Shown in pieces: positions 1-42,917 of a stretch of DNA of 42,917 nucleotides. The position numbers were made by a program, and so were the translations under genes. Below the pieces are notes generated by a model. That model was not told the origin of the DNA and did no database searches. It was given only the letters and a program-made list of their open reading frames with translations. The DNA is from Terriglobia bacterium. GTDB lineage: Bacteria; Acidobacteriota; Terriglobia; Terriglobales; Acidobacteriaceae. The stretch spans positions 1-42,917 of the forward strand of contig JAIQFZ010000025.1 in the NCBI GenBank assembly GCA_020073015.1, given 5' to 3'. How positions within the stretch are numbered: position 1 is the first letter of the stretch; each line of letters opens with the position of its first letter.

Positions 1-72
1 GGACAGAACACCGTTCACAAGTGGCGCAGGAGTACGCCCGCCGGTCGCTGAAACCAAACAGCTGATTTAGAA

Positions 73-149
73 TGGTCGGGACGGCGAGATTTGAACTCGC
101 GACCCCTTGCACCCCAAGCAAGTGCGCTACCAGGCTGCGCTACGTCCCG
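73..149 (-). tRNA. tRNA-Pro (anticodon GGG)
   Basis: Read on the minus strand this folds as a standard 77-nt tRNA with the 3' CCA encoded in the DNA. The acceptor stem is CGGGACG/CGTCCCG, the D-arm contains AGCCTGGTA between GCGC stems, the anticodon stem is CTTGC/GCAAG with loop TTGGGGT, and the T-arm is GCGAG-TTCAAAT-CTCGC. The anticodon GGG (positions 113-115) reads CCC/CCU, so it charges proline. The 5' end is placed at 149, because U8 and A9 are then in register and the T at 150 is outside the stem. A 7-bp hairpin (158-177) lies just upstream and has no U-tract. High confidence. Confidence 0.97.
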
Positions 150-291
150 ATGGAAGCCGCCGTCGAAGAAGACGGCGCGGGGTTGACTTCACGATTCTAC
201 ACCAGCGACTGCAGGACGGGCGAGAGGACGCGCACAACGATGCCCGCCTCGGGCGCGGCCACGTCGGGCTATTCGTCAATGGCTAAACCGG

Positions 292-801
292 CTAGTTCCC
301 ACCGCTGTCATTCGCGATGTCTGTAGAGTCGCCGGTGTGATGTTCGGCAATCTGAAATCTGAGGAATTCGTGGACAGCCTTCAGGGCCTGCTGGTCCGCC
401 GTCCGTATACTCACCCTCGCCCCAGTGTCGGTCGGCTGAAATTTGTAATGAATCAAGTCATGGCGCTTCTCCATGACGGGGGCTCCGGGTGGCGTTGCGT
501 CGTGAATGAACATGGGGACGTTGAGGTTGCCTTCCGCAAACATTTCGGCGATGTGGGAAAGGTGCGTGCGGATCTCGTCACGGCTGGTGTTGTCCGCAGG
601 ATCATTCGCCTGAACCTCGATGGCTCCCCCATCCTTGAACAGCCGGAAGTGATGCGTTGTCTTCTCGTGAGAGAATCCCATGGCATGATCGCCGCGTTTC
701 ACCATGTCGGAGTGCTGCTCAGACGGACTTGCTGGAGCATCTTTCTGCTGGCTATGGGCGGTCAGCGTTAACGCCATCATCATCACCACCGCAAGCTTCA
801 T
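292..801 (-). CDS. Secreted hypothetical protein, 169 aa
   Basis: The frame is open further upstream, but the ATG at 801 is chosen because it follows a GGAAGGAAGGCAG ribosome-binding site and begins a clean signal peptide (MKLAVVMMMALTLTAHSQQ). The mature part is His/Asp rich, with RGDHAMGFSHEKTTHHFRL, a region IRTHLSHIAEMFAEG, and HEFLRFQIAEHHTGD near the C-terminus. I remember similar small exported proteins from Acidobacteriota, where they are unnamed; no function is known to me. No CXXC, haem or metal motif is complete. It lies 160 bases downstream of the sigma-54 activator on the same strand and could be co-transcribed with it. Gene call good, function unknown. Confidence 0.85.
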   Translation of the reverse strand: MKLAVVMMMALTLTAHSQQKDAPASPSEQHSDMVKRGDHAMGFSHEKTTHHFRLFKDGGAIEVQANDPADNTSRDEIRTHLSHIAEMFAEGNLNVPMFIHDATPPGAPVMEKRHDLIHYKFQPTDTGARVSIRTADQQALKAVHEFLRFQIAEHHTGDSTDIANDSGGN

Positions 802-961
802 AATCTGCCTTCCTTCCAACGTTTGACTCCCAATGGGGACAGGGTCGCGCATCGCGTGCAAGTCTGTGCCCGGCTTGACCCTTCGCTGCTTAGACTCCGC
901 CACGCCTTTTTTGTAACCGGGCGCTTCTCCGCCGGGGAAGCGATATTTATCCGCTGAGCGA

Positions 962-2431
962 TCAGTCAACTTCTTTGGAGGACTCTTCGGAGGATTCCTG
1001 CTCGTCGCCGGGCACGAGCCCGAACTTCTTCAACTTGTAGCGCAAGGCGTCGCGGCTGATGTCGAGGAGTTTGGCGGCGTGGGTCTGGTTGCTGTTGGCC
1101 TGTTTCATGGCTAGTTCCACCATGGCGCGCTCGACTTCCTCGAGCGATGTGCCGCCCTCGGGAATGTAAAGGCGAGGCAGGGAGCGCCCGTTGGGCAGGA
1201 CTTGTCCGTTGTCGTGGGCGGCCGTACGCTCGAACGCGGTGAGGCCCGCTTGCGCCTCGCTCACCGAGAACGGCAGGTACACCGGGCGCAGGAACGGTTC
1301 GTCCTCGAGAATCATGGCCCGCTCAATCGAGTTCTTGAGCTCGCGCACGTTGCCGGGCCAGGAGTGCTGCACGAGCAGACGCCTGGTTTCATCGCTGATG
1401 CCGCGGACCGATTTGCGGAAGCGCTGGTTGTAACGATCAATGAAAAATGTCACCAGCGGAAGAATGTCTTCCTTGCGCTCGCGCAGCGGTGGAATGAAGA
1501 TCGCGATGATGGCCAGGCGATAGTAGAGGTCCTGCCGAAAATTGCCTTCGCGCACGGCTTTTTCGAGGTCGCGATTCGAGGCTGCGATCACGCGCACATT
1601 CACCTGCATGTCGCGCACGCCGCCTACGCGCCGGATGACCTGGTCCTCGAGCACGCGCAGCAGCTTGGCCTGGAGGAGAGGGGAAAGTTCGCCGATCTCG
1701 TCGAGGAAAAGCGACCCTCCGTCGGCCACTTCGAACAGGCCTTTTTTCATCTGCTTGGCATCGGTAAAGGCGCCCTTCTCGTGGCCGAACAGTTCCGCTT
1801 CCATCAGGGTTTCAGGGATGGCCGAGCAGTTGATAGCCACGAAAGGTTTCTCCTGGCGAGTGCTTTCGTAGTGAATGGCTTTCGCGATAAGGTCCTTGCC
1901 AGTGCCGCTCTCGCCCTGGATCAGGATGGTGGTAGCTTCGCTGGCGGCGACCTTGCGGACAAAGTTCATCAGCTCGGTCATCTTGGGGGAGGCGGACACG
2001 ATCTCGTGATAACCGGCGCTGCGCTTCACCTCCCCACGCAAAGACTGGACTTCGGAACGCAGGCGGGAAGCCTCGAGCGCATTCTTGATGGCCACGTGGA
2101 GTTCGTCGAAATCGAGCGGCTTGCCGACGAAGTCGTAGGCGCCCAGCTTGAGCGCGACCTTCACATCGTCGAGCTGCGGGTCGGCCGTGATCATGATGAC
2201 GGCGCGCGCGTCGCCGTTTTTCTTGAGCTGATCGAGAACCTCCAGGCCGCTCAGGTCGGGCAGGCGCACGTCGAGCAGAACGAGGTCGGGAGACTCATGC
2301 TGAGCCAGCTTCAAGCCGGGCTCTCCTGCCTCCGCCTCGATGACCTGATAACCCCATTCTTCGCATTTCTGGCGCAGCGACCAGCGCACCAGGCGCTCGT
2401 CGTCCACCACCAGGATTTTGTCGGTAGCCAT
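962..2431 (-). CDS. NtrC-family sigma-54-dependent response regulator, 489 aa
   Basis: This is a three-domain bacterial enhancer-binding protein. The receiver domain (about residues 5-120) has the acidic pair D10/D11, phosphoacceptor D54 (LLDVRLPD) and K104. The AAA+ domain (about 145-375) has Walker A GESGTGKD at 173-180, the sigma-54 contact loop GAFTDA at 220-225, Walker B SLFLDEIGEL, and the R-finger region. A Fis-type helix-turn-helix lies near 440-475 (THAAKLLDISRDALRYKLKKFGL). It should activate sigma-54 RNA polymerase after phosphorylation. No histidine kinase lies next to it. The only kinase in the window is at 25687-26751, so pairing is possible but unproven. An acidic Glu/Ser tail follows the HTH. 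Start ATG at 2431, 131 bp from the divergent methyltransferase. Confidence 0.96.
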   Translation of the reverse strand: MATDKILVVDDERLVRWSLRQKCEEWGYQVIEAEAGEPGLKLAQHESPDLVLLDVRLPDLSGLEVLDQLKKNGDARAVIMITADPQLDDVKVALKLGAYDFVGKPLDFDELHVAIKNALEASRLRSEVQSLRGEVKRSAGYHEIVSASPKMTELMNFVRKVAASEATTILIQGESGTGKDLIAKAIHYESTRQEKPFVAINCSAIPETLMEAELFGHEKGAFTDAKQMKKGLFEVADGGSLFLDEIGELSPLLQAKLLRVLEDQVIRRVGGVRDMQVNVRVIAASNRDLEKAVREGNFRQDLYYRLAIIAIFIPPLRERKEDILPLVTFFIDRYNQRFRKSVRGISDETRRLLVQHSWPGNVRELKNSIERAMILEDEPFLRPVYLPFSVSEAQAGLTAFERTAAHDNGQVLPNGRSLPRLYIPEGGTSLEEVERAMVELAMKQANSNQTHAAKLLDISRDALRYKLKKFGLVPGDEQESSEESSKEVD

Positions 2432-2562
2432 GCGGATTGCGTCTATTCTAGCGCACTGCCGCGGGGAGGCAGTCGACAGCCTGCCCGAGCCATTTCAGCG
2501 ATCTTGCCATTGTGATTCTCTCGATTGCGTGGGGTCCGGCCGGAGTGAGTAAGATACGCACC

Positions 2563-3279
2563 ATGAACACGCCGCCGTCCGACGAACGGCCGGTCTTTGA
2601 TGACTACTCCCAGCAGTACGATTGCTGTCTGAACCAGGCGCTCTCCGCAACCGGGGAAGACAAAGACTTCTACGCGGCGGCGAGAGTGCGCTGGACGGCG
2701 AAGTGTTTGCGCGCACTCGGTGTGAGCCCGTCCTCGGCGCTTGATTTTGGATGCGGTATCGGCTCGACGGCGCCCCTGCTGTTGTCAGAGCTGAAATGTG
2801 GGGCCGTGACGGGGTTGGATAGTTCATCAAAGATGATCGAGCAGGCAAGGCAAGCGCAGTCGAACCCGCAAATCCAATTTTCTCCGCTTCAAGATTTCTG
2901 TCCGCGCGCCGAACTTGATTGTGCTTACTGCAACGGCGTTTTTCATCACATTCCGGTGCCGGAAAGACCGGGGGCCCTCGGGCTGGTTCGAGACGCGCTG
3001 CGGCCCGGAGGGATCTTTGCGCTGTGGGAGAACAATCCGTGGAATCCCGGCACGCAGTACGTGATGTCACGCTGCGCGTTCGATGAAGATGCGGAGACAA
3101 TCTCTGCGGCCTCGGCGCGGCGGATGGTGCGCGAAGCGGGATTCCGAGTCCTGCAAACGGACTTTCTGTTTTATTTTCCCCGGCCGCTGGGGGCGCTGCG
3201 TCCGCTCGAACGCTTCTTGCATAAGATTCCTCTGGGCGGCCAGTACCAGGTGCTTTGCCAGAAACCGATCGCGGGATAG
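2563..3279 (+). CDS. Class I SAM-dependent methyltransferase, 238 aa
   Basis: The SAM-binding motif I reads LDFGCGIGSTAPLLL at about residues 62-76. It is followed by the acidic end of strand beta-2 (TGLDSSSKMIEQA) and a motif-II-like stretch AYCNGVFHHIPVPER, as in small-molecule methyltransferases of the UbiE/type-11 kind. The substrate cannot be read from sequence. ATG 2563 is preferred over the upstream in-frame start at 2512, because homologous folds start near this DDYSQQYD region and a purine-rich GGAGTGAG lies upstream. The neighbouring galE and glycosyltransferase hint at cell-envelope or saccharide chemistry, but the gene stands alone on the plus strand. Confidence 0.9.
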   Translation: MNTPPSDERPVFDDYSQQYDCCLNQALSATGEDKDFYAAARVRWTAKCLRALGVSPSSALDFGCGIGSTAPLLLSELKCGAVTGLDSSSKMIEQARQAQSNPQIQFSPLQDFCPRAELDCAYCNGVFHHIPVPERPGALGLVRDALRPGGIFALWENNPWNPGTQYVMSRCAFDEDAETISAASARRMVREAGFRVLQTDFLFYFPRPLGALRPLERFLHKIPLGGQYQVLCQKPIAG

Positions 3280-3345
3280 CTCATATCGCAGCGCCAAGAA
3301 GTGTGTGCGTGAGAACTCGTTTTCAGACCATCCAGTGGAAAGAAA

Positions 3346-3515
3346 ACGCCCGAGAATTGAACCCCGGAGGGGCGAACCAGCTTAGCCCAGCGCTTCAGCG
3401 CTGGGGAAAGTGGATTAAATGATTTAAGTCCCGGAGGGACGACCCAGTTCTCACGCAGACTCTAAGAAGCGCTGCGCCACCCAAAACCAGACTTTTTCGG
3501 CAGCCGTGAAGCCGC
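3346..3515. repeat. Intergenic hairpin-repeat island (REP-like)
   Basis: The gap between the methyltransferase and the glycosyltransferase holds several repeat modules: CCCGGAGGGGCGAA and CCCGGAGGGACGAC, a perfect hairpin CCCAGCGC-TTCA-GCGCTGGG at 3386-3405, and at 3469-3514 a module (GCGCTGCGCCACCCAAAA ... GACTTTTT ... GTGAAGCCG) that recurs at 38457-38514. No reading frame is credible. This looks like dispersed noncoding repeat DNA at the convergent end of two genes. Confidence 0.7.
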
Positions 3516-3520
3516 TGGAC

Positions 3521-4717
3521 CTATTTTCGCCGCAACCCAAGAATGCTCAAGAAAAAGCTGAAGAGCAGGATTTCTACCCCCAGCGTGAAGAGCACGATCG
3601 TACTCGCCACCAGGCGAACTACACGGGTGGGGTCGAGCGGGCCGAAGTTGTGGATGTGCCAGACGAACAACGAATAGAACCCCAGTCCGGCTCCGGCCGC
3701 CATCAGTAACCCGCCCACCGCCAGGCCGGTTTCGAGCGTGAAGTAACGAAGCAGCCAAGTCACGCGCGGGTCCTCGGGCATGAGCTTCTCGGTGACGGCG
3801 AAGACCTTCGTGAGTACGGAGAAAGCGACTGCCTGAAAGCCGATCAGGATCGCCATGATCGCGTAGAGCAAAGTATGGATATCGATGGTCACGGATGCGA
3901 TGCGCCGCGGTCCGGGGAGCAGCCACAACGCCACCGCCGTCCCGCCGGCCAGAAGCGCCAGACCGGGGTAGAGGAACGACCAGCGCGGGCTGTACATCAT
4001 CAGGAAGCGCAGATGGCGCCAGCCGTCGCGCCAGCTCTGCAAGTGAGGGGCGCGGCCACGGCGGTCGGGGGAGAGTGTGGTTGGAACTTCGGCGATCTTC
4101 ATGCCGAACAGCGACGCCTTCACGATCATTTCGCTGGCAAACTCCATCCCCGTGGTCTGCAGATCCATGCGGCGATAGGCGTCGAGCGGGAAGGCGCGCA
4201 GTCCGCAGTGAAAGTCTCCGCAGGGGGCGTGAAAGAAAAGACGCCCCAGAAAGCTCAGGACGGGATTGCCGAGGTAGCGGTGCAGGAAGGGCATGGCGCC
4301 TTCGCGCACGCCTCCCAGAAAGCGATTCCCCATGACCAGATCGTTGCCCGCGCGGAGCTTCTCGAGAAAGCGGGGAATGTCGCCGAAGTCATAACTGCAA
4401 TCGGCGTCGCCCATGATCACGTAGCGGCCATGCGCGGCTGCGATCCCGCCCATCAGCGCACTACCGTACCCCTTGGCCGCGACGGGCACAACCCGGGCGC
4501 CGAGTGAAGCTGCGATCTCTCCAGAGCCGTCCGTGCTGCCGTTGTCCGCCACGATGATTTCCGCGCTGATCGCGTGAGCGCGAGCGGTTTGCTGGATCTG
4601 GGCAATACAGGTCGCGAGCGTGCTCGCCTCGTTCAGACAGGGCAGGACCACCGAAAGCTCCGGTCCGGATCCGGGTTCGGCGCTCTGAATCTGGTTTTCC
4701 GAGGCAATCGAGGACAT
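3521..4717 (-). CDS. Glycosyltransferase family 2, DPM1/dolichol-phosphate-glucose type, with membrane tail, 398 aa
   Basis: A GT-A domain occupies about residues 20-240: SVVLPCLNEASTL, the nucleotide-binding IIVADNGSTDGS, and the catalytic acidic motif GDADCSYDF. Three or more hydrophobic segments follow (about 250-395), as in polyprenyl-phosphate sugar synthases that anchor at the cytoplasmic membrane. It probably transfers a hexose from a nucleotide sugar to polyprenyl phosphate, making donors for GT-C enzymes; two GT-C-like proteins are encoded nearby (8819-10300 and 10632-12122). ATG 4717 is chosen over the upstream in-frame start at 4798, because the extra residues look non-conserved and there is a GGAG before 4717. 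It is divergent from galE, which begins 113 bases away. Confidence 0.9.
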   Translation of the reverse strand: MSSIASENQIQSAEPGSGPELSVVLPCLNEASTLATCIAQIQQTARAHAISAEIIVADNGSTDGSGEIAASLGARVVPVAAKGYGSALMGGIAAAHGRYVIMGDADCSYDFGDIPRFLEKLRAGNDLVMGNRFLGGVREGAMPFLHRYLGNPVLSFLGRLFFHAPCGDFHCGLRAFPLDAYRRMDLQTTGMEFASEMIVKASLFGMKIAEVPTTLSPDRRGRAPHLQSWRDGWRHLRFLMMYSPRWSFLYPGLALLAGGTAVALWLLPGPRRIASVTIDIHTLLYAIMAILIGFQAVAFSVLTKVFAVTEKLMPEDPRVTWLLRYFTLETGLAVGGLLMAAGAGLGFYSLFVWHIHNFGPLDPTRVVRLVASTIVLFTLGVEILLFSFFLSILGLRRK

Positions 4718-4830
4718 CGCTCTGCGGCTCCGCTGGTTTGATTGAAAATGGAAATCCTGGTCCTTGCAAGTTATGTTTGTCCCCTGCTCCAATAGCAAGG
4801 CAGTATAACGATAGAGCGAGGGGGAGTCCG

Positions 4831-5805
4831 TTGGCCGTTCTGGTAGTTGGAGGAGCAGGATATATCGGCAGTCATGCGGCCCGCGCGCTGCGACGTTCCG
4901 GATACGAGGTCATTCTGTATGACAACCTCTCAACCGGCTACCAGCGGCTGGCGCAAGGATTTGAACTGGTGATTGGCGACATCGCCGACGAAGCGAAGTT
5001 GCGGCCCGCGCTGGCGCGCGCGGATGCGGTCATGCACTTCGCGGCTCATGCGTATGTGGGAGAGTCGGTCCAGAATCCGCGCAAGTATTTCCGGAACAAC
5101 GTAGAGGCGGCACTCAGCTTGCTCAATGACACGCTCGATGCCGGCATCCGCCGGTTTGTATTTTCGTCCACCTGCGCCGTGTATGGCGTTCCAGGGAAGA
5201 TTCCGATCACCGAGGAAACGCCCCGCGAGCCGGTGAATCCCTATGGCGCGTCCAAGCTTTTCTTTGAGCACGCGCTGGAGGCATACTCTCGTGCGTATGG
5301 CCTGCGCTCAGCCCGGCTGCGCTATTTCAACGCCGCGGGAGCGGATGAAAGCGGCGAGATCGGCGAGCTCCATGATCCCGAGACCCACCTGATTCCTCTG
5401 GCGCTCGCAGCCGCGGCGCCGGGCAGCGCGCAGCTTCAAGTCTTCGGGGCCGACTACCCGACCCCCGACGGCACATGTGTTCGCGATTACATCCACGTGA
5501 ATGATCTGGCCGACGCGCACGTCCGCGCGCTGCAGCATCTGGAGACAGGCGGCGACTCGCTGGCGCTGAATCTCGGCACCGGCCGGGGACATTCGGTCCT
5601 GGAAGTGATCCAGGCAGCGGAAGCCGCCACCGGATGTCCGGTTCGCCGCGTCATGGGACCTCGGCGTCCGGGCGATCCGCCCGTTCTGGTGGCCGACGTT
5701 GCACAATCTCAGAAAATACTGGGGTGGCAGGCCACTCGCACGCTGACAGAGATCGTTTCCAGCGCCTGGGTCTGGATGCAGAAGGGGTCGAGCCGTTCTG
5801 CTTGA
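4831..5805 (+). CDS. galE: UDP-glucose 4-epimerase, 324 aa
   Basis: An extended SDR epimerase. The Rossmann motif GGAGYIGSHAARALRRSGY is at the N-terminus, then YDNLSTG, MHFAAHAYVGESV, the catalytic FSSTCAVYG and YGASKLFFE (YxxxK), and RYFNAAGADESGEIGE, all typical of GalE. It interconverts UDP-glucose and UDP-galactose with tightly bound NAD+. The start is taken as TTG at 4831: AGGGGGAG lies directly upstream and the translation then begins right at the first beta strand. An in-frame ATG at 4738 would add about 31 non-homologous residues. It supplies sugar donors to the glycosyltransferases around it. Confidence 0.94.
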   Translation: MAVLVVGGAGYIGSHAARALRRSGYEVILYDNLSTGYQRLAQGFELVIGDIADEAKLRPALARADAVMHFAAHAYVGESVQNPRKYFRNNVEAALSLLNDTLDAGIRRFVFSSTCAVYGVPGKIPITEETPREPVNPYGASKLFFEHALEAYSRAYGLRSARLRYFNAAGADESGEIGELHDPETHLIPLALAAAAPGSAQLQVFGADYPTPDGTCVRDYIHVNDLADAHVRALQHLETGGDSLALNLGTGRGHSVLEVIQAAEAATGCPVRRVMGPRRPGDPPVLVADVAQSQKILGWQATRTLTEIVSSAWVWMQKGSSRSA

Positions 5806-5893
5806 GCGCGGGCTCCTGTTGGTTTTTCGTTGGCTGCCGTGCAGATAGTGGCGGCATTGAATCCACGGAACTCTTGCGCGGCCGCAACCGTTT

Positions 5894-6955
5894 CTACTCT
5901 TGGGGTTGCAGAGTTGAACCCAACGCTCCGTGCCCGGGTTTCGACCAGGGCGAGCGTTGGGATTTTTCTTCGTACATGTTCCGGTCGGCGAGATCGAGAA
6001 CCTCATCGAGCGTCTTGCCGTCGGTCCATTCCGCCATGCCGATACTGAGGCTCACCGCAAAGTCATCCAGACTGCTCGACTGATTCCACTCATTCAGGGA
6101 AGTCTCAATCCGGTTTAGTACGGTCGCGGCGCCGGCCGCGTTGGTATTCGACAGCGCGATCAGGAATTCATCGCCGCCGTAACGGATAGCAGCATCCGTA
6201 CCCCGGATTGAGCCCTTGAGCAAGGCTGCAATCTCGGTCAGGACAAAGTCGCCGGTCAGGTGGCCGAATCGAGTGTTGACTTTCTTGAAGTGGTCCAGGT
6301 CAACCAGCAAAAAGGTGAGCGGGTTGCCGAGACGCTTGGCCTGGCCGATGAAACGGCCGGCCAGTTCCTCGAGTGAACGCCGATTGTAGATTTCCGTCAG
6401 TGGATCGGTAAAAGACTGGAGGCGAATCAGCTCATTCTGCATCGCCGTCGAGATCATCTTCTGCCGCAACTGCCGGAACTCGATGCGGCGGGTAACAAGG
6501 TAGGTATTGGCAAGGATCAACAGCACGAGCAGACCGCACGCCAGCTCTTTCGAGACTGTGATCTCAAAATGCAGACTGCCGGACTTCAGGAAGGCAGCGG
6601 GCAGCAGGACGGCGAGCAGCCCAGCTCCGACCAGCACCCCGGTGGCCGTCACAATCAGCCAGAGCTCCCAGTCGCGCTTGTCCAGTTTTCGGAGTTCCCG
6701 ATTGACGTTGGCCAGAACGCTCTCGGAATCATGGCCAGCGCGTGAGGGTTTTGTGGCAGGGTATTCCACCGATTGATTTCGGGGACGAAGCTCGGGGACG
6801 GCGTGCAAGGTCGTCTCCAGCCTGCGCTTTTCCTGGAAGAGGGCCACGAATTCTTCCGCATGCCCGGCGCCGGCGGGCACCGCCGACAGTTCTTCCAGCC
6901 GTTGGCTCAAGGTGCGAAGCCGGTCTTGCAGTTCAGGTTGTTTGCCGTCAGGCAT
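5894..6955 (-). CDS. Membrane-bound diguanylate cyclase (GGDEF), 353 aa
   Basis: An N-terminal helical region (Q/E/R rich, possible coiled coil, about residues 1-100) is followed by two membrane segments (LWLIVTATGVLVGAGLLAVL and ACGLLVLLILANTYLV). A GGDEF domain (about 180-335) has DPLTEIYNRRS, LLVDLDHFKKVNTRFGH and an exact GGDEF. The product-inhibition I-site RGTD lies five residues before GGDEF, so feedback by c-di-GMP is expected. It should make cyclic di-GMP from two GTP at the cytoplasmic face. The start is uncertain: the frame is open for 178 more codons upstream, but that stretch contains palindromes and direct repeats and does not look coding, so ATG 6955 is used. Confidence 0.9.
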   Translation of the reverse strand: MPDGKQPELQDRLRTLSQRLEELSAVPAGAGHAEEFVALFQEKRRLETTLHAVPELRPRNQSVEYPATKPSRAGHDSESVLANVNRELRKLDKRDWELWLIVTATGVLVGAGLLAVLLPAAFLKSGSLHFEITVSKELACGLLVLLILANTYLVTRRIEFRQLRQKMISTAMQNELIRLQSFTDPLTEIYNRRSLEELAGRFIGQAKRLGNPLTFLLVDLDHFKKVNTRFGHLTGDFVLTEIAALLKGSIRGTDAAIRYGGDEFLIALSNTNAAGAATVLNRIETSLNEWNQSSSLDDFAVSLSIGMAEWTDGKTLDEVLDLADRNMYEEKSQRSPWSKPGHGALGSTLQPQE

Positions 6956-7089
6956 AGCCAGGTCGGCCCCCAGCGAAAGGCCGCTGCCCCATTGCAAGGA
7001 GTCTAGCTTGGCAAGATCGTAGCTGGGAACGTTACGAGGGTAATGAATGGGCACAGGGAATTCCCCGTGCCGGTCGGGGGACCCCGCAG

Positions 7090-7105
7090 TGTGATCTTTA
7101 TCACA
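7090..7105. promoter_or_regulatory. CRP/FNR-family operator candidate
   Basis: TGTGATCTTTATCACA is a perfect TGTGAT-N4-ATCACA dyad, the classic CRP/FNR superfamily site. It sits in the divergent region, 308 bp upstream of the first TPR gene and 135 bp upstream of the GGDEF start. Related dyads occur in the cytochrome/ResB divergent region (22288-22303 and 22409-22422). Which regulator binds is unknown. Confidence 0.55.
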
Positions 7106-7314
7106 TCCACCTGTGATGAGGCATGCTGCCGCAGGTCCCACCCAGCCAGTAACGTTCCGAGGGTAGAGGTTGCGATCCGCCGGAGAGTCTGCCGGGTCAA
7201 AATCCGCCCAGTCTGCGGGGAAAGCCCCGCGTCCACCCGGGTCGAACCGCGATAGCACGACTGCAAGTCGCTGAAAATAGTTGAGATCGCAATCGACTTC
7301 AGGAACTGTACTTT

Positions 7315-7330
7315 TGGCATCCGGTGTGCT
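7315..7330 (+). promoter_or_regulatory. Candidate sigma-54 (-24/-12) promoter
   Basis: TGGCAT-N5-GTGCT has GG and GC ten bases apart, close to the sigma-54 consensus TGGCAC-N5-TTGCA. It points at the TPR gene that starts at 7398, giving a leader of about 55 nt. The match is imperfect (C to T in the -24 box, T to G in the -12 box). The window also encodes a sigma-54 activator (962-2431). Confidence 0.35.
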
Positions 7331-7397
7331 TGAAAGACCCGAATGGCTTCGTGCCTGGTTGCTTGAAGGCAGCGCGGATGGAAGGAGAAAACGACGA

Positions 7398-8036
7398 ATG
7401 CCCGATGAAACAGCACCGCCCGGATCCGTTTGGCAGGCGAGACAGGTGTATGGGATGGCGGCGGTTTGCCTGCTGGTGGGCTTGGCCATCGGCTACCTTT
7501 TTCGCGGTTCGCAGTCTCCTGCCCCGACCGCGCCGAAAGCGAGCCGTACCCAACCGGCCGCTATGGCGGGCACGACGGGCGGGCCGATGCCCAGCCTCGA
7601 GCAGATGAAACAGATGGCCGACAAGAAAGCCGAGCCGCTGCTCGCAAAGCTCAAGAGCGATCCGAACAACAGCGGCCTCCTCCTGCAGATCGGGAACATT
7701 TACAAAGCCACACACCAGTTCCAGGACGCGATCAGCTACTACGACCGGGCGTTGAAAGCGGATTCGAAGAACGTCCTGGCCCGCAACGAAATGGCCTCCT
7801 GCCTGTACTACACCGGAGACGCGGACGGCGCTCTGGCCCAGTTGGAGCAGTCGCTCAAAGCCGATCCCAAGAACGCGGACGCGCTGTTTAACCTCGGTGC
7901 GATCAAGCTGGACGCAAAGAAGGACGCCAAGGGAGCGGTCGCTGCATGGCAGCAGTTGCTGAAATCAAATCCTGAGCTGGACGCTCGCAAAAAGGCCGCG
8001 GTCCAGAAAGCGATTGCCGATGCCAGCAAGGGCTAA
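7398..8036 (+). CDS. Membrane-anchored TPR protein (NrfG/CcmH-like), 212 aa
   Basis: ATG 7398 follows a GGAAGGAG ribosome-binding site. The protein has one N-terminal membrane helix (VYGMAAVCLLVGLAIGYLF), a low-complexity Pro/Ala/Thr linker, and about three TPR units (LLLQIGNIYKATHQFQDAISYYDRAL; ARNEMASCLYYTGDADGALAQLEQSL; ALFNLGAIKLDAKKDAKGAVAAWQQLL). Helix-anchored periplasmic TPR domains of this size resemble NrfG and the C-terminal part of CcmH/CcmI, which present apocytochrome c during haem ligation. That role would fit the cytochrome locus next door, but it is inference. The following gene is a paralogue 33 bases downstream. Confidence 0.85.
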   Translation: MPDETAPPGSVWQARQVYGMAAVCLLVGLAIGYLFRGSQSPAPTAPKASRTQPAAMAGTTGGPMPSLEQMKQMADKKAEPLLAKLKSDPNNSGLLLQIGNIYKATHQFQDAISYYDRALKADSKNVLARNEMASCLYYTGDADGALAQLEQSLKADPKNADALFNLGAIKLDAKKDAKGAVAAWQQLLKSNPELDARKKAAVQKAIADASKG

Positions 8037-8069
8037 GAGAAGAAATCAACTTTGAGGAGTATGACCGAC

Positions 8070-8750
8070 ATGGCTCAGAACACAAATGAATCTTCGACAG
8101 AACAACAGTGGACCAGTATTCAGGCCTACACTTTGGCGGTGCTGTGCCTGCTGTTGGGCATCGCGGGCGGCTGGTTTGTCCGCGGGTCGCAAACCAGCGG
8201 ACCGGGAACTGGGGCTGCGACCGTCGTCGCGGCGCCAGGAACAGGGGGTTCAGGCGCGGAGGCGCAGCCTTCCTCGGACCAGATGAAAAAGATGGCCGAC
8301 ACCCAGGCGGCCCCGCTGCTCGAGAAGCTGAAAGCAGATCCGAATAATCCGGAGTTGCTGGCCAACCTTGGCAATATCTATTACGACACGCAGCAATATC
8401 CGACGGCGATTGACTTTTACCAGCGCGCGCTCAAGGCGCAGCCTTCGAACGCAGGCGTACGCACCGACATGGCGACTGCCTACTGGTATAGCGGCAACGC
8501 CGACGGTGCGATTGCGGAGTTTAACAAGGCCCTCACCTACGAGCCCAACAATGCCAACACACTATTCAACCTGGGGATTGTGAAGTGGCAGGGCAAAATG
8601 GATGTGGAAGGGGCGGTCGCGGCGTGGCAGAAACTGCTGGATACGAATCCGACCTACGAAGGCAAGGAAAAAGTTCAGCAACTGATCGCTCAGGCCAGGA
8701 AGCACACCGACGTAAAGCCGGGGACACCTGCGAAGCCATTGGCGGAATGA
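8070..8750 (+). CDS. Membrane-anchored TPR protein, paralogue of the preceding gene, 226 aa
   Basis: It has the same design as the upstream neighbour: a membrane helix (AYTLAVLCLLLGIAGGWFVRGSQ), a Gly/Ala/Pro linker, the shared start of the soluble part (SSDQMKKMADTQAAPLLEKLKADPNN), then three TPR units ending in AVAAWQKLLDTNP. The start is set at ATG 8070, because GAGGAG (8054-8059) lies ten bases before it; the ATG at 8061 is too close. The two proteins look like a tandem duplication. Possible role in cytochrome c assembly or as a periplasmic scaffold. Confidence 0.85.
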   Translation: MAQNTNESSTEQQWTSIQAYTLAVLCLLLGIAGGWFVRGSQTSGPGTGAATVVAAPGTGGSGAEAQPSSDQMKKMADTQAAPLLEKLKADPNNPELLANLGNIYYDTQQYPTAIDFYQRALKAQPSNAGVRTDMATAYWYSGNADGAIAEFNKALTYEPNNANTLFNLGIVKWQGKMDVEGAVAAWQKLLDTNPTYEGKEKVQQLIAQARKHTDVKPGTPAKPLAE

Positions 8751-8818
8751 GCTGAGCTGCTGCGAACGGCAGAATAAGTTTCTCTGGTTCTCAACTCTCC
8801 GGAGGCTATCGAGACACA

Positions 8819-10300
8819 ATGAGTGCAGCTCGGGAACTGCGCGACCTGTTTCGGCTACGCATCCTGCAGTTGGCCACTCTGGGTTCGCTATTCGCGCTTG
8901 TGATCTGGCGCAGCCTCGCGCTCAAGTTCGCGGTGCGCGACCTGGACAACTGGTGGCATCTCAAGGTTGGAGAGTGGATTCTTCACAATCATTCTGTTCC
9001 TCATACCGGCATCTTCTCGGCGACGGCGGCGAACCGTCCGTGGGCCGCTTACAGTTGGGGCTACGAGGTGCTGCTGTCTCTGTCGTACCGATGGTTTGAC
9101 ATCGTGGGCATGGGGGTTTTCGGGACCGTCCTGACCGTCCTGGTCGCGGTGAGCGTCTATCGCATGACGCGCCGTCTTTCCGGACGGTTTTGGGTTGGCT
9201 GCCTGACCGCCACTGTGGCCTGCTCGGTATTTCTGTTCACCATGTGTCCGCGGCCGGTGTACTTCACGATGATCCTGTTCGCGACGGAGTTGACCCTGAT
9301 CCTCGAAGCGAACCGCACTGGCCGCGTGCAGCCGCTCTACTGGCTTCCGCTGGTGTTTCTTTTCTGGGCGAACCTGCACATCCAGTTCATCTATGGATTA
9401 GCGATTGTCGGACTGCTGGTGGGCGTGAACCTGGTGCAGAGACTAGCCGCCGTCACCGGGTGGAATCCGGAATATCTGTTGCCGCCAACTCTTCCTTTGG
9501 GGCCGGTAGCTGCGGTGTTTGCGGGCTGCATTCTGGCAACCTGCATCAGTCCGTACTCCTACCACCTCTACGAGATCGTGTACGGCTATGCGAGCGCGAA
9601 GTTGCCGTACCAGATGATCCGGGAAATGCAGCCCATCACCTTTCGGGTTCCCAGTCACTACCTGCAGGTTCTGCTGACCGGCGCCGCATTCTTTGCGCTG
9701 GGGCGGAAGAAGCAAGTCGACCTGTTCAAGGTCGGGATGCTCCTGCTCACGACCGTGGTCGGCTACCGCATGATGCGGGATGCGTGGTTTGTCTGTATTG
9801 CCGCCGCAGCCTGTATCGCCGATTTTCCCGCGGAAGAAGGCACGCAGGATCGGGCGGAGAACTGGTCTGAATGCCTGGGCCTGGCTGCGTTTCTGCTCGT
9901 TGCGGGGTTGCTCTTCGCCCGCAATACCGATTTCAGCCGCGCCGGGCTCGACGGCAAAATCAGCAGCGTGTTTCCCGTCGACGCGGTGAACTACCTCCGC
10001 AAGCATCCCCAGCCGGGCCCGATGTATAACGCGTTTGACTGGGGCGGGTTTCTGATCTGGTACATGCCGGACTATCCGGTGGCCATCGATGGACGCACCG
10101 ATCTCTACGGAGACGAGATGGGCGGCCGTTTCTTGGCCACGGGCAGCGGCGAAGATTCGTACTTGACCGATCCATACCTGACTGAGGCGGGCGTTGTCCT
10201 TCTGCAAAGGGAAATGCCCCTGGCCGCGCTCTTGCAGAACGATCAACGCTTTCGGAAGATCTACGAAGACCGGCTGGCCGTAGTGTTCGTGCCGCGGTAA
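8819..10300 (+). CDS. Polytopic membrane protein, GT-C glycosyltransferase-like, 493 aa
   Basis: About ten to twelve hydrophobic segments. The first periplasmic loop carries the acidic pair and aromatic cluster VRDLDNWWHLKVGEWILHN, followed by HTGIFSATAANRPWAAYSWGYEVLL. This is the pattern of GT-C enzymes and their relatives, in which an early loop Asp is catalytic. The C-terminal soluble part has GPMYNAFDWGGFLIWYMPDYPVAIDGRTDLYG. Many acidobacterial proteins share this layout and remain unnamed. ATG 8819 follows GGAGG by about a dozen bases. It is in line with the two TPR genes, so it is probably one transcription unit. Substrate unknown. Confidence 0.8.
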   Translation: MSAARELRDLFRLRILQLATLGSLFALVIWRSLALKFAVRDLDNWWHLKVGEWILHNHSVPHTGIFSATAANRPWAAYSWGYEVLLSLSYRWFDIVGMGVFGTVLTVLVAVSVYRMTRRLSGRFWVGCLTATVACSVFLFTMCPRPVYFTMILFATELTLILEANRTGRVQPLYWLPLVFLFWANLHIQFIYGLAIVGLLVGVNLVQRLAAVTGWNPEYLLPPTLPLGPVAAVFAGCILATCISPYSYHLYEIVYGYASAKLPYQMIREMQPITFRVPSHYLQVLLTGAAFFALGRKKQVDLFKVGMLLLTTVVGYRMMRDAWFVCIAAAACIADFPAEEGTQDRAENWSECLGLAAFLLVAGLLFARNTDFSRAGLDGKISSVFPVDAVNYLRKHPQPGPMYNAFDWGGFLIWYMPDYPVAIDGRTDLYGDEMGGRFLATGSGEDSYLTDPYLTEAGVVLLQREMPLAALLQNDQRFRKIYEDRLAVVFVPR

Positions 10301-10631
10301 GGAGAGCCAACATGACGCCAACACAGGCCGCGGCGGGTGGCGTCCGTTTGCCTGGAGTTCTTCATAGCCCAAAGCAATAGAAGAATGCACAGGAGCCGAT
10401 TAGAGCAGCCGCAAGCCCGGCGACGCCCCCCTTAGCTCCACCGTAGGTCCGGAGACGCGACTACGGGCTCCCTGGTGCAATACTGGGGTATTCTACGAAG
10501 TGTTCGGACCCTGAATTGGAGCGGTGCCCGGCTGCTCCCGTGCCACAGTGTCTATAACTAAGTGATATAGTTCTGTAAGTCGTTGATTTTACGCAAGGAC
10601 CGGCGAGGCCCCTGGGGCGGCTCGGTCGCTT
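10301..10631. other. Intergenic region, no firm gene
   Basis: This is a 331-bp gap between two converging genes. Right after the preceding stop, GGAGAG (10301-10306) precedes an ATG at 10312 that opens a 22-codon frame ending at TAG 10378-10380. It could be a microprotein or the stub of a decayed gene. Around 10555-10582 the DNA is AT-rich, with the short dyad AACTA...TAGTT. I see no RNA gene and no convincing terminator here. Confidence 0.4.
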
Positions 10632-12122
10632 CTAGTCACTTCTCGCAATCGGCGAAAACTCGAGCACGACAATTCCGTCAAACTCTCCCATCTCACGGGG
10701 CACGAACATGCCCTGTGAGTACGAAACGAGCCACTCTAAGGTCGAATAGGATGCGGGACCCGCGATCACAAGGAACCGCTGGTGCCGTTGCGCGGCCGCC
10801 TGGACAGACTGGCTGGCGACCCGGATGGTCTCATCGTTCAGATCGAACGGCAGCAGAGCTGTCGGGGCGTCGAGCGGGTAATAACTCGCTTGAGAGAGAA
10901 GCGCGTTCTCGCTCGCAGGAGCCGGCATGGACTCGTAGTCTGATTCTATGAACGCGCTGCACATCAGGATCGGTGCTTTGTCAGGAGCGACATTCGCATT
11001 TACGAGTTCGAAGGCCGGCTTAAAACTCAGTTCGTGTTTTCGCATGTACGGATTGGCGTGATAGTAGAGGATGGTGACCACGACCAGACCCACGCAGAAC
11101 ATCTGCCTCAACAGGCGGGAATCGATGCGACTGGTGAGCAATCCCCAAGTCAATACGCTGCCCGGCACCGCGACCAGACAATAGCGCGAGATGAACAGGT
11201 GTAGCGGCGTCACGGCACTGATGCTATACAGGATCGCGCCCGGGACCAGGGCCAGGAGCGGGCAGAGCAAGATTGCGGGGAAGCAGTCGCGGTCCGGCAG
11301 CTTTAGTTTGCGAACCAGCGCCGCGACAAAAACTGCTATGAGAAATCCGATCAGCAGCTTCTGGGGCGCAAAGATCTTCAACGCAACCACGGTCTGCGCC
11401 AGCTCCGGGACCACGTGTGTTTGCCGGGTCCGATACAGACTCAGGACACGGAGAATCAGCGGCGCAGCGAACAAAATGAACGTCGCCAGTACAGCCGCCA
11501 GTTGCCGTACGTCTGCCTTGATCGAGCGCCCTCGCATCGCCAGGTAGTAAATCGCAAACGCGGGCAGGATGACTCCGAACAGGTAATGAAAGTAGAGAAT
11601 GGCAGCCGCCGCGACGCCGAACAGAACCGCATACTGTATTTGGGGCTGCGTCATCCACCGGATGAAGACGAAAATTGCCAGGTTGGTGGCCAGCAGGGCA
11701 AACGCATACGGGCGCGCGTCGGTCGCGGCAAAGACAACATCCGGATGAGTGCAGAAGAAGATGCAGGTAAGAAACGCAATCTCCGCGTCGAAAAGCTCGC
11801 GGGCGATCCGAAACAGAAAGTAGGCAGCACCCATGGTCGCGAGCATGGACGGGATCTTGAGCGCGATTTCCTGAGTGCCGAGAATCGATTTAGCAAACCA
11901 GAGGGTGTAAAGATAGCCGATCGAGGAAGGCATTTGCGCCGAGCGGCTCCAGATCCGCCCGAAGCCGCCGCTGACCTGCCAGTAGGCAAGCGTCTCGTCT
12001 ACCCAAAGCGGAGCCCGTACCGCCATCAGCCAGATCGACAACGAAGCCAACAACGAGACGGGATAGAGCAGCTTCGCGAGAACGGAAGCGGGCTTTTCAA
12101 TGCCGGTCGTCGCCGTCGCCAC
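10632..12122 (-). CDS. GT-C / dolichyl-phosphate-mannosyltransferase-like membrane protein, 496 aa
   Basis: About ten membrane helices follow a short N-terminus. The first loop has APLWVDETLAYWQVSGGFGRIW, the acidic D-E pair expected for GT-C (GT39/ArnT-like) sugar transferases that use polyprenyl-phosphate sugars at the outer face of the membrane. TDARPYAF in a later loop is also typical of this group. The start is GTG 12122, nine bases after the TGA of the 12-heme cytochrome gene, so it is very likely the last gene of the cytochrome operon. This makes glycosylation of an exported cytochrome or of the barrel a reasonable guess. The acceptor is unknown. Confidence 0.85.
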   Translation of the reverse strand: MATATTGIEKPASVLAKLLYPVSLLASLSIWLMAVRAPLWVDETLAYWQVSGGFGRIWSRSAQMPSSIGYLYTLWFAKSILGTQEIALKIPSMLATMGAAYFLFRIARELFDAEIAFLTCIFFCTHPDVVFAATDARPYAFALLATNLAIFVFIRWMTQPQIQYAVLFGVAAAAILYFHYLFGVILPAFAIYYLAMRGRSIKADVRQLAAVLATFILFAAPLILRVLSLYRTRQTHVVPELAQTVVALKIFAPQKLLIGFLIAVFVAALVRKLKLPDRDCFPAILLCPLLALVPGAILYSISAVTPLHLFISRYCLVAVPGSVLTWGLLTSRIDSRLLRQMFCVGLVVVTILYYHANPYMRKHELSFKPAFELVNANVAPDKAPILMCSAFIESDYESMPAPASENALLSQASYYPLDAPTALLPFDLNDETIRVASQSVQAAAQRHQRFLVIAGPASYSTLEWLVSYSQGMFVPREMGEFDGIVVLEFSPIARSD

Positions 12123-12131
12123 GGTCAGGGC

Positions 12132-14096
12132 TCACTTCTTCAGCCCGCCCACCGTGCCGGCGTGCGTGACACTGCCATCCGGATTGTGCACAGCGTTGTG
12201 GCAGGTCAGCGTGCAGGTGTTCGGGCCGTGGTTGTAGGAGACGGGAGAGCCTCCATTCGGAGCAACCACGTTTGTGTCGAAGCTGATGAGGCGCTGCCCG
12301 GACGGATTGGAGCTGCTGTTTCCGACACCATGCGAGGTATGGCAGGTCGAGCAACTGAAACCAGCATTGATGTGCACCGCGTGCTTGGCAAAGCTGGCGT
12401 TCTGCGTGATGTTGGAGAGGTTGTGGCACTTGCCGCACATCGCATAAGGACCATTCGCGCTGAGGTCGGGACTCGGGAAGAGGTTGGTGATCATCTGACC
12501 CGGCGCGGGCGCCTGGCTTAGTTCATAGCGGCGCTCGAGGATGTGCCCCCACTTCGATCCATGGGGACCGATGGGGCCGGTGCCTCCGAATTCGCGGTTG
12601 TCGTCGCTGTTGTGACAATCAGTGCAGAAAATCTGCGTGCCCATCGCGCGGCCTTGCGTGGCGCCATTCAGGTTCCACATGTTGGGAAGCAGGCTGGGCT
12701 GCGACAGAGAACTGTTCCGCGGATGAAATACCGGGTGGCTTGATCCGGCGTTCACGCCGAACTGTGGAATGACGTTCAGCCCTTCGGCTACGGACGCCAG
12801 GCGCGCCGGGCTATAGTCGTATTTGGAGGAGTCGGTAAGCTTCTTCGAGTTTGCTCCGTGGCAGCGCAGGCAGGTCTGGAACTGGTACTGCGCGGGCCGC
12901 ACAATGGTCGTTCCGTCCTTCTCACTCACGCCCCAAACCGCATTCTGCGCGGCGCGCAGAGCTGGAGCCACGGTCAGAGCGGCACTCGACCCGATGGCAT
13001 GGGGCTCGTGACAATCCGTGCACCCGGTTTCGGTGGGATTATTCGGTGACACCGTCGTGGCCTCTCCACGGTTCCGGGCGGAAGTTCGGACTTGGAGCAG
13101 AGTTTTCCCGGTGGATATCGGATGACCAATCTTGGCGTACTCGGCGGCAACGTTGAGGCTAGTCATCGCCTTGGCGGGACCCACCAGGCTGGGAGCCGGG
13201 ATAGCCGCGTTCCGGCCAAAGGGATTGATGCCGGCCGCGGTCGCGGGGCTCGTGCCGGAATGGCAGTTCAAGCAGACCTGGTCGCCCGCGCCGCGCAGCA
13301 ATTCGCTTGCTCCGGCGGCGTTGTGATCGGTGTGGCAGGAGAAGCACGCGTTCACACTCAGGGTCGAATAGGGCAGGTTCTGCACAGTCGCATTATTGGT
13401 GGCGTGGACGCTCGTCGGCCAGCCCGCCAGCGGATTCGTCTGGCCCGTCACCACGCGATTGGGATCGTGACACGCCAGGCACATCGCACCACCGGAACTG
13501 TCCTTGACCAGAAAGTATTGGGCGACCAGATCCTTGGCTTGGACGTGCGGGTTGTGACACGTCGTGCACTCGATGTTTCCATTGACCAGCTTGATCGCGC
13601 CGGTCGGATCGGCGGTCTGGCCTTTCGAGGCCAAAGTATCGACTAGGTTGGGCGCATCTACAATCGGCAGAACCACGCTCAAAGGATGGGACGACTGGAG
13701 ATTGGTGCCGAACACGTCGGTCGCGTACATCGAGCCGGTCGTGGTCACCTTGCCGGCGACAATCGTCTGTCCGACTGCGACGGTCCCGTCGTGGCAGCTC
13801 AGACACAAGTTGCTGTCCCCACCGAGCAGGGGCTGCGCCCCGCTCTGGTGATAGGTTGAGCTGGTATACAGACTATAGATTTGCTTGGTCAGCGTTTGGT
13901 TCCAAAGCGCCCGACCGGAAGCCAGTCCGGAGTGCGGAGCGTGGCAGTAGCTGCACGAACCCGGGCGAGCGCCCGTGACGGGCGACGTGCTGCCGGGCGA
14001 GAGATCATGCTGGCCGATTACGTCGCCGGTAATCTGCGCGAACAGTGTTCCGGTCACCAACACGACGATGCAGGCAAACAGGAGCTTCAACTTCAC
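12132..14096 (-). CDS. Secreted dodecaheme-type multiheme cytochrome c, 654 aa
   Basis: A signal peptide (KLKLLFACIVVLVTGTLFAQ) is followed by eleven CXXCH haem sites (CSYCH, CLSCH, CTTCH, CLACH, CFSCH, CLNCH, CTDCH, CLRCH, CTDCH, CGKCH, CSTCH) and one near the C-terminus with an extra residue, CTLTCH. Many extra His residues (APHSG, NPHV, SHPLS, IGHPIS, EPHA) can act as distal ligands. Several motifs fit the doubled-CXXCH type (CHxPH). The start is GTG 14096, which follows GGGAGGAAGCCA and overlaps the TGA of the upstream beta-propeller gene by four bases (GTGA), so translation is coupled. It likely sits in the periplasm, outer membrane or cell surface as an electron conductor. Ser/Asn/Gly-rich spacers between haem groups suit an extracellular protein. 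Confidence 0.93.
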   Translation of the reverse strand: MKLKLLFACIVVLVTGTLFAQITGDVIGQHDLSPGSTSPVTGARPGSCSYCHAPHSGLASGRALWNQTLTKQIYSLYTSSTYHQSGAQPLLGGDSNLCLSCHDGTVAVGQTIVAGKVTTTGSMYATDVFGTNLQSSHPLSVVLPIVDAPNLVDTLASKGQTADPTGAIKLVNGNIECTTCHNPHVQAKDLVAQYFLVKDSSGGAMCLACHDPNRVVTGQTNPLAGWPTSVHATNNATVQNLPYSTLSVNACFSCHTDHNAAGASELLRGAGDQVCLNCHSGTSPATAAGINPFGRNAAIPAPSLVGPAKAMTSLNVAAEYAKIGHPISTGKTLLQVRTSARNRGEATTVSPNNPTETGCTDCHEPHAIGSSAALTVAPALRAAQNAVWGVSEKDGTTIVRPAQYQFQTCLRCHGANSKKLTDSSKYDYSPARLASVAEGLNVIPQFGVNAGSSHPVFHPRNSSLSQPSLLPNMWNLNGATQGRAMGTQIFCTDCHNSDDNREFGGTGPIGPHGSKWGHILERRYELSQAPAPGQMITNLFPSPDLSANGPYAMCGKCHNLSNITQNASFAKHAVHINAGFSCSTCHTSHGVGNSSSNPSGQRLISFDTNVVAPNGGSPVSYNHGPNTCTLTCHNAVHNPDGSVTHAGTVGGLKK

Positions 14097-15163
14097 TGGC
14101 TTCCTCCCGCGCGAGACCACTTGCCCGCACCGTAATAGTGAAAAACCTGGATCCGGCGATTGAAGGAATCCACGACGAAGATCCGGTCCTGACGATCAAT
14201 GGAAAGGCCCGCCGGTAACTGGAACTCCCCCGCTTGCGTGCCCCGGCTTCCGAAGTAGTACAGCAACTCGCCCTGGCGGTTGAACACCTGGACCATGCCC
14301 CACAATCCGTCGACGACGTAGAGGTCGCCCTCGGAATCAACTCCGATGCCTTTGGGCCGGAACATCGTACCCGTGCTGTCACCAATGGTTCCGATGGCGA
14401 AGCGGAATGTCCCGGAGCGGTCGAGCACCTGCACGCGGAAGTTCATGGCATCGACCACCATGAGGTTGTCGCCGTCCAAGTGCAGTTCGGTCGGGTAGTT
14501 GAACTCTCCCTCAGCGCTGCCGTTCTTGCCGATCGTCTGCAATACGGATCCCTGCATGTCCAGCATGAAGATCTTGTTGCGCAGAGTGTCGGTGACGTAA
14601 ATGCGCTGCGCCTTGGAATCGACCGCGATTCCGGTCGGCCGTTTGAAGTAGCCTTCGCCACCTTTCAGGCTGCCGATGGCGCGCTGATACTTGCCGTTGG
14701 CGTCGAAGACAAAGATCTTGCCCGCTTCCGAGTCGGTCACGTAAAGGTTGTCGCTCGCATCCACGGCCACGCACTGGGGAGCAAGCATCGGGTCCTTGGC
14801 ATCTTCGTCGCGCGTGAGGAACTTGTACTTTTTGTTCTGGAAATCGAAGACGTGAACTCCGACGGCGCCGGGGTCCGTCACGATGATGCGTCCGCGGGAA
14901 TCAGTGGCCACGCTGTACGGGCGGACCAGACGTTTAAAGTCCGGTTCGCCGGCCACGAAATCGAGCACGCGGTTCCAGAACCCGCGCTTGGGCTTGACTT
15001 CAAATTCCGAGCTGAAGCTGCGCTCGTAGCTGAGCCGGCGGCCACCTTCCAACTGCAGGTCGGGAGGCGCAAGCGCGACTTCGGCTGGCTGCTTGGTAGG
15101 CTTGAAGGCTGCCGCCAGAGCCAGCAGCAAAACCACGGTCGCGAGTTGGAGTGCTTTACGCAA
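14093..15163 (-). CDS. Exported NHL-repeat six-bladed beta-propeller, 356 aa
   Basis: A signal-like N-terminus (RKALQLATVVLLLALAAAF) and a linker are followed by at least five NHL blades from about residue 75. Each has a pattern like GVAVDSxGxIYVTDxxNxRIQVF, for example RPYSVATDSRGRIIVTD, QCVAVDASDNLYVTDS, TGIAVDSKAQRIYVTD, KGIGVDSEGDLYVVDG and AGLSIDRQDRIFVVDS. The initiation codon is TTG at 15163, chosen because it starts the signal peptide 12 bases after the barrel gene stop; I see no strong ribosome-binding site. It is paralogous to the propeller at 19154-20455. NHL proteins often lie next to multiheme cytochromes in metal-reducing bacteria, where they are thought to scaffold partners; that is established context, not proof here. 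Confidence 0.9.
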   Translation of the reverse strand: MRKALQLATVVLLLALAAAFKPTKQPAEVALAPPDLQLEGGRRLSYERSFSSEFEVKPKRGFWNRVLDFVAGEPDFKRLVRPYSVATDSRGRIIVTDPGAVGVHVFDFQNKKYKFLTRDEDAKDPMLAPQCVAVDASDNLYVTDSEAGKIFVFDANGKYQRAIGSLKGGEGYFKRPTGIAVDSKAQRIYVTDTLRNKIFMLDMQGSVLQTIGKNGSAEGEFNYPTELHLDGDNLMVVDAMNFRVQVLDRSGTFRFAIGTIGDSTGTMFRPKGIGVDSEGDLYVVDGLWGMVQVFNRQGELLYYFGSRGTQAGEFQLPAGLSIDRQDRIFVVDSFNRRIQVFHYYGAGKWSRAGGSQ

Positions 15164-15175
15164 TGAGACTGAATT

Positions 15176-17023
15176 CTAAAAGAAATTGAACGACCGGGAG
15201 AACCCCACGAAGAACGAACCGACTTCTCCGGGAGGCAGCCCCGAGGCGCTGAAACTCTGGAGAATTCGTCCGTAGCCCGCCGTGAACATGATCTTTCTTA
15301 CCCGGTAGTTGAGAATCGCGTTCACCTGATCCGCTTTGTTCCACGAGCCCACGCCGCCGGTGGCCGTGTTGCTCCGTGATCTCGAGAAACTCGCACCCAT
15401 GGAGAGGTTGCGGATCGGGCTCCCGCTCAACGAAAACGATTCACTGGTGCCACCGTAGAGGATGATCCAATCCGCAGGAATTGTACCCGGCGGCGGTTGT
15501 ACCCCGCTCCCGCCGAGAAGCCCAAACCCATCCGACTTCGCGAAGGCGGCACTGGCCGTGATGCGGCGCACCCCCACACTGGTGGAGTAACTCTGGCTGC
15601 TGTTGCCGGTGTTGGGCTGGTTGTTCAACGCGCTTCGCGATCCGGCGGCGGTCGCGCTCCAGACGAACCGGCCATCGAAGAAGCGGCGCCGCACGTTGCC
15701 GGAGTAGTTGTAAAACGAATTCATGTACGTGATCAGGTAGGTTTGGACGTTCTGGGCATAGCTGAAGTCAACACTCAGCATCCAGAGGTGCACGGGACGA
15801 TTGAAAGCGACGTTGGTCGAGAAACTGAGCGAATTTCCAGAGACGTTATCGGTGTAGTTGTCGGCGACATTCAGGGAAGTGCTTAAGAACCCACCGAGGG
15901 CCCCGGTGGTGTAAGTCAGGCCTCCACCAAAGGTGTTGGCGCCATAACTGCTTCCCAGATAGCTCTGCTGACGACGCTGCGCTTCCGCTTGGATCTGCAA
16001 GCCTGAGGTCAGGGCGTAGCTGGTGACGCCGGTCAGGTAAAGAGAGTTCGACGACTGCTGCGACTGGAAGATGCCACCACCCGCTCCGGTTTGGCCTCCG
16101 CCCGGCAGCAGATTCTGAAACAAGCTGCCAGTCAGACTATCGGTGTAGCCCATGCTCAACGATGCATTCCACCTCGGCTTGGGATTCACTCCAGCACTTG
16201 CGTTGACTGTATCCACAATACCGTGGTAGCTCGAACCAAAGTAGTCGGCGTTGATGTCGGACCGGGTAAAAGAAGACGAAAAAGACCCGTGCATGGGAAG
16301 CTGGTGTGAGGCAGTGAACAGGAACGTGTTGTTGTCGGAAGTGACCTTCTGCACGGTCTGGTCTCCCGACACAAGCGGGATTTCGGCATTCGACGTTCCC
16401 AAGGTATAGCCCGCGCTCAGGTCGAAACCGGCGGCGCGGTATCCAGACCGCAGGGAGAAATTGCGAAAGCTGTTGCTGCCATCCTGGTTGGAGCCGACGA
16501 CCGAGTAGTTGCTGCTGCCATCGGAGAAGGTGAACATCAGGCTGGGCCAGTCGGGAACCAGTTCACTCCAGCTGATATTGAGACCCTGGCTATTGCCGTT
16601 GGTCGTGTAATCAGCAAGGCCGGGCATATTGAAGGTTCCCTGGCTGTTCCACGCCCGGTTATAGGAAAACGCACCGGGGAAATGACTGCCGCCAAAGATG
16701 TTGGTGGAAAAGTCGAAGCCGCCCCCGTTGAACAGGGACCGAAATTCGGAGCTCTGACGAGATTGGTCATAGTACGGCGAGAGGTTAAAGGAAAGAAAAT
16801 TAGGATCGTAATAAGAACCGGAGAGGGTCCCGTTGCCTCCGAAATTCAACCCGTGGTTGGAATTGATCTGGTTGCCGTAAACCCCGTTGTATCCGCCCGT
16901 CATGACGCCGTTCAGGTTCATCTTGAGGTTGTCGCCCACCTGGATCTGACCTGCCGCCGGGAGGGCCAGCAGGAGCAGAAGTCCTGGGAGCGCTCGGTAA
17001 AGAATCCGAAATTGACTCACCAT
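15176..17023 (-). CDS. Predicted outer-membrane beta-barrel protein, 615 aa
   Basis: A signal peptide (MVSQFRILYRALPGLLLLLALPAAGQ) precedes a long Asn/Ser/Gly/Tyr-rich chain of alternating polar and hydrophobic residues. It ends in a C-terminal aromatic stretch (GFSRSFNFF), the outer-membrane sorting signal seen in BAM substrates. Repeated short strands such as LSFNLSPYYDQSRQ, LRSGYRAAGFDLSAGYTLG and ILNYRVRKIMFTAGYGRIL support a barrel of many strands. No CXXC motif like that of MtrB is present. The gene lies between a PpiC chaperone and a propeller-cytochrome pair, which suggests the pore of a conduit or an export channel. The family name is not certain. It starts at ATG 17023, 25 bases after the chaperone stop. 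Confidence 0.85.
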   Translation of the reverse strand: MVSQFRILYRALPGLLLLLALPAAGQIQVGDNLKMNLNGVMTGGYNGVYGNQINSNHGLNFGGNGTLSGSYYDPNFLSFNLSPYYDQSRQSSEFRSLFNGGGFDFSTNIFGGSHFPGAFSYNRAWNSQGTFNMPGLADYTTNGNSQGLNISWSELVPDWPSLMFTFSDGSSNYSVVGSNQDGSNSFRNFSLRSGYRAAGFDLSAGYTLGTSNAEIPLVSGDQTVQKVTSDNNTFLFTASHQLPMHGSFSSSFTRSDINADYFGSSYHGIVDTVNASAGVNPKPRWNASLSMGYTDSLTGSLFQNLLPGGGQTGAGGGIFQSQQSSNSLYLTGVTSYALTSGLQIQAEAQRRQQSYLGSSYGANTFGGGLTYTTGALGGFLSTSLNVADNYTDNVSGNSLSFSTNVAFNRPVHLWMLSVDFSYAQNVQTYLITYMNSFYNYSGNVRRRFFDGRFVWSATAAGSRSALNNQPNTGNSSQSYSTSVGVRRITASAAFAKSDGFGLLGGSGVQPPPGTIPADWIILYGGTSESFSLSGSPIRNLSMGASFSRSRSNTATGGVGSWNKADQVNAILNYRVRKIMFTAGYGRILQSFSASGLPPGEVGSFFVGFSRSFNFF

Positions 17024-17048
17024 ATTGGCACCACTTCTCTGGCTGTGG

Positions 17049-18062
17049 TTACAGCACTTCGATCTTTGCTTTCTGCGTCAGTTTCTTATTCAGGTCGGCT
17101 CGCACCTGGTTGGTCTTCTTTTGTTCCAACTGCTTCCGCAACTTGTCTTTCACTTCCTCAAACTTGAACTGGCCCGCCGGAGTGTGTTTGTTCAGCCGCA
17201 CGATCGTGAAGGCGTTTTCGACCTGAACCAAGTTGGTGATTTGTCCCGGCTGAAGGTTCTGCAGGGCCTGCGCCACCGCGGGCGCAATCTGGGAGCGATC
17301 CATGGTCTTGTGATCGCCCATCATCACGCGGTAATCGTCTTCCGACACTTTTTCTGCCAGTAAACCAAACTCTTCATAGGTCTTCGTCGCTTTCGCCTTT
17401 GGCAGCGCCTCTTCGGCGCGTTTGCGGGCTTCCTGCACCTGGCTGGGTGTTGCCTTCTCGGGCGGCAAGAACGAAATCGTCTGGATGGCAAACGATTCCG
17501 GGTATTGGAATTTGCCGGGATTCTTGTCGTAAAAAGCCTTGGCTTCAGCGACTGACACGGTGGACTTATTGTCCACTTCCAGCTTCAGTAATTGCTCGAT
17601 CAGGAGTGAGCGGCGAATTTTCTCGCGCATCGCCTGCTGCGATCCATGACACTCGGTCTGCAAGAAATTCTGATATTCGTCCGGCGTTGAAAATTGCTTC
17701 CGGAATTCTGCTTGTGCGCGGCTCAGGCGCTCGGGAGAAACCGTCATCTTCCGCTGCAGCGCCTCCTGGTACACCAATTCTTCGAAAATGATCATCTGCA
17801 GAGCGCCCTTACGAATATCGGGCTCCAGTTCCTTGGGAACATTCCCGCCATGCTGGCGCGCGTAAGGGAAGATGGTGAAAATCTCGCGCTGCAGGTCGCG
17901 GTCGGTCAGAACCGCGCCGTTCACCCGGGCGACGGGCTGACCGGCAGGCTGGGGCGTCGCAGACTTCGCGGTCACACCCACGGTCGGTGCGTGCGAAGCG
18001 ACCTGGCCCGATACCGAGAGGCTGATCAAGAGCACCGCGCCGATCAGAAAGTGGAATTTCAT
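17049..18062 (-). CDS. Periplasmic SurA/PpiC-type peptidyl-prolyl isomerase, 337 aa
   Basis: A signal peptide (MKFHFLIGAVLLISLSVSGQ) is followed by a SurA-N-like chaperone segment (VARVNGAVLTDRDLQREIFTIFPYARQHGG, about residues 44-160). Next comes a parvulin-like region (FAIQTISFLPPEKA to ITNLVQVENAFTIVRLNKHTPAG, about 190-300) and a Lys/Glu-rich helical tail. It should help fold or escort outer-membrane proteins and exported cytochromes. A single unpaired Cys (TECHG) is present and is not a haem site. ATG 18062 follows GAGGAAAT. It lies directly downstream of the terminator hairpin at 18091-18117 and upstream of the barrel gene, its likely client. Confidence 0.92.
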   Translation of the reverse strand: MKFHFLIGAVLLISLSVSGQVASHAPTVGVTAKSATPQPAGQPVARVNGAVLTDRDLQREIFTIFPYARQHGGNVPKELEPDIRKGALQMIIFEELVYQEALQRKMTVSPERLSRAQAEFRKQFSTPDEYQNFLQTECHGSQQAMREKIRRSLLIEQLLKLEVDNKSTVSVAEAKAFYDKNPGKFQYPESFAIQTISFLPPEKATPSQVQEARKRAEEALPKAKATKTYEEFGLLAEKVSEDDYRVMMGDHKTMDRSQIAPAVAQALQNLQPGQITNLVQVENAFTIVRLNKHTPAGQFKFEEVKDKLRKQLEQKKTNQVRADLNKKLTQKAKIEVL

Positions 18063-18085
18063 ATTTCCTCGTTCGTGAAACCTTG

Positions 18086-18117
18086 AAAATAAGGGGAGAG
18101 ATAACCTCTCTCCCCTT
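18086..18117 (-). terminator. Strong hairpin terminator or attenuator after the 4-heme cytochrome gene
   Basis: AAGGGGAGAGA (18091-18101) pairs perfectly with TCTCTCCCCTT (18107-18117) over an 11-bp stem with a 5-nt loop. Read on the minus strand it is followed by ATTTTC (18085-18090), a short U-tract. It lies 14 bases past the cytochrome stop and before the PpiC gene, so it should end most transcripts while allowing some read-through. Confidence 0.75.
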
Positions 18118-18131
18118 TTAAGTCAGACAAA

Positions 18132-19001
18132 CTAGAACTGCGTTCCCATGGTGCTGCCGTTCATTTCGTTCGCGTCGCCACCATGGCATTGGCGGCAGAA
18201 CTGCGCGACCTGGTTCGAGCCCGGATTGGTGTTGGCCGGGTTGTAGGGACCACGCACGAAGAACATCGTCAGGTAGGTTCCCGACGGCAGTCCGGAGTTG
18301 CCCTTGGCCGCTTGCAGACCCTGGGTGACCACGGAAATGTTCTGCACGTGCTGGTGATGGCAGGTGGTGCAAGTCACCGTGGCCACGCCAGCGTTGTTGC
18401 CGAGGTTCACGAAAAAGCCATAGTTCTGATAAAACTTGGCAGAGTTGGTCCCGGTCATCTGGGGCTTGCCGTTGACAACCACGCAATCCCACTCGGTGCA
18501 GTCGATGGTTGCCTGCAAGCCCACCGGGTGATCGTTGAGGTAGTTGCCGGCAGAAGTGCCGTCATTACCGAGCAGTGTCGGAATGGTGTTGTAGGTGCCG
18601 TACGTGCTGGGCAGCGGCTCATAGACCGCGTTTTTCATCATGGCGCCCTTTGCGAGGTTGCCGTCATGGCAACTCAGGCACTCCGTGATGTTGCGATCGA
18701 CACCGGTCGAGTCCAGCCCCACCAGCGTTTCTGGCCATTTACCACTGTCGCCAAAATTGAGGGTCTGGCCCACGAGAGAGCCGAGATCCTGGCCCCACAG
18801 GGCATGGACGCCCGCTTGTGCGTAGGGGGTTTTGGCAGCGCCGTTGCCGTACACACCGCTGTGCGGGGCATGGCAAGCGGTGCAGCCGCGGCCGTAGTTG
18901 AGGTGCGCGCCCAAGCTATCAGTCGATACCGTTCCGATCTGAGCCATCGCGAACCCTGCCACGGCAACAACTGCGAGCAGTACAAATAGGACTTTCTTCA
19001 T
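18132..19001 (-). CDS. Small secreted tetraheme cytochrome c (candidate filament or shuttle subunit), 289 aa
   Basis: A signal peptide (MKKVLFVLLAVVAVAGFAMAQ) is followed by four CXXCH sites at C40 (CTACH), C108 (CLSCH), C211 (CTTCH) and C269 (CRQCH). Spare His residues at 33, 47, 66, 158, 216 and 218 are enough for bis-His ligation. An additional Cys pair (DCTEWDC, 168/173) may form a disulfide. The chain is Gly/Asn/Thr rich, with about 55-100 residues between haems and an aromatic C-terminus (GTQF). Four haems in a secreted chain of this size recall OmcE-type extracellular cytochromes, but homology was not tested. ATG 19001 follows a near-ideal AGGAGGT. It has its own long leader and a downstream terminator, as expected for the most highly expressed gene of the locus. 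Confidence 0.92.
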   Translation of the reverse strand: MKKVLFVLLAVVAVAGFAMAQIGTVSTDSLGAHLNYGRGCTACHAPHSGVYGNGAAKTPYAQAGVHALWGQDLGSLVGQTLNFGDSGKWPETLVGLDSTGVDRNITECLSCHDGNLAKGAMMKNAVYEPLPSTYGTYNTIPTLLGNDGTSAGNYLNDHPVGLQATIDCTEWDCVVVNGKPQMTGTNSAKFYQNYGFFVNLGNNAGVATVTCTTCHHQHVQNISVVTQGLQAAKGNSGLPSGTYLTMFFVRGPYNPANTNPGSNQVAQFCRQCHGGDANEMNGSTMGTQF

Positions 19002-19153
19002 TTGGATAAGACCTCCTGATGATGTGTTCGAACACTTCACTTTTTGTTGACCTCTGTTGCTTTCTTGCTACTGATTACTTCTTCCGGAGACGGGCGCTGC
19101 CGGCAGTGCCCTATCCCCGTTCTGGCTCCCCGTAGGGCGCCAAAGTCGGGCCG
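19002..19153 (-). promoter_or_regulatory. Leader/promoter region of the tetraheme cytochrome gene
   Basis: A 152-bp spacer in an otherwise tightly packed gene string. It holds a 20-bp inverted repeat with one mismatched pair, centred on CTGCCGGCAG (19092-19111), and a perfect 12-bp palindrome GTGTTCGAACAC (19024-19035) shortly before the AGGAGGT. One may serve as an operator. I cannot assign a clear -35/-10 pair. Confidence 0.4.
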
Positions 19154-20455
19154 TTACTGCACCGGCGGAATCTGCGCATCCAGTTGCGCGTTGTCTTTCG
19201 GTTTCCCTTGGTCTTGCCCTCTGTCTTGCACTTTGTCTTTCTCTCCGTCCTTCTGCGCCGCGCCGGCCGATTTCTCACGCTCGGCCTTCATTTGCGCCGA
19301 CTCAGCGTCGGTGATGTAACGGAACTGTTGTACCCGTCCCCAGGGATACTGCTCAGAGACGAAAACCCGGTTGTTCTTATCGATCACGATTCCCATCGGA
19401 TCGTTGAAGCGGCCCAAGCTACGTCCCGGACCGCCTACGTACGCGAGAAGTTCGCCATCGCGGTTATAGATTTCGACGAGCGCAAGGCCGGTATCCACCA
19501 CCCAGATGTGTCCGTCGCTATCCACGGCGATGCCTTTGGGGCGCTCAAAGCAGCCGATGGCGTCGCAGTGCTGGCCGAACTGGCTGAGGAATTGGCCCTC
19601 TGCGTCGAAGATTTCGATTCGGAAGTTCAGCGAATCGGTGACGTACACATTACCCTCCTTGTCGAGGGCGATATTGGTAGGCAGGGAAAACTCACCCGGA
19701 CCGGTCAGAGTGTGCTTCTTGCCCGGGGTGCCGATCTTGCGCAGCGGTTTGAGGCTGTCAGCGTCGTAGACCAGGACCACGTCTTGCTTGGTATCCACGA
19801 CGTAGAGGAGGCGGCGCTCGGTATCGATCGCGAGCCCGAGTGGATCCACCAAGCCCTCGTTAATTTGCGCCTCGACCTTGTGGTTGGCATCGAAGACCAA
19901 AACCTTGCCCAGCTTTCCGTCGGAGACGAAGACCCGGTCGTTGTCGTCGATGGCAATGGCATTGATCATGGCGAAGTGCGCTTCGAAGCCGTTGCGGATC
20001 AGTTCGCTGTCTCTGGTCTCGGTGTTGAAGACGAAAATCGCGCCGACCTTCTGGTCCGCCACGTAGAGCCGGTTCTTCGAATCGACCGCCATGCCGTAGG
20101 GGCCGAGCAACTGGAAAGGGAAGTTCCTGTTGGTGACTTTTTCGTCCTGCGTTTGGCCACCCGCCAGGCGATCCATCCAGCTTTGCGTCGGCTTTTTGCC
20201 TTCGGCGGCGTAGTCGATCTTCATACCCGCGAAATAGTTCGTGTACTTAATGCGCGGGAGGTTCGGCGGCTCCGGCCAGACCAGTTTGCTGAGGTCGACC
20301 TGCGGCCTCGGCTCGGCCTTCTTCTGCGTAGTGGCGGCGGGCTTCTTCTTCTTCGCCTGGACTGCAACCGGCGAAACCAGTGCCAGCACGAGGACCGCGA
20401 TCAGCGCCAGGGCTGTTTTGCAGCCGCGGATTGAAGTTGGATGAACGTTGAACAT
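19154..20455 (-). CDS. Exported NHL-repeat beta-propeller with charged tail, 433 aa
   Basis: A signal peptide (CKTALALIAVLVLALVSPVAVQA) and a Lys/Pro linker are followed by about six NHL blades (YGMAVDSKNRLYVADQ, NAIAIDDNDRVFVSDG, LGLAIDTERRLLYVVD, TNIALDKEGNVYVTDS, KGIAVDSDGHIWVVDT, MGIVIDKNNRVFVSEQ). The highly charged Lys/Asp/Gln tail of about 45 residues is unlike the paralogue at 14093-15163. ATG 20455 begins two bases after the TAA of the 16-heme cytochrome gene, and its ribosome-binding site (GGAGGCGAAGT) lies inside that gene, so the pair is co-translated. The longer frame upstream to 20815 is only a shadow of the cytochrome gene. Role is likely scaffold or partner of the cytochrome, in the periplasm or on the surface. 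Confidence 0.9.
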   Translation of the reverse strand: MFNVHPTSIRGCKTALALIAVLVLALVSPVAVQAKKKKPAATTQKKAEPRPQVDLSKLVWPEPPNLPRIKYTNYFAGMKIDYAAEGKKPTQSWMDRLAGGQTQDEKVTNRNFPFQLLGPYGMAVDSKNRLYVADQKVGAIFVFNTETRDSELIRNGFEAHFAMINAIAIDDNDRVFVSDGKLGKVLVFDANHKVEAQINEGLVDPLGLAIDTERRLLYVVDTKQDVVLVYDADSLKPLRKIGTPGKKHTLTGPGEFSLPTNIALDKEGNVYVTDSLNFRIEIFDAEGQFLSQFGQHCDAIGCFERPKGIAVDSDGHIWVVDTGLALVEIYNRDGELLAYVGGPGRSLGRFNDPMGIVIDKNNRVFVSEQYPWGRVQQFRYITDAESAQMKAEREKSAGAAQKDGEKDKVQDRGQDQGKPKDNAQLDAQIPPVQ

Positions 20456-20457
20456 GG

Positions 20458-22047
20458 TTACTTCGCCTCCCCCATCTGTGTCATATCCAGGCGGTTCTGG
20501 TGGCAGTTGTCGCAGAACGCCATGTTGTTCTGCTGGTCCTTGACCAGGAGCTTGGGCTGGGCGCCAGCATGCGGTTGGTGGCACCGCAAACAGCTCAGCG
20601 GAGTTTTCACTTTGTTGACATTCGTTGGATCCATCACGTCCGAAACCGGGTGCCGGGCTACGGGGTGGCCCAGGCCATAGCGGAGCGGCAGGACGAAAGC
20701 CTTGTTCTTGTCGAAGTAGTCTTCGGGCAGCCTGACCTTGCCGTCGAAGATGGTCAGCAGGTGCTGGGCTTCCAACTTCTGCGGCACTGAGTCGGCGCCG
20801 TGACACTCCAAACAAAGCGCGTTGCCTTGGGCGCGCAGCAGCTTTGCGCGTTCGCTGCCGTGCGGCTCATGGCAGACCGCGCAGCCCTGCCCGAACGCGG
20901 GCTGGTGGTGTACTGCTTTCTTCGCCTGATCCGCCAGTTCGGTATGGCAGCCCAGACAAATGTTGACCGGGTCGGTCTTCGGCAATCCGGGGTTGTTGCT
21001 GGCGTGCGGGCTGTGGCAATCCGTGCAATCGCCGGCCGCGCCGGGATGTTGGACTTTGGCGGTCTCGATCAACTTCGCCTTGTCGCCGTGGCAGGTGACG
21101 CAGAGCGCCTTGACATCGGACTGGGTTAGGACGACTTTGCCGTCCTTGGCAGGGGCGTGGCAGAGTTCGCAGTTCCGGTCGGCGAAGGGAGGGTGCACGA
21201 ACTTCGCCATCAGCTTGGGTGCCGCCGACTGATGCGGATCATGACAGCTCAGACAATTAGCGGTGCCAAATGGCTGATTGTGATGCGTCTTCTGCAGGGC
21301 GGCGTCTTTCGGGTCGTGACAGTCGACGCACAGCGCCGGGGCGGCTCTGGTCAGGTGGAACTGGTTTTCAGGAGTCACATCCGCGCCCGTCTTGTGCGTC
21401 GTGTGGCAGGTGTCGCAGCCCAGATCGAGGGCGGCGTGGCGGCTGCCTTTGTCCGGAACGTTCGTGCCTTGCGTGTGGCAGGTGAGGCAGAGATTGTCTT
21501 TCTTCTCGCCGGAAGTCGCCTTCAGCAGCTGATTGTTGTTGGCCGAAGTGTGCGGATCGTGGCAGGTCAGGCAATCGCGAACTGCCGGCTGGTGGACATG
21601 TCCCTTGATCTGCGTGGCATCTTTGTCGCCGTGGCAGGTGAGGCACAGCTTGTACGGGGTGGCGGTGATCAGCATGACCCGGGTGGTGTCTTTGTTGACC
21701 CGGACCTGGTGACAGCTGAGACAGCCGGTGGCGATGGCCGAGTGAACGGCCGTGCCCTTGGTCTTGTCTTCGTGACACTCGAGACACTTGGCGCTGTCAA
21801 TCTTCGGATCGAGCGGAACCGGGTGAATGGCACTGAACGCACGTGGCAAACAGACGGCAGCCAGGCTCAGGGCCATCCCGATGCGCAGGATCGAGCCCAT
21901 GAGCGGGGAGGGGTGGCTCCCCGGACGCCCCAGGCTCTTGCTCTTGCTCACGAACTGGGATATAGCGCTCACCCTAGTCTCCGGCTGGTAATGGTGCACG
22001 AGAGTCGCCGCCCGGGTGGGCGTTGTGAAAATTTTCATCGTTTCCAT
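20458..22047 (-). CDS. Exported hexadecaheme multiheme cytochrome c (doubled CXXCH type)
   Basis: Sixteen CXXCH motifs are packed in about 450 residues: CLECH, CLSCH, three CLTCH, CDTCH, CVDCH, CLSCH, CELCH, CVTCH, CTDCH, CLGCH, CAVCH, CLECH, CLRCH, CDNCH. Paired motifs with CHxPH/CHDPH (CLTCHDPH, CLSCHDPH, CTDCHSPH, CAVCHEPH, CLRCHQPH) are typical of the doubled-CXXCH fold. The density of about one haem per 28 residues suggests a compact molecular wire in the periplasm or outer membrane. The start is uncertain. ATG 22047 gives 529 aa with a 50-residue lead before the hydrophobic segment. ATG 21900 gives a textbook signal peptide (MGSILRIGMALSLAAVCLPRAFSA, cleaved before IHP; 24 residues counted in pieces) but has no ribosome-binding site. 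It is the first gene of the minus-strand locus, divergent from resB. Confidence 0.92.
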   Translation of the reverse strand: METMKIFTTPTRAATLVHHYQPETRVSAISQFVSKSKSLGRPGSHPSPLMGSILRIGMALSLAAVCLPRAFSAIHPVPLDPKIDSAKCLECHEDKTKGTAVHSAIATGCLSCHQVRVNKDTTRVMLITATPYKLCLTCHGDKDATQIKGHVHQPAVRDCLTCHDPHTSANNNQLLKATSGEKKDNLCLTCHTQGTNVPDKGSRHAALDLGCDTCHTTHKTGADVTPENQFHLTRAAPALCVDCHDPKDAALQKTHHNQPFGTANCLSCHDPHQSAAPKLMAKFVHPPFADRNCELCHAPAKDGKVVLTQSDVKALCVTCHGDKAKLIETAKVQHPGAAGDCTDCHSPHASNNPGLPKTDPVNICLGCHTELADQAKKAVHHQPAFGQGCAVCHEPHGSERAKLLRAQGNALCLECHGADSVPQKLEAQHLLTIFDGKVRLPEDYFDKNKAFVLPLRYGLGHPVARHPVSDVMDPTNVNKVKTPLSCLRCHQPHAGAQPKLLVKDQQNNMAFCDNCHQNRLDMTQMGEAK

Positions 22048-22287
22048 AAGTGACTGGCCTGAAACAGGTTGGTGGAGGTGGGTGGATGTGTTGCGAAATG
22101 CATCAGGTGCCGTGGAGATCCTAAATGGGCCTTCTCCCACACTCGAACTGGTGAAATGACCCAAGTAAGGCTGCGCACTAAAGTTCTGCCTTCGGTTGTC
22201 GAGATGGCAGAAAGCCGCATGTGCGCCCCACTTCCTTAATTCAACCCGGATTCCCAGAGATGGCATGTAGTCGAGGTCACGCTCGTT

Positions 22288-22303
22288 TGTGATCGGCATC
22301 ACT
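22288..22303. promoter_or_regulatory. CRP/FNR-family operator candidate
   Basis: TGTGATCGGCATCACT fits TGTGAT-N4-ATCACA with one mismatch at the last base. It has the same layout as the dyad at 7090-7105. It lies 241 bp upstream of the ATG at 22047 and 298 bp upstream of resB. Confidence 0.5.
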
Positions 22304-22408
22304 TAGGAGCCGGACATGAAAAGCTGCGAAATACCCGCTCTTTGAGGAGTGGCCCCCAGCGTTTGGGAGAGAGCGGCGCTTCCCCTAGAAGACCAATCAC
22401 CGGGGAGC

Positions 22409-22422
22409 GTGACGGGCATCAC
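22409..22422. promoter_or_regulatory. Second CRP/FNR-type dyad
   Basis: GTGACGGGCATCAC keeps the GTGA-N6-TCAC arms of the family and is 121 bp from the first dyad in the same gap (offset 22288 to 22409). It is weaker, since the inner positions do not match. It lies nearer the resB side. Confidence 0.4.
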
Positions 22423-22600
22423 CATAGGGCGGTGATGGGTGAAATCTCGGATGGCCGGAACGGGGGTGCGTGATTTGGCCCAAGAACGGTTGCGATCGGC
22501 GGCTTCGAGAATCTCATAACTGCCATGAATTGAGGTGATTAGCGACCTGTCTCCATCTGGAGCGGAACGTGCATTTCGAAGAGGCGACGGGGGGAGAAAT

Positions 22601-24052
22601 ATGGCCGTGAACTTCCGCGCAAGCGCCCGCAAGGTGTGGCAAACCGCCGCTTCGATTAAGACGGGCGTGGTTCTTTTGATTCTGGTCGTGATTTTTTCCG
22701 CCGCCGGCACGATTGTCCTGCAGCGCCCGAACACGGAACCGGACGAAATGCAGAATGCCTATTCGCCGCAAGCCCTCCGGATTCTCGATGGCACCGGCCT
22801 GACGGACGTGTTTCACGCATGGTGGTTCCTGACGCTCATGATTCTGGTGAGTTGCAGCATTATCGCCGCTTCCGTCGAGCGGTTCCCCAACGCGTGGCGC
22901 TATTTCTCGCGCCCCTACAAGTATCCTGATGAGAGCTTCCGGCGCGTGCTCTACCCACAGACGTCGCTGGCGATCGCGGACGAAGAAACCGGATTGGTTG
23001 CGGCCGAGCGCGCCCTGCACTCCTTGGGGTTCAAGCCCGAGCGGGTGGTGCGCGAAGACCACTTCGGAATTTTTGCGGAGCGGCACCGGATCTCCGAGAT
23101 GGGCGTTTATATCGTGCATGCCAGCCTGCTGCTGATTTTCTTCGGTGCCGTTGTCGACGGCATCTGGGGATGGCGCGGAACGCTCAACCTGAACGAAGGC
23201 GAGACTTCAAGCGCGGTCGAATTGCGGGACGGCACAACCAGAACTTTGCCGTTTGCCATCCGCTGCGACCAGGCTGGCCAGGAGAATTACAAAGACGGGA
23301 GCCCGAAGAAGTGGTGGTCGAAGCTGGTTGTGGTCAAGGACCAGAGAGAGGTTGAGAAAAAGGAAATCGTGGTGAACGATCCGCTGGTTTATCGCGGCGT
23401 GCGTTTCTACCAGTCCAGTTACGGGCCGAACGGCAAGGTGGAAAAATTCTCGATCACGGCCACTCCGAGCAGCGGTTCCGGCGAGAAACGGGAAATCTCG
23501 TTGGGTGTGCACGACACCGTTCCGCTCGATGCCGACACCACGGTGCGCTTCGCCGAGTTCATCCCCGACTACGCGGTGCGGGACGGGCAGGTCTACCGGC
23601 GTTCGAACGAATTGGGCAATCCCGCAGCGCATCTGGTGGTGAGCTCGAAGGCGTCCGGCAAGAGCTTTGACGTGTGGTTCCCGCCGTTGGAGGAAATCGC
23701 GGACAACTCGAAGGCCCCCTACCAGCTCCAGCCAGCGGATCTGCAGATGGGACACTTCACGGGGCTGCAAGTCTCACATGAGCCGGGCCAGTGGGCGGTG
23801 TGGACAGGCGTGGTGCTGCTGGGAATCGGGTTGGCTTTCGTGTTTTACGTGGTGCACATGCGGTTCTGGGCGGTACCGGTCCGCGACGGGAAGACGGGCA
23901 AGTACACGCTTTGGATCGGAGGCAGCGCCAACCGCAACCGGGACGCGTTTGGTCAGCGTTTCGATGACCTGGTTGCCTTGTTGGAAGAAACGCTGAGCAC
24001 TATTCCCAAGACCTCTCCGAGCGAGCAGGTCGCAACCGTCGCCGGGCACTGA
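22601..24052 (+). CDS. resB: Cytochrome c biogenesis protein ResB (Ccs1), 483 aa
   Basis: Three N-terminal membrane helices are present ([59 protein letters not shown], the last with a conserved His). A large periplasmic domain follows, containing GYRG-like [19 protein letters not shown], and then a last helix near residue 420 ([24 protein letters not shown]). This is the ResB layout of system II cytochrome c maturation, where ResB and CcsA together form the haem exporter and cytochrome c synthase. ATG 22601 follows GGGGGAGAAAT. It is the first gene of a plus-strand unit with ccsA, divergent from the cytochrome operon whose products need it. Confidence 0.95.
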
Positions 24053-24077
24053 TCCCGGGCGATTGGAGGATCGCACT

Positions 24078-25481
24078 ATGGCGCGAGTCAAAGCAGAACA
24101 GCAGCAACCGACCACCGGCATGACCCTGATCGTACTGGTCGGATTGGCGATTGCGTTCCTGCTGTTCATGGCATTTCTGAATGTGGTCAAGAGCGGCAAT
24201 TTGTTGAGCGAAACGAACCTGCTTTTTGCCGCGCTTATTTTTTACGCTGGCGCGGGGGCGCTGTACCTGGGATTCGGAGTCACGGGTACCGAGTCGTATG
24301 TGAGGTTCGCATCGCTGGCGACCTGGCTGGGCCTGATCGCGAACACGGCTGCCGTGGCGCATCGCTGGTATGAGGCTGGGCATCCGCCGTTTGCGAGCGT
24401 CTATGAAATGCTGCTCAGTTTCGTGTGGACACTGGCTGTGCTCACGCTGGTCGCTGAGAAAAAGTTCGGCGTGAAGGTCATCGGCACGGTCACGATGCCG
24501 GTGGCGATTGTGGGAGTCGTGCTGATGCAGTTGCTGCGAACCGATGTGCATCCGTTGGTTCCCGCCCTGCAATCGACGTGGCTGCACGTGCATGTCACGC
24601 TCGCCATGCTGGCCTACGCGGCCTGCGCACTGAGCTTTGCGCTGGCCATGATGTTCCTGATCCAGGACAACATGAAGACCGAGACCTTCCTCGCCGTGAC
24701 CAGTGCGAGCACGCTTACCATTTACGCGAGCATCGTTTTAACGCGCTTCGAAAATTGGGGCGGGCTGAGCCTGGTGGCGTGGAATCCGGAACAAAAATCG
24801 GAGGTCCTCCTCTCCAAGGGCGTCCGGCTGTTCGTCACGATTCCCGATCTCGGCTGGGTGATGACCTTGACGCTTTTGGTGGTCGCGTCGCCGCTGGTCT
24901 TGTACGGGCTGGCGCGCTGGAAGAACAACGATAGCTTCCTGACGCTCGCCAACCGGGCCGTGTTCATCAGCATTTTGCTGCAGGTCATGACGCTGGTCAT
25001 GTTTCTGGTGCGGGCCCGGGATGGGCGCTATCCGTCCCTCGACGCGGACGGATTGTTCGCCACCAGCCTGGCCGCCAGCCCATTCATCCTCTCGGGACTG
25101 GTAGGCGGAGTGTTCATCTCTCTGCTTTATCTGCTGCTGCTGTGGCGGCGCCCGGATCTGGAACGCCTGTTGCCCAACGCCGACAACCTGGACCGGATTA
25201 CGTACAAAACCATCGGACTTGCCTTCCCGCTTCTGACCTTGATGATCGCTGCGGGCGCTTATTGGGCCAACCAGACGTGGGGCTCGTATTGGAGCTGGGA
25301 TCCGAAAGAGACCTGGGCCGCGATCACCTGGCTGGTCTATGCGGGCTACCTTCATATGCGTGTCACTCGCGGGTGGCGAGGACGCCGGGCCGCCTATTTT
25401 GCGATCCTGGGATTCGCCGTCGTCATGTTCACGTTCTTCGGAGTTACCTATCTGCTGCCGGGACTGCATGCCTATGCCTGA
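24078..25481 (+). CDS. ccsA: Cytochrome c biogenesis protein CcsA/CcsB (haem handling, WWD domain), 467 aa
   Basis: A polytopic protein of the haem-handling family. The WWD motif reads [21 protein letters not shown] in the C-terminal third (quoted at 21 residues only in part: key residues W-G-x-Y-W-x-W-D-P-K-E). Flanking ligand His residues lie in [19 protein letters not shown] and in [13 protein letters not shown], with another in [10 protein letters not shown]. With ResB it presents haem at the outer face of the membrane for attachment to CXXCH. ATG 24078 follows GGAGG and lies 25 bases after resB. At 467 aa it is longer than many family members because of an extra helical block in the middle. 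Confidence 0.94.
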
Positions 25482-25686
25482 GGTCGAGCGAACCGATCGG
25501 AACCAGGACGCGAAAGCGCAGGCGGACACCAGGTTCGCCTCGCGCCGCTTTGAGGCCCATCGCTTGAGCCCCATCCGTTCCGGCCGGATCGGCCCGGAAG
25601 GTTTGGACCGGACGATCGCCTTGTTGTCGAGCAGGCGGGCGGATGATAATGCAAGCGTTGCTATTGCTGCGGAGGATCCCAACGCC

Positions 25687-26751
25687 GTGTCCTCGATGCG
25701 GGTGAACTGGCAACTGAAGACGATCTGGCCGGTGGCGGTGGTGCTGCTGGCGGGCATGCTGCTGTTTCTGCTGTCGACGCTGTCGTTGCAGGACACGGAA
25801 CGTCACCGCGTGCTGGTAATCGCCGGCGCGGGCGCAGTCACCATCTGCGGAGTCATCATCGTGGTGCTGGCCTCGACCATTCAGCGGCCCATGATCGAGT
25901 TGCAGGAGCAGATGGAGCGGGTGGGGGAAGGCAACCTGGCCGCTTCCGTGAGTTTTGCGCGGCGCAATGACGAAATCGGCGATCTGGGCCGGAACTTCAA
26001 TCGCATGGTGCAGCAGCTGCGCGAGAGCAGAGAAGAGATCGAGCACCTTCACCGCACCCAGATGTCGCGGGCCGAGCATTTCGCCACCCTGGGCGAGCTC
26101 GCCACGGGACTGGCACACGAAATTCGCAACCCGCTTGCCGGCATCGCGGGTGTGATCGAAATTGTAGGGCGCGATCTGCCGGATACAAGTCCCGCCAAGG
26201 CAGTCGTGAAAGAAGTGCGGCAGGAAGTTGCGCAGATCAACCGGATCCTGACTGACCTGCTGGAAACGGCTCGCCCGCGTACCCCGGAGATGCGCTCCAG
26301 CGACCTGAATACGACCGTGGAACACGCCGTCATGCTGGCCCGCCAGCAGGTTCTGTCCAAACCCATCAAGATCGAGTTCACGCCCGCGCAGAAACTGGGT
26401 GAGGTTGAACACGACAGCGACCAGATCCATCAAGTGTTGCTCAATCTGCTGTTGAATTCCGTGCAGGCAATCGAAGGTTCGGGCCTAATTCGGGTGGCGG
26501 TGTTCGAGGAGAACAACGCCGCGGTCGTGACGGTCTCGGACACGGGCCGTGGTATCCCGGCTGAGCATTTGCCGAACATCTTCCGTCCGTTCTACACCAC
26601 CAAAGGAAACGGCACCGGTCTGGGGTTGTCGCTCGCCCGGCGGATCGTGGAAGCGCACCACGGGCAAATCGAGGTCACGAGCAGCTCCAGGAAAGGGACA
26701 ACCTTTTCGGTGGTTTTGCCGATCCGGCAGCCGGTATCGGCTGTGTCCTAG
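25687..26751 (+). CDS. Membrane sensor histidine kinase, 354 aa
   Basis: Two membrane helices with almost no periplasmic loop (IWPVAVVLLAGMLLFLLSTL and VLVIAGAGAVTICGVIIVVLA) are followed by HAMP (STIQRPMIELQEQMERVGEG) and HisKA with phosphoacceptor H in GLAHEIRNPLAGIAG. The HATPase domain has the N box NLLLNSVQAI, G1 VSDTGRGIP, F box FRPFYTTK and G2 GTGLGLSLA. It resembles NtrB/AtoS-type kinases that pair with NtrC-type regulators. The start is uncertain. GTG 25687 follows GGAGG; an in-frame ATG at 25474 would overlap ccsA by eight bases and add about 70 residues. There is no response regulator beside it, and its place after ccsA suggests a link with envelope redox state. Confidence 0.9.
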   Translation: MSSMRVNWQLKTIWPVAVVLLAGMLLFLLSTLSLQDTERHRVLVIAGAGAVTICGVIIVVLASTIQRPMIELQEQMERVGEGNLAASVSFARRNDEIGDLGRNFNRMVQQLRESREEIEHLHRTQMSRAEHFATLGELATGLAHEIRNPLAGIAGVIEIVGRDLPDTSPAKAVVKEVRQEVAQINRILTDLLETARPRTPEMRSSDLNTTVEHAVMLARQQVLSKPIKIEFTPAQKLGEVEHDSDQIHQVLLNLLLNSVQAIEGSGLIRVAVFEENNAAVVTVSDTGRGIPAEHLPNIFRPFYTTKGNGTGLGLSLARRIVEAHHGQIEVTSSSRKGTTFSVVLPIRQPVSAVS

Positions 26752-26815
26752 TCATTCCCCCTGCCCTCTGTGTCGAGCGCTGGTCGACCTTTCCCCCAGA
26801 GCAACCCAGGCTGGA

Positions 26816-26859
26816 TGGTGCCCCAGGTTCGCGCCCGTGTTTTGGGCGCTAACCTGGGC
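26816..26859 (+). repeat. REP hairpin, left copy of an inverted pair
   Basis: A 44-bp element matched perfectly in inverted orientation at 27105-27148. It is itself an imperfect palindrome: CCCAGGTT pairs with AACCTGGG and GCGCCC with GGGCGC, around a GTGTTTT loop with one internal mismatch. This is the design of REP elements mobilised by REP-associated tyrosine transposases, a piece of which lies between the two copies. Confidence 0.8.
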
Positions 26860-27066
26860 CCCTTTTGGCAAGCGCGCTATTACGACCGCAATGTGCGGGA
26901 CTACCAAGAGTTCACAGTGAAGCTGCGCTACCTTCACCGAAACCCGGTAAAGCGCGGACTGGTCGCACAACCGGATGACTGGAAGTGGAGCACCTACCGT
27001 CATTACGCTCTGCGGGAGACCGGAGTTCGTCGAGATCGAATCACAACGGACGGCGACGGATCGTGA
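26860..27066 (+). pseudogene. C-terminal remnant of a REP-associated tyrosine transposase (RAYT)
   Basis: The frame encodes FWQARYYDRNVRDYQEF, LRYLHRNPVKRGLV and DDWKWSTYRHYALRETG. This is the well-known C-terminal block of IS200-like RAYT (Y1_Tnp/REP) transposases, ending at the TGA 27064-27066. The N-terminal part, with the HUH motif and most of the Y1 domain, is missing and is replaced by the REP hairpin sequence. The open frame reaches back through the repeat to 26770, but no start is credible. It is a decayed, inactive relic of about 70 codons. Confidence 0.8.
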
Positions 27067-27104
27067 CCAGGAAGCTCGCGGAGGACCCGGAAGGATCTTC
27101 CTCC

Positions 27105-27148
27105 GCCCAGGTTAGCGCCCAAAACACGGGCGCGAACCTGGGGCACCA
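27105..27148 (-). repeat. REP hairpin, right copy of an inverted pair
   Basis: Exact reverse complement of 26816-26859 over 44 bases, with no mismatch. Identity between the two copies despite the broken transposase suggests recent copying or gene conversion. Confidence 0.8.
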
Positions 27149-27185
27149 GGCTCTGTCAACGTACCCTGAATCAAACTGAATTCCC

Positions 27186-27301
27186 GGTCCCGAAGGGACC
27201 CTGTGTCGTAGCTATTCTTTCGCCCCTCCGGGGCTCGCTTGTCTCCCACTTGGAACCCACACCTTACGGTGTGGGCTGCATTCTTGCGCCGCTTCGCGGC
27301 T
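27186..27301. repeat. Cluster of GC-rich hairpins upstream of the S9 peptidase gene
   Basis: Consecutive short palindromes: GGTCCC-GAA-GGGACC (27186-27200), a CCCC...GGGG hairpin near 27222-27238, CCCACACC-TTAC-GGTGTGGG (27256-27275) and GCCGC-TTC-GCGGC near 27288-27300. They resemble the hairpin modules near 3350-3515. No gene is seen. Confidence 0.65.
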
Positions 27302-27337
27302 TGTCAATCCCAGCCTCGTTCACGTACTCTGCCGCCC

Positions 27338-29443
27338 ATGAGAAATCGATTCGCTTCCATCTTGTCAGCGTTGTGCATTTTGGCTTCAGGCTTCCTGTCT
27401 GTAGTGTGTTGGGCGCAAGGCACGCCGGCTCCGTTTTCGCTGGAGCAAGTTCTGAGTTCGGCGTTCCCCACAAATCTGGTCGCTGCCGAGCACGCTGGGC
27501 GCATTGCGTGGGTGTTCTCCAGCAAGGGTGAACACAACGTGTGGGTGGCGGACGCTCCGAATTTTGAGGCGCGCCAGGCCACTCACTATGTGGGCGACGA
27601 TGGAATGCCGATCGCCGCGCTCAAGCTCACGCCGGACGGGCGGAACGCCGTGTATGCGCGAGGTACCGAAGCAAATGGCGCGGGAGAAGTTGCCGACCCA
27701 ACCAGCAACGTCGAAAAACGCACCCAGCAGGTCTGGGCGGTGGAGGTCGATAAGGGCGAGCCGCGTTTGTTGGGCGAGATGGGTTGTGACGAGGAGGGAT
27801 GCGAAGACATTCAGATCTCGCCGAGCGGCGAGTTCGCCGTATGGGCAGCGAAGAAGCAGATCTGGATCGCACCGATATCCGGCAAGGAGAAAGCGAAGGC
27901 TCTGACCTTCGCGCGCGGTAACAATGCGCAGCCGAAGTGGTCGCCCGACGGGAAGAAGGTCGCGTTCGTGAGCGACCGCGGCGATCACAGCTTTGTGGTC
28001 ATCTACGAGTTTGGCCGGAACACGCTGCGCTACGTGTCGGCCAGCGCCGACCGGGACCTGTTCCCCCGCTGGTCGCCGGACGGAAGCCAACTGGCGTTTG
28101 TGCGCCTGGTAGGCAAGCAGATGAAGCAGCCGCTGATTCCGCTGACTCCGCTGCCGTGGGCGATCTGGGTCTATGACGTGGCGAAAGACTCGGCGCGCGA
28201 AGTTTGGAAGAGCGGTGCGGGGCTCGACGATTCGCTGCCCGAGCTGACGGAGGATGCGTCGTTCCAGTTCGCGGCAAAGAATCGCATCGTGTTTTCGTCG
28301 GAACAGGATGGTTGGAATCATCTGTACTCTCTCGCGACCAGCGGAGGACCAGCGGCTTTGCTGACTCCCGGAAAGTTCGAGACCGAAGATGTGGCTTTGA
28401 GCGCGGACCGGGCCTCCGTCATTTACAGTTCGAACCAGGATGACGTGGACCGGCGGCACTTCTGGAAGGTCAGCGTGGAAGGCGGCACACCGGAGCCTCT
28501 GACGCGCGGCGAGACAATGGAGTGGACGCCGCTGGAAGTTGCGGGCAAGGTGGTCTGCCTGGGTTCGACTGCAATCACTCCAGCCATGCCGTATGTCGTA
28601 ACCGGTAATGAGCGCGAGATGATCGCGAAGAACGCGCTGCCGGCGGACTTTCCTTCCGCCCAGCTCGTTACTCCGAGGCAGGTAATTTTCAAAGCTGAGG
28701 ACGGATGGGAGATCCACGGGCAATTGTTCGAGCCGAAACAAACTGGAAAGCACGCCGCGCTGATCTTTATTCACGGCGGGTCGATTCGCCAGATGATGCT
28801 CGGCTTCCACTACATGGACTACTACCACAATGCCTACGCGATGAATCAGTATCTGGCGAGTCGCGGGTACGTGGTGCTGTCGGTGAACTATCGGACCGGA
28901 ATCATGTATGGCCGGCACTTCCGCGAGCCGGCAGACGGCGGACCGCGCGGGGGAGCGGAATATAAAGATATCGTGGCGGCCGGACGATATCTGCAAACGT
29001 TGCCCAAGGTGGATCCGAAGCGGGTTGGGTTGTGGGGCGGCTCCTATGGTGGGTATCTGGCCGCGATGGGGCTGGCGCACAATTCGGATCTGTTTGCTGC
29101 CGGAGTGGACCTGCACGGTGTGCACGACTGGTCGGCGTTCAAGGAAGAGTTCCCGGCGGATGCCCCCGACCACGAGGCAGCGGTGAAACTGGCCTTCCAG
29201 TCATCGCCGAATGCCGCGATCGCAACGTGGAAATCGCCGGTGCTGCTCATCCAGGGGGACGACGATCGCAACGTCGAGTTCTCACAGACCGTGGACCTGC
29301 TGCAGCGTCTGCGGGCGCAGAAAGTGCATGTCGAAGAACTCATCTTCCCGGATGAGATTCATGGGTTCTTGCTTTGGAAGAGCTGGATTCGGGCGTACGG
29401 GGCGACGGCAGAGTTCTTTGGCAGGCAGCTTGGGGTGAAGTGA
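27338..29443 (+). CDS. Secreted S9 family (prolyl oligopeptidase/DPP-type) peptidase, 701 aa
   Basis: A signal peptide (RNRFASILSALCILASGFLSVVCWA) precedes a TolB-like beta-propeller (about residues 30-420; repeated motifs PKWSPDGKKVAFVSDRG and PRWSPDGSQLAFVR). The alpha/beta-hydrolase catalytic domain (about 450-700) has nucleophile Ser in WGGSYGGYLAAM, Asp in GDDDRNVEFSQ and His in DEIHGFLLW. It cleaves peptides in the periplasm or outside the cell. The start ATG 27338 opens the signal peptide; the frame further upstream to 27239 runs through hairpin repeats. No good ribosome-binding site is visible. Confidence 0.94.
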   Translation: MRNRFASILSALCILASGFLSVVCWAQGTPAPFSLEQVLSSAFPTNLVAAEHAGRIAWVFSSKGEHNVWVADAPNFEARQATHYVGDDGMPIAALKLTPDGRNAVYARGTEANGAGEVADPTSNVEKRTQQVWAVEVDKGEPRLLGEMGCDEEGCEDIQISPSGEFAVWAAKKQIWIAPISGKEKAKALTFARGNNAQPKWSPDGKKVAFVSDRGDHSFVVIYEFGRNTLRYVSASADRDLFPRWSPDGSQLAFVRLVGKQMKQPLIPLTPLPWAIWVYDVAKDSAREVWKSGAGLDDSLPELTEDASFQFAAKNRIVFSSEQDGWNHLYSLATSGGPAALLTPGKFETEDVALSADRASVIYSSNQDDVDRRHFWKVSVEGGTPEPLTRGETMEWTPLEVAGKVVCLGSTAITPAMPYVVTGNEREMIAKNALPADFPSAQLVTPRQVIFKAEDGWEIHGQLFEPKQTGKHAALIFIHGGSIRQMMLGFHYMDYYHNAYAMNQYLASRGYVVLSVNYRTGIMYGRHFREPADGGPRGGAEYKDIVAAGRYLQTLPKVDPKRVGLWGGSYGGYLAAMGLAHNSDLFAAGVDLHGVHDWSAFKEEFPADAPDHEAAVKLAFQSSPNAAIATWKSPVLLIQGDDDRNVEFSQTVDLLQRLRAQKVHVEELIFPDEIHGFLLWKSWIRAYGATAEFFGRQLGVK

Positions 29444-29466
29444 GGAGATTTGTAATTTCTGACGTT

Positions 29467-29499
29467 CCCACTCATTCGCAAAAAGCGCGAATGAGTGGG
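29467..29499. repeat. Hairpin repeat after the S9 peptidase gene
   Basis: CCCACTCATTCGC (29467-29479) pairs exactly with GCGAATGAGTGGG (29487-29499) around AAAAAGC, and GGGCACCC follows. A diverged relative, also followed by GGCACCC, lies at 32374-32407. It sits between converging genes and may also act as a terminator, but there is no T-run. Confidence 0.6.
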
Positions 29500-29526
29500 G
29501 CACCCGCAATAACCAAAATACAGATT

Positions 29527-30003
29527 CTATTGCAACGCTCCCCGGATCCTCTCCCACGTCACTTCCAACGCCTCCGGCAGCACCCGCGTCTCTCCGATCA
29601 CGCTGACGAAATTTGCGTCGGCGACCCAGCGGGGCAGGATGTGCATGTGGATGTGTCCCGCGACTCCGGCGCCCGCAGCCTTGCCCAGGTTCATGCCGAG
29701 ATTAATCCCGTCCGGCCGATAGAGGCTGCGCAGAACGCCTTCCATGCGCTGGCTTAGCGACATCATTTCTTGGGCTGTTTCAGGGGGCAACTTCTGCAGC
29801 TCATCCAGATGCGCGTACGGCACGATCATGACATGTCCGTTGGTGTAGGGATAGGTGTTCAGGATAATGTAGCAGTGCGTTCCGCGGTGGACGATGTGGG
29901 CTTGTTGATCGCTCTCTTTGGGAGCACTGCAAAAGACGCAGCTGGTCGCCTGGTCAGCACCAGTCACATAGGCGTAACGCCAGGGGGTCCAGAGATAGTC
30001 CAT
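29527..30003 (-). CDS. HIT family protein (nucleotide hydrolase or Ap4A phosphorylase type), 158 aa
   Basis: The histidine triad GHIHMHILPRW lies at about residues 115-125. It is preceded by NLGMNLGKAAGAGVAG and by the N-terminal block MDYLWTPWRYAYV and FCSAP, which is characteristic of bacterial Ap4A-type HIT proteins. It hydrolyses or phosphorolyses nucleoside phosphate-linked molecules in the cytoplasm. Cys22/Cys25 (CVFC) could be half of a zinc site. ATG 30003. It stands alone, convergent with the S9 peptidase. Confidence 0.94.
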   Translation of the reverse strand: MDYLWTPWRYAYVTGADQATSCVFCSAPKESDQQAHIVHRGTHCYIILNTYPYTNGHVMIVPYAHLDELQKLPPETAQEMMSLSQRMEGVLRSLYRPDGINLGMNLGKAAGAGVAGHIHMHILPRWVADANFVSVIGETRVLPEALEVTWERIRGALQ

Positions 30004-30100
30004 GGGTGGAGGGTAGCAGAAGGGCGTGCGAGGCGGTCAAGGATTGGATGGGAGCGGGCGAGCATCGTCTCAGGGGCACGAGCAGGCACTTACCCGTCGC

Positions 30101-30150
30101 TAGGTGGGGGCGAGACGCCCCCACGACAGCCGCCGGGACGGCGGCGCTAC
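30101..30150. repeat. Paired hairpin repeat upstream of rpsA
   Basis: GTGGGGGCG-AGA-CGCCCCCAC (30104-30124) is followed closely by GCCGCC-GGGAC-GGCGGC (30129-30145). Two tandem GC hairpins of this kind are a common form of intergenic repeat. No coding capacity. Confidence 0.6.
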
Positions 30151-30234
30151 AACAGCGATTACCGCGCGTTACCCTCCGAAATGTGACATCCGGATGAATT
30201 CTCACGAAGTCCCGCCCCCAGGCCGTTTTCGCGT

Positions 30235-30264
30235 TTGACACCCTTCCAAACCGATTGCTATAGT
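30235..30264 (+). promoter_or_regulatory. Sigma-70 promoter of rpsA
   Basis: A perfect -35 box TTGACA (30235-30240) and a -10 box TATAGT (30259-30264) are separated by 18 bp. The expected start site is near 30271, leaving a leader of about 150 nt before the rpsA start codon. It is the best sigma-70 promoter I see in the window. Confidence 0.75.
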
Positions 30265-30424
30265 CGATAAGTCCCCATTGGACGCGGGTTCGATTCGACG
30301 TTCCGGCAGCTGGGATTGTCCTAGGGTCGTCCGCCAGGGCGGCCTCAACGCAACCAAAGACCACGCCAGCAGTCCGCTACACCACGTCCCGCAGTCTCGC
30401 ATGAAGTGCGAGGCACAAGAGGCT

Positions 30425-32299
30425 ATGACCTTGTACGACGACAGCACCGCCCACAACCTAGAACCCATGACCCACGAAACTGAATCGCACACCGGCGGCC
30501 CGGCCGTAGTAGACGCGCCCGAGCCCGCACAACCCACACCCGCGGAAGCGCAAGCTTCCACCCCTGAGCATGTCAGTCCCGAGCCCTCTGCCCCGGAAAC
30601 TCCGGCCGCAGCTGCGAGCGACGATTTTGCCGCCGCGCTCGAGACCTTTACGACGGAGACCGAGGAGTCGGTCGGCGACGATCACGTGATCAAAGGCACG
30701 GTGGTCAAGCTGACAGCCACGCACGTCGTGGTCGATATCGGCGCGAAGTCGGAAGGCATGCTGCCGATCGCGGAGGTGTTCGATCACGAAGGCAAGCCGA
30801 AGGTCCAGCCTGGCGACGAGATCGACGTGATGCGGGAGAAGGGTGAGACCGAAGAGGGCTACGTTAACCTCTCGCACCAGAAGGCGCAAAAGCTGCGGGC
30901 ATGGGACGACATCGAGCGGGCCTACAACGAAAAGAAGCCGATCAAGGGCGTGGTGGTGGAGCGCATCAAGGGCGGGCTGACCGTGGATATTCATGGAGCA
31001 CGCGCGTTCCTTCCGGGCTCGCAGGTTGACCTGCGGCCGATCCGGAATCTGGACGGCATGAAGGGCCAGACGCTCGAAGTGGCCGTGATCAAGCTGAACA
31101 AGAAGCGCGGCAACATCGTGGTCTCGCGCAAACAGCTTCTGGAAGAAGAGCAGTCCGAAAAACGCGGCAAGACGCTGGAGCATCTGGAGGAAGGCACGGT
31201 TACGACGGGAGTCGTCAAGAACCTCACCGAGTACGGTGCGTTTGTCGACCTGGGAGGAATTGACGGGCTGCTGCACATCACCGACATGTCGTGGGGACGC
31301 TTGACGCACCCGCGCGATCTGGTGAATGTTGGCGACCAGATTCAGGTCAAGGTTCTCAAGTACGACAAGGACAAGCAGCGCGTTTCGCTCGGATTTAAGC
31401 AGCTGACCCCCGACCCGTGGCTCGATGCCGAGCATCGCTATCCGGTGGGCGCGCATGTGCACGGGCGCGTGATCAGCGTGACCGACTACGGCGCTTTCGT
31501 AGAACTGGAGCAGGGCATTGAGGGCCTGGTCCACGTGAGCGAGATGACGTGGTCGAAGCGGATGAAGCATCCGTCGAAGCTGGTCAACGTGGGCGACCAG
31601 GTGGACTGTGTGGTTCTGAGTGTGAATCCGACCGAGCGCCGGATTTCGCTCGGCATGCGGCAACTGGCCTCGAACCCCTGGGACACTCTGCACGATAAGT
31701 ATCCGGTGGGAGCGACGGTCGAAGGCCGGGTGCGTAACCTCACCGAGTTTGGAGCGTTCATCGAAATCGAAGATGGCATCGACGGCCTGGTGCACGTCAG
31801 CAACCTGAGCTGGACCAAGCGCGTGAAGCATCCCTCGGAAGTGCTGAAGAAGGGCGACCGGGTCAAGGCCATCATCCTAGCCATAGAACCGGACAAGCGC
31901 CGCCTTTCGCTCGGTGTGAAGCAGATGCAGCCGGACGTGTGGGATTCGTTCTTCGCGCAGCACCGCGTGGGCGACATCGTGCATGGCAAGGTTCTGCGCG
32001 TGGCCAATTTCGGGGCGTTCGTCGAAATCGCCGAAGGCATCGAAGGTTTGTGCCACAACTCCGAAGCCGTCGATGACAACGGGCAGCCGATTCATCTGGA
32101 GCCGAACCTGGAGTTTGACTTCAAGATCATCAAGATGAATCAGGAAGAGAAGAAGGTTGGCTTGAGCATCAAGGCGGTTGGCGAGGAAGCATCGCGCCGG
32201 GAAGTCGAGTCCTACAAGCATCCGGCATCGTCGTCTTCCAAGAGCACCACGATTGGTGATCTGATTTCATGGAAGCGCGCGGGCGGGGACAGCAACTAA
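30425..32299 (+). CDS. rpsA: 30S ribosomal protein S1, six S1 domains, 624 aa
   Basis: An acidic Pro/Glu/Ala-rich N-terminal extension of about 75 residues is followed by six S1/OB domains. Their starts read IKGTVVKLTATHVVVDIG, IKGVVVERIKGGLTVDI, TTGVVKNLTEYGAFVDLG, VHGRVISVTDYGAFVELE, VEGRVRNLTEFGAFIEIE and VHGKVLRVANFGAFVEIA. S1 binds mRNA on the small subunit and helps translation initiation. The start could be ATG 30425 (used here; GAGG lies 11 bases upstream), ATG 30401 or ATG 30467. A strong promoter lies 190 bp upstream and an intrinsic terminator follows. Length and domain count are as expected for a Gram-negative S1, apart from the long acidic lead. Confidence 0.95.
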   Translation: MTLYDDSTAHNLEPMTHETESHTGGPAVVDAPEPAQPTPAEAQASTPEHVSPEPSAPETPAAAASDDFAAALETFTTETEESVGDDHVIKGTVVKLTATHVVVDIGAKSEGMLPIAEVFDHEGKPKVQPGDEIDVMREKGETEEGYVNLSHQKAQKLRAWDDIERAYNEKKPIKGVVVERIKGGLTVDIHGARAFLPGSQVDLRPIRNLDGMKGQTLEVAVIKLNKKRGNIVVSRKQLLEEEQSEKRGKTLEHLEEGTVTTGVVKNLTEYGAFVDLGGIDGLLHITDMSWGRLTHPRDLVNVGDQIQVKVLKYDKDKQRVSLGFKQLTPDPWLDAEHRYPVGAHVHGRVISVTDYGAFVELEQGIEGLVHVSEMTWSKRMKHPSKLVNVGDQVDCVVLSVNPTERRISLGMRQLASNPWDTLHDKYPVGATVEGRVRNLTEFGAFIEIEDGIDGLVHVSNLSWTKRVKHPSEVLKKGDRVKAIILAIEPDKRRLSLGVKQMQPDVWDSFFAQHRVGDIVHGKVLRVANFGAFVEIAEGIEGLCHNSEAVDDNGQPIHLEPNLEFDFKIIKMNQEEKKVGLSIKAVGEEASRREVESYKHPASSSSKSTTIGDLISWKRAGGDSN

Positions 32300-32328
32300 G
32301 TTCTTGCGCGGGCAGGCAAGAAACTGAG

Positions 32329-32353
32329 GGCCACCAGAAATGGTGGCCTTTTT
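32329..32353 (+). terminator. Intrinsic terminator of rpsA
   Basis: GGCCACCA (32329-32336), loop GAAA, TGGTGGCC (32341-32348), then TTTTT (32349-32353). A perfect 8-bp GC-rich stem with a GAAA tetraloop and a U-run, 30 bases after the rpsA stop. Confidence 0.92.
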
Positions 32354-32373
32354 GTTGGTGCGGCACGCAAATC

Positions 32374-32407
32374 CACTCATCGCAAAGTGCGCGATGAGAG
32401 AGGCACC
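32374..32407. repeat. Diverged hairpin repeat related to 29467-29499
   Basis: CTCATCGC (32376-32383) pairs with GCGATGAG (32391-32398), followed by AGGCACCC. Same order of parts as the repeat at 29467-29499, with shorter arms. Confidence 0.55.
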
Positions 32408-32408
32408 C

Positions 32409-32780
32409 TTATTTCGTGTCAATCTTCAGGATGATGGAAACCTGCTGGCGGTCGTCAAACTGGCTGACCGTTTTGGTGTCGCTCTTGTGGCTTTGGAACT
32501 GCGCGTACACTTCATAGTCAATGCTGGGCTGCAGTGCCGGGAAACGGTAGCTGCCATCGGTACCGACGATATAAGTTTTCACCGCCCGCGTGCGGCTGTT
32601 GGTGAGGTAGACCACCGCGTTGGGCAGCGGATTATCCCCGCGGTCCAGTACCTTACCGGTGAGCAGACGTGTATTGTCTCCCTTCGGCGCCCGGCCAAAC
32701 TGCGGGGCGGGAGCGGCCATGACCAGCGCCGAAAGCAGAAGCAGCAGCAGCAGCCCCGTCGCCACGATCGCCTTTTTCAT
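32409..32780 (-). CDS. Secreted carboxypeptidase-regulatory-like domain protein, 123 aa
   Basis: A signal peptide (MKKAIVATGLLLLLLLSALVMA) is followed by a single Ig-like CarboxypepD_reg fold: LTGKVLDRGDNPLPNAVVYLTNSRT, then TDGSYRFPALQPSIDYEVYAQF. Proteins of this kind are numerous in Acidobacteriota and are thought to be surface or periplasmic binding modules. ATG 32780 follows GAGGAATGCG. It is in line with the similar small gene upstream (32821-33213), 40 bases apart, so they are probably co-transcribed. Confidence 0.88.
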   Translation of the reverse strand: MKKAIVATGLLLLLLLSALVMAAPAPQFGRAPKGDNTRLLTGKVLDRGDNPLPNAVVYLTNSRTRAVKTYIVGTDGSYRFPALQPSIDYEVYAQFQSHKSDTKTVSQFDDRQQVSIILKIDTK

Positions 32781-32820
32781 CGCATTCCTCTTCCTGCGTC
32801 GATTCCCACCACAGCCGCCT

Positions 32821-33213
32821 TCACCAGTTTAGATGCAGTCCAATGTCGGAACGCTCATCATTGTCGATGTGGACGGTTACTTCGGGACCAGCGTGTAAGT
32901 GCTTGCCAGATGGCAACTTATAGTCCTTCAGGTCGGCCCAAACCACGTAGTCCGCCTTGCCGGCGGGCACTCTTTGGGCGAACTCGCCAACGTGATTCGA
33001 GTAGACTTCCCAGCGCGCCTTCTTCTGGTCGGCACGCCGGATCTTCACTCGGACACCATAAACCGGATGCCCATCGGGATCCCAGACGGTACCAAAGATC
33101 AACGCGTACGGCTTCTCCTTTTCGGGTTCACCGGCCATCGTCCTAGGTGGGAGGCCAGCAACGGCGACCAGCAGAATGACAGCAGAAGCCAGAACGGAAA
33201 AGAGTTGGGGCAT
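32821..33213 (-). CDS. Secreted carboxypeptidase-regulatory-like domain protein, 130 aa
   Basis: A signal peptide (LFSVLASAVILLVAVAGLPPRTMA) is followed by an Ig-like domain with FGTVWDPDGHPVYGVRVKIRRAD, VYSNHVGEFAQRVPAGKADYVVWADL and a C-terminal VTVHIDNDERSDIGLHLNW. It is the same general fold as the next gene but clearly diverged. ATG 33213 gives the signal peptide; the ribosome-binding site is weak. Function unknown; likely periplasmic or surface. Confidence 0.85.
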   Translation of the reverse strand: MPQLFSVLASAVILLVAVAGLPPRTMAGEPEKEKPYALIFGTVWDPDGHPVYGVRVKIRRADQKKARWEVYSNHVGEFAQRVPAGKADYVVWADLKDYKLPSGKHLHAGPEVTVHIDNDERSDIGLHLNW

Positions 33214-33233
33214 CCGCAGATGGAGGGCGGGCT

Positions 33234-33446
33234 TCAGGAATCGTCTCCATCCTCCGACTCCTCTTTGTCGGCGTCTTCCTCGTCATCCTCTTCGTACTCG
33301 TCTTCGTCGACGGCCTTGAGTTCGATGGGGTTGGTCGTGATCACTTCGAAGTCCGTACCGCACTCCGGGCACGAGACAACCTCGCCTTCATCCACTTCAT
33401 CTTCTTCGATGTCCAGATCTGTCTCGCATTCAGGACAGTACACCAT
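33234..33446 (-). CDS. LysW-like zinc-ribbon acidic small protein, 70 aa
   Basis: Two zinc-ribbon pairs (CPEC at residues 4-7 and CPEC at 30-33) with DLDIEEDEVDEGEVVSCPECGTDFEVI and PIELKAVDEDE closely follow the plan of LysW, the amino-group carrier of lysine/arginine biosynthesis. LysW ends in EDWGE, whose last Glu carries the substrate; this protein instead ends in a long Asp/Glu tail (DDEEDADKEESEDGDDS). So it may not be a true carrier. ATG 33446 follows GGAGG by five bases. No lysine-pathway gene lies nearby. It could be a general zinc-ribbon protein. Confidence 0.82.
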   Translation of the reverse strand: MVYCPECETDLDIEEDEVDEGEVVSCPECGTDFEVITTNPIELKAVDEDEYEEDDEEDADKEESEDGDDS

Positions 33447-33531
33447 GCATTCCTCCACGTTCGGGCTACCCCTGTTATATTTAGTTTCTTCGTGAGGAAA
33501 AGGTCAAGTGGCTCACCGAGGAAATTCGCCG

Positions 33532-34932
33532 ATGCGAAATAACCATAGTTTGGGGGAAGGCCGGGCGCTGGTTTTCACGGTCGCCGGCCTGATTTTGGCA
33601 TGCTCCAGCGTGTTGTGCTGTGCCCAGGAAGCTGCTGCTGTTGGGAAGGCTTCGCCGGACCCGCGAATCAGTGAGGCGATCAGGCAGGTCTCGGCAGACC
33701 ACATCCGGCAAACAATTGAAAAGCTGGTCAGCTTCCAAAATCGGTCCACACTTTCCGCGCAGGACGAGGAATCCATCAAAGCGGGCAAGGGCATCGGTGC
33801 GGCGCGGGAGTGGATCAGATCGGAATTTGAACGCGATTCGAAGGAGTGCGGCGGATGCCTGGAAGTGAAGACGGATTCGTTCGAGGAACAACCCGCCGAT
33901 CGTATCCCGAAGCCCACGCAGATTACGAATGTGTACGCCGTGCTGCGAGGGACCGATCCGCAGCAGGCCAACCGCATCGTGCTGGTCTCCGGCCACTACG
34001 ACTCCCGCAACAGTGACAATTTCAATACCGTCGATCCGGCACCGGGGGCGAACGACGATGGCAGCGGCACGGCCGTCAGCCTGGAGTGTGCGCGCGTTCT
34101 GAGCAAAATGAAGTTTCCGGCGACGATCGTCTTTCTTACCGTGGCCGGGGAAGAACAGGGATTGAATGGGAGCAAGCACTTTGCCCAGATGGCCCAGCGC
34201 GAGGGATGGAATCTGGAGGCAGTCCTCAACAATGACATCGTGGGCGGCGACCGCAGCCCGCAGCAGGATGCGAGCGTGGTGCGCGTGTTTTCTGAAGGCT
34301 TGCCGGCGGCGGCGAGTGAGGCTGAAATCCGGCGAATTCGCGCGCTCGGTGGGGAAAGCGACTCGACCTCGCGCGAACTCGCACGCTTCATCGCGGAGGT
34401 TGGGCGCACGTACGACGCGGGAGTAATGCCGTTGCTCATCTTCCGTCTGGACCGGTACTTGCGCGGCGGCGATCACTATTCGTTCAACCAGCAGGGCTTT
34501 GCGGCAGTGCGGCTTACCGAGTTCCGCGAAGATTATAACCATCAGCATCAGAACGTCCGCGCGGAAGGCGGCATCGAATATGGTGATCTGCCGAAGTTTG
34601 TGGACTTCGAGTATGTGGCGCGAGTGGCGCGGCTAAACGCGGCAGCGCTGGCATCGCTCGCATCGGCGCCAGCGCCGCCGGCGAAGGTCAAGATGCTGAC
34701 GAAGGATCTACAGAATGACACGACGTTGATTTGGGAGTCTTCTCCGGGCGCTGCCAGCTACGAGGTGCTCTGGCGGGCCACGAACGCGCCCGATTGGGAG
34801 CATGTTCACACATTCGGCAATGTCACGCGTGCAACCCTAAAGCTTTCGAAGGATAATGAGATATTCGCTGTCCGGGCAGTTGACAGCGCGGGACATCGCA
34901 GCCTGCCCGTCGTGCCGGAGCCGGAGCGATAG
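33532..34932 (+). CDS. Secreted M28 family zinc metallopeptidase, 466 aa
   Basis: A signal peptide (ALVFTVAGLILACSSVLCCAQ) precedes an M28 aminopeptidase domain with the co-catalytic two-zinc ligands: His in VSGHYDSRNSD, bridging Asp in GANDDGSGTAVS, the Glu pair in TVAGEEQGLNGS, Asp in NNDIVGGD and His in GGDHYSFNQQG. The last 95 residues form a fibronectin-III-like domain (LIWESSPGAASYEVLWRAT to FAVRAVDSAGHRS). It removes N-terminal residues from peptides outside the cytoplasm. ATG 33532 follows GAGGAAATTCGCCG. Confidence 0.94.
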   Translation: MRNNHSLGEGRALVFTVAGLILACSSVLCCAQEAAAVGKASPDPRISEAIRQVSADHIRQTIEKLVSFQNRSTLSAQDEESIKAGKGIGAAREWIRSEFERDSKECGGCLEVKTDSFEEQPADRIPKPTQITNVYAVLRGTDPQQANRIVLVSGHYDSRNSDNFNTVDPAPGANDDGSGTAVSLECARVLSKMKFPATIVFLTVAGEEQGLNGSKHFAQMAQREGWNLEAVLNNDIVGGDRSPQQDASVVRVFSEGLPAAASEAEIRRIRALGGESDSTSRELARFIAEVGRTYDAGVMPLLIFRLDRYLRGGDHYSFNQQGFAAVRLTEFREDYNHQHQNVRAEGGIEYGDLPKFVDFEYVARVARLNAAALASLASAPAPPAKVKMLTKDLQNDTTLIWESSPGAASYEVLWRATNAPDWEHVHTFGNVTRATLKLSKDNEIFAVRAVDSAGHRSLPVVPEPER

Positions 34933-35002
34933 TGATTAGCGCATGGTGGCGTGTGAGCACAACTCACAAGGCGGCAGCGACTAGTCCCAACCACCGATTT
35001 CG

Positions 35003-35848
35003 ATGAATCGCGGACGAACACTTACGTTGAGCTTGCCTCCATTCACCAGAGCGGTGAAGTGGCTAGTCATCATCAATGCAGCTGTCTTCCTGCTGGTCGC
35101 CGTGCTGGAACAGTTTTCCTCGAACTTGGGGGAGACTGTGTCATATTACTTTGCGCTCAGGCCGCTTCTGGTTCTACACGGGTTTCTGTGGCAAGCGGTG
35201 AGCTACTCTTTTCTCCACGCGGGCGTCTTGCATATCTTATTCAACATGTTGTGGCTATGGTGGTTTGGCGCGCAGCTGGAGTTGGACTGGGGTTACCGGA
35301 AATTCCTTGAATTCTACTTCTTCTGCGTCATCGGTGCGGCGCTCACGACCATCGTCGTTTCCTATACAGGATTTGGCGGGATTACCCCGGCTACGCCAAC
35401 CGTCGGTGCCTCCGGCGGGATTCTTGGAATCCTGATGGCTTTCGGGATGCTTTATGGGGACCAGGAGATCTGGCTATTTCCCATTCCGTTTTCCGTTAAA
35501 GCCCGGTACTTCGTAGTGGGTATCGTGTTCTTGACGCTTTATGGCGCGATCACCGCCACCCGCCATCGCGGGGAGTCCGTGGCGTACGTTGCCCACCTTG
35601 GCGGGCTCCTCTTCGGGTATCTCTACGTCCGGTTTCTGCCTCGACGCGGCCTGAGCTACGCGACTTCCGAAAAGTACTTTGGTCTGCGCAACTCCTACTA
35701 TCGCTGGAAGCGGAAACGGGCGGCGCGGAAATTCGAAGTCTACATGAAAGAGCGCGACCGCAAAGTCACCTTCGACGAGCACGGCAACTACATTCCGCCC
35801 GACGAGGACAAGAAAAACGGTGGATCGAAGTCGGGGTGGGTGAATTAG
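35003..35848 (+). CDS. Rhomboid family intramembrane serine protease, 281 aa
   Basis: Six membrane helices. The early helix-loop motif is YFALRPLLVLHGFLWQAVSYSFLHAGVLHILFNMLWLW (quoted for position: HxxxxH/N pattern, LHILFNM). Catalytic Ser lies in VGASGGILGIL and catalytic His in AHLGGLLFGYLYVRF, which together form the rhomboid dyad. A basic C-terminal tail of about 55 residues is cytoplasmic. It cleaves single-span proteins within the membrane. ATG 35003 has no obvious ribosome-binding site. Confidence 0.94.
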   Translation: MNRGRTLTLSLPPFTRAVKWLVIINAAVFLLVAVLEQFSSNLGETVSYYFALRPLLVLHGFLWQAVSYSFLHAGVLHILFNMLWLWWFGAQLELDWGYRKFLEFYFFCVIGAALTTIVVSYTGFGGITPATPTVGASGGILGILMAFGMLYGDQEIWLFPIPFSVKARYFVVGIVFLTLYGAITATRHRGESVAYVAHLGGLLFGYLYVRFLPRRGLSYATSEKYFGLRNSYYRWKRKRAARKFEVYMKERDRKVTFDEHGNYIPPDEDKKNGGSKSGWVN

Positions 35849-35875
35849 CTGTCAGCCATCAGCCGTCAAAAAAAC

Positions 35876-36553
35876 CTAGCCCATTCCATCCTCGAAAAAC
35901 TCCAAGGCCTTTAGGACGACCTGTTCCGGCAAATCCTTCCGTTGCGTTTTCCCTTTGAAGTTCAGGTCGTGACCGGCGCCTTCCACCTCTAGCAACTCGT
36001 TTTTTGCTGGGATAAGGGCCAGCGCCTTCTTTATTTCTTCGATGCTGCCGAACGGATCGCGCGTTCCATGAACGAATAGGCTCTGCGTACGAAGGTTGGA
36101 CAGATGTTGAATGCGAAGCTGCTCGGGCTTGCGTGGTGGATGCAAGGGGTACGAGAGCAGCAGGAGCCCGGACACCAGATCGGGTTCGGCTGCACAAAGC
36201 ATCGCAGCTTGGCGTCCACCGTAGGAATGCCCACCGAGGAAGATCCGGCCCGAGATGCTTTTGCGTAAGGCAGCGACTGCATTGCGCTGGCCTGCGCGAT
36301 CGCGCTCGGCGTTGCCGGGAAACGGCGGTCCAGTCTTTCGTTCCTGCCTAAACGCGAGATCACAGCGCAGGACTGGGTAGCCATGCCCAGCGAATGCTTC
36401 GGCTAGAGCGACGAGCAATGGCGCATCGCAGTTCGAACCCGCGCCATGCGTGAGGATCAGCGCATCGCCATTGGGATTCTCAGGCGAGTGCAAGAAACCT
36501 CGAACGGCGGGGATCAGGGAATCGTCGGAGAACGATACGGCTGGATCATTCAT
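35876..36553 (-). CDS. Alpha/beta hydrolase (KAN/dienelactone hydrolase-like), 225 aa
   Basis: The core reads ALILTHGAGSNCDAPLL (oxyanion loop), nucleophile Ser in LGGHSYGGRQAAMLCA, Asp in FVHGTRDPFGSI and His in EGAGHDLNF. This small size and order suit esterase-like hydrolases of the predicted KAN/YqhY type; the substrate is unknown. ATG 36553 is used. The frame runs upstream to 36871, but that part crosses an intergenic repeat and pyruvate kinase DNA. It ends 28 bases from the converging rhomboid gene. Confidence 0.88.
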   Translation of the reverse strand: MNDPAVSFSDDSLIPAVRGFLHSPENPNGDALILTHGAGSNCDAPLLVALAEAFAGHGYPVLRCDLAFRQERKTGPPFPGNAERDRAGQRNAVAALRKSISGRIFLGGHSYGGRQAAMLCAAEPDLVSGLLLLSYPLHPPRKPEQLRIQHLSNLRTQSLFVHGTRDPFGSIEEIKKALALIPAKNELLEVEGAGHDLNFKGKTQRKDLPEQVVLKALEFFEDGMG

Positions 36554-36605
36554 GAGATTGTCCGCAGCGGCGTCACACATCCTCCATCCCCCGGCACTGC
36601 CCGCG

Positions 36606-36645
36606 AACGGCAGATCCTTCGCTTCGCTCGGGATGACAATGCAGA
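36606..36645. repeat. Dispersed 'GAAGCGAAGGATCT' intergenic repeat
   Basis: On the minus strand this reads TCATCCCGAGCGAAGCGAAG followed by GATCTGCCGTTCG, a short sequence known to recur between genes in many acidobacterial genomes. It lies between pyruvate kinase and the hydrolase. No coding role is likely. Confidence 0.55.
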
Positions 36646-36681
36646 ATGGGATGACAAGAAGGATAACGTTGGGTCCATCAG

Positions 36682-38214
36682 CTATCGTTTCCCGTGCCCT
36701 CGTTTTGCTGGCCGGTCGCTCTCGCCTACGGTGTGCAGCCGCATGAAATTTGTGGCGCCGGATGTGAGCTTTGTTCCGGCGACGAGTCCGAGCACGTCTC
36801 CTGGGCGCAGCAGACCCTTCGGCAGCAATTCCTTTTCCGCGGTCTTCACCATGGCCTCGGCCGATTCCCATCTATCTTTGTGGATCGGAACCACGCCCCA
36901 GAGGGCATTCATGCGGTTACAAACTTCGAGCCGGCGGCTGAACGCGTAGATGGTTGCCTTCGGGCGATGCTTGGAGAGCATGCGCGCCGTGTTGCCGCTC
37001 TCGGTGAAAACGGCGATGGCACCCATGTGCAAGTCCTCCGCGGCGTGGGCAATCGATTCGCAAATCGTTTCCGCAACGGAGTAGCGATGATTTTCACGCC
37101 GCCGCTTCGATACCGGCGTCTGCGCCATGCTGGCTTCTGCCTCGACGATGATCCGCACCATCATGGCCACCGTCTCGCGCGGATAGCGGCCGCTGGCGGT
37201 TTCACCGGACAGCATGACTACGTCCGTGCCGTCGAAAATTGCATTGGCGACGTCACTCGCCTCGGCGCGCGTAGGACGCGGGTTCTCGGTCATTGACTCC
37301 AGCATCTGGGTCGCGGTGATCACCGGCTTGCGCCACAAGGCCGCGCGTTGAATTACCCGTTTCTGAAGGATGGGGACCTGCTCGGGCGGCAATTCCACGC
37401 CGAGATCGCCGCGCGCAATCATGACTCCGTTGGCCACCTCCAGAATCTCTTCCAAACGCTCAATGGCCTGCGGCTTCTCGAGCTTGGCGATAACGGGAAC
37501 CGACTTGCCATATTTGCGCATCAGGTCTTTTGTCATGCGCAGGTCGTCGGCCGAGCGCACGAAAGAAAGCGCGACCGCGTCCACGCCGTGCGAAAGGCCA
37601 AACCTCAGGTCGAGCTTGTCTTTTTCTGTGAGCGCGGGAATCGAAACGGCCGCGCCGGGCAGGTTGATGCCCTGGTGCTCGGCAAGCATGCCTCCATTAC
37701 GGACTTCGCACTCCACATCGTCACCGTGAAGGGCGCGAACTCTGAGCTCGATGCGGCCATCCGATAGCAGCACGCGCGCGCCGGGCTCGACCTCCCGCGC
37801 CAAGGCGGCAAAATCGGTGGAGATCAACGTAGCGGTTCCGGGCACTTTCCGCGGCGTGATCGTCAACACACTTCCAGTTTCCAGTTCGACGGGCTTGCCG
37901 TTTTTCAGGCGACCCGTGCGAATCTTTGGTCCTTGCAGGTCCTGGAGAATGCAGATGGTTCTCTTCAGACTGCGCGCCACCCGCCGGAGGCGCTGAATTC
38001 GGCGGGCATGCTCGGCGTGCGTTCCGTGGGAAAAATTCAGGCGGGCGACGTCCATGCCCAGATTCATGAGGTCGCGGATACACTCCTCGGAATCGCAAGC
38101 TGGACCGATTGTGCAGATGATCTTCGCGCGGCGCACGCGAGTAGATTCCGCGTCCTGCGACGAGTTGGGTGCCGGCAGCTGGCCCGCGAGGAGATCCGGT
38201 TTCTGAGCGTCCAA
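36682..38214 (-). CDS. pyk: Pyruvate kinase, 510 aa
   Basis: The N-terminal block is RRAKIICTIGPACDSEECIRDL, followed by VARLNFSHGTHAEHARR, the K+/Mg site DLQGPKIRTG, the active-site ALSFVRSADD, VIAKLEKPQAIERLEEIL, the Mg-binding Glu/Asp motif GVMIARGDLGVELP and the signature ITATQMLESM. A C-terminal regulatory domain follows (IAVFTESGNTARMLSKHRP). It converts phosphoenolpyruvate and ADP to pyruvate and ATP. The start is TTG 38214: AAGAGGA lies eight bases upstream and the residues before TIGP are of normal length. The extra 30-residue lead is unusual but not remarkable. Confidence 0.95.
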   Translation of the reverse strand: MDAQKPDLLAGQLPAPNSSQDAESTRVRRAKIICTIGPACDSEECIRDLMNLGMDVARLNFSHGTHAEHARRIQRLRRVARSLKRTICILQDLQGPKIRTGRLKNGKPVELETGSVLTITPRKVPGTATLISTDFAALAREVEPGARVLLSDGRIELRVRALHGDDVECEVRNGGMLAEHQGINLPGAAVSIPALTEKDKLDLRFGLSHGVDAVALSFVRSADDLRMTKDLMRKYGKSVPVIAKLEKPQAIERLEEILEVANGVMIARGDLGVELPPEQVPILQKRVIQRAALWRKPVITATQMLESMTENPRPTRAEASDVANAIFDGTDVVMLSGETASGRYPRETVAMMVRIIVEAEASMAQTPVSKRRRENHRYSVAETICESIAHAAEDLHMGAIAVFTESGNTARMLSKHRPKATIYAFSRRLEVCNRMNALWGVVPIHKDRWESAEAMVKTAEKELLPKGLLRPGDVLGLVAGTKLTSGATNFMRLHTVGESDRPAKRGHGKR

Positions 38215-38240
38215 AGTTGGGTGTTCCTCTTGAAAGAAAG

Positions 38241-38299
38241 TAGTCAGTAGTCAGTAGTCAGTAGTCAGTAGTCAGTAACTCAGTAACTCAGTAGTCAGT
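38241..38299. repeat. Tandem heptamer array TAGTCAG
   Basis: Five exact TAGTCAG units (38241-38275), two 8-bp variants TAACTCAG (38276-38291), and one more TAGTCAG (38292-38298). Slipped-strand variation is likely. An inverted, diverged set of three units lies at 38555-38578. Confidence 0.85.
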
Positions 38300-38339
38300 C
38301 AGCGTGCAGCGCGTTTGGAACTGCTAACTGGTTTCACAA

Positions 38340-38578
38340 ATACTTGAGGGTTACGAGCGGTGCCCCTCAGGGGCTGAATCCCTTATTCTTGGCGTCTCTT
38401 GGGCGGCACGCCTGAACAGGTTGCGGAAAAACCCTTTCGGTTATCGCAGCGCTGAAGCGCTGCGCCACCCAAAATCAGGTGCAACATCGACTTTTTCCGC
38501 AGCCTGTGAAGCCGTGCCCTTCCCAAGACCGTTTCTTGAAACCGGTTCTACGGACTATTGACTACTGGCTACTGATCC
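38340..38578. repeat. Composite hairpin island upstream of pyk
   Basis: It holds a TGCGGAAAAA (38422-38431) / TTTTTCCGCA (38492-38501) stem that encloses a perfect CGCAGCGC-TGAA-GCGCTGCG hairpin (38445-38464). The module at 38457-38514 matches 3469-3514. Three inverted heptamers end it at 38555-38578, overlapping the last codons of the YihY gene. No gene is seen. Confidence 0.65.
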
Positions 38579-39511
38579 CCGCACCTTCATCAGGGCCCTT
38601 GGAAACAGCATGGCATTGAATTCGGCGCCAATCAGCACCACGAGCGAGATCAGGTACATCCAGACCAGCAGGGCGATTCCTACTCCCAGCGAACCGTAGA
38701 TGATGCTGTAGTCCGCATAGCGCTGCAAATACCAACCGAAAAGGGCGGTAGCCCCCAACCACATGGCAGTGGCGAGAACCGCGCCGGGCAAAACGCTGTG
38801 CCAGGGTTGGGTGCGAGGAACGGCATTGTGATAGATGAGCTGGATCACCGCGATGCTGGTCAAGATCGCGATGGTCCAGCGAATCAGGCTCCATAGCAAC
38901 AGCACGAGCGGGCCGAATTCATGCCCGATGTAGAACAGAATCCGCATCTCGATCCGGCTGCCGAAGGCGACCAGAATCGTGGAGAAAGTCAGCGGGATGC
39001 CAGCCATGAGAACCAGCGAAATCGCGATCAAGCGCTCCTGGATCAGCCCCCACGTCTTGGGGAGCTGGTAGGCGCGGCGGAAACCGTCCATCCAGGAAAT
39101 GATGACGCCGGAAGCGGTCCAGATCGTCAGCAGCGAAGCTGTGATCAGCAAACCGACGGGCCGGTGAGTGGCGCCTCGCAGATAAGCAAGTGCGGTGGTG
39201 CTGCCAGCCGGCAGGATGCGCCCGAGAGCATAGGAAATTTCGCGGAGATAGACATCGCCACGGCGAATCGTGGCGATGACCGAACCCAGCACCAGTAAAG
39301 CGGGGAAAAACGTAAGGATGGAAGAGTAAGCGGAGGCTTTGGCAATCGCGAAGGCATCGTGCTCAAAGGCGCGCCAAACTGAGAGGCGAAACAAACGCCA
39401 GAAACGCCCTATCGCCGGAGCGAGCACGAGTCCGCCAGGAAGCGGCTCGGGCATACGATTGCGATCCTGCGGTTGCTCGGGCACGCGTTGTGGTTCAATC
39501 GCTAACGCCAT
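38555..39511 (-). CDS. YihY/virulence factor BrkB family membrane protein, 318 aa
   Basis: Six membrane helices after a 50-residue Pro-rich cytoplasmic lead. Family motifs include FAIAKASAYSSILTFFPALLVLG, LTIWTASGVIISWMDGFRRAY, and WHSVLPGAVLATAMWLGATALFGWYL with YADYSIIYGSLGVGIALLVWMYLISLVVLIGAEFNA (YGSLG and GAEFNA are the usual signature). The old name ribonuclease BN was an error; the real role is unclear, perhaps transport. The last six codons and the stop (SVASSQ*) are formed by repeat heptamers of the neighbouring island. ATG 39511. Confidence 0.93.
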   Translation of the reverse strand: MALAIEPQRVPEQPQDRNRMPEPLPGGLVLAPAIGRFWRLFRLSVWRAFEHDAFAIAKASAYSSILTFFPALLVLGSVIATIRRGDVYLREISYALGRILPAGSTTALAYLRGATHRPVGLLITASLLTIWTASGVIISWMDGFRRAYQLPKTWGLIQERLIAISLVLMAGIPLTFSTILVAFGSRIEMRILFYIGHEFGPLVLLLWSLIRWTIAILTSIAVIQLIYHNAVPRTQPWHSVLPGAVLATAMWLGATALFGWYLQRYADYSIIYGSLGVGIALLVWMYLISLVVLIGAEFNAMLFPRALMKVRGSVASSQ

Positions 39512-39534
39512 GGGCTTCGGGAGACGTCGCTCAG

Positions 39535-39563
39535 AAAAACAAGGGGCGACTCACGTCGCCCCT
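39535..39563 (-). terminator. Intrinsic terminator of rpoC
   Basis: On the minus strand AGGGGCGAC-GTGA-GTCGCCCCT (39542-39563) is followed by TG and TTTTT (39535-39539). A perfect 9-bp GC stem with a U-run, about 20 bases after the rpoC stop. Confidence 0.9.
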
Positions 39564-39582
39564 GGATTCGATACGGGTTGGC

Positions 39583-42917
<3,335 letters not shown>

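What the first reader, a model, noticed from the sequence alone, without database searches (positions are those of the whole stretch)
10632..22047. Multiheme cytochrome / beta-barrel / beta-propeller locus: candidate extracellular electron-transfer module
Eight genes on one strand encode three exported c-type cytochromes (16, 4 and 12 haem sites), two exported NHL propellers, a PpiC chaperone, an outer-membrane barrel and a GT-C protein. Divergent resB-ccsA genes serve haem attachment. Porin-cytochrome conduits of metal reducers combine a barrel with inner and outer multiheme cytochromes, and loci with NHL and PPIase genes are known there. Here the barrel lacks the CXXC of MtrB and the set is arranged differently, so it may be a distinct conduit type. 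That function is inference.
Basis: partly seen in the sequence, partly recalled or inferred. Interest (0 to 1): 0.82.

Follow-up and report, generated by a model that had tools for sequence, protein, structure and literature searches.

The report
Soil acidobacterial cytochrome nanowire-conduit gene cluster
A soil bacterium carries, in one conserved block of genes, relatives of the protein that Geobacter polymerises into electron-carrying nanowires together with a likely outer-membrane pore and helper proteins, suggesting a dedicated apparatus for passing electrons across its outer surface.

Summary
Observation confirmed: eight minus-strand ORFs (10632-22047) encode 16-, 4- and 12-haem cytochromes, two NHL propellers, a PpiC-type isomerase, a beta-barrel and a GT-C protein, divergent from resB-ccsA. 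Seven of them (not GT-C) form a conserved cluster: 54 of 67 related loci keep 4-haem>PpiC>barrel>NHL>12-haem, 30 of 67 all seven in order. Similar clusters occur in at least five other acidobacterial families.

New: (1) the 4-haem protein belongs to the OmcE nanowire family; four CXXCH and four further His are invariant, and distant orthologues match OmcE (PDB 7tfs) at E 7e-35. (2) The 12-haem protein begins with an OmcE-type domain (E 3e-17). (3) The 16-haem protein is nearest MtrA; the barrel model's best structural match is MtrB. (4) A strong hairpin follows the 4-haem gene in 55 of 55 in-operon copies.

Best reading: an extracellular electron-transfer module joining an Mtr-like conduit to an OmcE-type nanowire, the 12-haem protein being a candidate filament anchor. 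Homology is shown; polymerisation, conduction and anchoring are inferred. New variant of a known kind.

The parts
20458..22047 (-). 16-haem cytochrome c, exported, MtrA-like (start 22047 or 21900; ORF opens at 22302)
   Evidence: 16 CXXCH; PDB best hit 6r2q_A of the Mtr complex, E 5e-19; TIGR03508 177.8 bits, under its cut-off of 192.2; 12 of the first 13 inter-haem spacings 21-28 residues, one 29
19154..20455 (-). NHL2, exported NHL beta-propeller
   Evidence: PF01436 NHL E 1.4e-25; 51 ORFs above 150 bits in the 67 loci, median identity 55%
18132..19001 (-). 4-haem cytochrome, OmcE-type (candidate nanowire subunit)
   Evidence: In the 82 full-length rows of A5 the 4 CXXCH and 4 further His are invariant (rows were chosen to have 4 motifs, 3 contig-end fragments left out); profile to PDB 9yuq E 1.9e-6; linked to OmcE through A10
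18095..18115 (-). Hairpin just after the 4-haem stop codon (possible attenuator or mRNA stabiliser)
   Evidence: z below -2 in 55 of 55 in-operon copies, the window included; best 36-nt energy of -15 or lower in 73 of 81 against 11-17 of 30 after each of the other six genes
17049..18062 (-). PpiC/SurA-like periplasmic peptidyl-prolyl isomerase
   Evidence: PF13145 E 3.7e-17, SurA_N_3 E 9.3e-12
15176..17023 (-). Outer-membrane beta-barrel, 28 long strands in the model, MtrB-like fold
   Evidence: AlphaFold2 pLDDT 75.5, pTM 0.62; Foldseek rank 1 MtrB 6r2q_B E 1.2e-9; VIA Z 17.7 over 454 residues; C-terminal Phe in 58 of 58
14093..15163 (-). NHL1, exported NHL beta-propeller
   Evidence: PF01436 E 3.3e-25; median identity 71%
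12132..14096 (-). 12-haem cytochrome: N-terminal OmcE-type 4-haem domain (residues about 22-210) plus 8 further haems
   Evidence: hmmsearch of A4: 7tfs (OmcE) E 2.7e-17 over profile positions 2-209; hhalign A8-A7 E 1.1e-20; the assumed GTG start overlaps the NHL1 stop (GTGA)
22535..24052 (+). resB, cytochrome c maturation, divergent
   Evidence: PF05140 E 1.7e-83; resB and ccsA are both in the locus in 21 of the 30 loci with the seven-gene run
24063..25481 (+). ccsA/ccsB, cytochrome c maturation
   Evidence: TIGR03144 246 bits, over its cut-off of 187.6
25687..26751 (+). Sensor histidine kinase next to ccsA (loosely associated)
   Evidence: HAMP-HisKA-HATPase_c; relatives in 23 of 67 loci

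Best explanation
An envelope-spanning extracellular electron-transfer module that joins an outer-membrane conduit to an OmcE-type cytochrome nanowire. SHOWN: gene content, conserved order, OmcE-family membership of the 4-haem protein and of the first domain of the 12-haem protein, MtrA-like 16-haem protein, MtrB-like fold of the barrel model, conserved hairpin after the 4-haem gene. INFERRED: the 16-haem protein carries electrons across the periplasm; the barrel, NHL1 and the 12-haem protein (adjacent or overlapping genes, so probably made in similar amounts) form the outer-membrane station; the 12-haem protein's OmcE-type domain docks to, or is the first unit of, a filament made of the 4-haem protein, which the hairpin would allow to be made in excess; PpiC and the propellers fold, export or scaffold these proteins. 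The direction of flow (reduction of Fe(III) or humics, or electron uptake) is open.
For: 4-haem family: 82 full-length rows keep 4 CXXCH and four further His, at the places where OmcE has His before haem 1, in CHxPH, in DHP and in CHxxH. Homology chain: A5-A10 E 1.4e-25, A10 to OmcE/9yuq E 2.5e-34, A10 to PDB 7tfs E 7.3e-35; A5-A8 E 1.4e-20, A8-A7 E 1.1e-20. Control: with all columns but the haem motifs shuffled, real scores of 141, 134 and 68 against maxima of 53, 63 and 48 in 40 shuffles each. 16-haem: 6r2q_A E 5e-19, next hit 0.0023. Barrel: MtrB is rank 1 by Foldseek and by VIA. Order: 54 of 67 (five genes), 30 of 67 (seven genes); all seven families somewhere in the locus in 46 of 67. The set 4-haem, barrel or barrel-like ORF, NHL and 12-haem recurs in L122-L124, L126, L127 and L130-L133. 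Hairpin.
Against: No experiment. The window family's own profile reaches OmcE 7tfs only at E 1.9; its significant direct hit is 9yuq. The AlphaFold2 model of the 4-haem protein is poor (pLDDT 63.8) and matched nothing. The barrel has no sequence match to a family model or PDB chain, lacks the CXXC, its Foldseek TM-score to MtrB is only about 0.5, and MtrB leads FimD modestly in VIA (Z 17.7 against 16.2). The MtrA-like slot holds 5, 7, 9, 12 or 16 haems in distant relatives, so a fixed MtrA-like plug in the barrel is not a constant. Carriers include a cultured soil isolate, Occallatibacter savannae, which I recall as aerobic.
Confidence: 0.6

Rival explanations
1. Nanowire secretion machine, not a conduit (shares the nanowire part with the best explanation, so the odds overlap): the barrel is the export pore for the 4-haem protein, as OscE/F/G are proposed to be for OmcS; PpiC is its chaperone, the propellers control filament shape, and the MtrA-like protein only loads electrons.
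For: Same kinds of parts as the osc cluster: OscH folding, OscE/F/G secretion, OscD morphology (passage in PMC13194489; that OscH is a prolyl isomerase and OscD propeller-like is recalled from the abstract of Shen et al. 2025). The MtrA-like slot varies in haem number while barrel, NHL and 12-haem recur. Ushers FimD and PapC are among the structural matches of the barrel.
Against: Best structural match is MtrB, not an usher. The 16-haem protein is among the better-conserved members (median 68%). PpiC is missing between the 4-haem and barrel genes in L122, L123, L124 and L127.
Confidence: 0.25
2. Porin-cytochrome conduit without filaments: the 4- and 12-haem proteins are monomeric surface reductases, the OmcE-type fold being shared but not polymerising.
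For: The 12-haem protein passes the Pfam cut-off for MtrC/MtrF domains (47 against 30 bits), though so does the 16-haem protein (40.7 bits). The window 4-haem protein has extra stretches between haems and 16 residues after the last haem motif, where OmcE has one.
Against: All four further His are kept, several loci carry two 4-haem genes, and the conserved hairpin suggests high dosage.
Confidence: 0.3
3. Periplasmic electron store or detoxification, not extracellular: the proteins buffer electrons or reduce soluble compounds.
For: Hosts are largely soil and peat bacteria with no metal respiration shown here; Eichorst et al. 2018 argued against Shewanella/Geobacter-like iron reduction in the strains they compared (PMC5900883, passages).
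Against: Companion barrel with C-terminal Phe in 58 of 58 aligned copies and OmcE homology.
Confidence: 0.1

Closest known systems
OmcE tetrahaem nanowire cytochrome of Geobacter sulfurreducens (PDB 7tfs), and PDB 9yuq
   Same: Four CXXCH in the same order and four further His at the same places (CHxPH, SCHDG, DHP, CHxxH signatures). Distant acidobacterial orthologues end within three residues of the fourth haem motif, as OmcE does.
   Different: The window protein is longer (269 residues mature), with extra stretches and a 16-residue tail; filament formation unproven.
MtrCAB / MtoAB porin-cytochrome conduits
   Same: MtrA-like multihaem protein plus a barrel whose best structural match is MtrB.
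   Different: 16 haems instead of 10; below the MtrA/DmsE family cut-off; barrel without CXXC or sequence similarity; the likely surface partners are OmcE-type. The same genome has a separate 10-haem MtrA-family protein followed by an 831-aa, probably barrel, protein.
osc (OmcS companion) nanowire cluster of Geobacter
   Same: Nanowire cytochrome with folding, secretion and morphology proteins (passage; their kinds recalled).
   Different: Tetrahaem OmcE-type instead of hexahaem OmcS; one barrel; adds MtrA-like and 12-haem proteins. Sequence homology to Osc proteins not tested.
Geoalkalibacter ferrihydriticus locus Ga0056053_02426-02431 (PMC12016550, passages)
   Same: MtoA-like cytochrome, OmcE homologue and two NHL proteins in one locus.
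   Different: Said to lack mtoB; the passages seen mention no PpiC and no 12-haem protein with an OmcE domain; a Geoalkalibacter, not an acidobacterium.
Porin-cytochrome complexes reported in Acidobacteria (PMC7399161, Holophaga; PMC13264449, cave MAGs; passages)
   Same: Multihaem cytochrome next to an outer-membrane porin in the phylum.
   Different: Passages seen describe MtrB- and ExtB/E-type porins or PCC groups around cytochromes of 10 or more haems; PMC13264449 says nanowires (OmcS, OmcE) were not investigated.

Membership tests
OmcE-type nanowire cytochromes | Four CXXCH haem sites with four further His in OmcE's order | tested here: met
   Invariant in 82 full-length rows (selected for 4 motifs); OmcE order read from the alignments
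OmcE-type nanowire cytochromes | Significant sequence homology to OmcE | tested here: met
   Through orthologues A10 (7tfs E 7.3e-35; A10-A5 E 1.4e-25). Direct: 9yuq E 1.9e-6 but 7tfs only E 1.9
OmcE-type nanowire cytochromes | Polymerises with an inter-subunit His ligand | not testable with these tools
   Needs cryo-EM; the haem-free AlphaFold2 model is poor
MtrA/DmsE decahaem family (TIGR03508) | Score over the curated cut-off | tested here: not met
   177.8 against 192.2 bits; the genome's other 10-haem protein scores 267.1
MtrB/PioB barrels | Match to a family model or to the MtrB sequence | tested here: inconclusive
   No relevant Pfam match in 58 of 58 at E 1; no NCBIfam match for the window copy; no PDB match for the profile. 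The probable barrels beside two 10-haem MtrA-family proteins miss Pfam too, so the test is insensitive. That Pfam holds an MtrB model is recalled
MtrB/PioB barrels | MtrB-like barrel fold | tested here: met
   Rank 1 in Foldseek (E 1.2e-9, TM about 0.5) and VIA (Z 17.7, 454 residues, rmsd 5.7); 28 long strands in the model
MtrB/PioB barrels | N-terminal CXXC of Shewanella MtrB (recalled) | tested here: not met
   0 of 58 have CXXC
osc nanowire assembly cluster | Nanowire-type cytochrome with PPIase, channel and propeller genes (definition partly recalled) | tested here: met
   By kind of gene only
osc nanowire assembly cluster | Homology to OscD, OscE/F/G, OscH | not tested
Geobacter OmbB-OmaB-OmcB conduits | Homology to OmbB, OmaB, OmcB | not tested
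   No such sequence fetched

The most novel reading that the evidence does not exclude
The 12-haem protein is a covalent seed for a cytochrome nanowire: its eight C-terminal haems sit in or under the MtrB-like barrel and its N-terminal OmcE-type domain acts as the first protomer, on which the 4-haem protein polymerises outside the cell. That would be a genetically encoded junction between an outer-membrane conduit and a nanowire, recurring in many families of Acidobacteriota.
Probability: 0.3. Interest if true: 0.9.

Novelty: new variant of a known kind. Interest (0 to 1): 0.72.

Why it matters
How cytochrome nanowires are anchored, charged and secreted is open: the review PMC12307469 (passages) lists membrane anchoring, electron entry and exit points, and secretion as unresolved. 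Here a nanowire-type cytochrome, a conduit-like barrel and a protein with a fused OmcE-type domain sit in one conserved cluster, which names a concrete candidate for the junction. It also bears on soil Acidobacteria: earlier genome work saw mtrA/mtrB-like genes but no complete mtr/omc operon (PMC5900883, passages), and a peat metagenome study did not find OmcE, OmcS or OmcZ by its searches while noting a 16-haem Koribacter cytochrome (PMC3669403, passages). Of the 67 loci here, 25 come from records whose isolate names begin with bog_, palsa_ or fen_, which I read as peatland MAGs.

Tried and rejected
GT-C gene as part of the module: rejected, relative in 2 of 67 loci. A different GT-C-like protein (8819-10300) has relatives in 10 of 67 loci; a role in filament glycosylation is only a guess.

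resB-ccsA as an obligate partner: rejected. Cluster carriers G171 and G023 have only remote matches to this CcsA; resB and ccsA are in 21 of the 30 loci with the seven-gene run, some loci being cut by contig ends.

Sigma-54 promoter idea (the window has an NtrC-type regulator at 962-2431): the pattern scan found fewer matches than chance (41 against 52.5). Sigma-70 scan: 0 sites.

Structure search with the 4-haem model: 25 chains compared, none at Z 2 or more. PMC9473688 (passages) reports that DALI and Foldseek find only close homologues for OmcS and OmcE too.

Covariation of the hairpin on an alignment of 34 of the copies: weak (4 consensus pairs, 2 with a both-sided change); the claim rests on per-locus folding. 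Limits: a T-rich tail (5 T in 10) was counted in 31 of 55, and the window's own tail has 4 T. The 81 stretches include 4-haem copies outside the operon, some of which have strong hairpins of other sequence and offset (e.g. L066, L073), as ordinary gene ends may. The stretches after the other genes are mostly coding and were samples of 30 per gene.

4-haem rows: of 84 ORFs, the 81 with four motifs were used; 3 with two motifs (L073, L075, L089) lie at locus ends. So 'four CXXCH in every row' is partly by selection; the invariance of the four further His is not.

Of the 13 of 67 loci without the five-gene run, eight are short or end at a contig end (L050, L063, L064, L074, L083, L089, L097, L099), two have a split barrel or NHL1 ORF (L104, L106), one lacks a recognised barrel ORF (L071), and two have the 4-haem gene with none or only an NHL-like neighbour (L095, L098). 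Several loci have all seven families in another order, with 16-haem and NHL2 beyond the 12-haem gene.

Literature: nine searches, seen as listings, with passages of thirteen papers opened. I saw no description of this cluster there; the library lacks most subscription journals. Shen et al. 2025 (osc cluster), Wang et al. 2022 (OmcE) and Baquero et al. 2023 are not held; the first is known here from a passage in PMC13194489 and recall.
Full report
What is there. The eight minus-strand ORFs are real. In transcription order: 16-haem cytochrome, NHL2, 4-haem cytochrome, PpiC, barrel, NHL1, 12-haem cytochrome, GT-C. Families: paired-CXXCH cytochromes, NHL propellers, SurA_N/rotamase, PMT_2; the barrel has no Pfam match. 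resB and ccsA are divergent. The count of 12 haems needs one CX3CH site, invariant in the 5 aligned sequences.

It is a conserved unit. In a phylum sample the 4-haem protein had matches in 8 of 247 genomes (three of them weak, E 7e-6 to 2e-4) and the barrel in 5 of 247, the own genome included in both; four relatives keep the neighbourhood, G171 with a rearrangement. A scan of named genomes confirmed 94 relatives, of which the best 80 (67 distinct loci) were kept, all from records titled Acidobacteria, Acidobacteriaceae, Terriglobia, Terriglobales or genera I know to be acidobacterial. Of these, 54 of 67 have 4-haem>PpiC>barrel>NHL1>12-haem, 30 of 67 all seven genes in order, 21 of 67 also resB and ccsA; 46 of 67 have all seven families somewhere in the locus. 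Median identities to the window: NHL1 71%, 16-haem 68%, PpiC 57%, NHL2 55%, 4-haem 54%, 12-haem 53%, barrel 40%. So order is kept although the barrel diverges strongly. With profiles, the barrel matches in 85 of 300 genomes of the family (33 of 79 genera) and the 4-haem family in 47 of 349 genomes of the class, at E 0.001 or lower; some of these matches are weak or partial, and some lie in long frames, probably OmcE-type domains of 12-haem proteins.

It extends beyond the family. Distant loci (L121-L128, L130-L134; L121 and L122 are still of the own family) have an MtrA-like cytochrome of varying haem number (5, 7, 9, 12 or 16, where seen), an NHL protein, a 4-haem protein (ORFs of 197-285 residues, 369 in L125), sometimes PpiC, and usually a second NHL and a 12-haem protein. 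A barrel or barrel-like ORF was listed in 10 of these 13; in L125 and L134 the gap at that place holds an open stretch of 669 and 647 codons, and L128 is cut. The barrel-like ORFs of L127 and L130-L133 do not match the barrel profile and are named only from length, place and C-terminal Phe. With a profile of seven distant 4-haem proteins, 44 of 297 genomes of the phylum have a match at E 1e-8 or lower (34 of 167 genera). By my reading of that table 19 of the 44 have a shorter match and a match in a frame of over 540 residues within 10 kb, as the 4-haem and 12-haem genes would give.

The 4-haem protein is OmcE-type. Its profile finds PDB 9yuq (16 chains of one multihaem cytochrome) at E 2.3e-5 with 7 sequences and 1.9e-6 with 82; 9yuq is a homologue of OmcE, PDB 7tfs (E 4.9e-33). 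In both profile searches the match includes the signal peptide; against the mature parts of OmcE and 9yuq, A5 gives E 9.6e-10, but over 53 columns only. The distant orthologues close the gap: their profile finds OmcE at E 7.3e-35 and aligns with the window family at E 1.4e-25 over all four haems. In the 82 full-length rows the four CXXCH and four further His are invariant; these correspond to the His of OmcE before haem 1, in CHxPH, in DHP and in CHxxH (read). Because CXXCH motifs inflate such scores I shuffled all other columns: real scores of 141 (A5-A8), 134 (A8-A7) and 68 (A5-A7) exceeded the best of 40 shuffles (53, 63, 48).

The 12-haem protein starts with an OmcE-type domain. Its profile finds OmcE at E 2.7e-17 and 9yuq at 2.4e-16 over positions 1-209, i.e. 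the first four haems; hhalign gives 1.1e-20 to OmcE/9yuq and 1.4e-20 to the 4-haem family. Eight further haems follow. In the window the assumed start overlaps the NHL1 stop (GTGA); in the loci ORF gaps barrel>NHL1 and NHL1>12-haem are mostly negative (medians -19 and -4), though ORFs were taken from the first possible start, which exaggerates overlap. Coupled translation is likely, not shown.

The 16-haem protein and the barrel look Mtr-like. The 16-haem protein's best PDB hit is chain A of 6r2q (E 5e-19; next 0.0023; the molecule field of that chain reads otherwise, but the fold library titles 6r2q 'Structure of the Mtr complex'; that chain A is MtrA and chain B MtrB is recalled). It fails the MtrA/DmsE cut-off (177.8 against 192.2 bits). 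The barrel model (58 sequences, pLDDT 75.5, pTM 0.62) has 28 long strands (my count) and its first match is 6r2q chain B: Foldseek E 1.2e-9 with TM 0.52/0.48, next 1.7e-7; VIA Z 17.7 over 454 residues, next 16.2. There is no sequence-level match. All 58 barrels end in Phe, 50 of 58 have no Cys, none has CXXC. The same genome has another locus with a 10-haem MtrA-family protein (267 bits) followed by a probable barrel, so the window locus is a second, different system.

Expression hint. A stable hairpin lies right after the 4-haem stop codon: z below -2 in 55 of 55 in-operon copies (the window and 54 loci), with a T-rich tail by my count in 31 of 55. Among 81 stretches after 4-haem genes 73 have a best 36-nt energy of -15 or lower; after each of the six other genes 11 to 17 of 30. 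Copies outside the operon mostly lack the G-rich hairpin at that place, though several have other hairpins (listing). A partial terminator or 3' stabiliser would let the 4-haem protein be made in excess, as a filament subunit would need. That is inference.

Mechanism. Most likely: electrons reach the 16-haem protein in the periplasm; barrel, NHL1 and 12-haem protein form the outer-membrane station; the 12-haem protein's OmcE-type domain hands electrons to, and may seed, a filament of the 4-haem protein; PpiC and NHL2 assist folding, export or scaffolding. Known nanowires OmcE and OmcS use a His from the neighbouring subunit (PMC12954529 and PMC9473688, passages), which an OmcE-type domain fused to another cytochrome could supply or receive. 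Which protein fills the barrel is not decided by my evidence: the MtrA-like slot varies among relatives while barrel, NHL and 12-haem recur, which favours the 12-haem protein; the fold match and the MtrA similarity favour the 16-haem protein. Or the barrel is the filament's export pore. These readings overlap, so their odds do not add up to one.

Comparison with what is known. The parts list matches the osc nanowire cluster in kind (PMC13194489 passage, and recall of Shen et al. 2025) and, in part, a Geoalkalibacter locus with MtoA-like, OmcE-like and two NHL proteins (PMC12016550 passages). I could not compare sequences with those. Porin-cytochrome complexes have been reported in Acidobacteria before (Holophaga, PMC7399161; cave MAGs, PMC13264449, which says nanowires were not investigated; passages only). 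The combination of OmcE-type subunit, OmcE-domain 12-haem protein, MtrA-like protein and MtrB-fold barrel in one cluster is what I found no description of in the searches named. I therefore call it a new variant of a known kind.

Noticed in passing
G000:C154, L118:5324-15664: Second multihaem locus in the same genome: 10-haem MtrA-family protein, 831-aa probable barrel, 19-haem cytochrome, a membrane protein without haem motifs, a 13-haem frame with membrane segments and a 7-haem protein (the last three by reading the sequence only).
   Followed up: partly
window 962-2431 and 25687-26751: NtrC-type response regulator and HAMP histidine kinase; relatives of both lie beside the cluster in G171, and in 14 and 23 of 67 loci. 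They may regulate cytochrome genes.
   Followed up: partly
window 8819-10300: GT-C-like membrane protein without a Pfam match; relatives near the cluster in 10 of 67 loci.
   Followed up: no
L110 (G247:C1:164996-166366, the genome of L057, Occallatibacter savannae): Its 16-haem gene reads with one in-frame TGA and lies apart from the rest of its cluster.
   Followed up: no
L129:12095-15190: A 1031-residue frame with 42 haem motifs near a 4-haem OmcE-type gene in a 68% G+C acidobacterial genome.
   Followed up: no
L121:1294-3150 and L123:10864-12828: Frames with 23 haem motifs inside or beside the distant clusters.
   Followed up: no
L044, L048, L053, L059, L086 and others: Second 4-haem copies, in tandem or inverted at the end of the cluster.
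   Followed up: partly
window 39583-42894: rpoC-like ORF (RNA polymerase beta') incomplete at its N-terminal end, at the window edge.
   Followed up: no
window 5894-7489: GGDEF diguanylate cyclase, no relative in the 67 loci.
   Followed up: no
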